Positions 1 through 64,000 of a stretch of 64,000 nt of DNA are shown here, piece after piece. The stretch's first letter is position 1, and each line of letters begins with the position of its first letter. Source of the stretch: Stappia taiwanensis. Lineage in GTDB: Bacteria; Pseudomonadota; Alphaproteobacteria; Rhizobiales; Stappiaceae. The position numbers were made by a program, and so were the translations under genes. The stretch is from the NCBI RefSeq assembly GCF_014635285.1, contig NZ_BMCR01000005.1, positions 1 through 64,000 on the forward strand, written 5' to 3'. Under the pieces are notes generated by a model that searched no databases, was not told the DNA's origin, and saw nothing but the letters and a program-made list of their open reading frames with translations.

Positions 1-290
1 TCGCCCCAGTCGCGCCACAGGTAATCGCAGGCCTTCAGATCGGCCGGCCGCGACGCGCCAATCCCCCGATAGTCATAGGTCAGCACATCGAAGCCCCGCC
101 CGGCCAGGAACTGGGCATAGCGATGATAGTAGCGCGCCAGAACCCCGGTGGCCGGGTTGATGATCACCTGGCCGCAGCGGCCGTTGTCGGCGCCCCGCCA
201 GAGATGGCCGCCGAGAACGACCCCGTCCTTGCAGGGAATCGTGATCTCTTCGCAGCCAATCGGTTTCAGGTGAAGGACATTGTCGTGCAT
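1..290 (-). CDS. alpha/beta hydrolase, partial (N-terminal part only)
   Basis: The reading frame starts at the ATG complementary to 288-290 and runs off the left edge after about 96 residues. The translation contains an early beta-strand/loop (ITIPCKDGVVLGGHLW), then a segment ending QVIINPATGVLARYY, then FDVLTYDYRGIGASRP. This is the layout of an alpha/beta hydrolase N-terminal core: oxyanion-loop strand followed by the strand before the nucleophile elbow, with a DYRGxGxS motif. The nucleophile elbow itself lies outside the window, so substrate cannot be judged. It is divergent from the TetR gene and shares its palindromic operator region, so it is probably the target of that regulator. Confidence 0.75.
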   Translation of the reverse strand, partial: MHDNVLHLKPIGCEEITIPCKDGVVLGGHLWRGADNGRCGQVIINPATGVLARYYHRYAQFLAGRGFDVLTYDYRGIGASRPADLKACDYLWRDWG

Positions 291-321
291 GTCCGTCAGG
301 CTACGCCCACGCGCCCCTTGA

Positions 322-343
322 GTACATTCACTAGTGAGTATAC
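322..343. promoter_or_regulatory. probable TetR operator (22-bp inverted repeat)
   Basis: An inverted repeat centred on CACTAGTG has two 11-base arms that match at 9 of 11 positions (gtacattcact against gtatactcact). It lies between the divergent hydrolase gene (start at 290) and the TetR gene (start at 353), only 10 bases from the latter. Position and symmetry fit a TetR-family operator that represses both genes; the binding itself is inferred. Confidence 0.6.
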
Positions 344-352
344 AATGGTCGC

Positions 353-961
353 ATGCAACCGAACAAACGCCCCACGCAAGCCAACAAGCGCCCCACCAGG
401 GACGTGATCGTCCATGCGGCCGCAAAGCTGTTTCGCGGGATCGGCATTCGCGATGTCAGTCTGGACATGGTTGCCGCCGAAGCGGGCCTGACCAAGCGAA
501 CGATCTACTACCACTTCCGCAGCAAGGACGAGATCATCGCCGCCTATCTGGAGGCGCGCGACATGCCGAACCTTGAGACCTTCAAGCAATGGTTCGATGC
601 GACCGAAGGCACGTTGGCCGACAAGGTGGAAGGTATCTTCCGTCACCTCGCCGTTGCCGCCCATCACCCCAAATGGAAGGGCTGCGGCTTTCTGCGCACG
701 ACGGTGGAACTGGTGAAGACGCCCGGCCATCCGGCGATGGAGATTGCGCGGGCGCACAAGAAACGCGTGGAAGACTGGCTGGCTGTCGAGCTAACCGCCG
801 GCGGACTGGCAGCGGAGAGCGAAACCCTCGCCCGCCAGATCCTCCTGCTTCTCGATGGCGCCTTCTCCACGGTGCTGCTCAACCGCGATCCCTCCTACAT
901 GGAGACTGCCGGCCTCGCCGCCGCGAACCTGGTGCGCCACGCATTGGCATCTCGCGCCTGA
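353..961 (+). CDS. TetR/AcrR family transcriptional regulator
   Basis: A 202-residue protein with an N-terminal TetR helix-turn-helix at about residues 15-62; the recognition-helix region reads VAAEAGLTKRTIYYHFRSKD, the family hallmark, followed by EIIAAYL. The C-terminal part is helical and variable, as usual for the ligand-binding and dimerisation domain, and the length is typical. It is divergent from the alpha/beta hydrolase at the left edge, with a 22-bp palindrome immediately upstream, which suggests autoregulation and control of the hydrolase. The ligand cannot be predicted from sequence. The ATG at 353 was chosen because it gives the standard distance to the HTH. Confidence 0.9.
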   Translation: MQPNKRPTQANKRPTRDVIVHAAAKLFRGIGIRDVSLDMVAAEAGLTKRTIYYHFRSKDEIIAAYLEARDMPNLETFKQWFDATEGTLADKVEGIFRHLAVAAHHPKWKGCGFLRTTVELVKTPGHPAMEIARAHKKRVEDWLAVELTAGGLAAESETLARQILLLLDGAFSTVLLNRDPSYMETAGLAAANLVRHALASRA

Positions 962-1343
962 GGGCGCGACGCCTCGGCAACAAAACATGACGTAAGGTCA
1001 GACTGAGTCTCTGGAGAAACCCGCCCCTTGATAAGAGTAATTCCTGCTTCGATCCTTCAAGATTTCTGCATCAGATCTGTGCCTTGCCAGCCGCCTCCGC
1101 TGCGCGAATTCGCCCCCTTTTGCCGCCGGGGCCACCCACACCCACACGCATAAGTTCAAAAAATAACCTTATCAACTTTACGAGGGTGATATATAACCCG
1201 CCGCGCCTTGGCGAAGAGCGCTCCCGCCTGTCTGTTTGACAAGCAGAGGGAGACAACGCTTCACACAGATCGCCGCAGGCAACGGCGTTCGGCCTTGCAC
1301 TTGATGTCGGAACTGCGCCGTCAACGACCGGAGTTCAGACCGT
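962..1343. other. intergenic region, no gene seen
   Basis: This 382-base stretch between the TetR gene and the GlxA-type gene has short overlapping frames only, none with a convincing ribosome binding site or family resemblance. It must hold the promoter of the downstream regulator; a TTTGACA-like element lies near 1234, but no good partner -10 box could be assigned. Confidence 0.5.
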
Positions 1344-2333
1344 ATGAAAACCATTGCCTGCATGATCTTCCCCAATTTCCAGAGCCTGGACGTGTCCGGC
1401 CCGTTGGACGTCTTCTCGGAGGTCAACACCCTGCTCGGTCCCGAAAAAGGGTATGAACTCCTGACCATTGCCTCGCGGCCAGACCCGGTCGTTGCCTCCA
1501 ATGGCATGACGCTGGTGCCGGACGTGGTCATCGGCCAGGATCACAAACCCTTCGACATGGTGATCATTGCGGGCGGCCCCGAGATCCCGTTCGGCTTTGA
1601 CGATACCGTCGCCCTCGACTGGTTGCGCCAGATTCAGCCGCGCTGCGAGCGCTGCTGCTCCATATGCACTGGCGCTTTCATTCTCGGCTACGCCGGGCTC
1701 TTGGACGGCAAGAAGGCGACCACCCACTGGCTGCATACGGACCGCTTTCGCGAGTTTTTCTCGGACACCCTGCTGGAGCCGGAGAAGATCTATGTGCGCA
1801 GCGGCAACATCCTGACCTCCGCCGGAGTGACAGCCGGGATCGACCTGTCCCTGGCCCTTGTACGCGAAGATCATGGCGCCGACATCGCCCTTCAGGTGGC
1901 CAAGAGGCTGCTGGTGGTCGCACAGCGACAAGGCGGGCAATCCCAGTTCAGCCCCTTGCTGACCCCGGCCCCCGCCGATGGCTCGCCCATGCAAAAGGTG
2001 ATCGAATACATTCATCAGAACACCCACCGGCGTATCCAGAACGCGGAATTGGCAACTGTCGCCGGCATGACGATCCGCACCTTCAGCCGCTATTTCTCGA
2101 AGGAGATGAAGGTCACCCCGCTGGAATACCTGGAGCTTCACCGCATCGAAATCGCGAAAATGAAGCTGGAAACCACAAGCAGGTCGATGAAGGAAATCGC
2201 CTATGAATGCGGCTTCGGCTCGACGGAGAACATGCGGCTGGCCTTCATGCGGCGGATTTCGATTGCCCCGAGCAATTATCGCCAGCTGTTCACGGTCAAC
2301 CGGAGCAGACCAAGCCAGCCACGCAGGAGCTGA
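1344..2333 (+). CDS. GlxA-family AraC-type regulator (DJ-1/PfpI + AraC HTH)
   Basis: A 329-residue two-domain protein. Residues about 1-190 form a DJ-1/PfpI class-I-amidotransferase-like domain (MIIAGGPEIPFGF, then CSICTGAFILGYAGLLDGKK with the Cys at the nucleophile-elbow position, then TTHW). Residues about 215-325 form an AraC DNA-binding domain with two helix-turn-helix units (ELATVAGMTIRTFSRYFSKE and EIAYECGFGSTENMRLAFMR). GlxA-like proteins are transcription factors whose amidase-like domain usually senses a small molecule; catalysis is not expected. A GGAG about 10 bases upstream supports the start. It converges on the GST gene, with a perfect hairpin between them. Confidence 0.92.
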   Translation: MKTIACMIFPNFQSLDVSGPLDVFSEVNTLLGPEKGYELLTIASRPDPVVASNGMTLVPDVVIGQDHKPFDMVIIAGGPEIPFGFDDTVALDWLRQIQPRCERCCSICTGAFILGYAGLLDGKKATTHWLHTDRFREFFSDTLLEPEKIYVRSGNILTSAGVTAGIDLSLALVREDHGADIALQVAKRLLVVAQRQGGQSQFSPLLTPAPADGSPMQKVIEYIHQNTHRRIQNAELATVAGMTIRTFSRYFSKEMKVTPLEYLELHRIEIAKMKLETTSRSMKEIAYECGFGSTENMRLAFMRRISIAPSNYRQLFTVNRSRPSQPRRS

Positions 2334-2350
2334 GGGAACTCCTGCGTGGC
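2318..2350. terminator. perfect hairpin between convergent genes
   Basis: A 12-base arm (gccacgcaggag, 2318-2329) is repeated in perfect inverted form at 2339-2350 around a 9-base loop that includes the stop codon of the GlxA-type gene. There is no T-run on either side, so it is a strong transcript-end hairpin rather than a textbook intrinsic terminator. It sits between two convergent genes and could serve both. Confidence 0.55.
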
Positions 2351-2360
2351 CGAGGCGCAC

Positions 2361-2978
2361 CTACCCGGTGGGATAGGGATACGCCTTGAACTCCGGCGTC
2401 GCTTCGCAGCGGGCCGAATGCGCCGCCAGCGCAGGATGATCCTGCTCCCGGACGAGGTCGGGAATCATCTCCCGGCTGAACCGCCAGGCAACGGCGCTCA
2501 TGATGTTCGGCTGGGACAGGTCCTCCGGGGCCTTCTCGGACGCGCCGTTCCCATATTCCGTTTCAAGCAGCTTGTAGGTGGACGCCAACTGCCGCTCCAC
2601 CCGCTCCAGCCATGGCAGGTGCATCCTTTCCGCCGGACGCAGGCTCCGCTCGTAGACCACTTGAATGGATTTCTCGCTGGCAACGAGCGCAAGCGCCAGC
2701 ACCCGATGATGGTGCGCCAGCGCGCTGGTCGTGCCGTCGGGTTCTTCCGTCGTTGCCAGGCGCCGCTTCGCAAAGTCGATGATCAACGACGAATCCATGA
2801 GAACCTCGCCCTCATCGGTCACCAGCGTCGGCGCCTTGACGGCGGGATTGACCGCCTCAAAGGCATCGAAGCCGCCAAACACCGACAGTTGGTCCAGAGC
2901 GAACGGCACCCCCATCTTCTTCAGCGAAATCGCCGTTCGCCTGACATAGGGGGAATCCAGCATGCCAATCAGTTTCAT
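2361..2978 (-). CDS. glutathione S-transferase family protein
   Basis: A 205-residue protein with the thioredoxin-fold GST N-terminal domain at residues 1-80: it opens KLIGMLDSPYVRRTAISLKK, with the SPYVRR motif at the active-site helix, then NPAVKAPTLVTDEGEVLMDS containing the cis-Pro and the ESxAI-like DSSLI glutathione-binding motif. The rest is the all-helical C-terminal domain. GSTs conjugate glutathione to electrophiles or reduce peroxides in the cytoplasm; Ser in SPY is the likely catalytic residue. It is the last of a same-strand run with YqcI-like, catalase and TDT genes, which suggests an oxidative-stress or detoxification role. Convergent with the GlxA-type regulator. Confidence 0.88.
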   Translation of the reverse strand: MKLIGMLDSPYVRRTAISLKKMGVPFALDQLSVFGGFDAFEAVNPAVKAPTLVTDEGEVLMDSSLIIDFAKRRLATTEEPDGTTSALAHHHRVLALALVASEKSIQVVYERSLRPAERMHLPWLERVERQLASTYKLLETEYGNGASEKAPEDLSQPNIMSAVAWRFSREMIPDLVREQDHPALAAHSARCEATPEFKAYPYPTG

Positions 2979-3030
2979 CTAGCATCCTACCTTTTCAGCT
3001 ATCAACGGGCGCCCGCTCTACAGGCGGACA

Positions 3031-3762
3031 TTACGCATCCTCAGCCTGTCTGCTTTCAAGCTGATGAAAGGGGCACCGCAAAATGCTGTCGTCCTCAGAC
3101 AACACATACTGCTGGGCTTCGCGAACATTCGGGTCCTTGTAGCGCCCGAGTGCCGGCGATGGCGGAAGCGCGTCATAGGGCTGCATGCGCTTGCGGATGT
3201 TGTTGAAGACGATGTTGGCGGCGCGATCGGAAAAGAGGATCCGGTCGAACACCCATCGCGGCTGCAGGGACATCGCGAAGGTCGAGGAGCGGCGGCTCTG
3301 GCGTTTCACATGCGCCGGGTTGGTGCACACCACGAAAATCGGCTCACCGTTGAAGCAGAACTCCCACTCCGGACTGTCGAGATCCTGCGGAATATCCTCG
3401 GGCCAGGGCTTGCGGTCGACCTTGGCCAACTCGTTGAGAATGGTCCAGAACCGCGCCGAGTAGTCCTCCAGCGGCTCGACGGTTTCCATGCCGGTCAGAT
3501 AGAGCAGCGCCGCGTTCTGGCCGATGGACCGCGCCTCATCGAGGAACATGGCAAGCTGCTCCCCGAACTCGGGGATATTCGGCGTCTCCTGAAACAGGAA
3601 CCGCAGGTCGTCATTGCGATAGCCGTTGATGGCGAAGGTGCACGGAAAAGGCCGAAGGTCGCTCGTCAACTGGCTGACAAGTTCCTTGTACACGACGGAC
3701 TGCCAGCTCCCGGTCGGAAAGCTCGCTTCTGCACTCTCACGGGTATGATAAAGCTTGGTCAT
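3031..3762 (-). CDS. YqcI/YcgG family protein
   Basis: A 243-residue protein starting MTKLYHTRESAEASF. The longest frame begins upstream at 3831, but the ATG at 3762 has a strong GGGAGGA site 4 bases away, so that start is preferred. The features PFPCTFAINGYRNDDLRFLF near the N-terminus, EWEFCFNGEPIFVVCTNPAHVKRQSR in the middle and ILRCPFHQ at the end match my recollection of the YqcI/YcgG family (Bacillus YqcI, YcgG), whose biochemical function is not established. It lies between catalase and GST on the same strand, with gaps of 99 and 52 bases, so it is probably co-transcribed and stress-related. Confidence 0.78.
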   Translation of the reverse strand: MTKLYHTRESAEASFPTGSWQSVVYKELVSQLTSDLRPFPCTFAINGYRNDDLRFLFQETPNIPEFGEQLAMFLDEARSIGQNAALLYLTGMETVEPLEDYSARFWTILNELAKVDRKPWPEDIPQDLDSPEWEFCFNGEPIFVVCTNPAHVKRQSRRSSTFAMSLQPRWVFDRILFSDRAANIVFNNIRKRMQPYDALPPSPALGRYKDPNVREAQQYVLSEDDSILRCPFHQLESRQAEDA

Positions 3763-3861
3763 GTCATCCTCCCCAGGATCGATGAAGTCTTGAAAGGCAC
3801 TCCCTCCGGTCACGCCCGCCCCTGCCGCCAACCGGCTGGAGCGGGCGGCACCTGTCTGGCG

Positions 3862-5295
3862 TCACATTGCGTTCAGGGCCTCTTCGACCCCCTTGGCGTA
3901 GTCGGGGCTCGCCTTCGCGCAATTTTCGATATGGCGCTTCTGAATATCCCTGGACGCACCGCTCAGGCTTCGTGCCGTGTTGGAAAACAACTCGGCACGC
4001 TGTTCGGCGGTCATCAGATTGAACAGCGCCCGCGGCTGGGAGTAGTAGTCGCTGTCATCCTCGGCGAAGGCCCAATGGGTGGCCTCGGCGCCCACGGACA
4101 TCGGCGGCGGCATCCGGTCCCGGTGGTCCCCCCAGACGCCGTCGCTGTTCGGTGCGTAACCGACCTCACCGCCGAAATTGTCGTCCACCCGCATGGCGCC
4201 GTCCCGGTGGAAGCTCGCGAACGGACAGCGTGGCCGGTTGACGGGGATCTGATGCAGATTGGTGCCGATGCGATACCGCAGCGCATCGCCGTAGACGAAG
4301 AGCCGCCCCTGCAACAGCTTGTCGGGGGAATAGCCAATCCCCGGCACGATGTTCGCCGGCGTGAAACCGGCTTGCTCCACCTCGGAGAAATAGTTCTCCG
4401 GATTGCGGTTAAGCACCAGTTGCCCGACCTCGATCAGCGGGTATGTCTTCTGGCTCCAGACCTTGGTCGCATCGAACGGATTCTGCTTGCTCGCCGCCGC
4501 CTGCTCCTCGGTCATCACCTGGATGTACATGGTCCAGGAGGGGAAATCGCCGGTTTCGATCGCGTCGAACAGATCCCTGCCATGGCTTTCCCGATCGCGC
4601 CCGATCAGCTCGCCGGCTTCCTCATCGGTCAGGTTCTCGATGCCCTGGTTGGTCTTCAGGACGATCTTCACCCAGACGCGCTCGTTGTCCGCATTGATGA
4701 AGCTGAAGGCGTGATTGGCAAAGCCATGCATGTGGCGATAGGTGCGCGGAATTCCGCGATCGCTCATCAGGATCGTGATCTGATGCAGGGCTTCCGGGCT
4801 CTGTGTCCAGAAGTCCCAGGTGCTGTTCAGGCACCTCAGGCCCGTGCGCGGGTCCCGCTTCTGCGAATGGCCGAGATCGGGAAACTTGATCGGATCCCGG
4901 AGGAAGAACACAGGCGTGTTCAGCCCGACGAAATCCCAGTTCCCCTCCTCTGTGTAAAAGCGGGCCGCGTAGCCGCGCACATCCCGCTCCGCATCGGCCG
5001 CGCCGCGCTCGCCTACCACCGTGGAGAAACGAACGAACACCTCCGTTTCCTTGCCCAACTCGCTGAACAGCTTGGCGTTGGTGTATTTGGTGATGTCATG
5101 GGTGACGGTGAAGGTGCCATAGGCGCCGCTGCCCTTGGCATGCATCCGCCGCTCCGGGATGATCTCGCGGGTGAAATGCGCCAGCTTTTCCTGAAACCAG
5201 ACATCCTGGATCAGAGCCGGCCCGCGAGGCCCCGCAGTTTGCACATTGGCGTTGTCAATGACGGGCGCGCCGTTGATATGCGTGAGTGTCTTCAT
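3862..5295 (-). CDS. katA: monofunctional haem catalase, small-subunit type, with distal Asn replaced by Leu
   Basis: A 477-residue clade-3-like catalase; the family converts 2 H2O2 to O2 and water in the cytoplasm. The distal His is H52 in [12 protein letters not shown], and the proximal haem ligand is Y335 in the RLFVYGD motif with R331. Spacing H52 to Y335 is 283 residues, equal to the spacing in Proteus catalase (H54 to Y337). The catalytic Asn should be at residue 125, but the motif reads VGLNTPVFF instead of VGNNTPVFF, so L125 replaces it; the neighbouring N126 is retained. A GGAGG site lies 7 bases before the ATG. Probable operon with the upstream TDT gene (50-base gap) and downstream YqcI and GST genes. 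Confidence 0.95.
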
Positions 5296-5345
5296 TCCAG
5301 ACCTCCGAAGAATTTACTTTCGTCGCATATGTGAAATTCAGAAAA

Positions 5346-6341
5346 TTAGCTGGGCACCGGGTAGTACTTTCGCTGAACCAACATGGAGATAGTTCCGATC
5401 AGCACATAAAGCAGCAGAACGGTGGAAAGCGTCAGAAGGACAATCGACGAATAGTAGAGCCAGGGGTTGGGCGCCGTGCGGTAGAGCATCAGAAACCCTT
5501 GCGTCAGCGTCGACATCCCGAAGGTGTAAGCCCAGTAGCCCGGAGCAAAGGCCTGCTGCCGCAGCCAGGCGAGCGAGAACACCACCGTGACGGCCGTGAA
5601 CACCGCATAGCCGAGCAGCGCATAGACGACGATCAGGTTGAGATCCGCCTTGGCAATTTCCTGATAGGCGACGAAGGCGACCGCCGACGGGGCCATGTAG
5701 ATGCCCATGAAATTCCTGAAACGGACATCCAGGCCGGCGGTGAACAGGCGATCGGTGATGACCGAGTCCAGAATGAGCCAGGAAATCGCGCCCATGCCGA
5801 ACAGGATCCACGCAAATTCCATGTAGCCGAAATGCGCCGCGGCAAGGGAGTTGACCAGCACGCTTGCGGTGTACACCAGATGCATCGACGGCGTTGTATG
5901 CTCCTTGCTGCGATCGCTGACCCAGAACCGGGACAAGCGGATCGAGGCGTAAAGAATGTTGAGGAGCGACCCGACCCAGAAGGTGATCAGAGCGAACTCC
6001 GGAACATACGGGGCCAGCGACAGGGCGGTCAGCAACAGCGATTCCGGCAGCAGCGCGAAGAAGGAGGCCTGCACCGGGTCACGCAGCTCGGCGACCGCCT
6101 GCGCGCGATAGCTGATCCATTTGTTCAGATAAAGCAGGAGCCACCAGGCACAGGAAACGACGGCCAGTCCTTGCAGGATTTCGCCGGGGATGGCGCTGAG
6201 CTGCAGCGACTCCGTCGCCCATCTCCAAGCGTTTCCCGTCTCGGCGAAACCAAGTGTCATTGCAAAGAATGACAGGGGCGCAAGCGGTAAAATCCGACCT
6301 GACGCGCCACTTATCGCAGTTGAATTAGGTACATTTGTCAT
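5346..6341 (-). CDS. TDT/TehA-SLAC1 family channel or transporter
   Basis: A 331-residue integral membrane protein with about ten predicted hydrophobic helices and almost no soluble part. The first helix region, APLSFFAMTLGFAETGNAWR, resembles the start of TehA/SLAC1-type anion channels and tellurite-resistance/dicarboxylate transporters (TDT family). The start is supported by a GGGGGTGAA site just before the ATG. It is the first gene of a run with catalase, YqcI-like protein and GST, which suggests the exported or channelled anion is linked to redox stress, but the substrate cannot be read from sequence. Confidence 0.75.
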   Translation of the reverse strand: MTNVPNSTAISGASGRILPLAPLSFFAMTLGFAETGNAWRWATESLQLSAIPGEILQGLAVVSCAWWLLLYLNKWISYRAQAVAELRDPVQASFFALLPESLLLTALSLAPYVPEFALITFWVGSLLNILYASIRLSRFWVSDRSKEHTTPSMHLVYTASVLVNSLAAAHFGYMEFAWILFGMGAISWLILDSVITDRLFTAGLDVRFRNFMGIYMAPSAVAFVAYQEIAKADLNLIVVYALLGYAVFTAVTVVFSLAWLRQQAFAPGYWAYTFGMSTLTQGFLMLYRTAPNPWLYYSSIVLLTLSTVLLLYVLIGTISMLVQRKYYPVPS

Positions 6342-6735
6342 TTCACCCCCACAAATGTCTAAGGTTCACGCTCCTTTTCTAATGGATTGAGGAATCATAT
6401 GTGACGCATAGGCACCTAGTATCAGGAAAAAATGCGCAATATTCCGGACAGGCCGACCGTTACTGCGAAATGCACCACTCGGCTCTTTCGCAAGGAAACA
6501 GAAGCCAAACCGAAGCCCTCTGTTCCAGCTCCCGATCCGCATGACAGATCGGGCACCGAAGCGCAGGGCGAACGGGTCTCGGCAGGCAGGAATGATCGGA
6601 GGAAAGAGGCGCTGCGGTGCGTTCGGATACGGCTTCCAAGGTCGGAAGCCTGCGAGACGCCCTTCACCAGCGGGCAGAGAAGTCAGGCAAGAAATACGGA
6701 AAGGGAGGCGCGGGGGATGCCCCCGCGCCCGAGCC
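6342..6735. other. intergenic region between a divergent-end transporter pair
   Basis: These 394 bases lie between the start of the TDT gene (6341) and the end of the AtoE-like gene (6736), both on the minus strand. The part near 6342-6420 must contain the promoter of the TDT-catalase run. Open frames on either strand have no ribosome binding site or recognisable family. The only structure seen is the hairpin at 6707-6729. Confidence 0.5.
6707..6729 (-). terminator. terminator hairpin after the AtoE-like gene
   Basis: A perfect 10-base stem (ggcgcggggg with ccccc gcgcc) closes a 3-base loop 7 bases downstream of the stop codon of the minus-strand AtoE-like gene. On the minus strand it is followed by a moderately T-rich stretch (tccctttccgtatttc), consistent with intrinsic termination. 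Confidence 0.65.
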
Positions 6736-8046
6736 TTAGAAGTAGGTCAAGAGGGCTGAGATGATGACACCGGAGACAATCAGGTGCATCAGGCAATAGC
6801 CCATGATGTCCTTGGCACGCAGGCCGGCAATGCCCAGCAGCGGCAGGGCCCAGAACGGCTGGATCATGTTGGTCCAGGCATCGCCCCAGGCAACGGCCAT
6901 GGCCGCCCGGGCCATGTCGGTGCCCAGCTCCTGCGCCGCCGGCATGACCACTGGCGCCTGCACCGCCCACTGGCCGCCGCCCGACGGCACGAACATGTTG
7001 ACCAGGCCGGCGGACAGGAAGGTCCAGAACGGCAGGGTCTCGGTCGTGGCCAGCGAAATCAGACCGTTGGAGATGGTCGTGGCCAAGCCCGACTGCACCA
7101 TGATCGCCATGATGCCGGCGTAGAAGGGAAACTGGAGGACAATGCCTGCGCCGCCCTTCATCGCTTCCTGCAAGCTGTCCAGCAGGTGGCGCGGCGTGCC
7201 GTGCAGCACGATCGCGAACATCAGGAAGGTCATGTTGATCGAGTTGAGCGACAGCCCGCCCGAGGTCAGGAAGTAATTGGCAAGGTACAACAGACCGGCA
7301 AGCCCGATGAAGCCGGAGAGGATCCGGCTGTTTTCCATGCGCTGCGCGGGCGTCGTGGGGTCCAGATCGACCTCCGCGGCGGGCGGGTCGAGCAAGGCCG
7401 GATCCACATGCACGCTGTCTTTTTCCGCCGGCAACATCAACCAGTTGAGGAGCGGCACCGCAATGAACAGCGCAGCCACGATGGCAATGTTGAAGGGGGC
7501 GAAGATGCTCTGCCCGGTGCCGATCACCCCGGTGACATCCACGAACGGATGGCCTTCCGTGGCGATGGACAGCGGCACCGACCCGGCGAGCCCCCCGTGC
7601 CAGATCAGAAAGCCTGAATAGGCGCTGGCGACCAGAAGGCGATAGTCAACCCGCACCTGACGGGCCAGTTCCTTGGCGAAGAAGGCGCCGACCACCAGGC
7701 CGAAACCCCAGTTGATCCAGCTTGCCAGCAGCGAGACCACGCTGACGAGGATGATCGCACCGCCGGCGCTCGACACCCAGCTTGCCAGGAGTTCCAGCGC
7801 GCGCCGCACCAATGGCGTGCTGGCCAGCATGAAACCGGTGACCAGCACCAGCAGCATCTGCATCGAGAAGGTCAGGAGCTTCCAGAACCCGTCGCCCCAC
7901 ATGCTCACGATGACGAGCGGCCCCTGACCTTGCAGGAGCATCGCCGCGAGCGCCGCGATAATTGTCAGAAAAATCACGAAAATGAATGGATCCGGCAAAT
8001 ACCGGTCGACCAGCCGCACCAGCGGCCGGGCAAGAAAGTTCAGCAT
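6736..8046 (-). CDS. short-chain fatty acid transporter, AtoE family
   Basis: A 436-residue multi-spanning membrane protein. The preferred start is the ATG at 8046 (MLNFLARPLVRLVDRYLPDP), with AAGGGG upstream; the open frame itself extends to 8118. The N-terminus LPDPFIFVIFLTIIAALAAM, the central SWINWGFGLVVGAFFAKELAR and the C-terminal VNMFVPSGGGQWAVQAPVVM are the features I associate with the AtoE/TIGR00366 family, which imports short-chain fatty acids such as acetoacetate or butyrate. The gene stands alone on the minus strand between terminators, so no catabolic partner is visible in the window. Confidence 0.88.
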   Translation of the reverse strand: MLNFLARPLVRLVDRYLPDPFIFVIFLTIIAALAAMLLQGQGPLVIVSMWGDGFWKLLTFSMQMLLVLVTGFMLASTPLVRRALELLASWVSSAGGAIILVSVVSLLASWINWGFGLVVGAFFAKELARQVRVDYRLLVASAYSGFLIWHGGLAGSVPLSIATEGHPFVDVTGVIGTGQSIFAPFNIAIVAALFIAVPLLNWLMLPAEKDSVHVDPALLDPPAAEVDLDPTTPAQRMENSRILSGFIGLAGLLYLANYFLTSGGLSLNSINMTFLMFAIVLHGTPRHLLDSLQEAMKGGAGIVLQFPFYAGIMAIMVQSGLATTISNGLISLATTETLPFWTFLSAGLVNMFVPSGGGQWAVQAPVVMPAAQELGTDMARAAMAVAWGDAWTNMIQPFWALPLLGIAGLRAKDIMGYCLMHLIVSGVIISALLTYF

Positions 8047-8259
8047 GGACGTTTCCCCTTGTTGCAGTTCCTGGTTTTTTAACTTTGGAACGACACCAAG
8101 CAGACACTGTCCCAGCACGCCGGAGGTTGCAACCGGAAGTAAGGGGCCTTCGGTGAATTGGTAGGGCCGCCATCCGGCTTGCGGCTCAGTTCGCGTCTGA
8201 ACGGCACACCAGCAGAGCGAACCGCGCGCCGGGCATGAGAGACAGGGTGCGAGGCGCGT

Positions 8260-8292
8260 AAAAAACGCGGGGCAACCGGACGGCAGCCCCGC
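8260..8292 (-). terminator. intrinsic terminator of guaA
   Basis: On the minus strand, 56 bases after the guaA stop, a 7-base G/C stem (gcggggc paired with gccccgc) with a 12-base loop is followed directly by gTTTTTT. This is a standard rho-independent terminator for guaA. Confidence 0.8.
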
Positions 8293-8348
8293 GAACCGAC
8301 AGACGTTTCAGGCCGGGCGCTGCAAACCAGCGCCCTCAGCGCGAAACC

Positions 8349-9896
8349 TCATTCCCACTCGATGGTTCCCGGCGGCTTGGAGGTCACGTCATAGACGACG
8401 CGGTTGATGCCCTTGACCTCGTTGATGATGCGGGTCGCGGCGCGGCCGAGGAATTCCATGTCGTAGTGGTAGAAATCCGCCGTCATGCCGTCGATGGAGG
8501 TCACCGCACGCAGCGCACAGACGAACTCATAGGTGCGCCCGTCCCCCATCACGCCGACCGTCTGCACCGGCAAGAGCACGGCAAAGGCCTGCCAGATGGC
8601 ATCGTAGAGGCCGGCCTTGCGAATCTCGTCCAGATAGATCGCATCCGCGGCCCGCAGGATGTCGAGCTTCTCGCGGGTGACCCCGCCCGGACAGCGGATA
8701 GCAAGCCCAGGTCCCGGGAACGGATGCCGGCCGATGAAGTGATCCGGCAGGCCGAGTTCCTTGCCGAGCACCCGCACCTCGTCCTTGAACAATTCGCGCA
8801 AGGGCTCGACGAGCTGCATGTTCATGCGCTCGGGCAGGCCGCCGACATTGTGATGGGACTTGATCGTCACCGACGGGCCGCCGGTGAAGGAGACGCTCTC
8901 GATCACGTCCGGATAAAGCGTTCCCTGCACCAGGAAATCCGCGCCACCCAACTTCTTCGCCTCTTCCTCGAACACCTCGATGAACAGACGGCCGATGGTC
9001 TTGCGCTTCTTTTCCGGGTCGCTCTCGCCTTCCAGCTCACCGACGAACCGATCGGCGGCATCCACCAGAATGAGCGGCAGATTGTAATGCTCGCGGAACA
9101 TGGCGACCACCTCGGCCGCCTCGTCCTTGCGCATCAAGCCATGGTCGACGAGGATGCAGGTCAGCTGATCGCCAACCGCCTCATGCGCCAGCAGCGCGGC
9201 GACGGAGGAATCGACGCCGCCGGACAGCGCGCAGATGACCTTGCCATCGCCCACCTGGCCACGGATCGCCTCGATAGCCTGCTCGCGATAGGCGGCCATG
9301 GTCCAGTCGCCCTTGAGGCCGGCGATCTTGTGCACGAAATTGGACAAGAGCTTCGCGCCGTCCGGCGTGTGCACCACCTCCGGGTGGAACTGCACGCCGT
9401 AGTAATTGCGCGCCTCGTCAGCGATGGCCGCGAAGGGCGCGCCCGTCGAGGTCGCCACCGCGCGGAAGCCCGGCGGAAGCGCCGTCACCCGATCGCCATG
9501 GCTCATCCACACCTGATGGCGCGTACCCTTGCCCCAGACCCCCTCGAACAGCGGGCATTCATCCGCGATTTCGAGGAAGGCGCGACCGAACTCGCGATGG
9601 TCGCTGCCTTCGACCTTGCCGCCAAGCTGGGCGCACATGGTCTGCTCGCCATAGCAGATGCCAAGCACCGGCAAGCCGGATTCGAACACCGCCTGCGGCG
9701 CGCGCGGACTGCCCATTTCCGTGGTGGACGCGGGACCGCCGGAAAGAATGACGGCCTTCGGCGAAAGACGCCCGAACGCCTCCTCCGCCGACTGGAACGG
9801 AACGATCTCCGAATAGACGCCCGCCTCGCGCACGCGGCGCGCGATCAGCTGGGTCACCTGGGAGCCGAAATCGATGATGAGGACGCTGTCTGTCAT
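8349..9896 (-). CDS. guaA: GMP synthase (glutamine-hydrolysing)
   Basis: A 515-residue enzyme that aminates XMP to GMP with glutamine and ATP. Residues 1-200 are a class I glutamine amidotransferase with the nucleophile C81 in [11 protein letters not shown] and the His/Glu dyad in [10 protein letters not shown]. Next is the ATP-pyrophosphatase domain with the PP-loop [14 protein letters not shown], and a C-terminal dimerisation domain ending [18 protein letters not shown], the conserved GuaA tail. Length and domain order are standard. guaB, the preceding step of the pathway, lies 3.8 kb away on the same strand with an rRNA methyltransferase between, a common alphaproteobacterial arrangement. 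Confidence 0.98.
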
Positions 9897-10136
9897 GTGC
9901 TGCTTCTACCCAATGCCCACACCGTTTTGAACCGAAATTTGCGCGGTCCCGCCATGATTGTTGTGCAACGCGGGGAACTGGCCACAGATTCGCCGAAGCC
10001 GGGTGCCAAGACCTTTGACCGGGCGACACGCGCCGCCTACCCTTTGCCATGCGACGAGTCGGATTCCCCGACCGCGCCGACTCGCCGGCGAGCCGGGCGA
10101 CCCCAGCCCCTCCCCGGCACAGGACCAGACCCCGAC

Positions 10137-11342
10137 ATGTCTTCTCCGCTTCCCTACACGTCCGAGAGCGATGCCCTGGAACAGGCGGCCGCGCATGAAC
10201 GCAACGGCGATTTCGATGCGGCACTCAAGATCTATCTGACCCTTGCCCAGAACGATCCGGAGGCCATCGATAGCAAGTACCGCGCCGGCACCGCCCTGAT
10301 GCGCCGGGGCGATCTGGAGGATGCGGTCACTCTGTTGCGTCAGGTGGTGTTCGCCGCCCCCGATCACCTGCCCGCCCGCACCAATCTCGGCAATGCCCTC
10401 TTGCTGCTCGGCCAGTCGGAACCGGCGCGCGACGCCTTCGTCGCCGTTCTCGATCTCGATCCGGGCAATCGCAACGCGCTGTTCGGCCTTGCAACGATCC
10501 TGATCCGGCTCGGCGATCCTGGCCGCGCCCTTCCCCTCACCGCCCGGCTGCTGCAGGTTCTGCCCGACAGCGCGGCGGCCCTGACCCTGGACGCCGACGC
10601 CCGCGCGCCCCATGGCGACACCGCCGGGGCCATCGCCCAGTACCGGCATGCCCTGCGCGTCGACCCACAATACCTGCCGGCCCTGAAGGGGCTCGCCGAC
10701 ACGCTCTATCACCAGAACCGGCTGCAGGAGGCCGAAAGCTACGCCCGCCGCGCAATCGAGCGGCAGAAGGACGACCCGGAGCTGCTCGCCCTGCTTGGCG
10801 CAATCCTGATGGCGCGCGAAGACTGGCCGGCCGCCGTCGAGGCGCTTGGCGCCGCCTTCGACCGCGACAGCAACAATCCCGCGCCGCTGGTGCAGATGAG
10901 CCTTGCCTGCCGCCGCTCGGGCGATCTGGCCGGCGCCATCCACCACGCGCAGCGCGCCTGGACGCTGGCGCCGATGGACAAGACCGCCGGCAACGCGCTC
11001 GGCGCCGCCCTTGCTGCCGCCGGCGAAGCCAAGGGCGCTCGGGAAGTCCTGATGGCGGGCGGGGACCGGAGCAAGCTGCCCGCGCACCTGTGGTCGGGGC
11101 TTGGTGCCCTGCAGGCGCGATTACTCGAGGACGAGGCCAAGGCGCGCGAGGAAGCCTTGCAAGCCACTGCAGCCGCCACCTTCGAAGCGGACGACGCCGC
11201 TCCAGAGTACCGTGCGCCGGAGCAAGGCGACCAGGATATCCCCGCCGCGGAGCCAGTTCAGGCCGAAGAGGATGGCCGGCGGCAGACCCCCTGGGAGACC
11301 ACTGGTGAGCCGGAGACCTTGCCGCTCTTTCCCGAAGACTGA
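10137..11342 (+). CDS. tetratricopeptide repeat protein
   Basis: A 401-residue protein made of tandem TPR units through about residue 330, seen as repeated A-x-x-L-x-x-x-P-x-x-x-x-A-x-x-x-L-G-x-x patterns such as VVFAAPDHLPARTNLGNALL and LRVDPQYLPALKGLADTLY. The C-terminus is acidic and Ala/Glu-rich. The frame stays open far upstream over guaA, but ATG 10137 starts the protein-like sequence directly before the first repeat; upstream residues are Pro/Arg-rich noise. There is no signal peptide, so it is probably a cytoplasmic scaffold. It is divergent from guaA, with 240 bases between starts. Partner and function are unknown. Confidence 0.8.
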   Translation: MSSPLPYTSESDALEQAAAHERNGDFDAALKIYLTLAQNDPEAIDSKYRAGTALMRRGDLEDAVTLLRQVVFAAPDHLPARTNLGNALLLLGQSEPARDAFVAVLDLDPGNRNALFGLATILIRLGDPGRALPLTARLLQVLPDSAAALTLDADARAPHGDTAGAIAQYRHALRVDPQYLPALKGLADTLYHQNRLQEAESYARRAIERQKDDPELLALLGAILMAREDWPAAVEALGAAFDRDSNNPAPLVQMSLACRRSGDLAGAIHHAQRAWTLAPMDKTAGNALGAALAAAGEAKGAREVLMAGGDRSKLPAHLWSGLGALQARLLEDEAKAREEALQATAAATFEADDAAPEYRAPEQGDQDIPAAEPVQAEEDGRRQTPWETTGEPETLPLFPED

Positions 11343-11364
11343 GCGGCGCCCCTAAAAAGCATGA

Positions 11365-11383
11365 CGGGCCGGAAAACGGCCCG
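11365..11383. terminator. hairpin after the TPR gene
   Basis: A 7-base perfect stem (cgggccg with cggcccg) with a 5-base loop lies 22 bases after the TPR stop codon. It has no T-run, so termination is likely but not certain. An almost identical hairpin sits at 11565-11583. Confidence 0.5.
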
Positions 11384-11416
11384 CCAGACTGCTGACAAAA
11401 GGCTACGGCACTTTCC

Positions 11417-11537
11417 GCGTCATCCCGGGCAAGCCTTGGCGCGACCCGGGATCGGAGAGCCGAAAGACGCGCGTTTTCAATAGACTGAAACCGAAAGGCC
11501 GTGCCTCTCCGATCCCGGCTCGGGGGCCGGATGACGC
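11417..11537. repeat. 121-bp imperfect palindromic element (REP/MITE-like)
   Basis: The outer arms gcgtcatcc (11417-11425) and ggatgacgc (11529-11537), and the inner arms cgggatcggagag (11447-11459) and ctctccgatcccg (11505-11517), are perfectly complementary, with partly paired sequence between them. The cgtcatcccgggc...cccgggatc wording is typical of short palindromic repeats dispersed between genes in alphaproteobacteria. It lies between two convergent genes and codes for nothing visible. Whether other copies exist in the genome cannot be seen here. Confidence 0.6.
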
Positions 11538-11564
11538 CCTGAAAGAGCTTTGTCATCACACTCA

Positions 11565-11583
11565 CGGGCCGGAGACCGGCCCG
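11565..11583. terminator. hairpin after the RsmB-type gene
   Basis: An 8-base perfect stem (cgggccgg with ccggcccg) has a 3-base loop, 51 bases downstream of the stop codon of the minus-strand methyltransferase gene. It closely copies the hairpin at 11365-11383 and mirrors it about the palindromic element, so each convergent gene ends in a similar stem. Confidence 0.5.
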
Positions 11584-11634
11584 CCTGTTGATGCTCTGCG
11601 GATCAGCGCCGAGGCGCAATCGGCCGCGCGACCG

Positions 11635-12933
11635 TTACCCCTCCTCGCGCCGGCGCAACAGGCCGATGAAGAAGCCATCGGTGCCGGTCGTTGCCGGGCT
11701 GAGCGTGGCATAGCCCTCTTCGGAAAAGCGCGGCCGGGCCGCATCCTCGCCGAACAGCGCGCCCCAGCGCTCCCCCAGCGATACCGGCTCGAACGCCGCG
11801 TTGCGAGCCAGGAAGGCGCCAAGCTGCTGCTGATTCTCGCAAGGCAGAAGCGAACAGGTGGCATAGAGAAGATGCCCGCCGGGACGGACGAAACCGCAAG
11901 CGGCATCGAGCACCTGGCTCTGTTCCCTGAGCCGGCCTTGCAAGGCGTTTTCCGTCACCCGCCACTTGGAATCGGGACGCCGGCGCCACACCCCGGTGCC
12001 CGAGCAGGGCACATCGAGGAACACCAGATCCATCCGGTCCTTCAGATCGTCGAGTGTCGCGGCCTGCGGATCGCGAACCTGCACATTGCGCGCGCCGGAC
12101 CGCTGCAGCCGCTCATAGATCGGCGCCAGCCGCAGCTTCAGCGCGTCATGCGCGTAGATCTGCCCGCGGTTGCCCAGCTCTCCGGCCAGCGCCAGCGTCT
12201 TGCCGCCGCCACCGGCGCAATAATCCAGCACCTGGGTCGGCGCCAGCGACGTCGCCACCAGGGCGGCGAGCTGGCTTGCCTCGTCCTGAAGCTCGAACCA
12301 GCCCTTGCGAAACCCTTCCTCGGCCTGCACATGCGGGGCCTTGTCCTTGGCCCGTGCCGGCGGCAGGCGCAAGCCCACCGGCGAGATCGGCGTCGGCTCC
12401 AGCGGCAGATGCCCCATGCGCCGGATCACCCGGTCGCGGTCGCCCTTGAGCCGATTGACCCGCAGGTCGATCGGTGCCCGCCGGGCCAGCGCCTGCCCCT
12501 CGGCAACCGCATCCGCGCCATAGGCGGCCGCGAATTGTGACCAGAGCCACTCGGGAACATCGGCGCGAACATGATCCGCCGCACCGTCCAGATCGGCAGA
12601 TTCGAGCCGTGCCCGTTCCTCCGCCGTTGCCGGCTCCGGTGCGAAACGGTCGTCCGCAAGGGCAGCGACGAGACCGTCGACGCCGAACTCCCAGGTCAGC
12701 GCATAGGTTGCAAGGATATGCGCCCGCGCCCCGGTGCTGCCCATGATGTGGCTCAGCGACAGTTTGTGCCGCAGCGCGTCGAACACCAGGTTGCCGATCA
12801 CCAACCGGTCGCCCGAACCGGCGAAGCGGTTGCGGCGCCCCCATTCCTTCAGCCCATCCTGTACGGGCCGCCGGTAGGTATCGACCTCGGTCAGGACATC
12901 AATCGCCGCGGCCAGCCGGCCTCCATCCTTCAT
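11635..12933 (-). CDS. RsmB/NOP-family rRNA (cytosine-C5) methyltransferase
   Basis: A 432-residue SAM-dependent RNA m5C methyltransferase. The N-terminal third is helical and resembles the NusB-like or RNA-binding region. The catalytic domain has the SAM-binding motif VLDYCAGGGGKTLALA, the motif IV LDVPCSGTGVWRR with the product-releasing Cys, and motif VI LLYATCSLLPCEN with the nucleophilic Cys. Alphaproteobacterial members next to guaA/guaB are usually annotated RsmB, which methylates 16S rRNA position 967, but the exact target base cannot be read from sequence. It lies between guaB and guaA on the same strand as both. Confidence 0.92.
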   Translation of the reverse strand: MKDGGRLAAAIDVLTEVDTYRRPVQDGLKEWGRRNRFAGSGDRLVIGNLVFDALRHKLSLSHIMGSTGARAHILATYALTWEFGVDGLVAALADDRFAPEPATAEERARLESADLDGAADHVRADVPEWLWSQFAAAYGADAVAEGQALARRAPIDLRVNRLKGDRDRVIRRMGHLPLEPTPISPVGLRLPPARAKDKAPHVQAEEGFRKGWFELQDEASQLAALVATSLAPTQVLDYCAGGGGKTLALAGELGNRGQIYAHDALKLRLAPIYERLQRSGARNVQVRDPQAATLDDLKDRMDLVFLDVPCSGTGVWRRRPDSKWRVTENALQGRLREQSQVLDAACGFVRPGGHLLYATCSLLPCENQQQLGAFLARNAAFEPVSLGERWGALFGEDAARPRFSEEGYATLSPATTGTDGFFIGLLRRREEG

Positions 12934-13342
12934 GTCGCACTCGTTCCTTCAGTCAGCACCGCCGCGCTCCGGGCGCGGCCCTTGCTTGATCACCCGACAT
13001 CCCGTTCCACCCGGCACCCGGGCAGTCGAAAGGGCGGCCCGCCCCATGACAGCAAACCGCCAGCGGGCGTCCGGTCGGGTCTCTTATGTTTTCGATCCGG
13101 AATACAGGACCTGACCTATCCCATCCGCGCGCCCTTGCCAACGCCCGCGCGCACCACACGCCCCCCAACCGCACGGAAGCCGCACGAAGAGAAAAAGAGA
13201 AAACAACTCAGGGTCGATATGAAATCGCAAATAATACCAATGCACACCAAGAACTCAACCATAGCGTGTTATGCCGTTACTACAAAATAACGATCACATA
13301 ACGACAAATGACGTTTCCTGCATGAAACCGGAGGCCGTAGCC
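12934..13342. other. intergenic region, no gene seen
   Basis: These 409 bases separate the divergent RsmB-type gene and the small gene at 13343. The part near 13190-13320 is clearly more AT-rich than its surroundings and probably holds the promoter of the small gene. No open frame here has a convincing start or family resemblance. Confidence 0.5.
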
Positions 13343-13588
13343 ATGCAGGATCTTACTCAAGGCACAATCGACACCAGTGCAACACTTGACCCGGACAAGG
13401 AAATTCGGGCCTGGAAAGCTTTTTTCGCCTATGCCGCCGAGGACTTGCGGGGGAACTCACCGGAACTGCTTGTCGCCTGCGCCCATCGCCTTCTTGAGAT
13501 GGCGCATGAAAAAAGTGCGGCGGAGGGCGGCACCCCGTCGCTGGCAGTAGCGTCCAAAACGAACCTTGCCGCCTCCCCCTCGACCTGA
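13343..13588 (+). CDS. small conserved-looking hypothetical protein, 81 aa
   Basis: The protein starts MQDLTQGTIDTSATLDPDKE. The ATG at 13343 is preceded by GGAGG with 8 bases between, whereas the earlier in-frame ATG at 13322 has no site, so 13343 is preferred. The middle third is a predicted amphipathic helix pair (WKAFFAYAAEDLR, ELLVACAHRLLEMAHEK), and the tail is polar and Ala/Ser-rich. There is no signal peptide and no membrane segment. It is bounded by an AT-rich upstream region and a strong bidirectional terminator, which supports a real gene. I do not recognise the family. Confidence 0.6.
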   Translation: MQDLTQGTIDTSATLDPDKEIRAWKAFFAYAAEDLRGNSPELLVACAHRLLEMAHEKSAAEGGTPSLAVASKTNLAASPST

Positions 13589-13628
13589 GACGGCGCGCCG
13601 GGCGCAATCATCAACAAAGGGCCGACAT

Positions 13629-13668
13629 AAAGAACGGGCGCGGGTCATGAGACCCGCGCCCGTTCTTT
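13629..13668. terminator. bidirectional intrinsic terminator
   Basis: Perfect 18-base arms (13629-13646 and 13651-13668) flank a 4-base loop. The arms begin AAAGAA and end TTCTTT, so both strands have an A/T-edged G/C stem. It lies between the small plus-strand gene and the end of minus-strand guaB and would stop both transcripts. Confidence 0.85.
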
Positions 13669-13691
13669 CAATGCGCCGGAGATTGGTCCGC

Positions 13692-15533
<1,842 letters not shown>

Positions 15534-16241
15534 CTATTCGCCCTCGCTGTCCCGTCCGCGAAATCCCTTCGCCAGAACGTAGAGCTCGGGGCTTTCCTTG
15601 CGGCTTGCCGGCGGCTTCACATGGGCAATGCTCTGGTAGTCCCGCTTCAGCTCGGCGAGCAGCCCGCCTTCCGTACCGCCGCGAAACACCTTGGACAGGA
15701 ATGCACCGCCCGGCGCCAGGTTCTCCCGGGCAAATTCCGCCGCCACCTCGAACAGGTGAGTCGTGCGCAGGTGATCGGTCTGGCGATGGCCCGTGGTGGG
15801 CGCCGCCATGTCCGACATCACCAGATCTGGCAACTCACCGCCAAGCGCCTCCATCAGCATCTGCGGCGCATCCTCGTCGAGGAAATCCTTGAGCAGCAGC
15901 CGCACACCCGGCAGCGGCTCCATTTCCAGATAGTCGATGCCGACAATGCGCGGATCGGTGTCGGTGGATCCGGTGATCGTCGCGGCGACCTGACACCAGC
16001 CACCAGGGGCCGCGCCCAGGTCGACAATGCGCATACCCGGCTTCAGCAGCTTGTGCTTGTCGTTGATTTCCAACAGCTTGTAGGCCGCGCGCGAGCGATA
16101 GCCGTCGATCTTGGAGCGACGCACATAAGGGTCGTTCAATTGCCGCTGCAGCCAGCGCGTCGACGAGGTCTTGCGCCGCTTCGCGGTCTTCACCCGCTCG
16201 AACATTCCGCGGTCACCGTGGCCGCGCCCCGATCCGCTCAT
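15534..16241 (-). CDS. rlmE: 23S rRNA (uridine-2552-2'-O)-methyltransferase RlmE (FtsJ/RrmJ)
   Basis: A 235-residue FtsJ-type methyltransferase that uses SAM to 2'-O-methylate U2552 in the 23S A-loop, late in 50S assembly. The SAM motif is [16 protein letters not shown]. The K-D-K-E catalytic set is visible: Lys in [16 protein letters not shown], Asp in [14 protein letters not shown], Lys in [12 protein letters not shown] and Glu in [17 protein letters not shown] basic N-terminal extension of about 25 residues is usual in alphaproteobacteria. Its ATG overlaps the TGA of the upstream Ppx/GppA gene (ATGA), so the two are translationally coupled. Confidence 0.96.
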
Positions 16242-18001
16242 CCGTTCTTCCTTCCACGCCGCGACTGGCGCGCCGGACCATCCCGGCGCCAGACCTGATC
16301 GGCCGCCATCAGTTCCATCAAGATTCCCTCGCGCAATCCCCGGTCGGCCACACGCAGCCGCTGGCAGGGCCAGCGCCGGCGAATTGCCTCCAGAATCGCG
16401 CAGCCGGCAAGCACAAGATCGGCACGATCAGCGCCAATACAAGGGTTACCGACCCGCTCCTCATAGGGCATGGCGCGCAACCGCTCAATCATCGCGGCCA
16501 CATCCGCCGTTTCCATCCACGCCCCATCCACCCGGCGCCGGTCGTAGCGCTTCAGGCCGAAATGCACGCCGGCCAGGGTGGTGACCGTGCCGGAGGTGCC
16601 GAGCATATGCACCTTGCCGCCGCAAATCGCCTCGGTCAGCTCCCGTCCGAGCGAGAACGCCTCCAGATGCTGGCGGGCGTCATCCACCATCGCCTCAAAG
16701 GCATCGGGCGACACATGCCGCCCGCCGTGCCGCTCCGCCAGATTGACCACGCCGACCGGCAGGGAGATCCACGACCGGATAAAGCGGGTCAAGGCGAACC
16801 CGCGCGCGCCGCAGCGATTGCGCAGATCCAGCCAGACGATCTCCGAAGACCCGCCGCCGATGTCAAACAGCACCACCCCGTTGGCATCCGGATCGACCAG
16901 CGACGCACAGCCGGCCACCGCCAGCCGGGCCTCTGTCTCGCGCGAGGCGATTTCCAGCGCCAGCCCGGTTTCCTCGCGCACCCGCTCGATGAACAGCGGC
17001 CCGTTTTCCGCCGCCCGGCAGGCCTCGGTGGCGATCAGCCGCGCCCGGGCCACCCCCCGGTCCTGCATCTTGTCGCGGCAACTGGCCAGCGCCTCGATCG
17101 CCCGGTCCATCGCCGCGTCGCCGAGCCGGTTGTTGTGCCCCAGCCCCTCGCCCAGCCGGACGATCCGCGAAAAGGCATCGACCACCCGGAAGCCCCGGCT
17201 CTCCGGCCGGGCCACCAGCAGGCGGCAATTGTTGGTGCCCAGATCCAGCGCCGCATAAAGCCGCTGCGGCGAGACAAAGCGGGTCGGAGACCGTCCGCGC
17301 GTACGCTCGGCACTCCCGGAGGCGCCCGCCCCACCACTCTCGCGGCCCTCACGCGGCGCACGGCCGCCCTTTGGCACAGCGCCGCGCGAAGCCTCTCCAT
17401 GCGGACCACTGCCCTGCGAGGGAGCCGCACCGGCCGGCACCGCGCCTTGCGGGCCTCCGGACGCCTTGCCCCCGCGCCCGGTGCGCTCCGCCCGGCCGGC
17501 TCTTTCTCCCCGGGACGGTCTGGCCGCCCGGGAGAGCTTTTCCGAGGACCGGCGTCGCCCGGACCGGTTGGCGCCCTCCTGCGCGTCGCCGGCGCCCCGC
17601 CCGGTCTCCCGGCCTGCGCTGCCCTCGGCAGCACCTGCGGGGGAAAACTTCCCGGCCCGGCGTTCGGCGCGATTCGGCCGCCGTCGCTTCTTGCAGTTTG
17701 TCGCGGATTTCCCCTCGCCGGCCCGGTGACCCTGCGTCTCCCGCAAGTCCCGGCGCTCAAGCGTTTCCTTTCGTTGCGGCCCATCTTTCGGTGGACCGGT
17801 CATTCGCGTTTCCCGACCCGGCGCGGATGTCGCCTGACGATCCGCGGAGCCCGCCGCACCAAACACCGGATCCTGTTCGGACCGCTGCTTGCGCCTTCTG
17901 CGGGAGCGACGCCGTGCGCCCTTGCGCTGCGGCGTGCCCTCCGTTGCCGCGTCGGGATCCGGTCGGTCCTTGCCCGAACCGAACTGTCCCGATTCGCTCA
18001 C
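16238..18001 (-). CDS. Ppx/GppA phosphatase with long basic N-terminal extension
   Basis: The C-terminal half, from [18 protein letters not shown] to the end (about residues 246-587), is an ASKHA-fold exopolyphosphatase/guanosine-pentaphosphatase domain, with phosphate loops DLGTNN and [15 protein letters not shown] and the motif [14 protein letters not shown]. The family hydrolyses polyphosphate or pppGpp. The first about 245 residues are low-complexity and rich in Arg, Gly, Ala, Ser and Pro, with a RRRSRRRRK run, probably disordered and nucleic-acid or polyP binding. The open frame continues to 18229, but GTG 18001 has an AAGGGA site 5 bases away and is preferred. Overlaps rlmE by 4 bases. 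Confidence 0.88.
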
Positions 18002-18576
18002 CTTTATCCCTTGCCGGCACGCCTGGCGCGCCTGATTCTGCTGCGCAGCCTCCTTACCCCTACCGGGCGGCGCTGCGGCTATGGCTGTTGCCCGCAGTTT
18101 AGCAGCTTGACGGCCAGCCGCAATCCGTGCGGCTCCAGGGTCCTCGCCCATGAATGAGGCTGACATGGCGCGGGAAATGACGAGAGACTGCGAGGAAGGG
18201 CGTGTGGAGCGGGCTTGTTGCCCGGTCAACCGCGCTGACGATGCGAGGGTAAAGCCATTGCCATGTCCTGAAGGATTTGACCGGATTGCGCCTGCTCATG
18301 CGTCGCGAAAGGCTTGAAAATGCACCACATTTCCTGCGCTTCCGCACCTCGATCAGGAGCAATCCGTCTCAAACCATTTCGAACTCATTTATGAGTCTGC
18401 GCCCTTTTATGAGCTTGCCCCCTGGCGCTCGTCCACAGCCCGTGCCGGAATTCTCTTTTGCGAGGGTTGACAGCAAGCCATCAGCTTCATAAAAACCCCT
18501 CACATTCGCTGCTCCGGCGGCGACGACCCGCGTTTCCCGGCAGACTCTGCCACTTTCGAAACAGCGGTCACGGCTT
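18002..18576. other. upstream region of ppx/gppA and of the tRNA, no gene seen
   Basis: This 575-base stretch contains the possible N-terminal continuation of the phosphatase frame (up to 18229) and then an uncharacterised segment leading to tRNA-Gln. Open frames on the plus strand near 18277-18492 lack ribosome binding sites and protein-like composition. The tRNA promoter must lie just before 18577. Confidence 0.45.
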
Positions 18577-18650
18577 TGGGGAATAGGTTAACGGTAGACC
18601 CGCGGACTCTGACTCCGTTAGTCCTGGTTCGAATCCAGGTTCCCCAGCCA
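18577..18650 (+). tRNA. tRNA-Gln (anticodon CTG)
   Basis: A complete cloverleaf can be drawn: acceptor tggggaa/ttcccca, a D-arm, anticodon stem gcgga/tccgt with loop ctctgac (anticodon CTG), T-arm cctgg-ttcgaat-ccagg, discriminator G and encoded CCA. It reads CAG glutamine codons. A run of six T follows the CCA directly at 18651-18656, serving as a terminator. The length of 74 bases is normal for this tRNA. Confidence 0.96.
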
Positions 18651-18938
18651 TTTTTTCTCAAGGCATCTATCCGGTCTTGATCTCGTCAAGACGCTCTTGC
18701 ACTCTCCGCACACCTTGGCGAGGGGCTGCGCAAATTCTGGACGTGCCTTCGACTCCAAGTGACAAATTTGGACTCGAAAAGTACCCGCGTGGCACTGCCC
18801 GGCCTAATTGGCAGGCAAGGCTGGCGGGTCAATTCGCGCCGTGAAAGCCTCAGTCAGGCAAGTGACTTTGCTGGCGACTGGTATCGACTGTGGTTTCTGA
18901 TCAGGCCGTTCCGTTTAAAGTCTGATCACGAGCCGCGG

Positions 18939-20288
18939 CTAGAACCCGCATTCCGTTCGCATGGCGGCCACAGCGCGCGCGGTGCCTTTGAGCCCGAACT
19001 CGGCGATGAGCATCCCCCTCCCGTTGCGCAAACTAAGTTTGCTGCCACGGGCGAAGGGAGCCAACATCTTTTCTGGAAAATCTCTGAAAGCCCAAGCCTT
19101 GTCCGGGGCGAAATAATTTACCTTGCTTTCGAAGGAAGCCCGTCTCCCCCTTGCGTCCAAGAATTCGAACACCAGCGTATCAGTTTCGTCGTCAACACGT
19201 GTCAGTCCATTGCCTGTGTAGCCATCAAGGGATCCGCCCAGCGTCTTTCCGAGCAAGCGATTGCACCCGATCGACACGGTCGTCACACCATCTTTGGCAA
19301 GCCCTTGTGCACCAAGCCTACCCTCGCCAGCGTTGCCGTACACGCTCCAGCCCTTGCTGGCGCTTGCAGCTTCGGACAGAGGCAGGATTGCTCCGCTGGA
19401 AAACGTAATACGGTAGGGTTCTTGCGTCATCGAGCGCATTAACTGGCCGACCGTCACCCGATAGCCGAAGCCGCTCGCCCGAAAGCGATGCCGGTCGACA
19501 GCATCAACAAGGCCGCTGATCGAGAGAACAACGTTTCGTCCCTCCGCAATCTCGATCGTAACATCCGTCCCGGCGATGGGCTTGATGGCGTAGCAGTCAA
19601 TCCCCTCAGGGGAAGCGGTCGCGGCGACTTCGACCGGGGCGAACGCAGGATCAAGTCTGAGAAACTCGCACTCCGGCGCCCAGGGCACCTGCCCGCCTCG
19701 CCCGCCCGCAGGAGGCGGCGGCCGCCCGGCTGTGCGCGGTGCGGCCGCCGCTGCTTCCATCCCGCGCCGCGTCAACTCTGCAGTGAAGCCACACGCCGCT
19801 CCGTGAAAATTCAGGCAATTATCCACTTCGCTAACGCGCAGACGATCCGCCCCGATGAGCCTGAGTTCGATCCTGCAGACCGCTCCCTGCTCGTACGGAA
19901 GCTCCGCCGTAGCGACCGCGACGTTCCCCAACTCGCCAGCGACCTCGACGCTCCCCGTACATGCGCCGGCCTGGGTATTGATCTCGGCCAGGAAATGCCC
20001 GGGCCGGTTCGGATCTGCGCGAACATTGGCTGTAACGCGGCCTTCGCCGGAGCCCGCCCACTCGCCGATGAGGCTCTTTCCGTCCGTGCCGGACACCGCC
20101 TCATCTGCGCTTGAGGAGGCAATCCCGCCAACAGGCTTGGCGGCTGGAACCCTGGTGCCAGTCTTGCTTCCCCACACCCCTGCCCGATCTGCCTTCTGGG
20201 CGAAGGCCGGCAACGACAAACTCGCCGGGAATCCGATGAGAGCGATACCAAGCAAGACTGAATGAACCGATCTACCCAGCGCGAACAT
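18939..20288 (-). CDS. secreted protein of unknown function, 449 aa
   Basis: The ATG at 20288 is preferred over the longer frame (to 20372) because GGAGG lies 6 bases upstream and it begins a clear signal peptide, hydrophobic LLGIALIGFPASLSLPAFA followed by QKA. The mature part has an N-terminal beta-rich segment (GEWAGSGEGRVTANV... with several Cys), a Pro/Gly-rich linker (AGRPPPPAGGRGGQ) near residue 210, and a second beta-rich domain. Six or more Cys residues suggest periplasmic disulfides. I do not recognise the family. It stands alone between the tRNA and the ABC operon. Confidence 0.75.
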   Translation of the reverse strand: MFALGRSVHSVLLGIALIGFPASLSLPAFAQKADRAGVWGSKTGTRVPAAKPVGGIASSSADEAVSGTDGKSLIGEWAGSGEGRVTANVRADPNRPGHFLAEINTQAGACTGSVEVAGELGNVAVATAELPYEQGAVCRIELRLIGADRLRVSEVDNCLNFHGAACGFTAELTRRGMEAAAAAPRTAGRPPPPAGGRGGQVPWAPECEFLRLDPAFAPVEVAATASPEGIDCYAIKPIAGTDVTIEIAEGRNVVLSISGLVDAVDRHRFRASGFGYRVTVGQLMRSMTQEPYRITFSSGAILPLSEAASASKGWSVYGNAGEGRLGAQGLAKDGVTTVSIGCNRLLGKTLGGSLDGYTGNGLTRVDDETDTLVFEFLDARGRRASFESKVNYFAPDKAWAFRDFPEKMLAPFARGSKLSLRNGRGMLIAEFGLKGTARAVAAMRTECGF

Positions 20289-20684
20289 CAGGGGCCTCCA
20301 TCGACTGGAGCCGCGTCGACGCGACATGTCGCTCGAACGATCGTTCCCGGGAGGCTCCCGGGAACCTAACATATGAACTGGTCCCTACGCCTGATAGCCG
20401 CCCCCGCCGTGAAGCGGTACGCATTCCGCGTACGGGCACCCAGAGACGCGCGACGCGCGCTGTCGGTGCCGCTGCGCCTCATCCATGGCTCAAAAGCTCA
20501 AAAGAGGGTTGTAGTTTGCCACAAAACATCGAGGGCGTGAACTGCGCTCTCTGGCCATGACGTCGCGCTAATTGCCCGCTGATCAGCTCCTCTCGCTGTG
20601 AGCCTTCAGAGCTTTGTTCATCACCGGGCATTGCGTCTGACCACCTTCGAGAACGGACAAGGCTTCCATCCCCCGCAAGTCGCT
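20289..20684. other. intergenic region, no gene seen
   Basis: These 396 bases separate the start of the secreted-protein gene from the end of the ABC ATPase gene. Only a weak 6-base stem (gtacgc/gcgtac at 20417-20433) was found, with no T-run. The promoter of the secreted-protein gene must be within this stretch. Confidence 0.45.
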
Positions 20685-22460
20685 TCAGGCCGGTTCGGCG
20701 ACCAGATGGCGATCCCCGACATCCACGTAGCGGACCCGCTCGACGCTTTCGCCAAGGGCCCGGACGGGCGAGGGAATATCGCCGATCGGCACCTTGAACA
20801 CATCGCGCCGCCGGGCCGGATCGGGGATCGGCACTGCCTCCATCAGCCGCTGGGTATAGGGATGGCGCGGGTTCTCGAACACCTGGCGGCGGGTGCCCAC
20901 CTCGACGATCTGGCCGAGATACATCACCGCCACCCGGTGGGACACCTGCTCCACCACCGCCATGTCATGGGAGATGAACAGGAAGGACAGATCCAGCTCT
21001 TTCTGCAGCTCCTGCAACAGGTCCAGCACCTGTGCCTGCACCGAGACATCCAGTGCCGAAACGCTTTCATCGGCGATGATGGCCTTCGGCGATAGCGCCA
21101 GTGCCCGGGCAATGCAGATGCGCTGGCGCTGCCCTCCGGAAAACTCATGCGGATGACGGTCCATCTGGTCGGGGGTGAGCCCGACCCGTTCGAACAGCGA
21201 TGCGACCCGGTCGCGAAGCTCCCGCCCCTTGGCCAGCCCGTGAATGACCAGCGGCTCGCCCACAAGATCCCCCACCCGCATGCGCGGATCGAGGGAGGCA
21301 TAAGGGTCCTGGAAGATCATCTGCAGATCGCGGCGGAACAGACGGTCCGCCTCGCCGCGCCCGTGCGGGATCGGACGGCCCGCCACGCGGATGCTGCCCT
21401 CCCAGGGCACCAGGTTCATCAGTGCCTTGCCGATGGTCGACTTGCCGCAGCCGCTTTCGCCAACGAGCCCAAGGGTTTCGCCGGCGCGCAAGGAGAAGGA
21501 CACGCCCTCGACCGCATGCACCCGCGACACCACCCGGTCGAGAATGCCGCCGCGCAGATCGAACCGCACGGTCAGGTCCTTCACCTCCAGCACCGGTTCC
21601 GGGCCGGCGCCAGCAGCGGAGATCACGGCGTCCTGGCCGGTCATGGCACCCAGCTTCGGCACCGCATCCAGCAGCTCGCGGGTGTAGGCATCCTTCGGCC
21701 GTTCGAAAACCTCGGACACCGCACCATGTTCGACGATCTTGCCCTGGTTCATCACCACCACCCGGTCGGCCATCTCCGCGACGACCCCCATGTCATGGGT
21801 GATCAGAATGACCGCCGTGCCGAAGTCGCGCTGCAAATCGCGGATGAGCTGGAGGATCTGCGCCTGAATGGTGACATCCAGCGCGGTGGTGGGTTCGTCA
21901 GCGATCAGCACCTTCGGATTGCAGGCGAGCGCCATGGCGATCATCACCCGCTGGCGCATGCCGCCGGAAAGCTCGTGCGGATATTGCTTCAGCCGCCGCT
22001 TCGGCTCGGACAGGCGCACCGCCTCAAGGGTTTCCAGCGCCCGTTTTTCCGCTTCCCGCCGCGAGACATCCTGGTGAACGAAAATCGCCTCGCGCAATTG
22101 CCGGCCGATGGTCAGCACCGGGTTGAGCGAGGTCATCGGCTCCTGAAAGATCATGGCGATGTCGCCACCGCGAATGGCGCACATCTCCGTTTCGCCAAGC
22201 TGGCAGAGATCGCGCCCGCCCAGGCGCACCGACCCGCTGGCGACGCGGGCCATCGGCTCGGGCAGAAGCCGCATGATCGACAGCGCCGTCATGGATTTGC
22301 CGGAGCCGGATTCCCCGGCAATGCACAGGGTCTCCCCGCGCCGGAGATCGAAGGACAGCCCGTCGACCACGGTCTTCGCGCCATCGGGCGTGGCGACCTC
22401 CGTCTTCAGGTCCTGGACGGAAAGGACAATCTCGGCGGCAAGGTCAGGTGTCTGGGTCAT
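20685..22460 (-). CDS. dipeptide/oligopeptide-type ABC transporter, double ATP-binding subunit
   Basis: A 591-residue fusion of two ABC ATPases, equivalent to DppD-DppF joined in one chain as in GsiA. Each half has a full set: Walker A GESGSGKS and GESGCGKS, signature LSGGMRQR and FSGGQRQR, and Walker B VLIADEPTT and AIIADESVS, each followed by the opp/dpp-type C-terminal extension. It would energise the two permeases at 25186-27038. The start MTQTPDL at 22460 is preferred to the longer frame because the upstream residues are Arg/Pro-rich noise. It is the last gene of the amiC-led operon, 71 bases after the acetamidase gene. Confidence 0.93.
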   Translation of the reverse strand: MTQTPDLAAEIVLSVQDLKTEVATPDGAKTVVDGLSFDLRRGETLCIAGESGSGKSMTALSIMRLLPEPMARVASGSVRLGGRDLCQLGETEMCAIRGGDIAMIFQEPMTSLNPVLTIGRQLREAIFVHQDVSRREAEKRALETLEAVRLSEPKRRLKQYPHELSGGMRQRVMIAMALACNPKVLIADEPTTALDVTIQAQILQLIRDLQRDFGTAVILITHDMGVVAEMADRVVVMNQGKIVEHGAVSEVFERPKDAYTRELLDAVPKLGAMTGQDAVISAAGAGPEPVLEVKDLTVRFDLRGGILDRVVSRVHAVEGVSFSLRAGETLGLVGESGCGKSTIGKALMNLVPWEGSIRVAGRPIPHGRGEADRLFRRDLQMIFQDPYASLDPRMRVGDLVGEPLVIHGLAKGRELRDRVASLFERVGLTPDQMDRHPHEFSGGQRQRICIARALALSPKAIIADESVSALDVSVQAQVLDLLQELQKELDLSFLFISHDMAVVEQVSHRVAVMYLGQIVEVGTRRQVFENPRHPYTQRLMEAVPIPDPARRRDVFKVPIGDIPSPVRALGESVERVRYVDVGDRHLVAEPA

Positions 22461-22531
22461 CTCGGGTCGCACTGTCGGTGGAAACGGGATACGACCCGGC
22501 ACCCTCTCAGGGAGCGCCGGGCCGCGGGCAG

Positions 22532-23485
22532 TCAGTCGAGAACGACTTTCGGGAAGTAGAACGAGACCACCCAGTTCGGGGCATCGACGATCTCGGAGAT
22601 CCGCAGATCGCCGCAGACCGAACACAGCATATAGGCATCGACAGGGTTGTAGCCGTGCCGGGCGCAGAGCAGGTCGATCATGTTCGACAGCGCCGCCTGA
22701 GCCCCTTCGTAAAGGTTCTCGCCAATGCCGGTGGTCACCTCATAGCCCTTCTCGTCGAGATGACGGGTCACCGGACCCGGCGTCTCGAAGCGCGGCATCT
22801 TGAGGTTCTCGCCCTTCAGAAGGTCAAGCTCGACCACCACGTTCATCGGGCTTTCGATGGCCGTGCCGCACACCTCGCCGTCACCCTGGGCGGCATGGGT
22901 GTCGCCGATGGAAAACAGCGCACCGGCCACCTCGACGGGGAGATAAAGCGTCGTTCCCGCCGCCAGATCGCGGATGTCGAGATTGCCACCGACCCGGCGC
23001 GGCGGAACGATGGAATGCAGGCCGGTTTCCGCCGGCGCCACGCCAATCGTTCCGGCGAAGGGCTTGAGCGGCACCTTGCCAAAGGGGGAGAAGGCCGAAA
23101 CCGTCGGCTTGTCCTTGTCATAGGACCAGACGTGCAGCGCCGGATCCTTGAACTGGTCGGCCAGAAGCCCGAAGCCCGGGATGTTGGCCGTCCAGCCGAA
23201 GTCGGAAGGCTTGAACTGATGGATCCGCACCACCAGCGCATCCCCCGGCTCGGCCCCATCCACATGGATGGGACCGTTGACCGGATTGATCTTGCCGAAA
23301 TCCATCTCGGTAACATCCTTGACCGTGCTTTCCGGCGTCAACTGGCCGGCGGAACTGTCGATGCACTCGAATTCCAGCACCGTTCCCGGTGCCACGGTCT
23401 TGACCGGGGCAATCGAATTGTCCCAGCCAAAGTGATGTTGCGCCGCGTGGATCGTATAGCTCGCGGCCTTGCAGTTACTGCACAT
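22532..23485 (-). CDS. acetamidase/formamidase family protein
   Basis: A 317-residue protein of the FmdA/AmdA family, which hydrolyses small amides to the acid and ammonia in the cytoplasm. Conserved blocks visible are FGWDNSIAPV, FECIDSSAGQL, GPIHVDGAEPGDALVV, GDTHAAQGDGEVCGTAIE and CSVCGDLRISEIVDAPN. The start is the ATG at 23485 (MCSNCKAASY), inside the end of the binding-protein gene (11-base overlap). It sits within an operon for amide sensing and ABC uptake, so it probably hydrolyses the imported amide or an amide released from it; formamide versus longer amides cannot be decided. Confidence 0.9.
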   Translation of the reverse strand: MCSNCKAASYTIHAAQHHFGWDNSIAPVKTVAPGTVLEFECIDSSAGQLTPESTVKDVTEMDFGKINPVNGPIHVDGAEPGDALVVRIHQFKPSDFGWTANIPGFGLLADQFKDPALHVWSYDKDKPTVSAFSPFGKVPLKPFAGTIGVAPAETGLHSIVPPRRVGGNLDIRDLAAGTTLYLPVEVAGALFSIGDTHAAQGDGEVCGTAIESPMNVVVELDLLKGENLKMPRFETPGPVTRHLDEKGYEVTTGIGENLYEGAQAALSNMIDLLCARHGYNPVDAYMLCSVCGDLRISEIVDAPNWVVSFYFPKVVLD

Positions 23486-25103
23486 CTTTCGCCCACACAT
23501 AATCGTAGTTGACGGGAATATGGACCGGATCGACGAAGATGGCGTCCGGGCCACCCAGGCGATCCGAGCGCATGGTGAAACGCAGCTCGTTGAAGACCGG
23601 AACCCAGGGCGCGTCATCCATGATGGATGTGAAGATCTTGCCCCACAGCTTCTCCCGTTCCTCCTTGCGGGCCGGATCGGTGATGCTGTCGGCTTCCGCC
23701 GCGAGCTTGTCCAGTTCCTCGTTGCAGTACCAGGACCAGTTCCAGCCGCCCTTGACCGCACCCGCGCAACCAAGGATCGGGCCGTAGAAGTTGGACGGAT
23801 CCGGGAAGTCGGCGATCCAGGCCATGCCGCCGGACCAGATCATCGGCGCCTGATCGGCTTCACCGCCGGCGGCGATCACGTTGGCCTGCGCCAGCGCCTT
23901 CAGCTCCGCCTTGATGCCGATGGCGGCAAGATCCGCCTGGATCGACTGGGCGATGCGCGGGTTCGGATCGGTGTTGTAGACGTAGAGCTCGGTCTCAAAA
24001 CCGTCCGGATAGCCGGCCTCGGCCAGAAGCTTCTTCGCCGCTTCCGGATCGAACGGATAACCCTTGTAGTCCTTGTCGTAGCCGGGCATCGACGGCGGCA
24101 GCGGCTGGTTGGCGACAACGGCACGGCCGTTGATGATCCTGACGATCCGCTCCTTGTTGATCGCCATGTTGACGGCCTTGCGCACCTCGAGCTTGTCGAA
24201 CGGCGGCATCTTGACGTTCATCGACACGTAGCCGGTCTGAAGCTGACCACCCTCGATGATCAGATCCTTGGACTGCGGATCCTTCATGACTTCGAGGAAC
24301 TTTGCCGGCGGAATGCCGTCGCCGGGAATGTCGGCCTCGCCGCGCTGCATGCGCAGCAGGGCAACCACCGGCTCCTGGCCGACCTCGAAGGTGATCTGGT
24401 CGAGCTTCGGCGTGCCGGCCCGCCAGTAGTCCGCGTTGCGCTTGAACACAAGGCGCTGGCCGAGCGTCCATTCCTCAAGCGAGAACGCGCCGGAGCCGAC
24501 CGGGTGCTTGCCGAAATCGGCCCCCCACTTTTCCACTTCCTCCTTGGGCACGACAAAGGAGAAGTTGAGCGCCATCACATGCAGGAAGGTCGCATCGGGC
24601 CGCGACAGCTCGATCTTCACCGTCAGCGGATCGACCACGGTCACGCCATCAAGGCTCTCCGCCTCGCCGGCGGCAACCGCGTCATAGCCCTTGATGGAGC
24701 CGAAGAACCCGGCACCCGGGCTCTGGGTTTTCGGGTTCACCACCCGGTCGAGGGAGTATTTCACGTCCTCGGCGGTGAGCTTGCGGCCGTTGTGGAACGT
24801 CACCCCGTCGCGCAGCTTGAAGGTGAAGGTCTTGCCGTCCTCGGAGATCGTGTAGCTTTCGGCCAGATCCGTCGTCAGATCGGTGGTGCCCGGCTCATAA
24901 TCCATCAGCCCGTCGAACAGGCTCTTGATCATCGACCAGTTCTGCCAGTCGTAACCGATCGCCGGATCGAGGGTCGAGACGTCATCCTTGTAGGTGACGA
25001 TCATCGAGCCGCCCTGCTTGATGTCCTCGGCACTGGCCGGGACGGCAAGGGTGGCGGCGAGAAGAGCGGCGCTTGCCACTCCCGTAAGATATCTGACTTT
25101 CAT
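23475..25103 (-). CDS. ABC transporter substrate-binding protein, family 5
   Basis: A 542-residue periplasmic solute-binding protein of the dipeptide/oligopeptide/nickel class. It has a Sec signal peptide (KVRYLTGVASAALLAATLAV then PASA/ED), then the SBP-5 domain with markers LAESYTISEDGKTFTFKLRD and VTFHNGRKLTAEDVKYSLDR. No lipobox Cys is present, so it is probably soluble in the periplasm. GGAGG lies 7 bases before the ATG. Its operon partners, AmiC/AmiR regulators and an amidase, suggest an amide or short peptide ligand rather than general dipeptides. Confidence 0.93.
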   Translation of the reverse strand: MKVRYLTGVASAALLAATLAVPASAEDIKQGGSMIVTYKDDVSTLDPAIGYDWQNWSMIKSLFDGLMDYEPGTTDLTTDLAESYTISEDGKTFTFKLRDGVTFHNGRKLTAEDVKYSLDRVVNPKTQSPGAGFFGSIKGYDAVAAGEAESLDGVTVVDPLTVKIELSRPDATFLHVMALNFSFVVPKEEVEKWGADFGKHPVGSGAFSLEEWTLGQRLVFKRNADYWRAGTPKLDQITFEVGQEPVVALLRMQRGEADIPGDGIPPAKFLEVMKDPQSKDLIIEGGQLQTGYVSMNVKMPPFDKLEVRKAVNMAINKERIVRIINGRAVVANQPLPPSMPGYDKDYKGYPFDPEAAKKLLAEAGYPDGFETELYVYNTDPNPRIAQSIQADLAAIGIKAELKALAQANVIAAGGEADQAPMIWSGGMAWIADFPDPSNFYGPILGCAGAVKGGWNWSWYCNEELDKLAAEADSITDPARKEEREKLWGKIFTSIMDDAPWVPVFNELRFTMRSDRLGGPDAIFVDPVHIPVNYDYVWAKDVQ

Positions 25104-25185
25104 GCTCCAACCTCCGGTTCTTCGGTTTCACGGTTCGATGTGGCCGCTCTGCTGGCAGCCTTGGGCACGCGCCGGGGCTCTGGCC

Positions 25186-26106
25186 TCAGCGCAGCTTGAT
25201 GCGCGGATCGATCAGGGGAGCGACCATGTCCGCGAGGAAATTGCCAAGGACGATGGCGCAGGCCGAAACCAGCGTGACGCCCATGATGATCGGGATGTCC
25301 ACCCGCTGGATCGCCTGCCAGGCGAGCTGACCGATGCCCGGCCAGCCGAACACGCTCTCCACCACGACGATGCCGCTCATGAACAGGCCGATGTCGATGC
25401 CGATCATGGCGATGATCGGCAAGAGCGCGTTGGGCACCGCATGGCCGAACAGCACCTGTACCCGCTTCAGCCCCTTGGCCCGGGCGGTGCGGATGAAGTC
25501 CTGACGCAGCACGTCGAGCATGGCCGAGCGCATCATCCGCGCGTACCAGCCCGCCCCCAGAAGCCCCAGGGTCAGCGAGGGCAGAACCAGATGCATGAAG
25601 GTGCCGTAGCCGCCGATCGGGAACCAGCCGAGCTGCACCGCGAAGACGTAAAGCAGCAGGATGCCGATCACGAATTGCGGCGAGGAAACGCCGGTGAAGG
25701 ACAGCACCATCAGCGTGGTGTCGGTCGGTGTGTTGCGCTTCAGGGCCGCGACCAGCCCCATGGTGAGGCCGATCAGCAATTCGCAGAAGATCGCCCCGGC
25801 CATCAGCAGCAAGGTTGCCGGCAGGCGGGCGGCGATCAGCTCGGACACCTCGGTCTTCTGCAGATAGGACCGGCCCAGATCGCCCTGAAGCAGGTTCAGC
25901 AGATAGCGGACGTACTGCTCGTAGAACGGCAGGTTGAGGCCGAGCTGCTCGCGGATGTTCTCCACCGTCTGCGCGGTGGCGCTGCGGCCGGCGATCTGCC
26001 GGGCCGGATCGGCGGGAATGAGATAGAGCAGGATGAAGGTGACCAGCGAGACGCCGAGCAGGATCAGCGCCGATTGCAGCAGCCGCCGGATAACGTAGGA
26101 AACCAT
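25186..26106 (-). CDS. ABC transporter permease, DppB type
   Basis: A 306-residue inner-membrane permease starting MVSYVIRRLLQSALILLGVS, the standard DppB/OppB beginning, followed by LIPADPARQIAG and a periplasmic loop. The EAA-type loop contacting the ATPase is IRTARAKGLKRVQVLFGHAVPNALLPII. About six membrane segments. The start at 26106 is set by a TGATG overlap with the stop of the preceding permease gene, so the pair is translationally coupled. Confidence 0.94.
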   Translation of the reverse strand: MVSYVIRRLLQSALILLGVSLVTFILLYLIPADPARQIAGRSATAQTVENIREQLGLNLPFYEQYVRYLLNLLQGDLGRSYLQKTEVSELIAARLPATLLLMAGAIFCELLIGLTMGLVAALKRNTPTDTTLMVLSFTGVSSPQFVIGILLLYVFAVQLGWFPIGGYGTFMHLVLPSLTLGLLGAGWYARMMRSAMLDVLRQDFIRTARAKGLKRVQVLFGHAVPNALLPIIAMIGIDIGLFMSGIVVVESVFGWPGIGQLAWQAIQRVDIPIIMGVTLVSACAIVLGNFLADMVAPLIDPRIKLR

Positions 26107-27038
26107 CAGTGCCTCCCCTTCTGGGTCGGGTCGAGCACCTCGCGCAGCGCATCGCCGAGCAGATTGAACGCCAGCGCCAGCGCGATGATCGCCACGCCGG
26201 GAAAGAACACCAGCCACGGCGCGGAGGTGAAATAGGTCTGGTTCTCGTAGATGATGTTGCCCCAGGACGGCGTCGGCGGCTGAACGCCGATGCCCAGATA
26301 GCTGAGCGTGGCCTCCAGCAGCACCGTGGTCGAGATCCCGAGCGTTCCGAAGACGACAATCGACGACAGCAGGTGCGGCAGGATGTGGCGGAACAGGACC
26401 CGCCCCAGACCGGCGCCCATTGCCCGTTCGGCGACGATGAACTCCCGTTCGGAGAGCGAGCGCGTCTCGGTGTAGACCACACGGGCCATCTGCACCCAGT
26501 TGACCATGGCGATCACCATGGCGACGATCCAGAGACTCGGGCGGAACAACGCCGCGAGCGTGATCGCCAGCAAAAGCGCCGGAAACGCCATCATCAGATC
26601 GGTGAAGCGCATCAGCACGGTTTCGACCCAGCCGCGAAAGAAACCGGCGAGAATGCCTACCAGCGCGCCGACGGCAACGGCGATGCCATTGGCCACAAGG
26701 CCGATGATCAGCGAGGTCTGCGCACCGTAGATCAGCCGGGACAGCACATCGCGGCCGAGAAGATCGGTGCCGAGCCAGAAGCGTTCGCCCGGGGGCAGCG
26801 GCGCGCCCTCCAGGGTCAGCCCTTCGAAGAACTGCTCCGACGGGTCGAACGGGGCGACCAGCGGCGCGAACAGCGCCGCGCCGACGATGATGGTAATCAC
26901 CACCAAAGCGATGATCGCCAGCTTGCGGCGCAGCAGCCGCTCCAGGGCGCCCTGGCGGCGTGTCTGGTTGCCTGTCTGGCGGCTCGTCTGGCCGGCGGCC
27001 GGGAGCGCCACGGCGTCAGGCTTTGCGTCTGTCGTCAT
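26106..27038 (-). CDS. ABC transporter permease, DppC type
   Basis: A 310-residue permease with a 30-residue polar N-terminus and DppC markers: the early helix LAIIALVVITIIVGAALFAP, then APFDPSEQF, WLGTDLLGRDVLSRLIYGAQ, and the EAA loop FIVAERAMGAGLGRVLFRHILPHL. ATG 27038 follows a GGAGGGG site and overlaps the end of the AmiR-like gene by 23 bases; the longer frame to 27143 lies within amiR and is not needed. It pairs with the DppB-type permease to form the channel. Confidence 0.94.
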   Translation of the reverse strand: MTTDAKPDAVALPAAGQTSRQTGNQTRRQGALERLLRRKLAIIALVVITIIVGAALFAPLVAPFDPSEQFFEGLTLEGAPLPPGERFWLGTDLLGRDVLSRLIYGAQTSLIIGLVANGIAVAVGALVGILAGFFRGWVETVLMRFTDLMMAFPALLLAITLAALFRPSLWIVAMVIAMVNWVQMARVVYTETRSLSEREFIVAERAMGAGLGRVLFRHILPHLLSSIVVFGTLGISTTVLLEATLSYLGIGVQPPTPSWGNIIYENQTYFTSAPWLVFFPGVAIIALALAFNLLGDALREVLDPTQKGRH

Positions 27039-27618
27039 CCGCCCCTCCAGGTCGTGCGTTGAGTTCATCGGCCGCATCCTCGATCGAGATCCGGCCGGCC
27101 ATCGCCAGATCGCGCAAGCCGCGATAGGCCGTGTGGGCGTCACAGTTTCGTTGCAACATCAGGGTAAGAATGGCCTCGACCACCTGCGGACGCCGGGCAA
27201 GGCGCTGCTCAAGGTCCGCAATCTTGTTTTCATAGGCAAACCGGGCCTCGAACGAGCGCTGCGCCACCACCAGCGCGCCATAAACACCGCTCGACCCGAT
27301 CGGTTTGTTGAGATGGGCGCCCGCCCCGCGCCGGATGGCCCATTCCACCCGTCCCGGCGCCTCCGTGCCCATCAGCGCGATCATCGGCATCGGCTGGATA
27401 TCGGGCTTCCAGGGGAACTGCCCCTCATGCGCCATATCCGCATCGAACACGACCACGTTCGCCTCGGAATGCTCCTTGCGAAGGTCCGGCCAGACGCATT
27501 CCACCTCGATGCCGAGGCGTTCGAGCTGCCGGCAGATATTGTCCCGGTCCGTATGCGGCCGGTGCAGCACGACGGCCTTCCAACCACGGAAACTGGGGGT
27601 GCGGAACGCAGCGGCCAT
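27016..27618 (-). CDS. amiR: AmiR-like ANTAR-domain antiterminator
   Basis: A 200-residue protein with an N-terminal degenerate receiver-like domain (about 10-125), a short coiled coil (FEARFAYENKIADLEQRLARR), and a C-terminal ANTAR three-helix RNA-binding domain (VEAILTLMLQRNCDAHTAYRGLRDLAMAGRISIEDAADEL). In the Pseudomonas amidase operon AmiR binds the leader RNA to prevent termination, and AmiC sequesters it until amide binds. Here amiC and amiR overlap as TGATG, and a leader terminator is present upstream of amiC, so the same logic is likely. The gene continues into the permease gene without a gap. Confidence 0.92.
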   Translation of the reverse strand: MAAAFRTPSFRGWKAVVLHRPHTDRDNICRQLERLGIEVECVWPDLRKEHSEANVVVFDADMAHEGQFPWKPDIQPMPMIALMGTEAPGRVEWAIRRGAGAHLNKPIGSSGVYGALVVAQRSFEARFAYENKIADLEQRLARRPQVVEAILTLMLQRNCDAHTAYRGLRDLAMAGRISIEDAADELNARPGGADDDRRKA

Positions 27619-28829
27619 CAGGTCACCAGCCTCAATTGCGGCCCCGTCTCCCGATCAAGGCTAGCGGCTCCCGACGGCGCGCGGGCAAAGCCCGCATGTG
27701 GATCGTAGTCAACGAGATAAGGGTCGGGGGCGAGCGGTGCGGGCCTGGTCCCCACCAGCCGGAAGCGAGCGCGGTCCCGCACGCTCGCGGCCCCTTCGAC
27801 CACACCGATATGCGGCGTCAGATGGGCGTGCTGGGTCTGACGGTCGATGACCACCGGCCCGAGCGGCGTCGGCCTGGGACGGTCCGGCAGCCGGGCGATG
27901 ATCCCTTGCGGATCGGCCTTGCCCGTCTCGGCAATCGCCCGGGCAAGCAGCCAGGCGGCCAGATACGGGCCGGTGAACATAGCCGAAATCTGCGCGTCCG
28001 CGCCCCGTAGCAGCCGCATGCGCGCCAGGAAGGCCCGGTTGTCCGCCGTATCGAGCGTTTCGAAATAGGTGGAGGTGGAGATCACCCCCTCGGCCGCGGC
28101 GCCCAGCACCGGCAGCTCCGCTTCCGTCAGGTTGCAACTGATCACCGGACAGCGGGAGGGGAGGAAGAACGGGTCTTCCCGCCCCAGCGCGCGATAGGCT
28201 CTGAGAAAGGCATAGCTGCTGGTGCCGATCAGATTGTTGAGGATGAAGTCGGGGCGCTTTTCCCGGATCTCCTCGATCAGATGGGCCACCTGTTCATCGC
28301 CAATGGGAATGTAGCGCTCACCGAGGACGCAGCCGCCATCGGCCCCAAGCAACTCCCGGGCGATCCGGTTGACCTCCCAGCCCCAGATATAGTTGGAGCC
28401 AAGCAGATAGGCCCGATTGCCAAAGGCCGGAACCGCATACTGAAACAGCGGCACCACGTTCTGGTTCGGGCAAGCGCCGGTATAAAGAACCCGGTCGTGG
28501 CTTTCGAACCCCTCGTAGGGCGCGGTGTACCAGAGGACCCCCTGATGGCGCTCCAGAACCGGCAGCACCTCCTTCCGGCTCCACGACGTCTGGCAGCCGA
28601 TGATGTGCCGGCAGCCCTCTTCGCGCATCAACCGTTCCGCCAGCACCGCGTAGCGGTCGGCCTCGCCCTGCGGGTCCGCCTCCACACAGGTGAAGCGGAA
28701 GCCGAAATCCCCACTGGCATTGATCTCGTCGATGGCCGCGCGCGCGCCTTCACGCGCTTCCCGCCCGATCTCCGCATAAGGGCCGACGCTGGAAAACAGC
28801 ACGCCCACCGGGATCTCCTGCCGCGTCAT
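27618..28829 (-). CDS. amiC: AmiC-like amide-sensing periplasmic-binding-fold regulator
   Basis: A 403-residue type I periplasmic-binding-fold protein without a signal peptide, as expected for the cytoplasmic sensor AmiC. It opens IPVGVLFSSVGPYAEIGREA, and has NLIGTSSYAFLRAYRALG and GSNYIWGWEVNRIARELL, the WYTAPYEGFES region lining the ligand site, and a distinct C-terminal lobe. ATG 28829 with AGGGGCAAGC upstream is chosen over the longer frame (28880). In Pseudomonas AmiC binds acetamide and releases AmiR. It is the first gene of a seven-gene operon. Confidence 0.92.
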   Translation of the reverse strand: MTRQEIPVGVLFSSVGPYAEIGREAREGARAAIDEINASGDFGFRFTCVEADPQGEADRYAVLAERLMREEGCRHIIGCQTSWSRKEVLPVLERHQGVLWYTAPYEGFESHDRVLYTGACPNQNVVPLFQYAVPAFGNRAYLLGSNYIWGWEVNRIARELLGADGGCVLGERYIPIGDEQVAHLIEEIREKRPDFILNNLIGTSSYAFLRAYRALGREDPFFLPSRCPVISCNLTEAELPVLGAAAEGVISTSTYFETLDTADNRAFLARMRLLRGADAQISAMFTGPYLAAWLLARAIAETGKADPQGIIARLPDRPRPTPLGPVVIDRQTQHAHLTPHIGVVEGAASVRDRARFRLVGTRPAPLAPDPYLVDYDPHAGFARAPSGAASLDRETGPQLRLVT

Positions 28830-28880
28830 TGCTTGCCCCTGCCCTCCCTGTCTCGTGGCGCCCGGGCGCCCTGTTGTCAC

Positions 28881-28911
28881 TGGCCAGCCCCCTAATCGGG
28901 ATCGCTGGCCA
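28881..28911 (-). promoter_or_regulatory. second leader hairpin upstream of amiC
   Basis: Perfect 8-base arms tggccagc and gctggcca enclose a 15-base segment that can itself form a short ccc/ggg stem. It lies between the leader terminator and the amiC ribosome binding site and could be an RNA element in the antitermination leader or an RNA-stability hairpin. Its role is inferred from position only. Confidence 0.45.
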
Positions 28912-28916
28912 AAACA

Positions 28917-28966
28917 TAAAAAAACCCCGACCCGCAGCCTTGCGAGAAGACTGCGAAAGATCGGGG
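28917..28966 (-). promoter_or_regulatory. leader attenuator: intrinsic terminator upstream of amiC
   Basis: On the minus strand the leader RNA would form a stem with ccccga (complement of 28961-28966) paired to tcgggg (complement of 28925-28930), and an inner gcag/ctgc extended stem-loop, followed at once by TTTTTTTT. This is a complete intrinsic terminator 88 bases before the amiC start codon and downstream of a TTGACA box (complement of 29032-29037). The hairpin gcggc/gccgc just upstream could be one of the two ANTAR target stems. The arrangement fits AmiR-type antitermination. Confidence 0.7.
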
Positions 28967-29037
28967 CGCATTTGCCGTGCGGCGAACCTCTTGCCGCTAT
29001 TTGAAAGTAATGCTGAGCGATCGGATATCGCTTGTCA

Positions 29038-29494
29038 ATGCGACCTGCTCAGCTTTCCGGCCCGCCTATTTTTTGAGCACACAGATCCTCATGGCACCAA
29101 ACATTCCCACCGAAAAGGCGTTCGGATGGCGAAAGCGAAATAAAATCAATGATAAAACTGACAAGGCCGGCACCGCTGCTCGCCGCCAAGCGATCACGCG
29201 GCCCTTGCCCAAGTGGTCTCCCAAATCCACAGCCCTCAGTCAGCGTCACGCTCCCTGCCCCTGCCGGACATGAGCACACGGACAAAACTTGAAGAGAACA
29301 GAATAACAAATTGAATAATATGAATATATTTTAATGCCATCAGGAGGCGCGACGGGCTGGAAATGAAGCCCTGCCCCGCATGAGCCGCCTTCCGCAGACC
29401 GGCTTTTTGTCGAAAAGATCTGCCTTTCCCCAAAATGCGAAATTTTTTTGCAAAAAACCCGGGCTTGCCCTTGCTGAAGTTACGGCCCAATAAT
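29038..29494. other. divergent promoter region between amiC leader and GntR gene
   Basis: About 460 bases with no supported gene; frames on both strands are short or of unlikely composition. AT-rich patches near 29290-29340 and 29440-29460 are probably promoter parts for the GntR gene. The minus-strand promoter for the amide operon lies at its left end. Confidence 0.45.
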
Positions 29495-29517
29495 GGAACC
29501 AATTTCAAATTGGTACC
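29495..29517. promoter_or_regulatory. probable GntR-family operator
   Basis: A perfect palindrome, accaattt-c-aaattggt (29498-29514), extended by matching GG/CC at both ends (29495-29517), lies 13 bases before the GntR start codon and next to its ribosome binding site. FadR-subfamily regulators bind comparable short inverted repeats, so autoregulation is likely. Confidence 0.65.
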
Positions 29518-29530
29518 GTAAAGGAAGCCG

Positions 29531-30247
29531 ATGACAGGAACCGACAGGCCGGCGCAGCGCAATTCGAGCCTCGCTCTGGAGCGATTGCGGGTTCTCATTG
29601 ACGAGGCTCGGCGGGAGGGACGCGAGCAACTGGCGACCGAGCGCGAGCTTGCCGAGGAGATCGGCGTCGGCCGCCGGGCCGTGCGCCGGGCACTGGACGT
29701 GCTGGAAACCGAAGGCCGCATCTGGCGGCGACAGGGCGCGGGCACCTTCATCGGGCCGGAGCCGGGCCATCCAGAGCGTCAGATTGCCAAGCTCCCGCAG
29801 ATGAGCAACATGCTTGAGGTGATGGAGGTGCGCCTGCGCATCGAGCCGATCCTCGCCCAGTTCGCCGCGCTGCGGGCGAGCCCCGCCGACGTGGCGGCCA
29901 TGCGCGAACTGGCCGCCCGCGTGGCCCAGGCAGAAGATATGGACAGCCGCGAGCTCTGGGACAGCGCCCTGCACCGGGCCATTGCCAGCGCTGCCGGCAA
30001 TGCCCTGTTCCTGACCCTGTTCGACGTGGTCGACCGGGTGCGCCAGGACACCAACTGGCGTCATGTGCGTGAAGCCTTGCGCTCCCGGGAGACCTTCACC
30101 CTCTACATGGCGCAGCACACGGAGGTGATCGACGCGATCGAACGCCGCGATCCGATCACGGCGGAGCTGGCCATGCGCCAACACCTTCTGGCGTTGCAGG
30201 AGCGCCTCCTGTTCCAATCCTCCGCCCATCTGCCAGAGAGCGGATAG
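29531..30247 (+). CDS. GntR-family (FadR subfamily) transcriptional regulator
   Basis: A 238-residue protein with an N-terminal winged HTH at about residues 12-78 (LATERELAEEIGVGRRAVRR, then LETEGRIWRRQGAGTFIG) and a C-terminal all-helical FCD ligand domain at about 100-225, with the metal/ligand Asp and His positions in LWDSALHRAIASAAGN and HTEVIDAIERRD. FCD domains bind small carboxylates with a metal. AAGGAAG precedes the ATG, and a perfect palindrome lies just upstream. It is 64 bases before the gamma-glutamyltransferase gene on the same strand, so it probably controls that gene. Confidence 0.93.
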   Translation: MTGTDRPAQRNSSLALERLRVLIDEARREGREQLATERELAEEIGVGRRAVRRALDVLETEGRIWRRQGAGTFIGPEPGHPERQIAKLPQMSNMLEVMEVRLRIEPILAQFAALRASPADVAAMRELAARVAQAEDMDSRELWDSALHRAIASAAGNALFLTLFDVVDRVRQDTNWRHVREALRSRETFTLYMAQHTEVIDAIERRDPITAELAMRQHLLALQERLLFQSSAHLPESG

Positions 30248-30311
30248 ATCCGCCGGCGCGCTCCCCGCCCAAGACAGCCCTTTTCACTCAGCTGCAAACG
30301 AAGAGATCACC

Positions 30312-32099
30312 ATGACCATGTTCACCACCCGCCCGGAGATCAAGGGCACCTTCGGCGTCGTCACCTCCACCCATTGGATCGCCAGCGCCGTCGGCATGAG
30401 CATTCTGGAAAAAGGCGGTAACGCCTTTGACGCGGCGGTCGCCACCGGCTTCGCGCTTCAGGTTCTGGAGCCGCACCTGAATGGCCCGGGCGGCGACCTC
30501 CCGGTCATTTTCCATAACGCCGAGCGAAACGAAACCAGGGTCGTTTGTGGCCAGGGCCCTGCCCCGGCGGGCGCCACCATTGCACATTACCGCTCCGAAG
30601 GCCTCGACCAGATCCCCGGCAATGGCCTGTTGGCAACGGTCATTCCCGGCGCCTTTGACGGCTGGATGCTGATGCTGCGCGACCATGGCACCCTCTCCTT
30701 GCGCGACGTGCTGGAGCCGGCCATTCACTATGCCGAGCATGGTCATCCGATATTGCCTCGGGTCAGCGCCACCATTGCCGGGCTGAAGGACTTCTTCGAA
30801 ACCGAGTGGCCCACCTCCCACGAGACTTGGGTGCCCGGCGGCGTGCTGCCGGAGGCGGACAGCCTGTTCAAGAACCCCGCGCTTGCCGCCACCTGGACCC
30901 GTCTGCTCAATGAGGCGGAGACGAAGTCGGGCCGGGAAAACCAGATCGAGGCGGCGCGGGATTGCTTCTATCGCGGCTTCATCGCCGAAACCATTGGCCG
31001 CTATCTGGAGAGCGCGGAGGTGATGGACGCCTCCGGTGCCCGTCACAAGGGGGTGCTGACCGCCGAGGACATGGCCGGCTGGAGCGCAAGCTACGAAGAC
31101 CCGCTGACCGATGACTACCACGGCTGGACCGTCGCCAAGACCCAGCCCTGGGGCCAGGGGCCGGTCCTGCTCCAGGCCCTCGCCCTGCTGCGCGGCTTCG
31201 ACATCACCAGCCTCGACCCGGCCGGGCCCGAATTCGTGCATCTGGTGACCGAGGCCATGAAGCTCGCCTATGCCGACCGCGAGGCCTATTACGGTGACCC
31301 GCTGTTTGCGCAGGTGCCGATGGACCAGCTCCTGTCAGAGGACTACAACGCCGCCCGCCGCGCCCTGATCACCGACACCGCCTCCTTCGACCTGCGGCCG
31401 GGCGTGCTGCCGGGCTTCGAAGCGCAGGTGCAAAAGACCATGGCACAGGTCGAGGCCGCCGGAATTTCTTCCACCGGTGTCTATGAGCCGACCATGGCGC
31501 ATCTGTCGGAAAAACGCGGCGACACGGTGCATCTCGACATCATCGACCGCTGGGGCAACATGGTCTCCGCCACCCCCTCAGGCGGCTGGCTACAATCCTC
31601 ACCGATCGTCCCCGGCCTTGGCTTCTGCCTGAATTCGCGCGCGCAGATGTTCTGGCTTGAGGAAGGGCTTCCCTCATCGCTGGCGCCGGGCAAACGCCCG
31701 CGCACGACCCTCACTCCCAGCCTCGCCTTCCACGAATGCCGCCCGACCCTTGCCTTCGGAACGCCCGGCGGCGACCAGCAGGACCAGTGGCAACTGTCGC
31801 TGTTCCTGCGCCTGGTGCACCATGGCCTGAACCTTCAGGAGGCCATCGACCTGCCGCTGTTCCACACCACCCATTTCCCCAGTTCGTTCTACCCGCGCCA
31901 GCGCCAGCCCGGCCATGTCATGGTGGAGGAAACCATTGGCGAAGCAGCCCTTGCCGCCTTACGGGCCAAAGGGCATTCGGTCGAGGTGGCCGAACCCTGG
32001 ACCATCGGCCGACTGACCGCTGCCCAGCGTGACGCCAACGGGCTGTTGCGGGCCGCCGCCACCCCGCGCCTGATGCAGGCCTACGCCGTCGGCCGGTAG
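30312..32099 (+). CDS. gamma-glutamyltransferase family protein
   Basis: A 595-residue Ntn-hydrolase of the gamma-glutamyltransferase/acylase family. The large-subunit region has GMSILEKGGNAFDAAVATGF and LEPHLNGPGGDLPV. The autoprocessing and nucleophile Thr is in the motif RGDTVHLDIIDRWGNMVSAT, where classic GGTs have TTHxS; the downstream GGWLQSSP and FGTPGGDQQDQWQ blocks complete the site. There is no signal peptide, unlike exported GGTs, so a cytoplasmic amidohydrolase or acylase role is possible. A GAAGAG site lies before the ATG. The GntR gene and the divergent amide operon suggest a nitrogen-compound substrate, but this is inference. Confidence 0.9.
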   Translation: MTMFTTRPEIKGTFGVVTSTHWIASAVGMSILEKGGNAFDAAVATGFALQVLEPHLNGPGGDLPVIFHNAERNETRVVCGQGPAPAGATIAHYRSEGLDQIPGNGLLATVIPGAFDGWMLMLRDHGTLSLRDVLEPAIHYAEHGHPILPRVSATIAGLKDFFETEWPTSHETWVPGGVLPEADSLFKNPALAATWTRLLNEAETKSGRENQIEAARDCFYRGFIAETIGRYLESAEVMDASGARHKGVLTAEDMAGWSASYEDPLTDDYHGWTVAKTQPWGQGPVLLQALALLRGFDITSLDPAGPEFVHLVTEAMKLAYADREAYYGDPLFAQVPMDQLLSEDYNAARRALITDTASFDLRPGVLPGFEAQVQKTMAQVEAAGISSTGVYEPTMAHLSEKRGDTVHLDIIDRWGNMVSATPSGGWLQSSPIVPGLGFCLNSRAQMFWLEEGLPSSLAPGKRPRTTLTPSLAFHECRPTLAFGTPGGDQQDQWQLSLFLRLVHHGLNLQEAIDLPLFHTTHFPSSFYPRQRQPGHVMVEETIGEAALAALRAKGHSVEVAEPWTIGRLTAAQRDANGLLRAAATPRLMQAYAVGR

Positions 32100-32120
32100 A
32101 GATCGTTTCGAAAAATGAAA

Positions 32121-32146
32121 GGTCCGTCGGTCACGACCGGCGGACC
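32121..32146 (-). terminator. intrinsic terminator overlapping a stop codon
   Basis: The arms ggtccgtcggt and accggcggacc (one mismatch) surround a 4-base loop; on the minus strand they are followed by tttcatttttc. The hairpin includes the stop codon of the small minus-strand gene (32131-32133) and lies between two convergent genes, so it probably ends the minus-strand transcript. Confidence 0.6.
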
Positions 32147-32367
32147 GAATGTTCGCCGGCGATAATCCCCCGGATGAGCGCGGCCACAGCCCGGTGGGTT
32201 TCGGGGTCTTCCCCGAGCGCGGCCGCATTTTCATGGGTGGCCGCCGCATCCTTGAGGATGCCGACGATCTCGCTCTCAGGCAGCAGCTTGTGATCGCTCA
32301 TGGCAAGCAACAGGGATTCGCAGATCGCCAGCGCCGCCATCCCGGAAATTTCGTTCTGTTGGGGCAT
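32131..32367 (-). CDS. small hypothetical protein, 78 aa
   Basis: The sequence begins MPQQNEISGMAALAICESLL and is predicted almost fully helical, with no signal peptide and no membrane span. AGGAG lies 11 bases before the ATG at 32367, or 8 bases before the GTG at 32370; either could be used. The end carries a terminator hairpin. It has the size and helical character of small alphaproteobacterial regulatory or adaptor proteins, but I do not recognise a family. It is divergent from the Crp/Fnr gene, with about 170 bases between, so the two may share control. Confidence 0.6.
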   Translation of the reverse strand: MPQQNEISGMAALAICESLLLAMSDHKLLPESEIVGILKDAAATHENAAALGEDPETHRAVAALIRGIIAGEHSVRRS

Positions 32368-32534
32368 CACGAACCATACTCCTGGCAAGAGCGACGACGG
32401 CGTTCACCAGACCAGTTCATTTATCTAGCCATATTCGCACAATTTAAATTATGCTGCACTGATCGAGCTTGATCCAAACCGCTTTCTTTTCGCGTCTTCC
32501 CCTTTTCTCTATAAAAAATACAAGGGAGGATTTG

Positions 32535-33269
32535 TTGACCGGAAGTCTTAAACTCCCTCTGGTCCGTAAGCTTGGAGCCTTCGTCACATTTTCCGAAGAC
32601 GAGCTTTCCGTTCTGACAAGTCTGTTGCAACGCCGCCGGACCTTCGCCGCCGGACACGACCTGATGCGCCAGGGACAGGTCGACCAGACCGCATACATTC
32701 TGATCGACGGCTGGGTCTGCTCCCACAAGCTGCTGCCGGACGGCTCCCGGCAGATCGTCAACTTCCAGATCCCCGGCGATTTTCTCGGGCTGCGCAACGT
32801 CCTGCTGCATGCCTCCGACCACAACATCGAGCCGATCACCCAGATCGAGGTTTCCGAGGTCCTGATCAGCGACCTGCTTGAGGTATTTTCCAGAACCCCA
32901 CGCCTGGCAACCGCCGTCCTTTGGGCCGCCTCCCGCGACGAGGCGATGATCGTCGAACACCTGGTCAATCTCGGTCGGCGCGACGCCTCCCAGCGGATGG
33001 CGCATTTCCTGCTGGAGCTGGGCGCCCGGCTGTCCCTGGTGGGCATGGGAGGCAGCGGCGGCTACACCTGCCCACTCACCCAGTACTTGCTGGCCGATGC
33101 GCTCGGCATGAGCGCGGTGCATGTCAACCGTGTCCTGCGCCAGTTGCGGGAGGACGGGCTCGTCACCTTCCGCAGCGGGCATGTCACCTTCGATGACCAC
33201 GACCGCCTGGTGGAACTGGCCGCCTTCGATCCGGCCTACCTCGATCAGGGCGGCCCGCTGATGAAATAG
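32535..33269 (+). CDS. Crp/Fnr-family transcriptional regulator
   Basis: A protein of about 244 residues: an N-terminal cyclic-nucleotide-binding-type beta-roll (about 25-140; FAAGHDLMRQGQVDQTAYILI, VNFQIPGDFLGL) and a C-terminal winged HTH (YTCPLTQYLLADALGMSAVHVNRVLRQLREDGLV). No FNR-type cysteine cluster is seen, so oxygen sensing through a 4Fe-4S cluster is unlikely. The start is probably TTG 32535, preceded 5 bases away by AGGGAGG; the frame also opens at ATG 32469, which lacks a site. A TATAAA box lies near 32508. It stands upstream of the exopolysaccharide locus on the opposite strand. Confidence 0.9.
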   Translation: MTGSLKLPLVRKLGAFVTFSEDELSVLTSLLQRRRTFAAGHDLMRQGQVDQTAYILIDGWVCSHKLLPDGSRQIVNFQIPGDFLGLRNVLLHASDHNIEPITQIEVSEVLISDLLEVFSRTPRLATAVLWAASRDEAMIVEHLVNLGRRDASQRMAHFLLELGARLSLVGMGGSGGYTCPLTQYLLADALGMSAVHVNRVLRQLREDGLVTFRSGHVTFDDHDRLVELAAFDPAYLDQGGPLMK

Positions 33270-33303
33270 GCCGTGCCGGTGACGGCGCGCCTCTGGCCGT
33301 TTC

Positions 33304-34161
33304 TCAATCTGGCGCATCTCCCCGACCCCGTGCCTCGCGCAGGCGAAAATAAAACCCCGCACTTTCGCTTGCGCCCATTTCCGGATGCGTGTCGATGACA
33401 TGGGACAGGCTCGGGATCGACCATCGATCGACCAGCTCATAGCCCAGCGCCGTGATCTCGTCGAGAAACGCCTCCTCATTGCGCATCTGATACGGCACCA
33501 GCGCCGGCCCGATCCGCTCCAGCGTCACATGCGGCGCGCCTTTCCGAAACGCCACCTTGTTGAGGATCAGATGCGGCGGCAGGGCTACCATCCGCAGCAG
33601 CAACTGCGACACGGGAATGTCGAGATACTGCAACAGCCCGGAGCCGAGCAGCAGATCCGCCGGCCCGGCCTCGCGCAGATCCGTGACGAAGTGGAGCCCC
33701 GTCAGCCCCTCGGCTGCGGCCCGCTGGCGGCCGGCTTCGACGATTGCCGGCACGTCATAGACAATCCATCGGTCCGGCCAGCTTGTCGCCAGCTGCGCGC
33801 GAAAGGCCAGGTATTTGGTCCCCATATGCCCACCGGCATCGACCAGTGTCCGGATATCGCCTGAAAGCCGTTGCAGCCAAAAGAGCACAGGATAATCCCA
33901 GGGAGCGACCCGGCACATCCTGTCGAAGGATACCGGCGCCACTTCCGCATGGTCGTAGCCCGGCATGGCGCCCGCCGCCCGCGCCGCCGCCAGCGCCGTT
34001 TGATAATCGGGATAGCATCCGGAAAAGCGCCGGGGACGCGGCAACAGGTAGCGCAACCGTCCGCCAAACGCCTGCAAGGGGCGCAACGAGAACCGCAATC
34101 GCCCCACCGCACTGCGCAGCAGCGGCGTGATCGGCCTTGTCGTATGCACTGTCGCCATCAT
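33304..34161 (-). CDS. putative methyltransferase, TIGR04325-like
   Basis: A 285-residue protein. The N-terminus is basic, and the motif FSGCYPDYQTALAAARAAGAMPGYDH is typical of the TIGR04325 group. A Rossmann-like SAM-binding region follows (TLVDAGGHMGTKYLAF, then WIVYDVPAIVEAGRQ, then ADLLLGSGLLQYL). Members are found in polysaccharide and O-antigen clusters and are called methyltransferases on fold alone. The double ATG at 34161/34158 after GGGAGG sets the start. It follows the Wzx gene by 22 bases, so it belongs to the exopolysaccharide operon and may methylate a sugar. Confidence 0.75.
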   Translation of the reverse strand: MMATVHTTRPITPLLRSAVGRLRFSLRPLQAFGGRLRYLLPRPRRFSGCYPDYQTALAAARAAGAMPGYDHAEVAPVSFDRMCRVAPWDYPVLFWLQRLSGDIRTLVDAGGHMGTKYLAFRAQLATSWPDRWIVYDVPAIVEAGRQRAAAEGLTGLHFVTDLREAGPADLLLGSGLLQYLDIPVSQLLLRMVALPPHLILNKVAFRKGAPHVTLERIGPALVPYQMRNEEAFLDEITALGYELVDRWSIPSLSHVIDTHPEMGASESAGFYFRLREARGRGDAPD

Positions 34162-34183
34162 CCTTCCTCCCGGCGAAGCCCGG

Positions 34184-35734
34184 TCAGGCTTTCGCACCCG
34201 TGACACCGCCATCCTTCAGCACCGTCGCCGGCAACGGTGCTTCAATCGCCGTTTTCCGCAAAAGGTAGAGAACCACGGGATAGATCACCGCACCGCCAAG
34301 CACCTGCAAGACCAATCCCCAAACTGGCGCCATTGCCGCTCCGTCAGCCAGATAACCAATCACTGAAACGCCGATGGCCATCGGCACGCAAGCAACGAAG
34401 ATGGAACCGCATCCCATGATCGCGGGCCGCAGATGCAGGCCGCCATAACGGCCTTGCAGATACATCGAGGTGCCCAGCGCAATCAGCGCCGCCACGATCT
34501 GCCCCAACGCGGCGGCGAGCACTCCAAACGGCGCGCATAGGACGATCATGACGATGGATACACACCCGTTGAACAGCGCCACCCCCGGCGCCTTGCGAAT
34601 GGTGCCGGCGATCGAGAGCAGCGGTTCAGTGACGAAACTGGGAACGAGAAAAACCTGCTTGAACGACAGCACCACCACCAGCACCGCCGCCGGCTGCCAC
34701 TTGTCGCCGAGCAGGAAGGGCACGAAACGCTCCGCCACCAACGCCAGGCCAAAATAGACCGGCAGCGACACCGCCATAAGAATCAACATGAAACGGGTCG
34801 CCATAACCCCCAAGGCGGCTGGCGGCTCCTCTTCGCCCGCGGACCTGCCCCCGGCCTTGCGGAAAAGCGTCCAGGCGAGCAGGCGGGCCGGTTCGGCGAT
34901 GAGTTCGGAGACCGCAGCGACGATGCGCTCGGCCGCACGATAGAAGCCCGCGTCGGTCAGTCCGAGAAAACTGCCAATCGCCAGCGTGCCGGCGTAGGAG
35001 CGCATCTGCAGCATGACCCGCAAGAGCAGGATATGCCGGGAATACTCCAGCAGTTCGGCGGTAAAGCCGCGATCGAAGCGGGGGATGAACCACCAGCGAA
35101 CGGTCACCGCCGCACCGAGCAGATATACGCCCTGCATCACCAGCCGCCCGGCCACCAGCGCATAGGCTCCCCAACCGTTCCACAACCCGCCGATGGCGAA
35201 CAGAAAACCGCAGCCCTCGGCAAGCAGCCGGATCTGTGCCTGACGACGCAACTGTCCCCGCGAGATCAGAACGCCTTCATAAACACCCGAGAGCGCCGCC
35301 GGCATTATCCATAGGGAATAAAGGGCAATCAGCCAGGCCTCCCAGACGCGCCCGAGGACATGCGCCACCCCCCAGGCCGCAACAAGCGCAACCAGGGTGA
35401 ACAACAGCGCACTGACGGCCGACATGGTCGCCACCTCGTTCTTGCGCTGCTCGCACTTGGCCGACTTGAGCAGAAACTCTCGCCAGCCGCATTCGGAAAA
35501 CACCACCAGAATCACCGCGAAAGCGGAGGCAAAGGCATAGAAGCCGAACTCTGCCGGCACGAGAATATGGGCGGCGACGATAAACATCGCCAGTTGCAAG
35601 GCTTGCGACACCAGCTTGCTGCACAGCGTCCACGCACCGCCCCCCACCAATGCGGAAACCCGAATGCGGCTCAGAGCACGCATCACCGGCCACTTGCGCC
35701 AATCGGCGCCTTTCAATGCCCCCCCGCCCCTCAT
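34184..35734 (-). CDS. Wzx-type polysaccharide flippase (MOP superfamily)
   Basis: About 516 residues with 12 or more membrane helices. The polysaccharide-synthesis signature at the N-terminus is GGGAWTLCSKLVSQALQLAMFIVAAHILVPAEFGFYAFA, followed by RAAERIVAAVSELIAEPARL and further helices. Such proteins flip lipid-linked repeat units across the inner membrane. The start is uncertain: MRGGGALKG at 35734 is used, MRALSRIR at 35683 is the alternative, and the open frame extends to 35839. The long 370-base gap to the next upstream gene suggests it may have its own promoter. Confidence 0.85.
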   Translation of the reverse strand: MRGGGALKGADWRKWPVMRALSRIRVSALVGGGAWTLCSKLVSQALQLAMFIVAAHILVPAEFGFYAFASAFAVILVVFSECGWREFLLKSAKCEQRKNEVATMSAVSALLFTLVALVAAWGVAHVLGRVWEAWLIALYSLWIMPAALSGVYEGVLISRGQLRRQAQIRLLAEGCGFLFAIGGLWNGWGAYALVAGRLVMQGVYLLGAAVTVRWWFIPRFDRGFTAELLEYSRHILLLRVMLQMRSYAGTLAIGSFLGLTDAGFYRAAERIVAAVSELIAEPARLLAWTLFRKAGGRSAGEEEPPAALGVMATRFMLILMAVSLPVYFGLALVAERFVPFLLGDKWQPAAVLVVVLSFKQVFLVPSFVTEPLLSIAGTIRKAPGVALFNGCVSIVMIVLCAPFGVLAAALGQIVAALIALGTSMYLQGRYGGLHLRPAIMGCGSIFVACVPMAIGVSVIGYLADGAAMAPVWGLVLQVLGGAVIYPVVLYLLRKTAIEAPLPATVLKDGGVTGAKA

Positions 35735-35998
35735 CGGCCTCTGCCCGGATCTGCCGAGCCGCTCCGGCACGCCAACAGGACGCCGTGAACGAAGACCGAA
35801 CGAGCGGCCTCCGCAAAGCCGCTCACATTCTCGCCGCATCCCCGAGATAGAAGGCGTAAAGATTGGGGTTCTGTTTCTCTCACGATTTCGCGATACTGCC
35901 GTGACGGCATGGGAGTCGCCGGCTTGCGGTAGGCGCTTTCGGGCCGGTCAAGGCGACGGTCGGACTGGACAACGGTGGACAGGTTCTTGGACAGATAC

Positions 35999-36094
35999 AT
36001 GCCGGCAGACAACGAAAAATACGTCATCCGTTGGGTCACAATCCTGTTTTGTCTTGCAATCTGGATCATCGTCGGATGGCTGATCCTGAACTGA
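35999..36094 (+). CDS. possible 31-aa single-span membrane peptide
   Basis: An open frame of 32 codons reads MPADNEKYVIRWVTILFCLA and continues as IWIIVGWLILN, one hydrophobic span of about 20 residues after a short charged head. It lies in the gap between the flippase and ExoY-like genes, on the opposite strand. There is no strong ribosome binding site (only a weak GGACAG), so it could be spurious. The composition is unlike random sequence here, so it is recorded at low confidence. Confidence 0.3.
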   Translation: MPADNEKYVIRWVTILFCLAIWIIVGWLILN

Positions 36095-36106
36095 CCTTTC
36101 AGAAGG

Positions 36107-36793
36107 TCAGCATCCATTGCGGGCAAACAGGACCACACCGACGGTCTTCCAGAGAATGACGATGTCTTTCCACACCGACTGCGTTTCATAATATTCGACA
36201 TCATATTTGACCCGCTCCCTGTACGATGTGTCGTTGCGACCGGAAATCTGCCAAAGGCCGGTGATCCCCGGCGTCAGCGCCAGGTAATAGTCCGCATCCC
36301 GTCCGTAGCGTTCGAGTTCGCTGGCCACCACGGGCCGCGGCCCGACGAGACTCATCTCGCCGCGCAGCACATTGATGAACTGGGGCAGCTCATCGAGGCT
36401 GCTGACGCGCAGAAACTTGCCCACCCGATGAATGCGCGGATCGTTCAGGAGCTTGTGCTTTTCTTCCCACTCCTTGCGGCACTCCGGATCGTTGGCGAGC
36501 AGCTCCGCCAGCCGTTGATCCGCATCGCGCCGCATGGTGCGAAACTTGAGACAGGAGAACGACCGGCCATCGCGGCCGATGCGCTTGTGGCTGAAGATGA
36601 AGGGGCGCCCATCGGCCAGATAGAGAACGGCCACGATCACCAGAAAGGCGGGGGCGAGAAACAGAAGCGCCGAGGCCGACAGAACGATATCCATCAGACG
36701 TTTGCCCCGGCCCGGCGTGCCGTGCACCTGCCCGATCCGGCCTTTTGCGGCCCGTCGGGAGGACCTGCCGTGCATTGCGATTGTCTCTGGCAT
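36107..36793 (-). CDS. ExoY-like initiating sugar-phosphate transferase
   Basis: A 228-residue polyprenyl-phosphate hexose-1-phosphate transferase. One N-terminal membrane helix ([20 protein letters not shown]) is followed by the catalytic domain with [46 protein letters not shown] and [15 protein letters not shown], the full bacterial sugar transferase signature. It attaches the first sugar phosphate to undecaprenyl phosphate, in ExoY from galactose. The start at 36793 (MPETIAMHG) has GAGG 6 bases upstream. It belongs to the minus-strand exopolysaccharide run. Confidence 0.93.
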
Positions 36794-36886
36794 ACCGGAC
36801 CTCGCTTGTTCTCCTTCGAGGCTGCCAGCAGCCCCTGGCAAAAACAATTCACCCAGTTTGACAACGGCTACCGAATAGGAAGTAGG

Positions 36887-38188
36887 CTATCGCCCCCCCG
36901 GCAGACCCGCCGTCTCGAACGGGGGGATCGGCACGGCGCGCGGGGCAGATTGCGCCGCAACCGGGCGGGTCCGCTCCAGCACCTCCGCATAAAGACTCGT
37001 CAGCGCCTCGCCCCACGACCGTGATGTCAGCGCCATGCCAGGCGCCGCCAGAAGAGCACTGGCGCTCATATGCCGAACCTTGCCGTCATCGCGAAGAATC
37101 TCACCGATGGCCGCCGCCAGCGACGCCGGATTCCCGCTCTTGAACGTCAACCCGCACCCGTGATCGACGATTTCCGGCGCAAGCAGGGCCGCATCCGGCA
37201 GGATCACCGGAATACCGCTGCCGACGGCCTCGACAGCGACCAGCCCGAAGGGTTCGGGCACCCGCGAGGCAACCACCACCGCGCGCGCCTTGTTGAGCAG
37301 CGGCCCGATCTCCGACCGGGCTTTCCAGCCATGGATCACCACCTCGGGATACTTGCGCTGCAACAGGCTTCGTCCCGCGCCATCGCCAATCACATGCAGC
37401 CTTGCTCCGGCCAGGCGCGCCGCGATGGCCGCGTCCTCGAACCCTTTTTCCGGCTCCAGCCGGCCAATGAAATAAACCGCATCGCCTGCCCAGGGCCGCG
37501 CCGTCGGCCAGAGAAACGGCTCGACTGGATTGCGGATCGCCCGCATCAGACCGCCACGGACCCCCGCCCGTAGGAAGTAGTCGCTCATGCCCTCATGGAT
37601 CAGCACGATGTTCGCCGCCTGCCGCCGGACCGGAAAGAACCGCTCCCGCAACTCGTGCCGCGCCAGCCGCCAGGCCTTTTCGTGCTGCCCCCGTTTGTCA
37701 CAACGGCTGGCCAGGCACCGCACGGACAGCGGCGCGAGGCCGCAGACCGTCTGGGACCGGAAATTGACGAACCCGCCATTCGGACAGGCGAGAAAATAGT
37801 CATGCGCATGCAGCACCGTGCGCTCGCGCACCCGGGCCAGGACCCGGAAAATCGACGGCGACAGGATCTTCGACCAGCCATGCACATGATAGATGGTCGC
37901 CGGCGTATCATGCTGGGTGATGAACCTGTTCAGTTTCTCCGCAGCGCGCGGGTTGTAGAGCCCCCGCGACAGGGCCGACAGCCGGCTTTGCTCCGTCAGC
38001 GGCCGCCCGCCGACCCAGATCGTCTGCCTGGCCGGGGTGAAAGCCCCCTCGCCATCGCCGGCAAAGAAGGTGACCGCACAGCCCGCCGCCTCCAGCAGTT
38101 GCGCCGACAGGCAAGCAAGATTGGAGGCCCCTCCCGTCATGATGGAGCGGTCGTTGAGGATGACGATCCTGTCGGGTGTGCGGGTCAT
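36887..38188 (-). CDS. glycosyltransferase family 4
   Basis: A 433-residue GT-B glycosyltransferase. The N-terminal domain begins RIVILNDRSIMTGGASNLAC and contains the substrate-facing HAHDYFLACPNGGF. The C-terminal donor-binding domain has YFIGRLEPEKGFEDAAIAAR and the E-x7-E motif in RVPEPFGLVAVEAVGSGIPV. It transfers a sugar from an activated donor to the growing lipid-linked repeat unit. It begins 5 bases after the stop of the GT2 gene, and AGGGACG lies just before the ATG. Donor sugar is unknown. Confidence 0.9.
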   Translation of the reverse strand: MTRTPDRIVILNDRSIMTGGASNLACLSAQLLEAAGCAVTFFAGDGEGAFTPARQTIWVGGRPLTEQSRLSALSRGLYNPRAAEKLNRFITQHDTPATIYHVHGWSKILSPSIFRVLARVRERTVLHAHDYFLACPNGGFVNFRSQTVCGLAPLSVRCLASRCDKRGQHEKAWRLARHELRERFFPVRRQAANIVLIHEGMSDYFLRAGVRGGLMRAIRNPVEPFLWPTARPWAGDAVYFIGRLEPEKGFEDAAIAARLAGARLHVIGDGAGRSLLQRKYPEVVIHGWKARSEIGPLLNKARAVVVASRVPEPFGLVAVEAVGSGIPVILPDAALLAPEIVDHGCGLTFKSGNPASLAAAIGEILRDDGKVRHMSASALLAAPGMALTSRSWGEALTSLYAEVLERTRPVAAQSAPRAVPIPPFETAGLPGGR

Positions 38189-38193
38189 CGTCC

Positions 38194-39135
38194 CTAATCC
38201 ATCGCCATGATTTTTTCCGGAGACAGCTTTCCGCGCACCAGATCGGCCACGGCGCGCAGATTGCCTTTCAGCCGCCCCCGCCGGTCGACCCAGGGCTCGG
38301 GACGCAGCACCCGGGTAGTATTGGCCACGATGTTGCGCGCCATCTGCATGCCCGCCTGACGGGTGCCCATGGTTTTCTTGCGCATCAGATAGACCGGGTT
38401 GGCGATTTGCGAGTAGCCGAGCTTCACCCCCGAGGTGCGGCCGGTCTTGGTGCCCAGATGCACCCCGTTTAGCCCGTCCGCCCGCACCGAGCGCCCCGCA
38501 TGGGCGACCTGTCGGCTGAAATCAACGTCCTCCAGCCAGCCGTAGAGCGGCAGCCGCTCATCGAACCGGGCACCGCTCTGGGCAATCGCCGAAACGCGAA
38601 AGGCCATGTTGCAGCCGTAGCCGGAATAAACCGGATGCAAGGCCCGGCCGCGCCCTTCCCAGTCGCATTCGCTCTCGGCCACGATGGTCCGGCCTTCGGC
38701 GACGGAGAGCCCCGCGCTGGTGGCCCCGTCAGCGTGTACCGTTCCGGTGCACATCACGATGTCCGGCTCCTCCAGAAAGATCCGCTCAAGCTCGTGCAGG
38801 AAGGTCCGTGACATCAGAAAATCATCATCGAGAAACAGCACCACATCGGCGCCATCCAGATGATCGAGAATATGATTCCGCTGGCGGCACAGCCCCCGCT
38901 CCGACAGCAGTTGCCGGGTGCGGCAGGGGAGACTTCGCAGTGCCTGGGCGGGCATGTCCTGCCGCGAAGGTGCGCAGAGCACCACTTCATCGGGCAGGCG
39001 GACCTGCCGGGCCAGTTCAGGCAAGGTCTCTTCCAGAATGACCCGGCGATTGGAACTGGGGATCGCCACGCAAAGGGTGAGCCCACCGCGTGCCTGCGAA
39101 GCCCTGCTCCGAGGCAGATCGAGTGTCGAGGTCAT
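38194..39135 (-). CDS. glycosyltransferase family 2
   Basis: A 313-residue inverting GT-A-type glycosyltransferase. The nucleotide-sugar binding start is TLCVAIPSSNRRVILEETLP, the DxD region is VVLFLDDDFLMSRTFLHELE, and the acceptor-side ED motif is YGWLEDVDFSRQ. A basic C-terminal tail is typical of membrane-associated exopolysaccharide transferases. The ATG overlaps the stop of the Wzc-like gene (ATGA). It adds one sugar of the repeat unit; linkage is unknown. Confidence 0.9.
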   Translation of the reverse strand: MTSTLDLPRSRASQARGGLTLCVAIPSSNRRVILEETLPELARQVRLPDEVVLCAPSRQDMPAQALRSLPCRTRQLLSERGLCRQRNHILDHLDGADVVLFLDDDFLMSRTFLHELERIFLEEPDIVMCTGTVHADGATSAGLSVAEGRTIVAESECDWEGRGRALHPVYSGYGCNMAFRVSAIAQSGARFDERLPLYGWLEDVDFSRQVAHAGRSVRADGLNGVHLGTKTGRTSGVKLGYSQIANPVYLMRKKTMGTRQAGMQMARNIVANTTRVLRPEPWVDRRGRLKGNLRAVADLVRGKLSPEKIMAMD

Positions 39136-41537
39136 AGGCCTTTCTCCCGCCGGTTCGATCGGCGCGCCCGTACCGGGCGGCGCTCCTTGCGGCTGCGGTT
39201 GAAAACAATGCCGATCAGGCTGATCTGGGTTTTGCCGAACAGGGACAGGGCTTCGGACAGCCGGTCGATCGTCATCTTGCGCGCGTCATCCACCACCACG
39301 GCCACCCCATCCACCATGGTGCAGATCGAACGGGCATCCGCCGACTGGCCGAAAGCGTCCATGTCGACGATCACCACCTGATAGGTCTTGCGCAGGTCGT
39401 CGAGCCACTGGCGCAGGCTGACCAGATGGCCGTAGGAGTAGCGGACCGGGCGCTCGCCGCGGATCCGGCTGCTGGTCAACACCGGCAGCACCGGGCTGCC
39501 GACGATGTCCGGCTCCGGCGCCGACGACGACGCCATTTCAGACGCGGCCGCAGCGGCATTTCCATGGGATTGCGCCAGAACAAGCTTCGGACGCTCCCCC
39601 CGCTCGCCCAGGGGCGAGGAAACCCGGGCTTCCAGCCCATAGTCGGCCCCATGCTTGGTCGCCAGCAGGCTGAGCGTTCCGGTCAGGAAGTCCGCATCGA
39701 CGATGACCGTCGAAACCCCTTCGTTGAGATAGACCTGCGCCAGATTGAGCGCGATTGTCGTCTTGCCCTCCGCCTGATCCACTGAGGTGATGCCGATCGC
39801 CTTGCCCTTGTCGGAGGAGGTCGCCGTGCCAACCCCGATCGGCGCCTTGATGCTACGCAGGGCCTCGGCGAATTCGGAATAAGGCGCATTGAGCACCGCG
39901 CACCAGGGGTCGAACACCCGCCCCCGCCGCCGCAGCGGCAACCGCTGCAGGGCGGGAATGACAAAGGTCCGCGTCGGCAATTCCGGCACGAAGCCGAGCG
40001 GCACCAGCCCCAGTTCCCGGCGCGATGCCGAACCGGCGCTGAGCCTGCGGTCCATGGTCTCCCGCCAGGCGGCGATGAAGATGCCGCCGGCAAACCCAAG
40101 CATCACCGACAGGGCCATGATGACCGAGGTCTTGGGAGACTCCGCCATCAGCGGTGTTGCCGCCGCTGTCACGATCCGCGCGGTCCCCAGCGGGAATGAC
40201 TGGTTTTGCAAGGCACCGATCAGTTGCTGCAGGAAACTTTCATACATCCGCCGGTAGGTGGCGGCGCGGCTCTCCAGCTCCGCCAGTTCGATCCGGGCAA
40301 GGTTCTTCTCCACATTCTGGGACTTGGAGGCCATCAAATCGGCCCGGATGGACGCCTCCCGTGCCCGCGCGATCTCCAGTTCCGAGCGATAGACATTCTG
40401 CATCCGCACGAATTCGGCACGGATCTCACGCTCAAGACGGGCGATTTCCGCCTCCACCGCGACAACCGCCGGGCTGTCGTCGGTGTAGCGGGCCTTCAGC
40501 ATCTCCCGGCGGGACGTCGCCAGGCGGATCTCATCGCGCAGTTTCTGGACCTGGGCGTTGGTTCCCGGATCCTCGATGGGCTCATCCGCGCTTTCCCCGG
40601 ACACCAGCCGCGACAAGGTCTCGTAGCGGGCCTCCGCCATCGCCGTTTCCGCATGCGCGGCCAGCAACTGACTGTTGGTCTCAAGGATCTGCTGCTGATC
40701 GAGCGGCGAGGCGGTGCCGATCTGCGTGATGCCATTGCGCGCACGGAATTCCTCAACCGCGGTCTGCGCTTCGCGCGCATTCTGGCCAATTTCGACAAGC
40801 CGCTCCTGCAGCCAGGACGCACCGCGCCGGGCCGAATTGGCACGATCGTCCATGCCGCTGCGAATGTAGGTGTGGGCGATGGTGTTGGCGATCTTCGCCG
40901 CCTTGCGCGGATCGGTCGAACGGTAGGAAATCTCCAGAACATAGGACTGGCCGACCCGTCGCACCTCGACCCGGCTGAGGAAACCCGCCATTGTCTGGCG
41001 CATCAGATCGTCTTCGGCGCTGGCCCGCTGGGCTTCCGCCTCGGCGAGACCCATTCCGGTGTCGGAGGCCTCGCCCTGCCCTGATCGGCTCCCGGACAGA
41101 CCGACCGCCGCCAGGCCCATCCGCAGCCAACGGCGGACGGTGGCGCGCAAGGAGGTGCTGGTGCGCACCTCCGGATCGTTCAAAAGGTCGAGTTCTTCGA
41201 TCACCGATCGGGCGATGGCTTCCGATTTGACGATCTGCACCTGGCTGGCGATTTCGGCGGATTCGATGATGATCGTTCCGGTGGAAACATCCTGCGAGGC
41301 AATCTTCGCCTGCTGCGGATCCATCACCAACTGCGCCACCGCCGAATAAAGCGGTGGCGTGTAGTGGAGATAGACAAGGCCGAGCGTTGCCGAAACAACC
41401 GTCGTCAGCGCGAGCAGCCGGAGGTGCCGTTTGAAGAACGCCCAGATGTCCTGGAACGTCACATACTCCCCCTCACCCGACCGAAGACCGTCGAACTGGT
41501 CGCCGCTGACGATATTGCTGATACTGTGAATGACCAT
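39132..41537 (-). CDS. Wzc/GumC-like polysaccharide co-polymerase with ATPase domain
   Basis: 801 residues. Residues about 35-55 form the first membrane helix (RLLALTTVVSATLGLVYLHY), followed by a Wzz domain, a long coiled coil (about 200-440), a second helix near 480 (SVIMALSVMLGFAGGIFIAAW) and a cytoplasmic P-loop domain. The Walker A is degenerate, ITSVDQAEGKTTIALNLA, where GEGKT is expected, while Walker A' VIVDADF and Walker B VVIVDMDAF remain. The C-terminus is Arg-rich, with no tyrosine cluster, so it is not a typical autophosphorylating BY-kinase. It controls chain length and links Wza to synthesis. Confidence 0.9.
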   Translation of the reverse strand: MVIHSISNIVSGDQFDGLRSGEGEYVTFQDIWAFFKRHLRLLALTTVVSATLGLVYLHYTPPLYSAVAQLVMDPQQAKIASQDVSTGTIIIESAEIASQVQIVKSEAIARSVIEELDLLNDPEVRTSTSLRATVRRWLRMGLAAVGLSGSRSGQGEASDTGMGLAEAEAQRASAEDDLMRQTMAGFLSRVEVRRVGQSYVLEISYRSTDPRKAAKIANTIAHTYIRSGMDDRANSARRGASWLQERLVEIGQNAREAQTAVEEFRARNGITQIGTASPLDQQQILETNSQLLAAHAETAMAEARYETLSRLVSGESADEPIEDPGTNAQVQKLRDEIRLATSRREMLKARYTDDSPAVVAVEAEIARLEREIRAEFVRMQNVYRSELEIARAREASIRADLMASKSQNVEKNLARIELAELESRAATYRRMYESFLQQLIGALQNQSFPLGTARIVTAAATPLMAESPKTSVIMALSVMLGFAGGIFIAAWRETMDRRLSAGSASRRELGLVPLGFVPELPTRTFVIPALQRLPLRRRGRVFDPWCAVLNAPYSEFAEALRSIKAPIGVGTATSSDKGKAIGITSVDQAEGKTTIALNLAQVYLNEGVSTVIVDADFLTGTLSLLATKHGADYGLEARVSSPLGERGERPKLVLAQSHGNAAAAASEMASSSAPEPDIVGSPVLPVLTSSRIRGERPVRYSYGHLVSLRQWLDDLRKTYQVVIVDMDAFGQSADARSICTMVDGVAVVVDDARKMTIDRLSEALSLFGKTQISLIGIVFNRSRKERRPVRARRSNRREKGL

Positions 41538-41575
41538 TGCACTGACCGCCGCTTTCGTCTGAAAAACCCCTGGCT

Positions 41576-42916
41576 TCAGTTCTGGACCGCCGCCGCGATC
41601 CGGTTCCCCTCATCCTCGACAACCGGCTTGAACCGCACCTGCACCACGTCCCCCGGGGACAGAAGGGTACCGGCGGAGGCCTGCACCGGCTCGGCTCCGG
41701 GCGCGGAAACGATGCGGTATTCCAGCAGATCGAGCGCGCTGTCGTCGGCCATCTGCATGCCGTTCGCCTGCATGAGCTGAAGGGTCGTCAGGCGCCGGAT
41801 CCTGAGGTCTTCCAGCTGACTTTCCGCATCCTGCAGGCTGGCACTGACCTCGATCTTCCGCTGCCCCTTGAGATGAACCGCGTCGCGCTCGGTCTCGCTG
41901 AGCTTCTGCTTGGCCCGTGTCGAGGCGATCACCATGTCGAGCCGGTTGCTTTGCAGGTCGGCGACCACCCGCTCCAGCGAGGTTTGCCGCGAGCGAACGA
42001 CGGTCTTCTGGCTCACCAGCCGGGTGATGTCCTCCAACTCCTCCCGGGCAATGCGGATCTGCTCGTCCTGGGTCTTGAGCTTCTCGTCGAGGACCGAAAT
42101 CTCATTCCGCAGCAACGTCCCCAGATCGCGCAGCGAGGCCATCTGACGTGCCAGGGCATCGATCCGGGTACGGAACTGGATCTTTTCCGTTTCCCGCAGC
42201 AGCCCGAGAACCGATCCGGGGGCTGCCTGTTCGAATTCGGATGGGAAAACGATGCGGTCCTGATCGCGGAACTCCGCCTGCAACCGCGCCCGGCGGGCCA
42301 TCTGTTGCTTGATCTGATAGTTGGTGCGCTGCAGATCGCCCGCATAGCGGATCTGGTCGACATCCGAATACCGGTCGGCAATCCCTGTGCGCCGCTCGCG
42401 CCCGCCGGCCAGCGACACCGCCTTCAGGATCGTCAGCCCCGGCGTGTATTCAATCATCCCCGGACGATCGACGTTGCCGGTGACGTAAACCGGTGGGTAG
42501 CGCAAGATCTGCACCGTGACCGCCGGCACCTCCTGCAGACCGGTGCGCCGCTGCAACGCCGTGCCGATGGCCTTTGCCAATTCTCCCGGCACCATCCCGG
42601 CCGCCGCGATCTCGCCGACCAGCGGAACGGACACCGTTCCACTGACCGAGACGCCGTATTCACCGGTCAGTGCGGTCCATTCCCGGTATTCCCCCTGGGC
42701 AACGACCCATTCGACCACGGAAATCTTGACCTGGGTTTCAGGGAGCAGGCGGAAGTCTTCCGGCCCGCTCGCGGCCCGAGAGGGCAGCGCCAACGCAAGG
42801 CCTGCAAGGACTGCGAGAACAACACCGGCAAGCCGGCGGACCCGGCCGCACGCTCCCCCCTGGCGCAGCCAGAAGGCCCCTGCCGAGAAATTCCGGTTCA
42901 TATCCACTGCGGTCAC
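41576..42916 (-). CDS. Wza-like polysaccharide export protein
   Basis: About 446 residues from GTG 42916, which has GGGGG 5 bases upstream; ATG 42901 is the alternative. A signal peptide is present (RLAGVVLAVLAGLALALPSRAAS). The poly-export domain FRLLPETQVKISVVEW...GTVSVPLVGEIAAAGMVPGELA is followed by an SLBB segment (VYVTGNVDRPGMIEYTPGLTILKAVSLAGG), then an unusually long helical coiled-coil region (about 240-390). No lipobox Cys is visible. It would form the outer-membrane/periplasmic exit for the polysaccharide, paired with the Wzc-like protein 38 bases downstream. Confidence 0.9.
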   Translation of the reverse strand: MTAVDMNRNFSAGAFWLRQGGACGRVRRLAGVVLAVLAGLALALPSRAASGPEDFRLLPETQVKISVVEWVVAQGEYREWTALTGEYGVSVSGTVSVPLVGEIAAAGMVPGELAKAIGTALQRRTGLQEVPAVTVQILRYPPVYVTGNVDRPGMIEYTPGLTILKAVSLAGGRERRTGIADRYSDVDQIRYAGDLQRTNYQIKQQMARRARLQAEFRDQDRIVFPSEFEQAAPGSVLGLLRETEKIQFRTRIDALARQMASLRDLGTLLRNEISVLDEKLKTQDEQIRIAREELEDITRLVSQKTVVRSRQTSLERVVADLQSNRLDMVIASTRAKQKLSETERDAVHLKGQRKIEVSASLQDAESQLEDLRIRRLTTLQLMQANGMQMADDSALDLLEYRIVSAPGAEPVQASAGTLLSPGDVVQVRFKPVVEDEGNRIAAAVQN

Positions 42917-43214
42917 GAGATCCCCCCAAAGCCAACAACAGAACCTGACAGGTTCCATCATTGACTTTGCCGCCAGCGGGTAAATCCCCACCCGTGCAAG
43001 TCGTCTTCATCCAAATGGCTGCAACGTTCTAATCGGCTTCCCCAAAAGGACAGGCCGGGAACGGCTTGCTCTTCCCCCTTTGAAAACCTTGACAGCCACC
43101 TCCCCCACTCGGGGAATACGGTCACTCCAATGGATAGGCGTTTCGCCCCCATTGCCTCTTTCACCCGGGAGCGGTTCAAAGACACTATCGGCGAGAAAAA
43201 CCGGAGTGTTACCG
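42917..43214. promoter_or_regulatory. divergent promoter region of the exopolysaccharide locus
   Basis: These 298 bases separate the divergent wza-like operon and the plus-strand glycosyltransferase gene and must hold promoters for both. A TTGACA box lies at 43089-43094 on the plus strand; the best -10 candidate (gaatac, 43114-43119) has an overly long 19-base spacer. No operator palindrome was found. Confidence 0.4.
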
Positions 43215-44387
43215 ATGCGCGTTGCGATCGTACATTACTGGCTCGTGTCGATGCGCGGGGGCGAGAAGGTCCTGGAGGCGCTCTGCGATCTGTATCCGCA
43301 GGCCGACATCTTCACCCTCGTCTACGACCCTGCCGCCGTGTCGCAGAAGATCCGCGAACACAAGGTCACCCCCTCGTTCCTGCAGAGGCTCCCCGGCGCC
43401 ACCCGCCACTATCAGGCGCTGCTGCCCTTGATGCCGTTTGCCCTGGAGAGCTTCGACCTGCGCGGCTACGATCTCGTCATTTCCAGCGAGTCCGGTCCGG
43501 CCAAGGGGGTCATCCCGCCGCCACAGGCAGCCCATATCTGCTACTGCCATTCGCCCATGCGCTATCTGTGGGACCACTATCATTTCTACCGGGCGAATGC
43601 CGGCTTCCTGCAACGCACCGCAATGCCGCTGCTTGCCCCGGCCCTCAGGGCCTGGGACGTGACCACCAGCGCACGGGTCGACCGGTTCGTCGCCAATTCC
43701 CACCACGTGGCCGCCCGGATCGGCAAATACTACCGCCGGGGCGCCACCGTGCTGTACCCGCCTGTCGCGGTCGGCGCGTTCCGGCCCGTGGACCGGATCG
43801 AGGATTTCTATCTCTGTGCCGGCCAGTTGGTGCCCTACAAGCGGGTGGATCTTGCGGTCGAAGCCTTCACCCGCATGAAGAAGAAGCTGGTGGTCATTGG
43901 CGAAGGGCCAGAGCTGGCGCGGCTCAAGGCCATGGCCGGGCCGACGGTCGAGTTTCTCGGCCATGCACCGTTCCAGGTGCTCAAATCGCATATGGCGCGA
44001 TGCCGCGCACTGGTGTTCCCAGGCGAGGAGGACTTCGGCATCGTCCCGGTGGAAACCATGGCCAGCGGCCGGCCGGTTGTTGCCTATGGGGTCGGCGGCG
44101 CGCTTGAAACGGTCGTTCACAACCGCACCGGCCTTCTTTTCCCCGAACAGTCGGTCGACGCCCTGATCAATGCCATCATCGAATTCGAAACCTGCGAGGG
44201 CACCTTCCAGCCCGGAAGCATCCGCACCCATGCCACCCGTTTCAGCGAACAGAATTTCAGCGAAGGCTTCCGCGCCATCGTCGAGGAAGAGCTGAGTGCG
44301 CAGGATATGGGGCGGGTTGGTCAACCCAACCCCAGGATCATCACCCCGCCGCCACCCCGGCTGAAGAACCTCGGCGCCATCCACTGA
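43215..44387 (+). CDS. glycosyltransferase family 4 (mannosyltransferase-like)
   Basis: A 390-residue GT-B transferase starting MRVAIVHYWLVSMRGGEKVL, with GGAG 9 bases upstream. The region YCHSPMRYLWDHYHFYRAN and TTSARVDRFVANSHHVAARI are typical of WbaZ/mannosyltransferase-like members. The donor domain has FYLCAGQLVPYKRVDLAVEA and the E-x7-E motif in FPGEEDFGIVPVETMASGRP. It stands divergent from the main exopolysaccharide operon, with its own promoter region, and probably adds a sugar to the same repeat unit. Confidence 0.9.
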   Translation: MRVAIVHYWLVSMRGGEKVLEALCDLYPQADIFTLVYDPAAVSQKIREHKVTPSFLQRLPGATRHYQALLPLMPFALESFDLRGYDLVISSESGPAKGVIPPPQAAHICYCHSPMRYLWDHYHFYRANAGFLQRTAMPLLAPALRAWDVTTSARVDRFVANSHHVAARIGKYYRRGATVLYPPVAVGAFRPVDRIEDFYLCAGQLVPYKRVDLAVEAFTRMKKKLVVIGEGPELARLKAMAGPTVEFLGHAPFQVLKSHMARCRALVFPGEEDFGIVPVETMASGRPVVAYGVGGALETVVHNRTGLLFPEQSVDALINAIIEFETCEGTFQPGSIRTHATRFSEQNFSEGFRAIVEEELSAQDMGRVGQPNPRIITPPPPRLKNLGAIH

Positions 44388-44428
44388 TCGCGCCTTCCGG
44401 GCTCTGAAAGACCGGCGCAGACGAGACA

Positions 44429-44445
44429 GCCCCGCAGCGCGGGGC
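44429..44445. terminator. hairpin after the GT4 gene
   Basis: A 7-base perfect G/C stem (gccccgc with gcggggc) has a 3-base loop 41 bases after the GT4 stop codon. It lacks a T-run, so it is a probable transcript-end structure only. Confidence 0.45.
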
Positions 44446-44618
44446 CAGACATCACTACGACCACAGGTCTGGGCAAATGAGATGGGCGCCTCCCTTCGTC
44501 AGAGAGAGACGTCATCGGAGAGAGACAAGGGCTTGAGCGGAAGACAGGGGGCATGCCGCGTCACCGGCATCGCCCCCCATTGCCGCTCGGCTCGCGTGAG
44601 CGGGAGCCAGGCCGTTCG

Positions 44619-45380
44619 CTACTGCATGAGCTCCAGCAGCTTGTAGGCCACTTCCGTCCGGTTGGTGGCGTTGAGCTTCTTCATGATGTTGCGCACATGC
44701 ACCTTCACGGTGCTCTGGCAAAGATGCAGCTCATAGGCAATGATCTTGTTGGCCTTGCCGCGCCGCAGAGCCTCGGCCACCTCGGCCTCGCGCGGGGTGA
44801 AGATATCCCCCGGCCCACTGGCGCTTTTCGCCGCGGATTCGATCATCTCCAGCATCGGCAACACGTTGCTTGCCGGCAGGAACACACCGCCGGCCCGGGC
44901 CAGTGCGATGGCTTCCGCCGCAACCCCGATGCCCACGCTTGACGGGATGAACCCGCGCGCACCGCATTCGATTGCCTTGAGCATCTGGCACAGGTCTTCG
45001 GTATCGGCGATCACCACCACCGGACAGTCGGAAAATCGCTCGACCACGGAGGTGATATGCGCCCGCACCGTCGCGTCATAGGTCGACCCGCCGCCAATGG
45101 CGAGCACGATCACCGACGGCGTATCGTCACTGTCCAGCCCCTCCCAATGATCCACCGAGGATACCGGAACAATATTGAGTGATGGGTCGTGTTCCGAAAG
45201 GCTCCTCGCCAGACAATCCCGATCCAGCGCACGCCGGTCGATCAGGAGCGCGCAATCACGCGCCTCACCGCCTGAAATCGGAGCCGCCTGCTCCTCAGCG
45301 GAGGCACTGCAAAAACTGGAGACCGCCTCCAGTTGAGCTTCGACATCTTTCTGATTTTGGTTCAAGTATTGCGCATCCAT
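44619..45380 (-). CDS. LuxR/FixJ-type regulator with degenerate receiver
   Basis: 253 residues. The N-terminal half has a receiver-like fold (LLIDRRALDRDCLARSL..., SVIVLAIGGGSTYD, VVVIADTEDLCQMLKAIECGARGFIPSSV), but the phospho-acceptor position in the strand before GGG is not Asp. The C-terminal LuxR-type HTH is complete (IFTPREAEVAEALRRGKANKIIAYELHLCQSTVKVHVRNI). A typical Lys appears to be Ser at the end of strand 5. AGGAG lies 8 bases before the ATG. It sits between glycosyltransferase and pyruvyltransferase genes, so control of the exopolysaccharide locus is likely. Confidence 0.85.
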   Translation of the reverse strand: MDAQYLNQNQKDVEAQLEAVSSFCSASAEEQAAPISGGEARDCALLIDRRALDRDCLARSLSEHDPSLNIVPVSSVDHWEGLDSDDTPSVIVLAIGGGSTYDATVRAHITSVVERFSDCPVVVIADTEDLCQMLKAIECGARGFIPSSVGIGVAAEAIALARAGGVFLPASNVLPMLEMIESAAKSASGPGDIFTPREAEVAEALRRGKANKIIAYELHLCQSTVKVHVRNIMKKLNATNRTEVAYKLLELMQ

Positions 45381-45885
45381 AGAGAATACTCCTGGATTGT
45401 TTTATTTTGCACAGTCATTTTCTTCTAAAACCGAGGCCACCAACGTGGAAACCCCGCCTCGACCAGGAGGCGCAGGACCGAAAATCACGGTTCGTGAGAG
45501 ATCATCCGCCCACCGCCACTTCAGTATTTTTTACAGCCTTCGCCGAAAACGCCCATTAACATGGGTTAATAAATGGTGAATATATATAAAAAGACTCTTG
45601 TTTTCGACGCAGAATCAGGTATTGGCGATTCGTTCTCTCACCGAACCGTGAACTCCATTCACACGCGCGTGAGCATGCTCAAGATCTCTGGCACCCGCCA
45701 CATCTCCTTGCAAAATCTCTCGAAGAAACAAAGACAAAACTCTTGTCAGCGGATCTGACATCCGCTGCAATTGGTCAGAATCCGCCGCCATGAGGCTGGC
45801 GCTGGCCGCCCTCCAGGGCACCGGAAGCCGCTCGGAGGCGCCACCGCAGCGACGGAAACTTCCCTAGAGGAATATAGTGACATGG
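45381..45885. other. AT-rich intergenic region, no gene supported
   Basis: These 505 bases between the LuxR-type gene and the pyruvyltransferase gene are more AT-rich than the surroundings, notably 45530-45620. The short plus-strand frame at 45573-45758 and the minus-strand frame at 45615-45821 have no ribosome binding site and unlikely composition. The region must contain the LuxR gene promoter. Confidence 0.45.
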
Positions 45886-47097
45886 TTAAGAAACGAAGCT
45901 TCCCGCATCAAGGAATGCCCTGAGATCGGCATGGAGCCGAGCCACCCCTTCCCGGGCTCTGGCCACTGTCGCGCGCAACTCCGTCGGATCGACCGCATTG
46001 GTCGCGACCTGATCGATCAGCCCGGCAATCTCCTCAGGTGACGTACGCCGGTCGGAGACAAGAAACGCCTCCCGATGGGTGGAGCGAAAGAACCCCTCCA
46101 CCTTGCTGTCCCACCCCAGACCGACGACGGGGACGCCCAGCGCATAAGCGGCGATACAGGCATGCAGGCGATGCGCGGCCATCGCATCGAAGCTGTCGAT
46201 TGTCGAAATCAGCTCCCGGGCGGTTTGCGGGCGAGGCGCGACCTGAACTACCCCCGAGGCCATCATCTTGCGAACGGACGGCACCGCCAGGATCGCCTCA
46301 AGAAAGGCCGCGTCCTCGCGTGCACCATTGCAAAACAGGGTGATGCACCAGCCCCGGGTCTCCAGAACCTGCATCACCTCGCAATAATCGCGAATACGCA
46401 GCATCGGAATGTCGCGCGCCGGCTTGTCCGCGTGCCGCCGCAGGATCGCCGGGCTGGTCACGCACAGCCCCGCATTGTTGCCGACACAGCGCTCCAGCGG
46501 GCGCGGCAGGTCCAGGGAACCCGCCAGCAACCCCGGGTCGGGCACCAGGTGGGGACGCTCGCCTTCGGGGAAGTGGCGCATCCAGTTTTCCCGCGCGATC
46601 TCGTCGCGGACCGAAACATGCACCAGATCCAGGTTTCGCAGCCGTCCGAACAGCGCAGCGGCCTCCGACGACCAGGTCCGGCTCACCCCCACCGCATAGA
46701 TCGCCAGGGGGCGGTTTTGTCGCTGGACACAGCCCAGCACCGCACCGACCTTGAGCGGAAAATTCAGATCGTCATCCTGAAACAGATTGCCGCCACCGAC
46801 CACCACCACGTCCGCCGATGCGATCCGGGCGCTCCACTCGGGCAACACGGCTTGAAGCCTGCGGTCCAGCACCTTGCGCACCACGAAACGGCGCACCGGC
46901 GCCGGCATCCAGCCGAGCAGCGCCAGAACGTACCCCCTCGCCCGGACGGCGGTTCCGACCTCGCTGCGCCCCGCCAGATCGACCGTCTCCACCTCCACAT
47001 CGTCGCCGCACTGGCGCAAGGCCGCCTCCAGACAGCTGGCAAGCAATCCGTCGCCAAGGTTCTCGCTATGCTTGACGTTGAACAGAACGAGCTTCAT
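45886..47097 (-). CDS. polysaccharide pyruvyl transferase family protein
   Basis: 403 residues with the layout of the polysaccharide pyruvyltransferase family: KLVLFNVKHSENLGDGLLAS at the N-terminus, DVVVVGGGNLFQDDDLNFPL, then IYAVGVSRTW and the second-domain FDAMAAHRLHACIAAYALGVPVVGLGWDSKVEGF. Family members add a ketal pyruvate to a sugar with PEP, or act on related glycans. Its ATG overlaps the stop of the Wzy-like gene (ATGA), so the two are coupled. A final acidic pyruvate group on the polysaccharide is an inference. Confidence 0.85.
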   Translation of the reverse strand: MKLVLFNVKHSENLGDGLLASCLEAALRQCGDDVEVETVDLAGRSEVGTAVRARGYVLALLGWMPAPVRRFVVRKVLDRRLQAVLPEWSARIASADVVVVGGGNLFQDDDLNFPLKVGAVLGCVQRQNRPLAIYAVGVSRTWSSEAAALFGRLRNLDLVHVSVRDEIARENWMRHFPEGERPHLVPDPGLLAGSLDLPRPLERCVGNNAGLCVTSPAILRRHADKPARDIPMLRIRDYCEVMQVLETRGWCITLFCNGAREDAAFLEAILAVPSVRKMMASGVVQVAPRPQTARELISTIDSFDAMAAHRLHACIAAYALGVPVVGLGWDSKVEGFFRSTHREAFLVSDRRTSPEEIAGLIDQVATNAVDPTELRATVARAREGVARLHADLRAFLDAGSFVS

Positions 47098-48572
47098 TCG
47101 CCGCGCCCCTCCGTTCCGCCACCGCTTGCCCAGGCCGCGCCGTTCAAGGGCACCAGAGGCGGCACCCGTGCATCAGTTTGCTGTCGTTCGGTCGCCGAGC
47201 GGGACAACGCCGCCGCCCCGCCGGCCAGGAGGTAGGGAAGCAACCCCAGATCGTAGACGGTGCCGGAAATCATCGCGGTCGTCAGGCTCGCGGCGAACCC
47301 GGCCTTCGCCGCCCGCACCGCGCGGATCGCGTCCCCCGCTCCCTGATCGGCACCAAGGACACCTGTCGGGGCCATCAGAACGGAACCAGCGAACACCGCG
47401 AACAGCAATGCCCCGGCAACCCCGATGTTGGACAGCAGCACCAGCAGAAAACTTGATGCCCGCGAGCTGCCGAGACCGGCTCCGATCCAGGAGGTATCGA
47501 GAAACGTCTGGAAGGCCGCCGCGTTCCACTGGAACCGTTCCCGCCCCGACTGGCTGTTGGCCTTGGAGAACAGGATCTCGTCCAGATACGCCTCGATCCG
47601 ATCGACGAACTGCGGCATCGCGACCATGACAACGAGCACGGCCAACAGCGCGACGATGCCCCCCATCACAAGAAAGCTCGGACGCCCGTTGCGCGGGTTG
47701 GTCAGCGAGGCGCCAAGGGACCGGACGCCCAGGAAGCCGACGACAACCACAAGCCCGGCAAGTCCCGTTGCCGAGGTGGACAAGAGCACCGCCAGGAACA
47801 GGGCGCCGGCAAGAAGCCCCACATAGGCGTTCCGCAGCCGGTCGAGCCACAGGCTGGCGACCACCGCGAACAGGGCAAGGGTATAGGACGCAAAGGCGGA
47901 GGCTTCGGAAAAGGTGCCGGAGATCCGCTTCAGCCCGCCTTTCACGGAATCGGTCAGCATCCCGTAGTTCGCCGTCCGGAAGAAATCCATCAGCCACGCG
48001 GTTCCGGAGAAGTAGGTGAGGATATCGGCCAGAGCGAAGGCCAGATCGATGGCGGCAAGCACCAGCATGGCATTGATCAGCGCGGTGACCGAACGTGTCT
48101 GCCGAAAGAAGGTGTAGCTGGCGGCAAAACACAAAAGACCGCCGATGGCATAGACCGATTGGGTGATATTGCTCGCGGTCGGCCGCAAGGGCACCATGGA
48201 TATGAAATTGCGTGAGCCGAACATGCGCGTGACCGATATGGTCTCGGTCATGCCGGCGAACAAACGCGGCAGGAAGATCCCGCTCAATACGCCGAAGACG
48301 GTGAGAAGCAAGAGCCAGAAGCCCGGCCCCGGCGGCGCGAAGGCGGAGAAGATCGGCCCCTCCCCGTAGCCCGTGTACATGCGCAGAAAGAAGAAGACGA
48401 GAAACAAGTTCGGCACCAGGATGGACGCGCCGCCCAGCGCCGGCAGGCTGATGGCCGCCGCCGTCCCGAACACCGTCGACACAGCCATGAACAGGAACAT
48501 CCAGTGTGGCCGCCGGCCCATCAGAAGCAGACCGAGTGCAAATGTCAGGATTCCCATGACTTGCAGGCTCAT
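47094..48572 (-). CDS. Wzy-like O-antigen/exopolysaccharide polymerase
   Basis: 492 residues with about 11 hydrophobic helices and a large central loop (about 250-350), the layout of O-antigen ligase/polymerase-type proteins. The residues LLSNIGVAGALLFAVFAGS and SQSGRERFQWNAAAFQTFLDTSWIGAGLG are of the Wzy_C type, where a conserved Arg/Gly-rich segment precedes the loop. GGGGAGCATC lies before the ATG. It would polymerise lipid-linked repeat units in the periplasm and matches the Wzx and Wzc-like proteins in the locus. Confidence 0.82.
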   Translation of the reverse strand: MSLQVMGILTFALGLLLMGRRPHWMFLFMAVSTVFGTAAAISLPALGGASILVPNLFLVFFFLRMYTGYGEGPIFSAFAPPGPGFWLLLLTVFGVLSGIFLPRLFAGMTETISVTRMFGSRNFISMVPLRPTASNITQSVYAIGGLLCFAASYTFFRQTRSVTALINAMLVLAAIDLAFALADILTYFSGTAWLMDFFRTANYGMLTDSVKGGLKRISGTFSEASAFASYTLALFAVVASLWLDRLRNAYVGLLAGALFLAVLLSTSATGLAGLVVVVGFLGVRSLGASLTNPRNGRPSFLVMGGIVALLAVLVVMVAMPQFVDRIEAYLDEILFSKANSQSGRERFQWNAAAFQTFLDTSWIGAGLGSSRASSFLLVLLSNIGVAGALLFAVFAGSVLMAPTGVLGADQGAGDAIRAVRAAKAGFAASLTTAMISGTVYDLGLLPYLLAGGAAALSRSATERQQTDARVPPLVPLNGAAWASGGGTEGRGE

Positions 48573-48746
48573 GCCATGATGCTCCCCGATGGACTTTCAG
48601 GATCGTAGCATGGCCACCTACAGGTGTAATTCCATCGCCCCATAAGCATTTTGAAGTAGCGGCATACCCGAATTCACGAATATGCTGAGATTTACACGGA
48701 GGAATAGAATTTGGCTTGATTTTCCACTGACATGGAAGCCGTCACC

Positions 48747-49604
48747 ATGCACAACCTCCCCCCTTCCCCCACCGCCTGCATTCGCGATGCGATTGCCGGC
48801 GCCACACTCCTGCTGGCCACCCTGTCGGCTTCCGCCAATGAGGCGGGACCAGACACCGGCGACGCGCTCGATTTCGAGCGCATGACCCTCAGTTTCGATG
48901 AGCCCTTCGACACGCTGGATGTCTCGGCCTGGGGGCCGGGCACGCGCTGGATCGCACACACGCCCTGGTCCGGAGACTTCGGCGGCGCCCGGTTTTCCAA
49001 CCCCAAGGAAGGGTTCCCGTTCACCCTGCTGAACGGTGTCTTGCGGATCGAGGCGCGGCGGACCTCGACCGGCGTCTGGGCCTCCGGCCTGCTCGCCTCG
49101 GTCGACACCAAGGGGCGCGGCTTCAAGCAGCAATACGGTTACTTCGAGATGCGGGCGCGCCTGCCCCTGGGCGATGGTGTCTGGCCGGCGTTCTGGCTGA
49201 TCGGCATCGACCGGTCGAAATACACCGCCGAGATCGATGTCCTGGAGTATTACGGTTACAAGCCGGACGGCTATTCCGCCTCCGTGCATGTCTGGCACCG
49301 GGACGGGCGGCACCACTCGGACTTCGACCGCATCAAGGTCTTTCCCGAGAACGATCCGGAGGAGTTCAACACCTACGGCGTCAAGGTCGATGCCCAGTTC
49401 ATCCGCATGTATTTCAATCGCAAGCTGATGTGGAAGACCAAGACGCCGCCGGAAGCCCGCCAGCCGATGTTCATGCTGCTGAATCTGGCGCTGAAGGAAA
49501 ACACCCGAACCTTCCCGGTGCCCAACCCGTCCTTCATGTACGTGGACTACGTCAAGGCCTTCCGCCTTGATGACCAGACCGCCCCGTTGCAGGTCAAGAA
49601 GTAG
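48747..49604 (+). CDS. secreted glycoside hydrolase family 16 (ExoK-like glycanase)
   Basis: 285 residues from the ATG at 48747, which has GGAAG 8 bases upstream; ATG 48732 is the alternative. A signal-peptide-like stretch (AIAGATLLLATLSASANEA) is followed by a GH16 beta-jelly-roll. The catalytic motif E162-I-D-V-L-E167 contains the nucleophile and acid/base Glu residues. Blocks GLLASVDTKGRGFKQQYGYFEMR and WPAFWLIGI are typical. Such glycanases trim beta-1,3/1,4 glucan-type chains, and ExoK processes succinoglycan, so it probably cuts the polymer made here. It is divergent from wzy. Confidence 0.93.
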   Translation: MHNLPPSPTACIRDAIAGATLLLATLSASANEAGPDTGDALDFERMTLSFDEPFDTLDVSAWGPGTRWIAHTPWSGDFGGARFSNPKEGFPFTLLNGVLRIEARRTSTGVWASGLLASVDTKGRGFKQQYGYFEMRARLPLGDGVWPAFWLIGIDRSKYTAEIDVLEYYGYKPDGYSASVHVWHRDGRHHSDFDRIKVFPENDPEEFNTYGVKVDAQFIRMYFNRKLMWKTKTPPEARQPMFMLLNLALKENTRTFPVPNPSFMYVDYVKAFRLDDQTAPLQVKK

Positions 49605-49627
49605 CGCCGCCTCAGCGTCACCAGCGA

Positions 49628-49651
49628 TGCCTCCCGCATTGCCGGGAGGCA
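49628..49651. terminator. hairpin between convergent GH16 and PACE genes
   Basis: A 9-base perfect stem (tgcctcccg with cgggaggca) has a 6-base loop, 24 bases after the GH16 stop and 20 bases before the end of the convergent PACE-type gene. No clear T-run follows on either strand. Confidence 0.5.
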
Positions 49652-49670
49652 GTCTGCCCGGCTGCCTGCC

Positions 49671-50111
49671 TCAGGCTGCCGGGCTTTCCGCGCGTCGAGG
49701 ATCGGGGATGGGGAAGATCAGGTCATAGGCCCAATTGAAGATGAAGGCGTAGACCAGATAGAACAGCGCGAAGAACAGATCCATCTTGAAGGCCTGAAGC
49801 AGGCTGATGTCCAGATACCAGGCAATGAACGGCATCAGCAGTGCCAGCAGCCCCGCTTCGAACAGGATGGCGTGGCCCACCCGTACCGCCAACGACTTGC
49901 GCACATCGCCTGCAATCCGCAGCATCGCGTGGTCGAACAGGAAATTGTAGACGTAGTTCCACAGCGTCGCGATGGTCGCGCTGACAAGAGCGACAAGGCC
50001 GATGGCCTCCAGCGGGACACCGAAGACCCAGCCACCCAGTGGCGCGATGGTAAACAGTCCGATGATCTCGAAGCTGAGGGCGTGACGGATCCGATCCCCG
50101 GTGGTTCGCAT
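49671..50111 (-). CDS. PACE-family (AceI-like) small multidrug efflux protein
   Basis: 146 residues with four hydrophobic helices arranged as two repeated pairs: RIRHALSFEIIGLFTIAPLG...ALVSATIATLWNYVYNFLFD, then RVGHAILFEAGLLALLMPFI...FKMDLFFALFYLVYAFIFNW. This duplicated R-x-x-H-A-x-x-F-E pattern is the bacterial transmembrane pair domain of proteobacterial antimicrobial compound efflux proteins. ATG 50111 follows AGGGGAAC; the longer frame to 50330 is not needed. It is divergent from the assembly-line genes and could be a self-resistance pump for their product, though that is inference. Confidence 0.85.
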   Translation of the reverse strand: MRTTGDRIRHALSFEIIGLFTIAPLGGWVFGVPLEAIGLVALVSATIATLWNYVYNFLFDHAMLRIAGDVRKSLAVRVGHAILFEAGLLALLMPFIAWYLDISLLQAFKMDLFFALFYLVYAFIFNWAYDLIFPIPDPRRAESPAA

Positions 50112-50351
50112 ATGGGTTCCCCTGTGTTGCTTCGGGTCGTCCCGAACGAATTGTCCCGAGCCGGGGGAGGTCGTCCTCACTTGCCGCGCCAATATAAGGT
50201 CGCGATCCGGCCATGCAAGGGCGGAGGTCGGCGAAGGGGCGTTCCGCACGTCTCCCTCTTTGCAACCATACCAACGCGGTTCGAGCGGTGGCCGCAGGTC
50301 GTCCCGAAGCGTCGGGACACGCCCTCCCATCGGCAGGACATCCTACAGGCC

Positions 50352-50382
50352 GCTAATCCTTTTGGTCGAACGACGGATTAGC
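50352..50382. promoter_or_regulatory. inverted repeat upstream of the assembly-line operon
   Basis: Arms gctaatcc (50352-50359) and ggattagc (50375-50382) are perfectly complementary across a 15-base spacer. It lies in the 484-base gap between the divergent PACE gene and the first assembly-line gene, about 210 bases before the latter. It could be an operator for a dimeric regulator or an RNA hairpin. Nothing else recognisable was seen in 50112-50595. Confidence 0.4.
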
Positions 50383-50595
50383 CAAACTCGGCCTTTCGGT
50401 CATTTCCCGCCCTTCGTCCAGCCATCGATCAACGCCGCCTACCCACGGTACATCCCTTTGATCATCTATCCATTTTTGGCCCACGTGAAAAATTGTCGGA
50501 GAGGAAAACCGCAAGTGTAGAGGGTGAGCGGCCATCTCGCTCTCTCCCTTGGCCCGCACCGACCGGTGCGGGGAAACCGGGCCCGGAGCATGGAT

Positions 50596-52530
50596 ATGAA
50601 CCGCAAGGATCCCCTCACGGCGCAGCACGATCCGTTTTGCGTACCGCGTTCAAATCACATGGTTGCGTATGACCGCAACCGCAGTCTTCAGGACGTCTTT
50701 CACCAACACGCCCGCGCGCAGCCCGACCGCGTCGCCCTGACCTTCGGCGACCGGCCCTACGGTTACCACGAGGCCGACCGTCTCTCCTCCGCCCTCGCCC
50801 ACCGGCTGCTGGAGCTCGGGGTGCGCAAGGGCGACGTGGTCGGCCTGTTCCTTCCCCGGTCCGCGGAAACGGTGATCGCCATGCTGGCGATCCTGAAGGC
50901 CGGAGCCGCCTACACCCCGATCGACCCGGTCTATCCGGCTGAGCATCTGGACTATGTGATCGGCGATTGCGCGCCGAAGGTGATCTTCACCACCGCCACG
51001 GATCACGCGAAGCTTGCGGCCATTGCCAGTGTTCGCGGCAAGATCGTCGAACTCGGCAACGCGCTGCGCCAGATCGAGGACCGCGACATTGAACCACCCT
51101 CTGTGCCCGTCGGCGGCGGCGACATGGCCTACGTCATGTACACCTCCGGCTCCACCGGCCGGCCCAAGGGGGTGATGATCCCGCACCGGGCCATTGCCGA
51201 CCTGGCGCTTGAGCAAAGCTACGTCAATGTCGGTCCGGGCGATGTCGTCCTCAATGCGGCGACCATCTCCTTCGACGGCGCCACCATGGAGATCTGGTGC
51301 GCGCTGCTGAACGGCAGCACCCTCGCAGGCTTGCCCGACCCCACCTTCTCCGTTTCCCGGCTGTGCGACGTCATCCGCCGGGAAAACGTGAACTTCGTCG
51401 TCCTGACGACAGGTCTTTTCAACCTGTTCGCCGATTCCGTCGACGGGTCGATGCCGAGCCTGACGCACGTTCTGTTTGGCGGCGAGGTCGCCTCGGCGAC
51501 CCATATCCGCAAGTTCCACCGGATCTATCCGCACTGCCGCGTCACCAACGGCTACGGCCCGACCGAAGCCACCACCATGGTCACCTGCTTTTCGCCGCCG
51601 CCCGACTTCGCCGGCACGGATGTGCCGATCGGCAAGGCTATTGCCCGCACCGGAATTCACATCATTGGCGAAGGCAACCGGGAACTGTCCGATGGCGAGG
51701 TCGGTGAGCTTGCCATTTCCGGCGACTGTCTCGCTCTCGGCTATTTCAAACGACCCGACCTGACCGATGAGAAGTTCAGGACGGTCGAGACCCGGCAGGG
51801 GCCGCGCCGCTGCTATCTGACCGGCGACCTCGCCCGGGTCGAACCCGATGGCACGATCACGTTCAAGGGGCGTGCCGACCGCCAGGTCAAGATCGACGGC
51901 AAGCGGATCGAACTGGACGAGATCGAAGCGGCCCTGCGGCGGGATCCGGAGATCGACGATGCCATCGTCTCCTGCCAGGCGACGCCGACCTCGAAACGGA
52001 TCGTCGCCTATCTGAAGCCACGGGACGCCGGCACGTCGCATCCGGCATTCGCCAGCGCGGCCCTGACCCGGCTGCGCGCAGCGGTGCCCGCCTTCATGGT
52101 GCCCAGCGCCGCAGTCGCCGTTGACGCCTTTCCCATGACCCAGGCGGGCAAGGTCGATCGGGCAAGGCTTGCCCCCATTTCCTTGCAGGATGATGCACCG
52201 GCCTCGCCGAGGGCGTCCTCCCGCAGCCCCATCGAGGCAACGATTGCCCGCCTCTGGTCCGATGTCCTTGGCCGTGACGCGATCCCGTTGGATCGTAATT
52301 TCTTCGATCTTGGCGGCACCTCGCTGCAGTTGATGCGGGTGCATGTCGGGCTGGAGGGCGCGCTTCAGCGCAGCGTCGATGTGATGGCCCTGTTCACGCA
52401 TCCGACCATTCGCGGCCTCGCGAATTTTCTTGAAGGCAGGGGACCGGTCGCCCGTTCGGCCATGACCGCAACGCACCGCGCCGCCATCCGCCGCCAGTCC
52501 CTTTCGCAGATCAGCAGGAACAGGTCATGA
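50596..52530 (+). CDS. stand-alone NRPS loading module, A-PCP
   Basis: 644 residues. The adenylation domain spans about 15-500, with A3 YVMYTSGSTGRPKGVMIPH, A5 NGYGPTEATT, A7 CYLTGDLA, A8 GRADRQVKIDGKRIELDEIE and A10 QAGKVDRARL. The Asp of FDGATMEIW and the Lys of A10, which bind the amino acid, are present, so the substrate is probably an alpha-amino acid; my hand-read code is D-G-M-L-L-G-G-T-M-K, which I cannot assign. The carrier domain has S576 in FFDLGGTSLQL. Start 50596 has GGAG 7 bases away; 50590 and a GTG at 50524 are alternatives. The stop overlaps the next ATG. Confidence 0.9.
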   Translation: MNRKDPLTAQHDPFCVPRSNHMVAYDRNRSLQDVFHQHARAQPDRVALTFGDRPYGYHEADRLSSALAHRLLELGVRKGDVVGLFLPRSAETVIAMLAILKAGAAYTPIDPVYPAEHLDYVIGDCAPKVIFTTATDHAKLAAIASVRGKIVELGNALRQIEDRDIEPPSVPVGGGDMAYVMYTSGSTGRPKGVMIPHRAIADLALEQSYVNVGPGDVVLNAATISFDGATMEIWCALLNGSTLAGLPDPTFSVSRLCDVIRRENVNFVVLTTGLFNLFADSVDGSMPSLTHVLFGGEVASATHIRKFHRIYPHCRVTNGYGPTEATTMVTCFSPPPDFAGTDVPIGKAIARTGIHIIGEGNRELSDGEVGELAISGDCLALGYFKRPDLTDEKFRTVETRQGPRRCYLTGDLARVEPDGTITFKGRADRQVKIDGKRIELDEIEAALRRDPEIDDAIVSCQATPTSKRIVAYLKPRDAGTSHPAFASAALTRLRAAVPAFMVPSAAVAVDAFPMTQAGKVDRARLAPISLQDDAPASPRASSRSPIEATIARLWSDVLGRDAIPLDRNFFDLGGTSLQLMRVHVGLEGALQRSVDVMALFTHPTIRGLANFLEGRGPVARSAMTATHRAAIRRQSLSQISRNRS

Positions 52531-55500
52531 CCGAAACCACCGGACGGGACAGGTCCCCGCAAGTCGGCGATGCGCTTGCAGGAACAGGCGCCATCGCCAT
52601 CGTCGGCATGTCGGGGCGCTTCCCCGATGCGCCTTCGGTCGATGATCTGTGGCGGATGGTCCGCGACGGACGCCACGCCTTCGCGCCCCTCACCCCGGCA
52701 GAGATCGAGGACGCCTTTACCGATGAGGAGCGGGCATCGCCCGACTATGTGGCAGCCCGACCGCATCTTGAGGGAATCGAGGAGTTCGACGCCGAGTTCT
52801 TCGGCATGTTTCCCCGCGAGGCCTCCTTTACCGATCCTCAGCACCGCATCTTTCTGGAGATCTGCTGGGAAGCTCTGGAGGGGGCCGGCTGCGATCCCAA
52901 GACCTATCCCGGCCTGATCGGGGTTTTCGCCGGTGCCTCGATGCCCACCTACCTGTTGAACAATGTGTTGTCCGACCGGGCAAAGGTCGAAGACTTCACA
53001 TCCAACTATCAGATCGGCTGTTTCAATCAGTCGATGGGCGGCCTGCCGGACGCACTCGCCACCCGGGTCGCCTACAAGCTCGACCTGCGCGGCCCCGCCG
53101 TCACCATGTTGTCGGCCTGCTCCACCTCGCTGGTCGCGGTCACCCAGGCCTGTCGGCAGTTGCAGGCCTATGGCTGTGACATGGCGCTTGCCGGCGGCGT
53201 GTCGATCACCATCCCCCAGCGGCGCGGCTACATCTATCAGGAAGGCGGCATGGCCTCCGCCGACGGCGTCTGTCGGCCGTTCGACGCCGATGCCTCCGGC
53301 ACGGTCTTCGCCAGCGGCGCCGGCGTGGTGCTGCTCAAGCGCTATGACGATGCGGTGGCCGAGGGCGACCGGATCTTCGCGGTCATTCGCGGCTGCGGCC
53401 TCAACAACGACGGCGCCGACAAGATTGGCTTCACCGCGCCCAGCATCCAGGGCCAAGCGGATGCCATCGCCATGGCGCTCGCGGAGGCGGAGTGCGACCC
53501 GGCCTCGGTCGCCTATGTGGAATGCCACGGCACCGCGACCCCCTTGGGCGACCCCATCGAATTCAACGGCCTCAACACGGTCTTTTCCGACCCTGAGCTG
53601 CCACGCGGAAACTGCGCCCTCGGCTCGCTCAAGAGCAATACCGGGCACATGGACTGCGCCGCCGGCGTCTCCAGCCTGATCAAGGCGGCACTCGCCCTCC
53701 ATCACCGCACCCTGCCGCCCATGGCCAACTACGCGGCCCCCAATCCGCGCATTGCTCTAGATGACAGCCCGTTCCGCATCCTGACCGAAGCGGAACCCTG
53801 GCCGGACAGCGGCTGCCCACGCCGGGCCGGCGTCAGCTCCTTTGGCGTCGGCGGCACCAACGCCCATGTGGTGCTGGAAGAAGCGCCGGCGGTCTCCGCA
53901 CCGGCCCTTGACGAGGACGGTTCCCGTCCGCTGATCCTGCCGCTGTCCGCTCGCACCCCGGAAGCGCTTGAGGCGATGCGCCACCGGCTGGCGGAGCATC
54001 TGCGCGCCCAGCCTGAGTTGCCTCTCTCGCAGGTCGCCCGCACCCTCCAGAGCGGCCGCCGCGCCTTCGCCCGGCGCACCGCCATCGTCGCCTCCTCCAC
54101 CGAACAGGCGGTCGAGCGCCTCTCCGCCGCCCGGGTGGAGGTCACCGCCGCCGAGGACAGCCCGCCTCCGGTCGTTTTCATGTTCCCCGGCCAGGGCGCC
54201 CAATATGTGGGCATGGCCGCCGCCCTTTATGCCTGCGAACCGGTGTTCGCTCTTTGGATCGACCGGGGCGCGGAGCTCTTGAAGCCCTCGCTCGGGCTCG
54301 ATCTGCGCGATTACCTCTGCCACACCGGCCCCGTGCCCGAAGCGATGGCCGAGACCCAGCGGGAAACCCGCATCGCCCAGCCCTGCCTCTACATCATCGA
54401 GCATGCGCTGGCACAGCTCTGGATGAGCCGGAAGTGTCGGCCCGATGCGATGATCGGCCATAGCGTCGGCGAGTTCGTCGCCGCGACCCTCGCCAATGTG
54501 ATCGGCTTCGAGGACGGGCTGGCCCTTGTCGCCGCACGCGGCCGTCTGATGCAGGACCTGCCCCAGGGCGCCATGGTGTCGGTGCGCGCCGCTGCCGATG
54601 TCATCGCCCCGCATCTGCGGGACGGTGTGGAAATCGCGGCAATCAACGCCCCAACGCTCAACGTCATCTCCGGCACCTTCGAAGCAATCGACGCCACCTG
54701 CGCCGCGCTGGAAAAGGCGGAGATCGCCTTCAGCCGCCTGCACACCTCCCATGCCTTCCATTCGGCGATGATGGACGGCGCCGCCGAGGCCCTGCGCGCG
54801 GAAACCGCCAAGGTCACCTACGGCACCGCGACGATCCCCTACATTTCCTGCGTCACCGGCACCTGGCAGACGGACGAACAGGGCGCCTCGCCCGACTACT
54901 GGGCGCGCCATTGCCGCGACGCGGTGCGGTTCGCCGACGGGCTTTCCACCTTGTGCGCCGACCGCAAGCCGGTGCTGATCGAGGTCGGTCCCGGACGGAC
55001 CCTGTCGGTCTTCGCCGCCCAGACCGTTGCCCGCACGGATCTGGCCGCCGTTGTCCAGTCGCTGCCCGAGCATGACCGGGCGGCAGAGGCCGCCGAAACC
55101 CTCGCCCAGGCCCACGGCAAGCTCTGGGCGGCCGGCTGCACCCTGCCCTTTCCGGAGCTGCCGGCCGGCACCGGCAAGACCTGGCTGCCGACCTACCCGT
55201 TCCAGCGCCAGCGTCACTGGATCGACGCCCCCGCCCCGACCCGGCGGGCCGGCGATGGGTCTGCCACTGCCACCGCCATCCCGGCCCCGACCATGCCGGA
55301 CGGCGCAGCGGATGCGGCTGCGACCGCATCGGTAAACATACTGCCCGATCAGGGAGTTGCCTTCATGAGTGGAATCGATACTTCAGCCGCCGACCGCATT
55401 CCCGGCCTTGAGACGACCCTGCTGGAATTGCTGACGGACATGTCCGGCGAGGACCTCGGACCCGAGGACCGGACCGCAAGCTTTCTCGAACTCGGCTTTG

Positions 55501-58500
55501 ATTCCCTGTTCATCGGCCAGTTTGCCCAGAAGCTGGAAAAGCAGTTCAAGGTGAAGCTCTCGTTCCGGGAGCTGTTGAGCGACATTCCCAGTGTCGCCGA
55601 TCTTGCCGCCCATCTCGATCACGAGCTGCCGCCGGAGGTGGCGCAGCCCGCTCCTGCCGCAGCACCGGCTGCCGCTGCGACAATGGCTCCGGCCCAGCCG
55701 GCAATGACCTCCCCGTCCGGTCCGGCTCCCGCTGCCAACGGCTCGGCAAACGGCGTCGAAACAGTGATGCACATGCAGATGCAGATGATGCAGGCCGTCT
55801 TTGCCCAGCAGTTGCAGGCGCTGCAGGGCACCGCTACTCAGCCGTCGGCCACCCCCCAACTCGCGCAGCCGACAAGCCCGGTGCCCGTCGCGCCCACCTC
55901 GGCCGCAGCGGCAGACGCCACCCCCGCCCCGGCCACGACGACAGCGGGCGACGACACCGAGATCGGCGCCGACCGCATCAAGATCTACCGCCCCGGCACC
56001 CGGTCGGGCGCGCCGGAAATGACGCCGGAGAAGATCCGCTACATTGAGGGTTTGATTTCCGCCTACTCAGCCCGCAATGCCGGATCGAAGGCCTTTACCG
56101 ACGCCAATCGGCCGCATCTGGCCGACCCGCGCACCGCATCCGGGTTCCGTCCCGACTGGAAGGAAATGGTGTTCCCGGTCGTCTCCGACCGCTCCAAGGG
56201 ATCGCGTATCTGGGACATCGACGGCAACGAATACATCGATCTGGTCAACGGCATGGGCCAGACCGCCTTCGGTCACGCTCCCGATTTTGTCGTCGAGGCG
56301 ATCAAGGCCCAGCTCGATGACGGCTTTGCCATCGGTCCGCAAACGCCGCTGGCCGGCGAGGTCGCAAAGCTGATCTCACAGATGGTCGGTCTGGAGCGCG
56401 TCACCTTCTGCAATACCGGCTCCGAAGCGGTGATGGCGGCCATGCGCGTTGCCCGTGCCGTCACCGGGCGCGACAAGATCGTGGTCTTCGCCAACGACTA
56501 CCACGGCCAGTTCGACGAGGTGCTGGTCAAGGGCCGCAACCGGCTCGACAAACCGGTGGCGCTGCCGATTGCTCCGGGCATTCCCGCAACCTCGGTCGGC
56601 AACATGATCGTGCTGAAATACGGCGCGCCGGAGAGCCTCGACTGGGTACGCGCAAACGCCGACGACCTGGCCGCCGTGATCATCGAACCGGTGCAAAGCC
56701 GGCATCCGGACCTGCGCCCGGTGGAGTTCGTGTGCGAGTTGCGGACCCTGGCTACCGAAGGGGACTATGCCCTGGTCTTCGACGAAGTGGTGACCGGCTT
56801 CCGCGTCCACCCCGGCGGCATGCAGGCGATCTGGGGCATCAAGGGCGACATGGCCACCTACGGCAAGGTCGTCGGCGGGGGCATGCCCATCGGCATCCTG
56901 GCCGGCGACAGCCGCTATATGGACGCGCTTGATGGCGGCTGCTGGCGCTACGGCGACGACAGCGCGCCGATGACCGCCCCGACCTTCTTCGCCGGCACTT
57001 TCGTGCGCCATCCGGTGGTGCTGGCAGCCTGCCGCGCCGTGTTGCAGCACATTCAGGGCGAAGGCGCCGCGCTCTATGGCCGGGTTGCCGAACGGACCGG
57101 ACGGCTGGTGACGGAGATCGAGGACGATCTGGCCGCCCGCGGTATCCAGAGCACGCTGCCTGGCTACACCAGCTGGTTCACCCCCCGCTTTGCGGACGCC
57201 GACCCGCTCGGTGCCCTGATGTTCCCGGAGTTGCGGATGCGCGGCATTCATGCGTTGGAGGGCTATCCTTGCTTCCTGACGACGGCTCACAGCGAGGATG
57301 ACTTCCAGGCGATCGCCGCCGCCTTCCGCGACAGTGCCGACTCGCTTCAAGCAGTCGGCATTCTTGCTCCGGCCGGAGGCGCCGCCGCGCCCGGCTGGCG
57401 CGGGACGGATGCCGGCAGCTCCCCCTCGCTGCCGGCATCCACGCCCCTTACCGAAGCACAGCAGGAGGTCTGGCTGTCGGCCCAGGCCGGCGACGAAGCC
57501 TCCTGCGCCTTCAATGAATCCTTCTCGCTCACCCTCGACGGCACGCTTGACGAGACCGCCTTCCGCAAGGCGCTCGCAACCATAGTTGCCCGGCATGACG
57601 CCCTGCATATCCGCTTTACTCGCGACGGCAGCCGGTTCGAGTTCATTCCGGAGTTTACGCTGGAGCTGCCGCTGGTCGATCTGTCCGGCGAAGAGGATCC
57701 GGAGGTCGCCCGGCTCGATCTGGTCGCCCGGGAAGCACACATTCCGTTCGACCTGACCAATGGGCCGCTGGTGCGCGGCGCCCTGTTGCGGCTGGCGGCG
57801 GACCGCCATGTGCTGGTGATGACCGCCCATCACATCATCTGCGACGGCTGGTCGATCAACGTGATCATCGAGGAGTTGGCGGCGGTCTACAGCGGCCTGA
57901 TGAGCGGTGAGGCCACCGAGCTGCCCGCCGCCCTGTCCTACGCCACCTACGCCCGCGAACTTGCCCCCGGCGCCCAGCCCAGCGCAGCAACAGAGACCTT
58001 CTGGCTCGACCAGTACCGCACCGTTCCGCCGCTGCCCGACCTGCCGCTCGACCGGGATCACCCCGAACGGCGCAGCTTCGCCGGCGGCACCCGCACCGGC
58101 TTCATCGACAAGGACAGCTACAAGGCACTGAAAAAGGCGGGCGGACGCTCCGGCGCCACCTTGTTTTCCACCCTGCTGGCCACCTTGCAGGTCATGGTGG
58201 CGCGCCTTTCCGGCAGCGACGATATCGTCATCGCCGTTCCTTCCGCCGGCCAGAGCCTCGTCGGCGACCAGACCCTCGTCGGCCATTGCGTGAACCTGTT
58301 GCCGCTGCGCCAGTCGGTGGCCGGAGAAACCTCCTTCGCGGCCCATCTGAAGGAGACCCAGCAGATCGTCCTTCAGGCGTTCGAGCATCAGGACTACACC
58401 TATGGCACGCTGGTGCGGAAACTCGGTGTCGAGCGCGATCCCAGCCGGCTGCCGCTGACGGAGATCCAGTTCAACCTGGAGCGCCTCAGCGGCATGACCG

Positions 58501-60632
58501 AATTCACCGGCTTGCGCGCGACCATCGAGCCCAATGGCAAGGCCTTCTCGAATTTCGACATGTTCTTCAACATGATCGAGAGCGCCGAGGGCATCCGCAT
58601 CGACGTCGACTACAATGCCGACGTTCTCGACCCGGCCACCGTCGACCGCTGGATCGGCCATTTCGCCGCACTGGTCTCGGAAATCGCCGCGAATATCGAA
58701 ACCCCGATCAACGACCTCGCCCTGATCCGTCCGGCCGAACTGCAATGGCTGCGCGAGGATCTGAACCAGAGCGACCACACTTATGAGGAGGACGCCTTCG
58801 TCCACACGCTGGTCTCGCGCCAGGCGGCGGCGCATCCCGGCAAGCCGGCGGTCGTCCATGACGGCGACGCGCTGACCTATGGCGATCTGGAGGCCCGCTC
58901 GAACCAGCTCGCCCGCCACCTCAAGGAGGCACTCCCCGGCCGGCCGGCACGCATCGCCCTTCTGCTCGACCGCTCGCCGGCGATGCTGATTGCGCTGCTG
59001 GCGGTGATGAAGGCCGGTCATACCTATGTACCGCTCGACCCGGAGCACCCGAAACCCAGACTGGCGCAGACGCTGGAGGCGGCCCGCGTTGCCTGCCTTC
59101 TCTGCGACAGCGAGAAGGGCGCAGCACTGGCCGGGGCAGAGACAACGGTGATCCGCCTCGATACCGACCGGCCGGCCATCGACCGGCAGAACCGCGCCGC
59201 GCTGGCCGCGACGGAGGCCTCCTCCGCCGCCCCGGCGTACATCATCTTCACCTCCGGCTCGACAGGCACCCCCAAGGGGGTGGAGGTCTCGCACCGGGCA
59301 CTGACCAACTTCATGCAGTCCATGGCGCGCGAGCCCGGCTTTTCCGCCTCGGACATCCTTCTGGCAGTGACCACCGTGTCCTTCGACATCGCCGCGCTGG
59401 AGCTCTACCTGCCGCTCATCGCCGGGGGAACGGTCGTCCTCGCCGACCGTGAGCAGGTGCAGGACGGCTTCGCCCTGGTGGATCTGGCCGAGGCCTGCGG
59501 CGCGACCGTGATGCAGGCGACGCCGACCCTGTGGCGCATGCTGGTCGAGGCGGGCATGCCGGCCCGGCCCGGGCTGAAGATCCTGTGCGGCGGCGAACCG
59601 CTCCCCCAGGACCTGGCCATGACGCTCTTCGGCCTCGGCAGCGAGTTGTGGAACATGTACGGCCCGACCGAGACCACCATCTGGTCGTCGGCAAAACGGA
59701 TCGACGATGCCCAGGCACCGGTGACCATCGGCCAGCCGATCGCCAACACCCGGCTCTACATCGTTGATCGTGCCAACCGGATTGCCCCGATCGGTGTGCC
59801 CGGCGAGCTGTTGATCGGTGGCGATGGCCTCGCCAACGGCTATTTCGACCGGCCGGACCTGACGGAAAAGGCTTTCGTTCACCTCGACCTGGGCACAGGT
59901 CAACGCGAACGGCTCTACCGCACCGGAGATGTGGGCAAGCGCCTTGCCGATGGCGCACTGCTCTTGCAGGGGCGCATCGACGCCCAGATCAAGCTGCGCG
60001 GCTTCCGGATCGAACCGGGAGAAATCGAAGCCGTGATGGCAAGCGCCCCGGGAGTGCGCCACTGCGCGGTGGTCACCGCCCGCAGCCCGAAGGGCGACAC
60101 CCAACTGGTCGGCTACGTGGTGCCGGAGAGCCCGGCAACACCTCCCGCCTCCGACGATCTTGCCGCCCATGCCAGGGAACGGCTTCCGGCTCATATGGTG
60201 CCGGCCTTCTGGACCATCGTGGAGGCGCTGCCGCAGACCGGCAATGGCAAACTCGACCGCAAGGCGCTGTCAAAGCGCGGACTGCCCCACTCAAAGGTCG
60301 CCGTGGAGCGAACCGCGCCGCGCACGCCGCTGGAGGGGCAGATCGCGAAAATCTGGCAGGAAATACTGGCGGTTCCCGAGATCGGCGTGGACGACAACAT
60401 CTACAGCCTTGGCGCGGACTCCTTGAGCATCTTCCGGATCGCCGCGCGCCTTTTGGAGGCCGGCCTCGGCCTGGAGGCCAAGCATATCCTGCGCCACCCC
60501 TCCATCGCCGAGCTCGCCGCCTTCGCTGAAACCCATGACCTTCAAGGTTCGAACGATACCGACGCGCCAGCCCCGTCCTTGCGGGACTTCCGAGGGCAGC
60601 GCCGGCGCAACACCAGCCTCGGAGCCGCATGA
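52527..60632 (+). CDS. hybrid PKS-NRPS, KS-AT-ACP-aminotransferase-C-A-PCP
   Basis: 2701 residues. KS (about 18-450) has C198, H334 and H374. AT (about 548-860) has S646 in GHSVGE and H742-A-F-H, the malonyl signature. ACP1 carries S993. After an Ala/Pro linker comes a PLP class III aminotransferase (about 1160-1610) with K1447 and D1419. The C domain (about 1635-2065) has HHIICDG (1768-1774). A is about 2085-2600, with D-I-L-Q-L-G-M-I-W-K, one residue from the glycine code. PCP2 has S2632. It lacks KR, DH and ER, so the beta-keto group is transaminated. Couplings are ATGA at both ends. Confidence 0.95.
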   Translation: MTETTGRDRSPQVGDALAGTGAIAIVGMSGRFPDAPSVDDLWRMVRDGRHAFAPLTPAEIEDAFTDEERASPDYVAARPHLEGIEEFDAEFFGMFPREASFTDPQHRIFLEICWEALEGAGCDPKTYPGLIGVFAGASMPTYLLNNVLSDRAKVEDFTSNYQIGCFNQSMGGLPDALATRVAYKLDLRGPAVTMLSACSTSLVAVTQACRQLQAYGCDMALAGGVSITIPQRRGYIYQEGGMASADGVCRPFDADASGTVFASGAGVVLLKRYDDAVAEGDRIFAVIRGCGLNNDGADKIGFTAPSIQGQADAIAMALAEAECDPASVAYVECHGTATPLGDPIEFNGLNTVFSDPELPRGNCALGSLKSNTGHMDCAAGVSSLIKAALALHHRTLPPMANYAAPNPRIALDDSPFRILTEAEPWPDSGCPRRAGVSSFGVGGTNAHVVLEEAPAVSAPALDEDGSRPLILPLSARTPEALEAMRHRLAEHLRAQPELPLSQVARTLQSGRRAFARRTAIVASSTEQAVERLSAARVEVTAAEDSPPPVVFMFPGQGAQYVGMAAALYACEPVFALWIDRGAELLKPSLGLDLRDYLCHTGPVPEAMAETQRETRIAQPCLYIIEHALAQLWMSRKCRPDAMIGHSVGEFVAATLANVIGFEDGLALVAARGRLMQDLPQGAMVSVRAAADVIAPHLRDGVEIAAINAPTLNVISGTFEAIDATCAALEKAEIAFSRLHTSHAFHSAMMDGAAEALRAETAKVTYGTATIPYISCVTGTWQTDEQGASPDYWARHCRDAVRFADGLSTLCADRKPVLIEVGPGRTLSVFAAQTVARTDLAAVVQSLPEHDRAAEAAETLAQAHGKLWAAGCTLPFPELPAGTGKTWLPTYPFQRQRHWIDAPAPTRRAGDGSATATAIPAPTMPDGAADAAATASVNILPDQGVAFMSGIDTSAADRIPGLETTLLELLTDMSGEDLGPEDRTASFLELGFDSLFIGQFAQKLEKQFKVKLSFRELLSDIPSVADLAAHLDHELPPEVAQPAPAAAPAAAATMAPAQPAMTSPSGPAPAANGSANGVETVMHMQMQMMQAVFAQQLQALQGTATQPSATPQLAQPTSPVPVAPTSAAAADATPAPATTTAGDDTEIGADRIKIYRPGTRSGAPEMTPEKIRYIEGLISAYSARNAGSKAFTDANRPHLADPRTASGFRPDWKEMVFPVVSDRSKGSRIWDIDGNEYIDLVNGMGQTAFGHAPDFVVEAIKAQLDDGFAIGPQTPLAGEVAKLISQMVGLERVTFCNTGSEAVMAAMRVARAVTGRDKIVVFANDYHGQFDEVLVKGRNRLDKPVALPIAPGIPATSVGNMIVLKYGAPESLDWVRANADDLAAVIIEPVQSRHPDLRPVEFVCELRTLATEGDYALVFDEVVTGFRVHPGGMQAIWGIKGDMATYGKVVGGGMPIGILAGDSRYMDALDGGCWRYGDDSAPMTAPTFFAGTFVRHPVVLAACRAVLQHIQGEGAALYGRVAERTGRLVTEIEDDLAARGIQSTLPGYTSWFTPRFADADPLGALMFPELRMRGIHALEGYPCFLTTAHSEDDFQAIAAAFRDSADSLQAVGILAPAGGAAAPGWRGTDAGSSPSLPASTPLTEAQQEVWLSAQAGDEASCAFNESFSLTLDGTLDETAFRKALATIVARHDALHIRFTRDGSRFEFIPEFTLELPLVDLSGEEDPEVARLDLVAREAHIPFDLTNGPLVRGALLRLAADRHVLVMTAHHIICDGWSINVIIEELAAVYSGLMSGEATELPAALSYATYARELAPGAQPSAATETFWLDQYRTVPPLPDLPLDRDHPERRSFAGGTRTGFIDKDSYKALKKAGGRSGATLFSTLLATLQVMVARLSGSDDIVIAVPSAGQSLVGDQTLVGHCVNLLPLRQSVAGETSFAAHLKETQQIVLQAFEHQDYTYGTLVRKLGVERDPSRLPLTEIQFNLERLSGMTEFTGLRATIEPNGKAFSNFDMFFNMIESAEGIRIDVDYNADVLDPATVDRWIGHFAALVSEIAANIETPINDLALIRPAELQWLREDLNQSDHTYEEDAFVHTLVSRQAAAHPGKPAVVHDGDALTYGDLEARSNQLARHLKEALPGRPARIALLLDRSPAMLIALLAVMKAGHTYVPLDPEHPKPRLAQTLEAARVACLLCDSEKGAALAGAETTVIRLDTDRPAIDRQNRAALAATEASSAAPAYIIFTSGSTGTPKGVEVSHRALTNFMQSMAREPGFSASDILLAVTTVSFDIAALELYLPLIAGGTVVLADREQVQDGFALVDLAEACGATVMQATPTLWRMLVEAGMPARPGLKILCGGEPLPQDLAMTLFGLGSELWNMYGPTETTIWSSAKRIDDAQAPVTIGQPIANTRLYIVDRANRIAPIGVPGELLIGGDGLANGYFDRPDLTEKAFVHLDLGTGQRERLYRTGDVGKRLADGALLLQGRIDAQIKLRGFRIEPGEIEAVMASAPGVRHCAVVTARSPKGDTQLVGYVVPESPATPPASDDLAAHARERLPAHMVPAFWTIVEALPQTGNGKLDRKALSKRGLPHSKVAVERTAPRTPLEGQIAKIWQEILAVPEIGVDDNIYSLGADSLSIFRIAARLLEAGLGLEAKHILRHPSIAELAAFAETHDLQGSNDTDAPAPSLRDFRGQRRRNTSLGAA

Positions 60633-63439
60633 TGACAACGATGCTCGTCTCCCCGTCCCGCACCGGGACCCCGCACAAGGTCGTCGCCCGTTTCCCCTGC
60701 TCGCAGTCGCAGTTGCGCTGGTGGATCCTCGATCAGCTGGAACCAGGAAACCCGGCCTATAACATCGCCATTTGCTGGACGCTGAGGGGGGCCTTCAACG
60801 CCGGCTCCATCGAGGCCGCCTTCGCCTGGGTGATCGAACGCCACGAAATCCTGCGAACCCGGTTCACCGATGCCAATGGCCGGCCGATGCAGGAGGTGGT
60901 CGACAAGGTCCCCTTCAAGATGTCGGTGATCGACCTCAGGCGGGTCACGGAAGAACAGCGCGACAAGCGGATGAAATCCATCAGCGCCTTCATGGCCAAG
61001 GCCCCGTTCGATCTGAACCTGCCGGGGCTGATCCGCGCCTCGCTGCTCCTGCTCGACAATGACCATGCGGTGCTCCTGACCACCGTGCATCATATCGTCT
61101 TCGACGGCTGGTCAATCCGGGTTCTGGGCCGGGAAATCGGCGAAATCGCCTCCGCCCTCGATGCCGGGCGGGAACCGGAGCTGCCCGAACTGCCATTGCA
61201 ATACGGCGACTACACCCTGTGGCAGGAGGAGTATCTCAAAAGCCGGAAGTTTCACGCCGAGACCGCGTTTTGGCGCGACAAACTGGGCGATGGCCATTAT
61301 TTCGAAGTGCCCCCCGACAAGCCGCGTCCGGCTCTCAGGACCAACCACGGCGAGGTGGTCTCCATCCGCAAGCCGCTGGACTTCGGCACCCGCATGGAGG
61401 CCGCCGCGCGCGATCTTCAGGTCTCCCAGTTCGTTCTCGGCATCGCCGTTCTCAGCGCCCTTCTGCATCGCTTCACCGGCGAGGAGACCATCCTTGTTGG
61501 TGCCCAGATCGCCGGGCGTGACGACGTCGACCTGGAAAACCTCATCGGCGTGTTCATCAACAATCTGATCCTGCGCATCGAGCCGCCGGTACAAGGCGCC
61601 TTCAGCGATCATGTCGCCGCGGTCCACGAGACCGTCGCGGCAGCGATCGATCACCAGAAGATGCCCTTCAACAAGCTGGTCGAAACCCTCAATCCGCCGC
61701 GCGATGCCTCTCGCAATCCGCTGGTGTCGGTCAATTTCAACCTGCAGAAGGCATTTCTGGAAGACCGGACCTATGGCACGTTCGACCTTACCGGCGCCCC
61801 ATCGCTCTCTCCCGGCGCCATCTACGACCTGAACTTCTTCATGGTCGGCCGTCCGGATGGCTGGCGCATGTCGCTTGAGTACAACACCGATCTGTTTGAG
61901 CGGCAGACCGTCGAAACCCTTCTCGATCTCTGGCAACAGACCTATGACCGCGTCCTGTCCGAACCGGCAGCCCCGCTCGCGTCCCTGCCCACCGCGAGCC
62001 GCCAGGCCGCCACGCAAGCTGGCACCGATGCAGGGCTGAAACGACTGCTGGAAGCGCACCCCGGCGTATCGGAAGCCTGCGTGATCGAGGCCGAGGCCGG
62101 ACCGCCGCGCGCCTTCGTCGTTCCCCGGGGCGACTACCCCGAACCGATCGACCAACTGCCGCAGACCCTGCAGCGGGACTTGCGGGGGCAGATCGCCGCC
62201 ATTGGCCGGATGCCGGACATCAGCGTTCTTCTGAACCTGCCACGCCTCGCGTCAGGCGCCGTCGACCGCAAGGGCCTGACGGCGGTCGCCGCCGCTCCTC
62301 CCCCCCTCGCTGAACCGACGGAAGACGCGGGAACAACGCCGCGAGCGCCCGCCTCCTTCACGCCCGACCCGGCACATATCGATGCCCTGGCAGAGATCTG
62401 GCGGGACGTGCTGGAGGTCGGCACGGTGACCCCGGAGGATGATTTCTTCGCCCTCGGCGGCCATTCCCTGCTGGCCCTGCGGATGCTCGCCCGTGTCCGT
62501 CAGCGGTTCGACATCAAGCCGGATCTGGCGATGCTGTTTCAGGCGCCGCAACTGCAAAGCTTTGCGGCCGCAGCCTTCGCCCCCACGTCCACCCCCAGCG
62601 TACCCAGCGCGCCGCAGGAGACCACAAGGACCAATCCCTGGAAACTGACAACCTATCGGAGCGGCACCGGTCCCGCCGCGATCTACACCATCAATCATCC
62701 CTTCATCTACTATCGAATGACCCACGACCTGCCGGCGGAAGCCTCGGTCTATAATCTCAACATGTTCGAGACCGAGATCGACGACGAATTGCGCGCGCGC
62801 TCCTTCCTCGACATCGCGTCGAGTGCGGTCGACGCCATGCGGATCACCGAGACCACCGGGCCGATTGCCCTGCTCGGGCTCTGCGTGAACGGAACCCTTG
62901 CCGTCGAGATGGCCCGGATCCTGCGCGAGCGAGGACATGAGGTTTCCTTCGTCGGCGTCGTCGATAGCTGGGCGCCGAACTACGGCAGCACGGTGCCGCT
63001 GGATGTGCGCGCACGGGTGCGCTCCGGCAAGCGTTTCCGCCGCGTCAGCTATTTCGCAACCCGCCTGCTCACAGGAGAGATCCCGCTCATCGCCTTCCTG
63101 AAGCACTTCCGGCTGACGCTGGCCCTGATGAGCAAGCTCGGCATCAAGACCGGTGAACTGACGCCAGAGGAACGCGCGAACCGTGACGTAACGAACCTGC
63201 TGGTGGACGCTGCCCGCGACCACGGCACCGCGCCGCCGCTCGATGCCTCCGTCCACCTCTTCCGCAGCCAGGCGGTGCATCCGCTCGCCGCGAAGGTCCA
63301 CTTCGGCTATATGCTGGAAGACGGTGTCAAAGGCACCGTTCACAATCTGGAAGGTTGGCATGAATATGCGCTGACCGACAGCGGCATTCGCCGGCTTGCA
63401 ACCATATTGCGCGAGACCCTCGATGCCGACCGCCCATAA
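60629..63439 (+). CDS. terminal NRPS, C-(remnant A)-PCP-TE with Cys thioesterase
   Basis: 936 residues. The condensation domain (about 15-455) has HHIVFDG with H154, H155 and D159. Residues about 467-552 keep only the C-terminal end of an adenylation domain, ending ASGAVDRKGL, where the canonical Lys of NGKxDR is Ala; A1-A8 are missing. The carrier domain has S613 in ALGGHSLLAL. The type I thioesterase (about 650-930) has GLCVNGT with C752 in place of the usual Ser, D779 27 residues later as in SrfA-C TE, and H911. It releases the chain; the PCP needs a trans-acting A domain. GGAGCCGC precedes the ATG. Confidence 0.93.
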   Translation: MMTTMLVSPSRTGTPHKVVARFPCSQSQLRWWILDQLEPGNPAYNIAICWTLRGAFNAGSIEAAFAWVIERHEILRTRFTDANGRPMQEVVDKVPFKMSVIDLRRVTEEQRDKRMKSISAFMAKAPFDLNLPGLIRASLLLLDNDHAVLLTTVHHIVFDGWSIRVLGREIGEIASALDAGREPELPELPLQYGDYTLWQEEYLKSRKFHAETAFWRDKLGDGHYFEVPPDKPRPALRTNHGEVVSIRKPLDFGTRMEAAARDLQVSQFVLGIAVLSALLHRFTGEETILVGAQIAGRDDVDLENLIGVFINNLILRIEPPVQGAFSDHVAAVHETVAAAIDHQKMPFNKLVETLNPPRDASRNPLVSVNFNLQKAFLEDRTYGTFDLTGAPSLSPGAIYDLNFFMVGRPDGWRMSLEYNTDLFERQTVETLLDLWQQTYDRVLSEPAAPLASLPTASRQAATQAGTDAGLKRLLEAHPGVSEACVIEAEAGPPRAFVVPRGDYPEPIDQLPQTLQRDLRGQIAAIGRMPDISVLLNLPRLASGAVDRKGLTAVAAAPPPLAEPTEDAGTTPRAPASFTPDPAHIDALAEIWRDVLEVGTVTPEDDFFALGGHSLLALRMLARVRQRFDIKPDLAMLFQAPQLQSFAAAAFAPTSTPSVPSAPQETTRTNPWKLTTYRSGTGPAAIYTINHPFIYYRMTHDLPAEASVYNLNMFETEIDDELRARSFLDIASSAVDAMRITETTGPIALLGLCVNGTLAVEMARILRERGHEVSFVGVVDSWAPNYGSTVPLDVRARVRSGKRFRRVSYFATRLLTGEIPLIAFLKHFRLTLALMSKLGIKTGELTPEERANRDVTNLLVDAARDHGTAPPLDASVHLFRSQAVHPLAAKVHFGYMLEDGVKGTVHNLEGWHEYALTDSGIRRLATILRETLDADRP

Positions 63440-64000
63440 CGGCCAACCCCATTCCGGCTCCGATGGCGAACCATTCGGGGCCGGCCGCGACAGGCCTCCG
63501 CTGAAGATCGCTATCCTCATCGCGGGATCGGACCGGTTCGAAAACTGGCACCTGATGGCCATGGAGGAGATCAGTCGGGACCCCCGGCTGACGCTTGCCG
63601 CCGTGCTTGTCCATCCGACCCCTTTCGGCAGCAGACGGGCGAGCTTCGGCTTCAGCACGGTCAGCCGGCTGGAACGCCGCATGCTCGCCCGCTCCCCCCG
63701 GTTCCAGCCCCGGGCATTCGATCTCAGGAAGTTGCGGCATGACCCAATGCCGCTCGACCGCGAAACCGGGCACATCGATCCGGAGGCCGCCCGGCGGCTG
63801 ATCGAGGAGACCGGAGCGGATCTCGTTTTGCGCACCACGCCGGAAGGCCTGCCCAACCTTGCCCTCACCGCTCTGCCGCACGGGGAATGGGCCTTCAACT
63901 TTTCCGACGAATGGGGCGCCAACGCGGACTGGTATGGCTACGCCCCGGCGATGCGGCAGGAGCCGACCACACCGCTCGCACTATACGTCCGCCACGAAGG
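63423..64000 (+). CDS. formyltransferase-like protein, partial
   Basis: The reading frame starts at ATG 63423, overlapping the thioesterase gene by 17 bases, and runs off the right edge after about 192 codons. After a polar 27-residue head it reads PLKIAILIAGSDRFENWHLM, and later RRLIEETGADLVLRTTPEGL and LPHGEWAFNFSDEWGANADW. That spacing (Rossmann start, D-L-V-L-R, then GxWxFxxxDE) resembles the N-terminal formyltransferase-fold proteins found in cell-envelope and secondary-metabolite loci. The frame was checked by hand. It may N-formylate the free amine of the product, but the catalytic part is not in the window. Confidence 0.6.
   Translation, partial: MPTAHNGQPHSGSDGEPFGAGRDRPPLKIAILIAGSDRFENWHLMAMEEISRDPRLTLAAVLVHPTPFGSRRASFGFSTVSRLERRMLARSPRFQPRAFDLRKLRHDPMPLDRETGHIDPEAARRLIEETGADLVLRTTPEGLPNLALTALPHGEWAFNFSDEWGANADWYGYAPAMRQEPTTPLALYVRHE

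Follow-up and report, generated by a model that had tools for sequence, protein, structure and literature searches.

The window, by which we mean the whole 64,000-nucleotide stretch of Stappia taiwanensis DNA analysed here (contig NZ_BMCR01000005.1, positions 1–64,000), carries a three-gene PKS/NRPS assembly line on its forward strand. Gene 1 (50524–52530) starts with GTG, and it is joined to gene 2 (52527–60632), and gene 2 in turn to gene 3 (60629–63439), by ATGA overlaps at 52527 and 60629, respectively. The original prediction recognized the three genes and their overlaps correctly, but began the line at 50596, which is an internal ATG of gene 1. The domain string that it gave, A-PCP / KS-AT-ACP-AMT-C-A-PCP / C-PCP-TE, was borne out by Pfam and by a motif scan. 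Pfam matches comprise AMP-binding, AMP-binding_C and PP-binding in gene 1, KS, AT, a class III aminotransferase (AMT), C, A and two PP-binding stretches in gene 2, and C, PCP and TE in gene 3; these matches are far beyond chance (E-values between 1e-39 and 1e-89 for KS, AT, AMT, C and A, and of 5.5e-12 in the case of the TE). All catalytic motifs sought in genes 1 and 2 were found, namely the KS Cys/His/His, GHSVGE and HAFH in the AT, the ACP Ser, the AMT Lys, HHIICDG in the C domain, the A3 and A10 cores in each of the two complete A domains and the Ser of both PCPs.

By a general rule HAFH marks malonyl specificity in AT domains, and the AT of gene 2 is read accordingly. The aminotransferase of gene 2, with its catalytic Lys, is located downstream of KS-AT-ACP, and its best match among solved structures is the AMT of the mycosubtilin synthase MycA (6kfm, 410 bits), followed by glutamate-1-semialdehyde aminomutases at up to 183 bits. 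No KR domain was found in gene 2 (Pfam, E up to 0.001), so that with no KR between KS and AMT a β-keto substrate would be left for amination. Beta-amination after one malonyl extension, as originally proposed, is thus supported by the nearness of the AMT, among solved structures, to that of MycA. In MycA and ItuA, KS/ACP is followed by an internal GSA-type aminotransferase and then by a C domain, and the MycA starter is a fatty acid introduced via an acyl ligase. The window line shares this KS/ACP-AMT-C order and has the MycA AMT as its closest solved relative, but differs in having an amino-acid A-PCP that feeds the KS, in being short and in being linked to exopolysaccharide (EPS) genes. McyE and NdaF, of the microcystin and nodularin systems, have an internal aminotransferase in a module of the KS-AT-ACP-AMT-C-A-PCP type, and resemble the window line in module type; starter, other domains and setting differ.

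No acyl ligase or fatty-acid starter of the iturin (MycA) type was found, and the starter unit is an amino-acid-type A-PCP. An amino-acid starter had been predicted, and this view is strengthened by the retention of both the Asp and the Lys of the specificity code and by the direct fusion of A-PCP to KS seen in 28 of the 85 loci examined (84 fetched loci, L012–L095, plus the window), which also gives good support to gene 1 acting before gene 2. The code of the first A domain, DGMVLGGTMK, appears aliphatic by eye (Val/Ile-like), while being close to none of the reference codes considered, and among its relatives the codes are variously like those for Val, Thr, Pro and Ile. A non-amino-acid starter was considered and rejected, because the Asp and Lys are kept and because codes resembling those for Val, Thr and Pro occur among the relatives. 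The code of the second A domain, DILQLGMIWK, supports the glycine-like next residue of the original prediction, and 57 of 61 such domains in AMT-bearing ORFs are likewise of Gly type, the other four being Val-type (three) and Thr-type (one). The meanings of all these codes were assigned by comparison with reference codes, with the column for position 278 set so that the Thr, Val and Asp codes match the reference ones; Pro then reads DVQF against an expected DVQL. The domain order and codes support a β,γ-diamino unit followed by Gly, and the product is likely to be a diamino-acyl-Gly. What the sequences show directly are the domains, the motifs at the active sites, the codes, and the linkage and co-occurrence of the genes; we infer the chemistry, the Gly and aliphatic specificities (from the codes) and the two-unit length.

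The genes upstream of the line are, by predicted function, a near-complete Wzx/Wzy-type EPS locus, which holds an initiating sugar-phosphate transferase, a Wzx flippase and Wza/Wzc-like export genes. On its left side lie a Crp/Fnr-family regulator (32469–33269, +) and a TIGR04325 methyltransferase (33304–34212, −), followed on the reverse strand by the Wzx-like flippase (34184–35839), the initiating transferase (Bac_transf, 36107–36847), a group 1 glycosyltransferase (36887–38188), a family 2 glycosyltransferase (38194–39135), a Wzz/Wzc-like chain-length determinant (39132–41537) and a Wza-like polysaccharide export protein (41576–42991). A second group 1 glycosyltransferase (43080–44387, +), a LuxR-type regulator (44619–45380, −), a polysaccharide pyruvyl transferase recognized by Pfam (45886–47097, −), a polytopic membrane protein (47094–48572, −) and a GH16 endo-β-glycanase-like protein (48732–49604, +) come next. 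The membrane protein, without a match in Pfam or NCBIfam, is a putative Wzy-like polymerase by position and hydropathy. Between the GH16 gene and gene 1 lies a PACE-type (BTP) efflux gene (49671–50330); PACE pumps export diamines. A GINT1_N-domain protein, which starts in the window (63396–64000, +) and continues to C5:65093, and a GMC oxidoreductase are located downstream of the line. Homologues of the GINT1_N protein are present in all 16 Rhizobiaceae-type loci (L012, L013, L016–L023, L030, L042, L052, L053, L055 and L069), and one is also present in L091, a PKS locus lacking an AMT. A role connected with sugars is hinted at by two loci (L058:23296–25926 and L072:20939–23554), where a family 2 glycosyltransferase is fused to the GINT1_N protein encoded near the PKS. 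The conserved EPS setting had been missed in the original prediction.

Known rhizobial Wzx/Wzy EPS loci resemble that of the window in their initiating transferase, flippase, Wzc/Wza-like proteins, glycosyltransferases, pyruvyl transferase and GH16 protein, but the window locus additionally holds a PKS/NRPS, and a search of open-licence PMC papers found nothing like an EPS-resident PKS/NRPS. Passages of PMC5563371 treat other Pseudovibrio clusters, and the matching passage of PMC5872303 makes no mention of this cluster. The parts are of known kinds, and it is the combination of PKS/NRPS and EPS locus that is absent from the searched literature. The layout of the line is not unique: the exact three-gene arrangement is found in 22 of the 85 loci, window included, and KS-AT-ACP-AMT in 73.

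When the EPS proteins of the window were used as queries, at least one match was found in 43 of 81 KS-bearing loci, and at least one EPS gene is present in 16/16 Rhizobiaceae-type and 12/13 Rhodobacterales-type loci. In annotated plasmid relatives from Rhizobium and Loktanella the line lies inside EPS loci of differing gene order, in L012 and L015 with EPS genes on both sides and in a different order; EPS genes adjoin the line on a Rhodobacter plasmid, and EPS matches were found in an Ensifer record although the region is unannotated. The Loktanella locus L015 also encodes a Peptidase_S15/PepX_C protein annotated as a CocE/NonD hydrolase (L015:4401–6212), and a protein with the same annotation lies close to the line in L014. 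An AMT tree built by a quick method placed 30 alphaproteobacterial rows, including the window, in one group (SH-aLRT 100), 29 of which have EPS matches, and gammaproteobacterial loci from more than one part of the tree are likewise EPS-linked. Neither L051 nor nine of the ten Bacteroidota rows of the tree gave any match to the window EPS proteins. A Pfam tally of the neighbours of Bacteroidota and Planctomycetota loci (135 proteins, 11 loci) contained nine proteins matching GT2, four matching GT1 and two matching flippase families, an enrichment that is weak at most. Among gamma- and betaproteobacterial neighbours, Bac_transf accounts for 6 of 101 proteins, which come from 12 of 15 loci and are what is left of 180 called genes after removal of 30 and then of 49, the latter including all those of L024, L026 and L077.

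Bac_transf was also searched for in 26 genomes. In nine it is single-copy and never more than about 17 kb away from the PKS (in eight within the locus at 1.8–5.4 kb, and for L043, the ninth, some 16 kb away as judged from the coordinates); these genomes are mostly related Gammaproteobacteria and therefore do not represent nine independent events. The remaining 17 genomes have two to seven copies, of which one is in the locus in five cases (the S. taiwanensis genome itself, L064, L060, L039 and L029) and none is in the fetched locus in the other 12. Among controls, EPS matches were found in none of six AMT-less PKS loci (among them L093, which spans just 8.9 kb) and not at the one other PKS locus of the same genome, for which a 20-kb stretch was fetched; the latter carries a second large PKS ORF of the genome (2548 aa, G000:C1:53150–53884).

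We also compared the inheritance of the line with that of the EPS genes. Within the genus, gene 3 and the Wzy-like, Wzx and GT2 genes each occur in the same two of 14 genomes, the chance of one such agreement being 0.011, and within the family gene 3 is present in 2/87 genomes. In three genomes without gene 3, for which 20-kb stretches were fetched, synteny with S. taiwanensis begins only at C5:67.07 kb, so that the right edge of an island falls just past the GMC gene; the left edge was not found. Gamma-glutamyltranspeptidase genes flank the island (30312–32099 of the window and G000:C5:68469–70175), and beyond them lie oligopeptide ABC transporter genes. Across the order, gene 3 matches occur in five of 297 genomes, the query genome, one with a long match (G286, 44 % identity, at G286:C24:134090–136480) and three with matches over the C domain only. 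Across 385 genomes of the class, a gene 3 match was found in two (the query genome and, over the C domain only, G646) and a Wzy-like match in nine (the query genome and eight at 29–35 %), the query genome alone having both, so that class-wide co-occurrence is uninformative. Among plasmids, a Wzy-like protein of at least 51 % identity, with 80 % or more of its length covered, occurs in 15 records, and these are the same 15 Rhizobiaceae records that have gene 3 at a coverage of 80 % or more, with Wzy-like and NRPS matches 1.3–3.3 kb apart; fewer than 15 are independent, because there are near-copies among them (two of one strain, and two of sister strains), and plasmid records, like related genomes, do not count as independent observations. 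Four Rhodobacterales plasmid records also have gene 3, of which only that of Jannaschia (35 %) is among the 60 Wzy-like records listed; it is the only one of the 45 further records listed to have gene 3, with 14 more Wzy-like records lying outside these 60. Distant Wzy-like homologues (28–41 %), including those of eight alphaproteobacterial genomes, occur without gene 3, so that the tie to the line is confined to a close subfamily of Wzy.

The TE of gene 3 has a Cys in place of Ser in its nucleophile motif, GLCVNG. By sequence its nearest solved structures are the TEs of EntF and Pks13, which match weakly (E about 1e-5) and from which it differs in its Cys nucleophile. The Pks13 TE passes an acyl chain to the sugar trehalose. 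By analogy it may offer a precedent, although not a test, for TE transfer to a sugar. The TE of the obafluorin synthetase ObiF1 also has a Cys nucleophile, but it is not among the 11 solved-structure TE matches (E up to 0.01), and a β-lactone is unsupported here.

Our working hypothesis is that the assembly line, resident in an EPS locus, activates an aliphatic amino acid on gene 1, and that gene 2 would extend this starter with malonate, convert the β-keto group to a β-amine on the ACP and add Gly. The chain would then move on to the carrier of gene 3, a gene lacking a functional A domain, and the Cys-type TE would release it, giving an aliphatic 3,4-diamino-acyl-glycine that would most likely be handed, as an amide or ester, to one of the sugars in the exported polysaccharide as a cationic peptide substituent. 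Inheritance with the EPS genes suggests that the product decorates or works with the polymer, and of the accounts considered, use in or on the EPS is, in our judgement, probably the one that best explains the linkage. We identified no enzyme joining peptide to sugar, which counts against attachment, and attachment to the polymer is a step that we only infer. That an EPS-resident PKS/NRPS makes an aliphatic 3,4-diamino-acyl-Gly and passes it by a Cys-TE to the EPS pathway is accordingly advanced as a tentative proposal, about which we are in some doubt.

A somewhat unlikely alternative is that the same diamino-acyl-Gly is a free small molecule, perhaps cyclized by the TE and co-regulated with EPS, for example a biofilm signal or antibiotic. 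The usual products of type I TE domains are free or cyclic molecules, the PACE-type efflux gene adjoins gene 1, and the locus contains LuxR and Crp regulators. The efflux gene has a homologue in the sister genome, but none in the 29 Rhizobiaceae-type and Rhodobacterales-type loci (within their limited flanks), and a free product leaves the linkage with Wzx/Wzy genes over such distances unaccounted for.

The two-unit length of the proposed product depends on how the third module is read. Gene 3 carries an AMP-binding_C stub (residues 474–543) in which the A3 core is absent and the A10 Lys is replaced, so that the module has no A domain of its own and the third residue of the original prediction, in which neither this stub nor the Cys of the TE had figured, is not supported. 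We would read the module of the window as a release station. A three-residue product, with the third carrier loaded in trans by the A domain of gene 1 or another and with the C domain condensing, is distinctly improbable. It could draw on the C motif (HHIVFDG) and PCP Ser, both intact in the window, the HH of which is a point against calling this C domain dead and is shared by the sister genome. The second His is replaced by Gln (HQxxxDG) in all 16 Rhizobiaceae-type loci, while the TE keeps its Cys, and also in six of ten readable Rhodobacterales-type and all three Nevskia-type loci (L024, L025 and L026); the A core is gone in every readable gene 3 of the Rhizobiaceae and Rhodobacterales types. 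Third genes of full C-A-PCP-TE form do occur, with Gly-type codes in L077 (of the same wider AMT group, with a Cys TE) and L094 and a Val-type code in L039, but in the Nevskia-type loci the codes are odd and lack the Lys, possibly through alignment error. The TE Cys is common to the Rhizobiaceae, Rhodobacterales and Nevskia types, and in nine of ten Rhodobacterales-type rows the column of the catalytic His contains a gap or another residue, so that the TE may be different or the alignment faulty there. Least probable is hitch-hiking of PKS/NRPS and EPS genes on one island or megaplasmid without shared function, since, for all the patchy distribution in the family, the island edge and the frequency of EPS genes on rhizobial megaplasmids, EPS genes flank the line on both sides in differing order in L012 and L015, the linkage recurs in gammaproteobacterial loci from different parts of the AMT tree, and it is missing from the six AMT-less PKS loci and the second own-genome PKS locus.

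Returning to transfer of the peptide to the EPS pathway, it is possible to speculate more widely. A widespread class of alpha- and gammaproteobacterial EPS may carry, as a substituent, a nonribosomal and polyketide-extended β,γ-diamino-acyl-glycine added by a PKS/NRPS of its own locus, with the Cys-TEs acting as transferases to sugar, a generalization that we regard as more doubtful than the proposal for the window itself. If true, it would explain why the PKS/NRPS is inherited alongside Wzx/Wzy genes and could be tested simply in ordinary rhizobial strains. It would also join megasynthase chemistry to capsule and EPS assembly, fields normally kept apart, and would predict cationic, non-proteinogenic peptide groups on the EPS of many bacteria from soil, roots and the sea.
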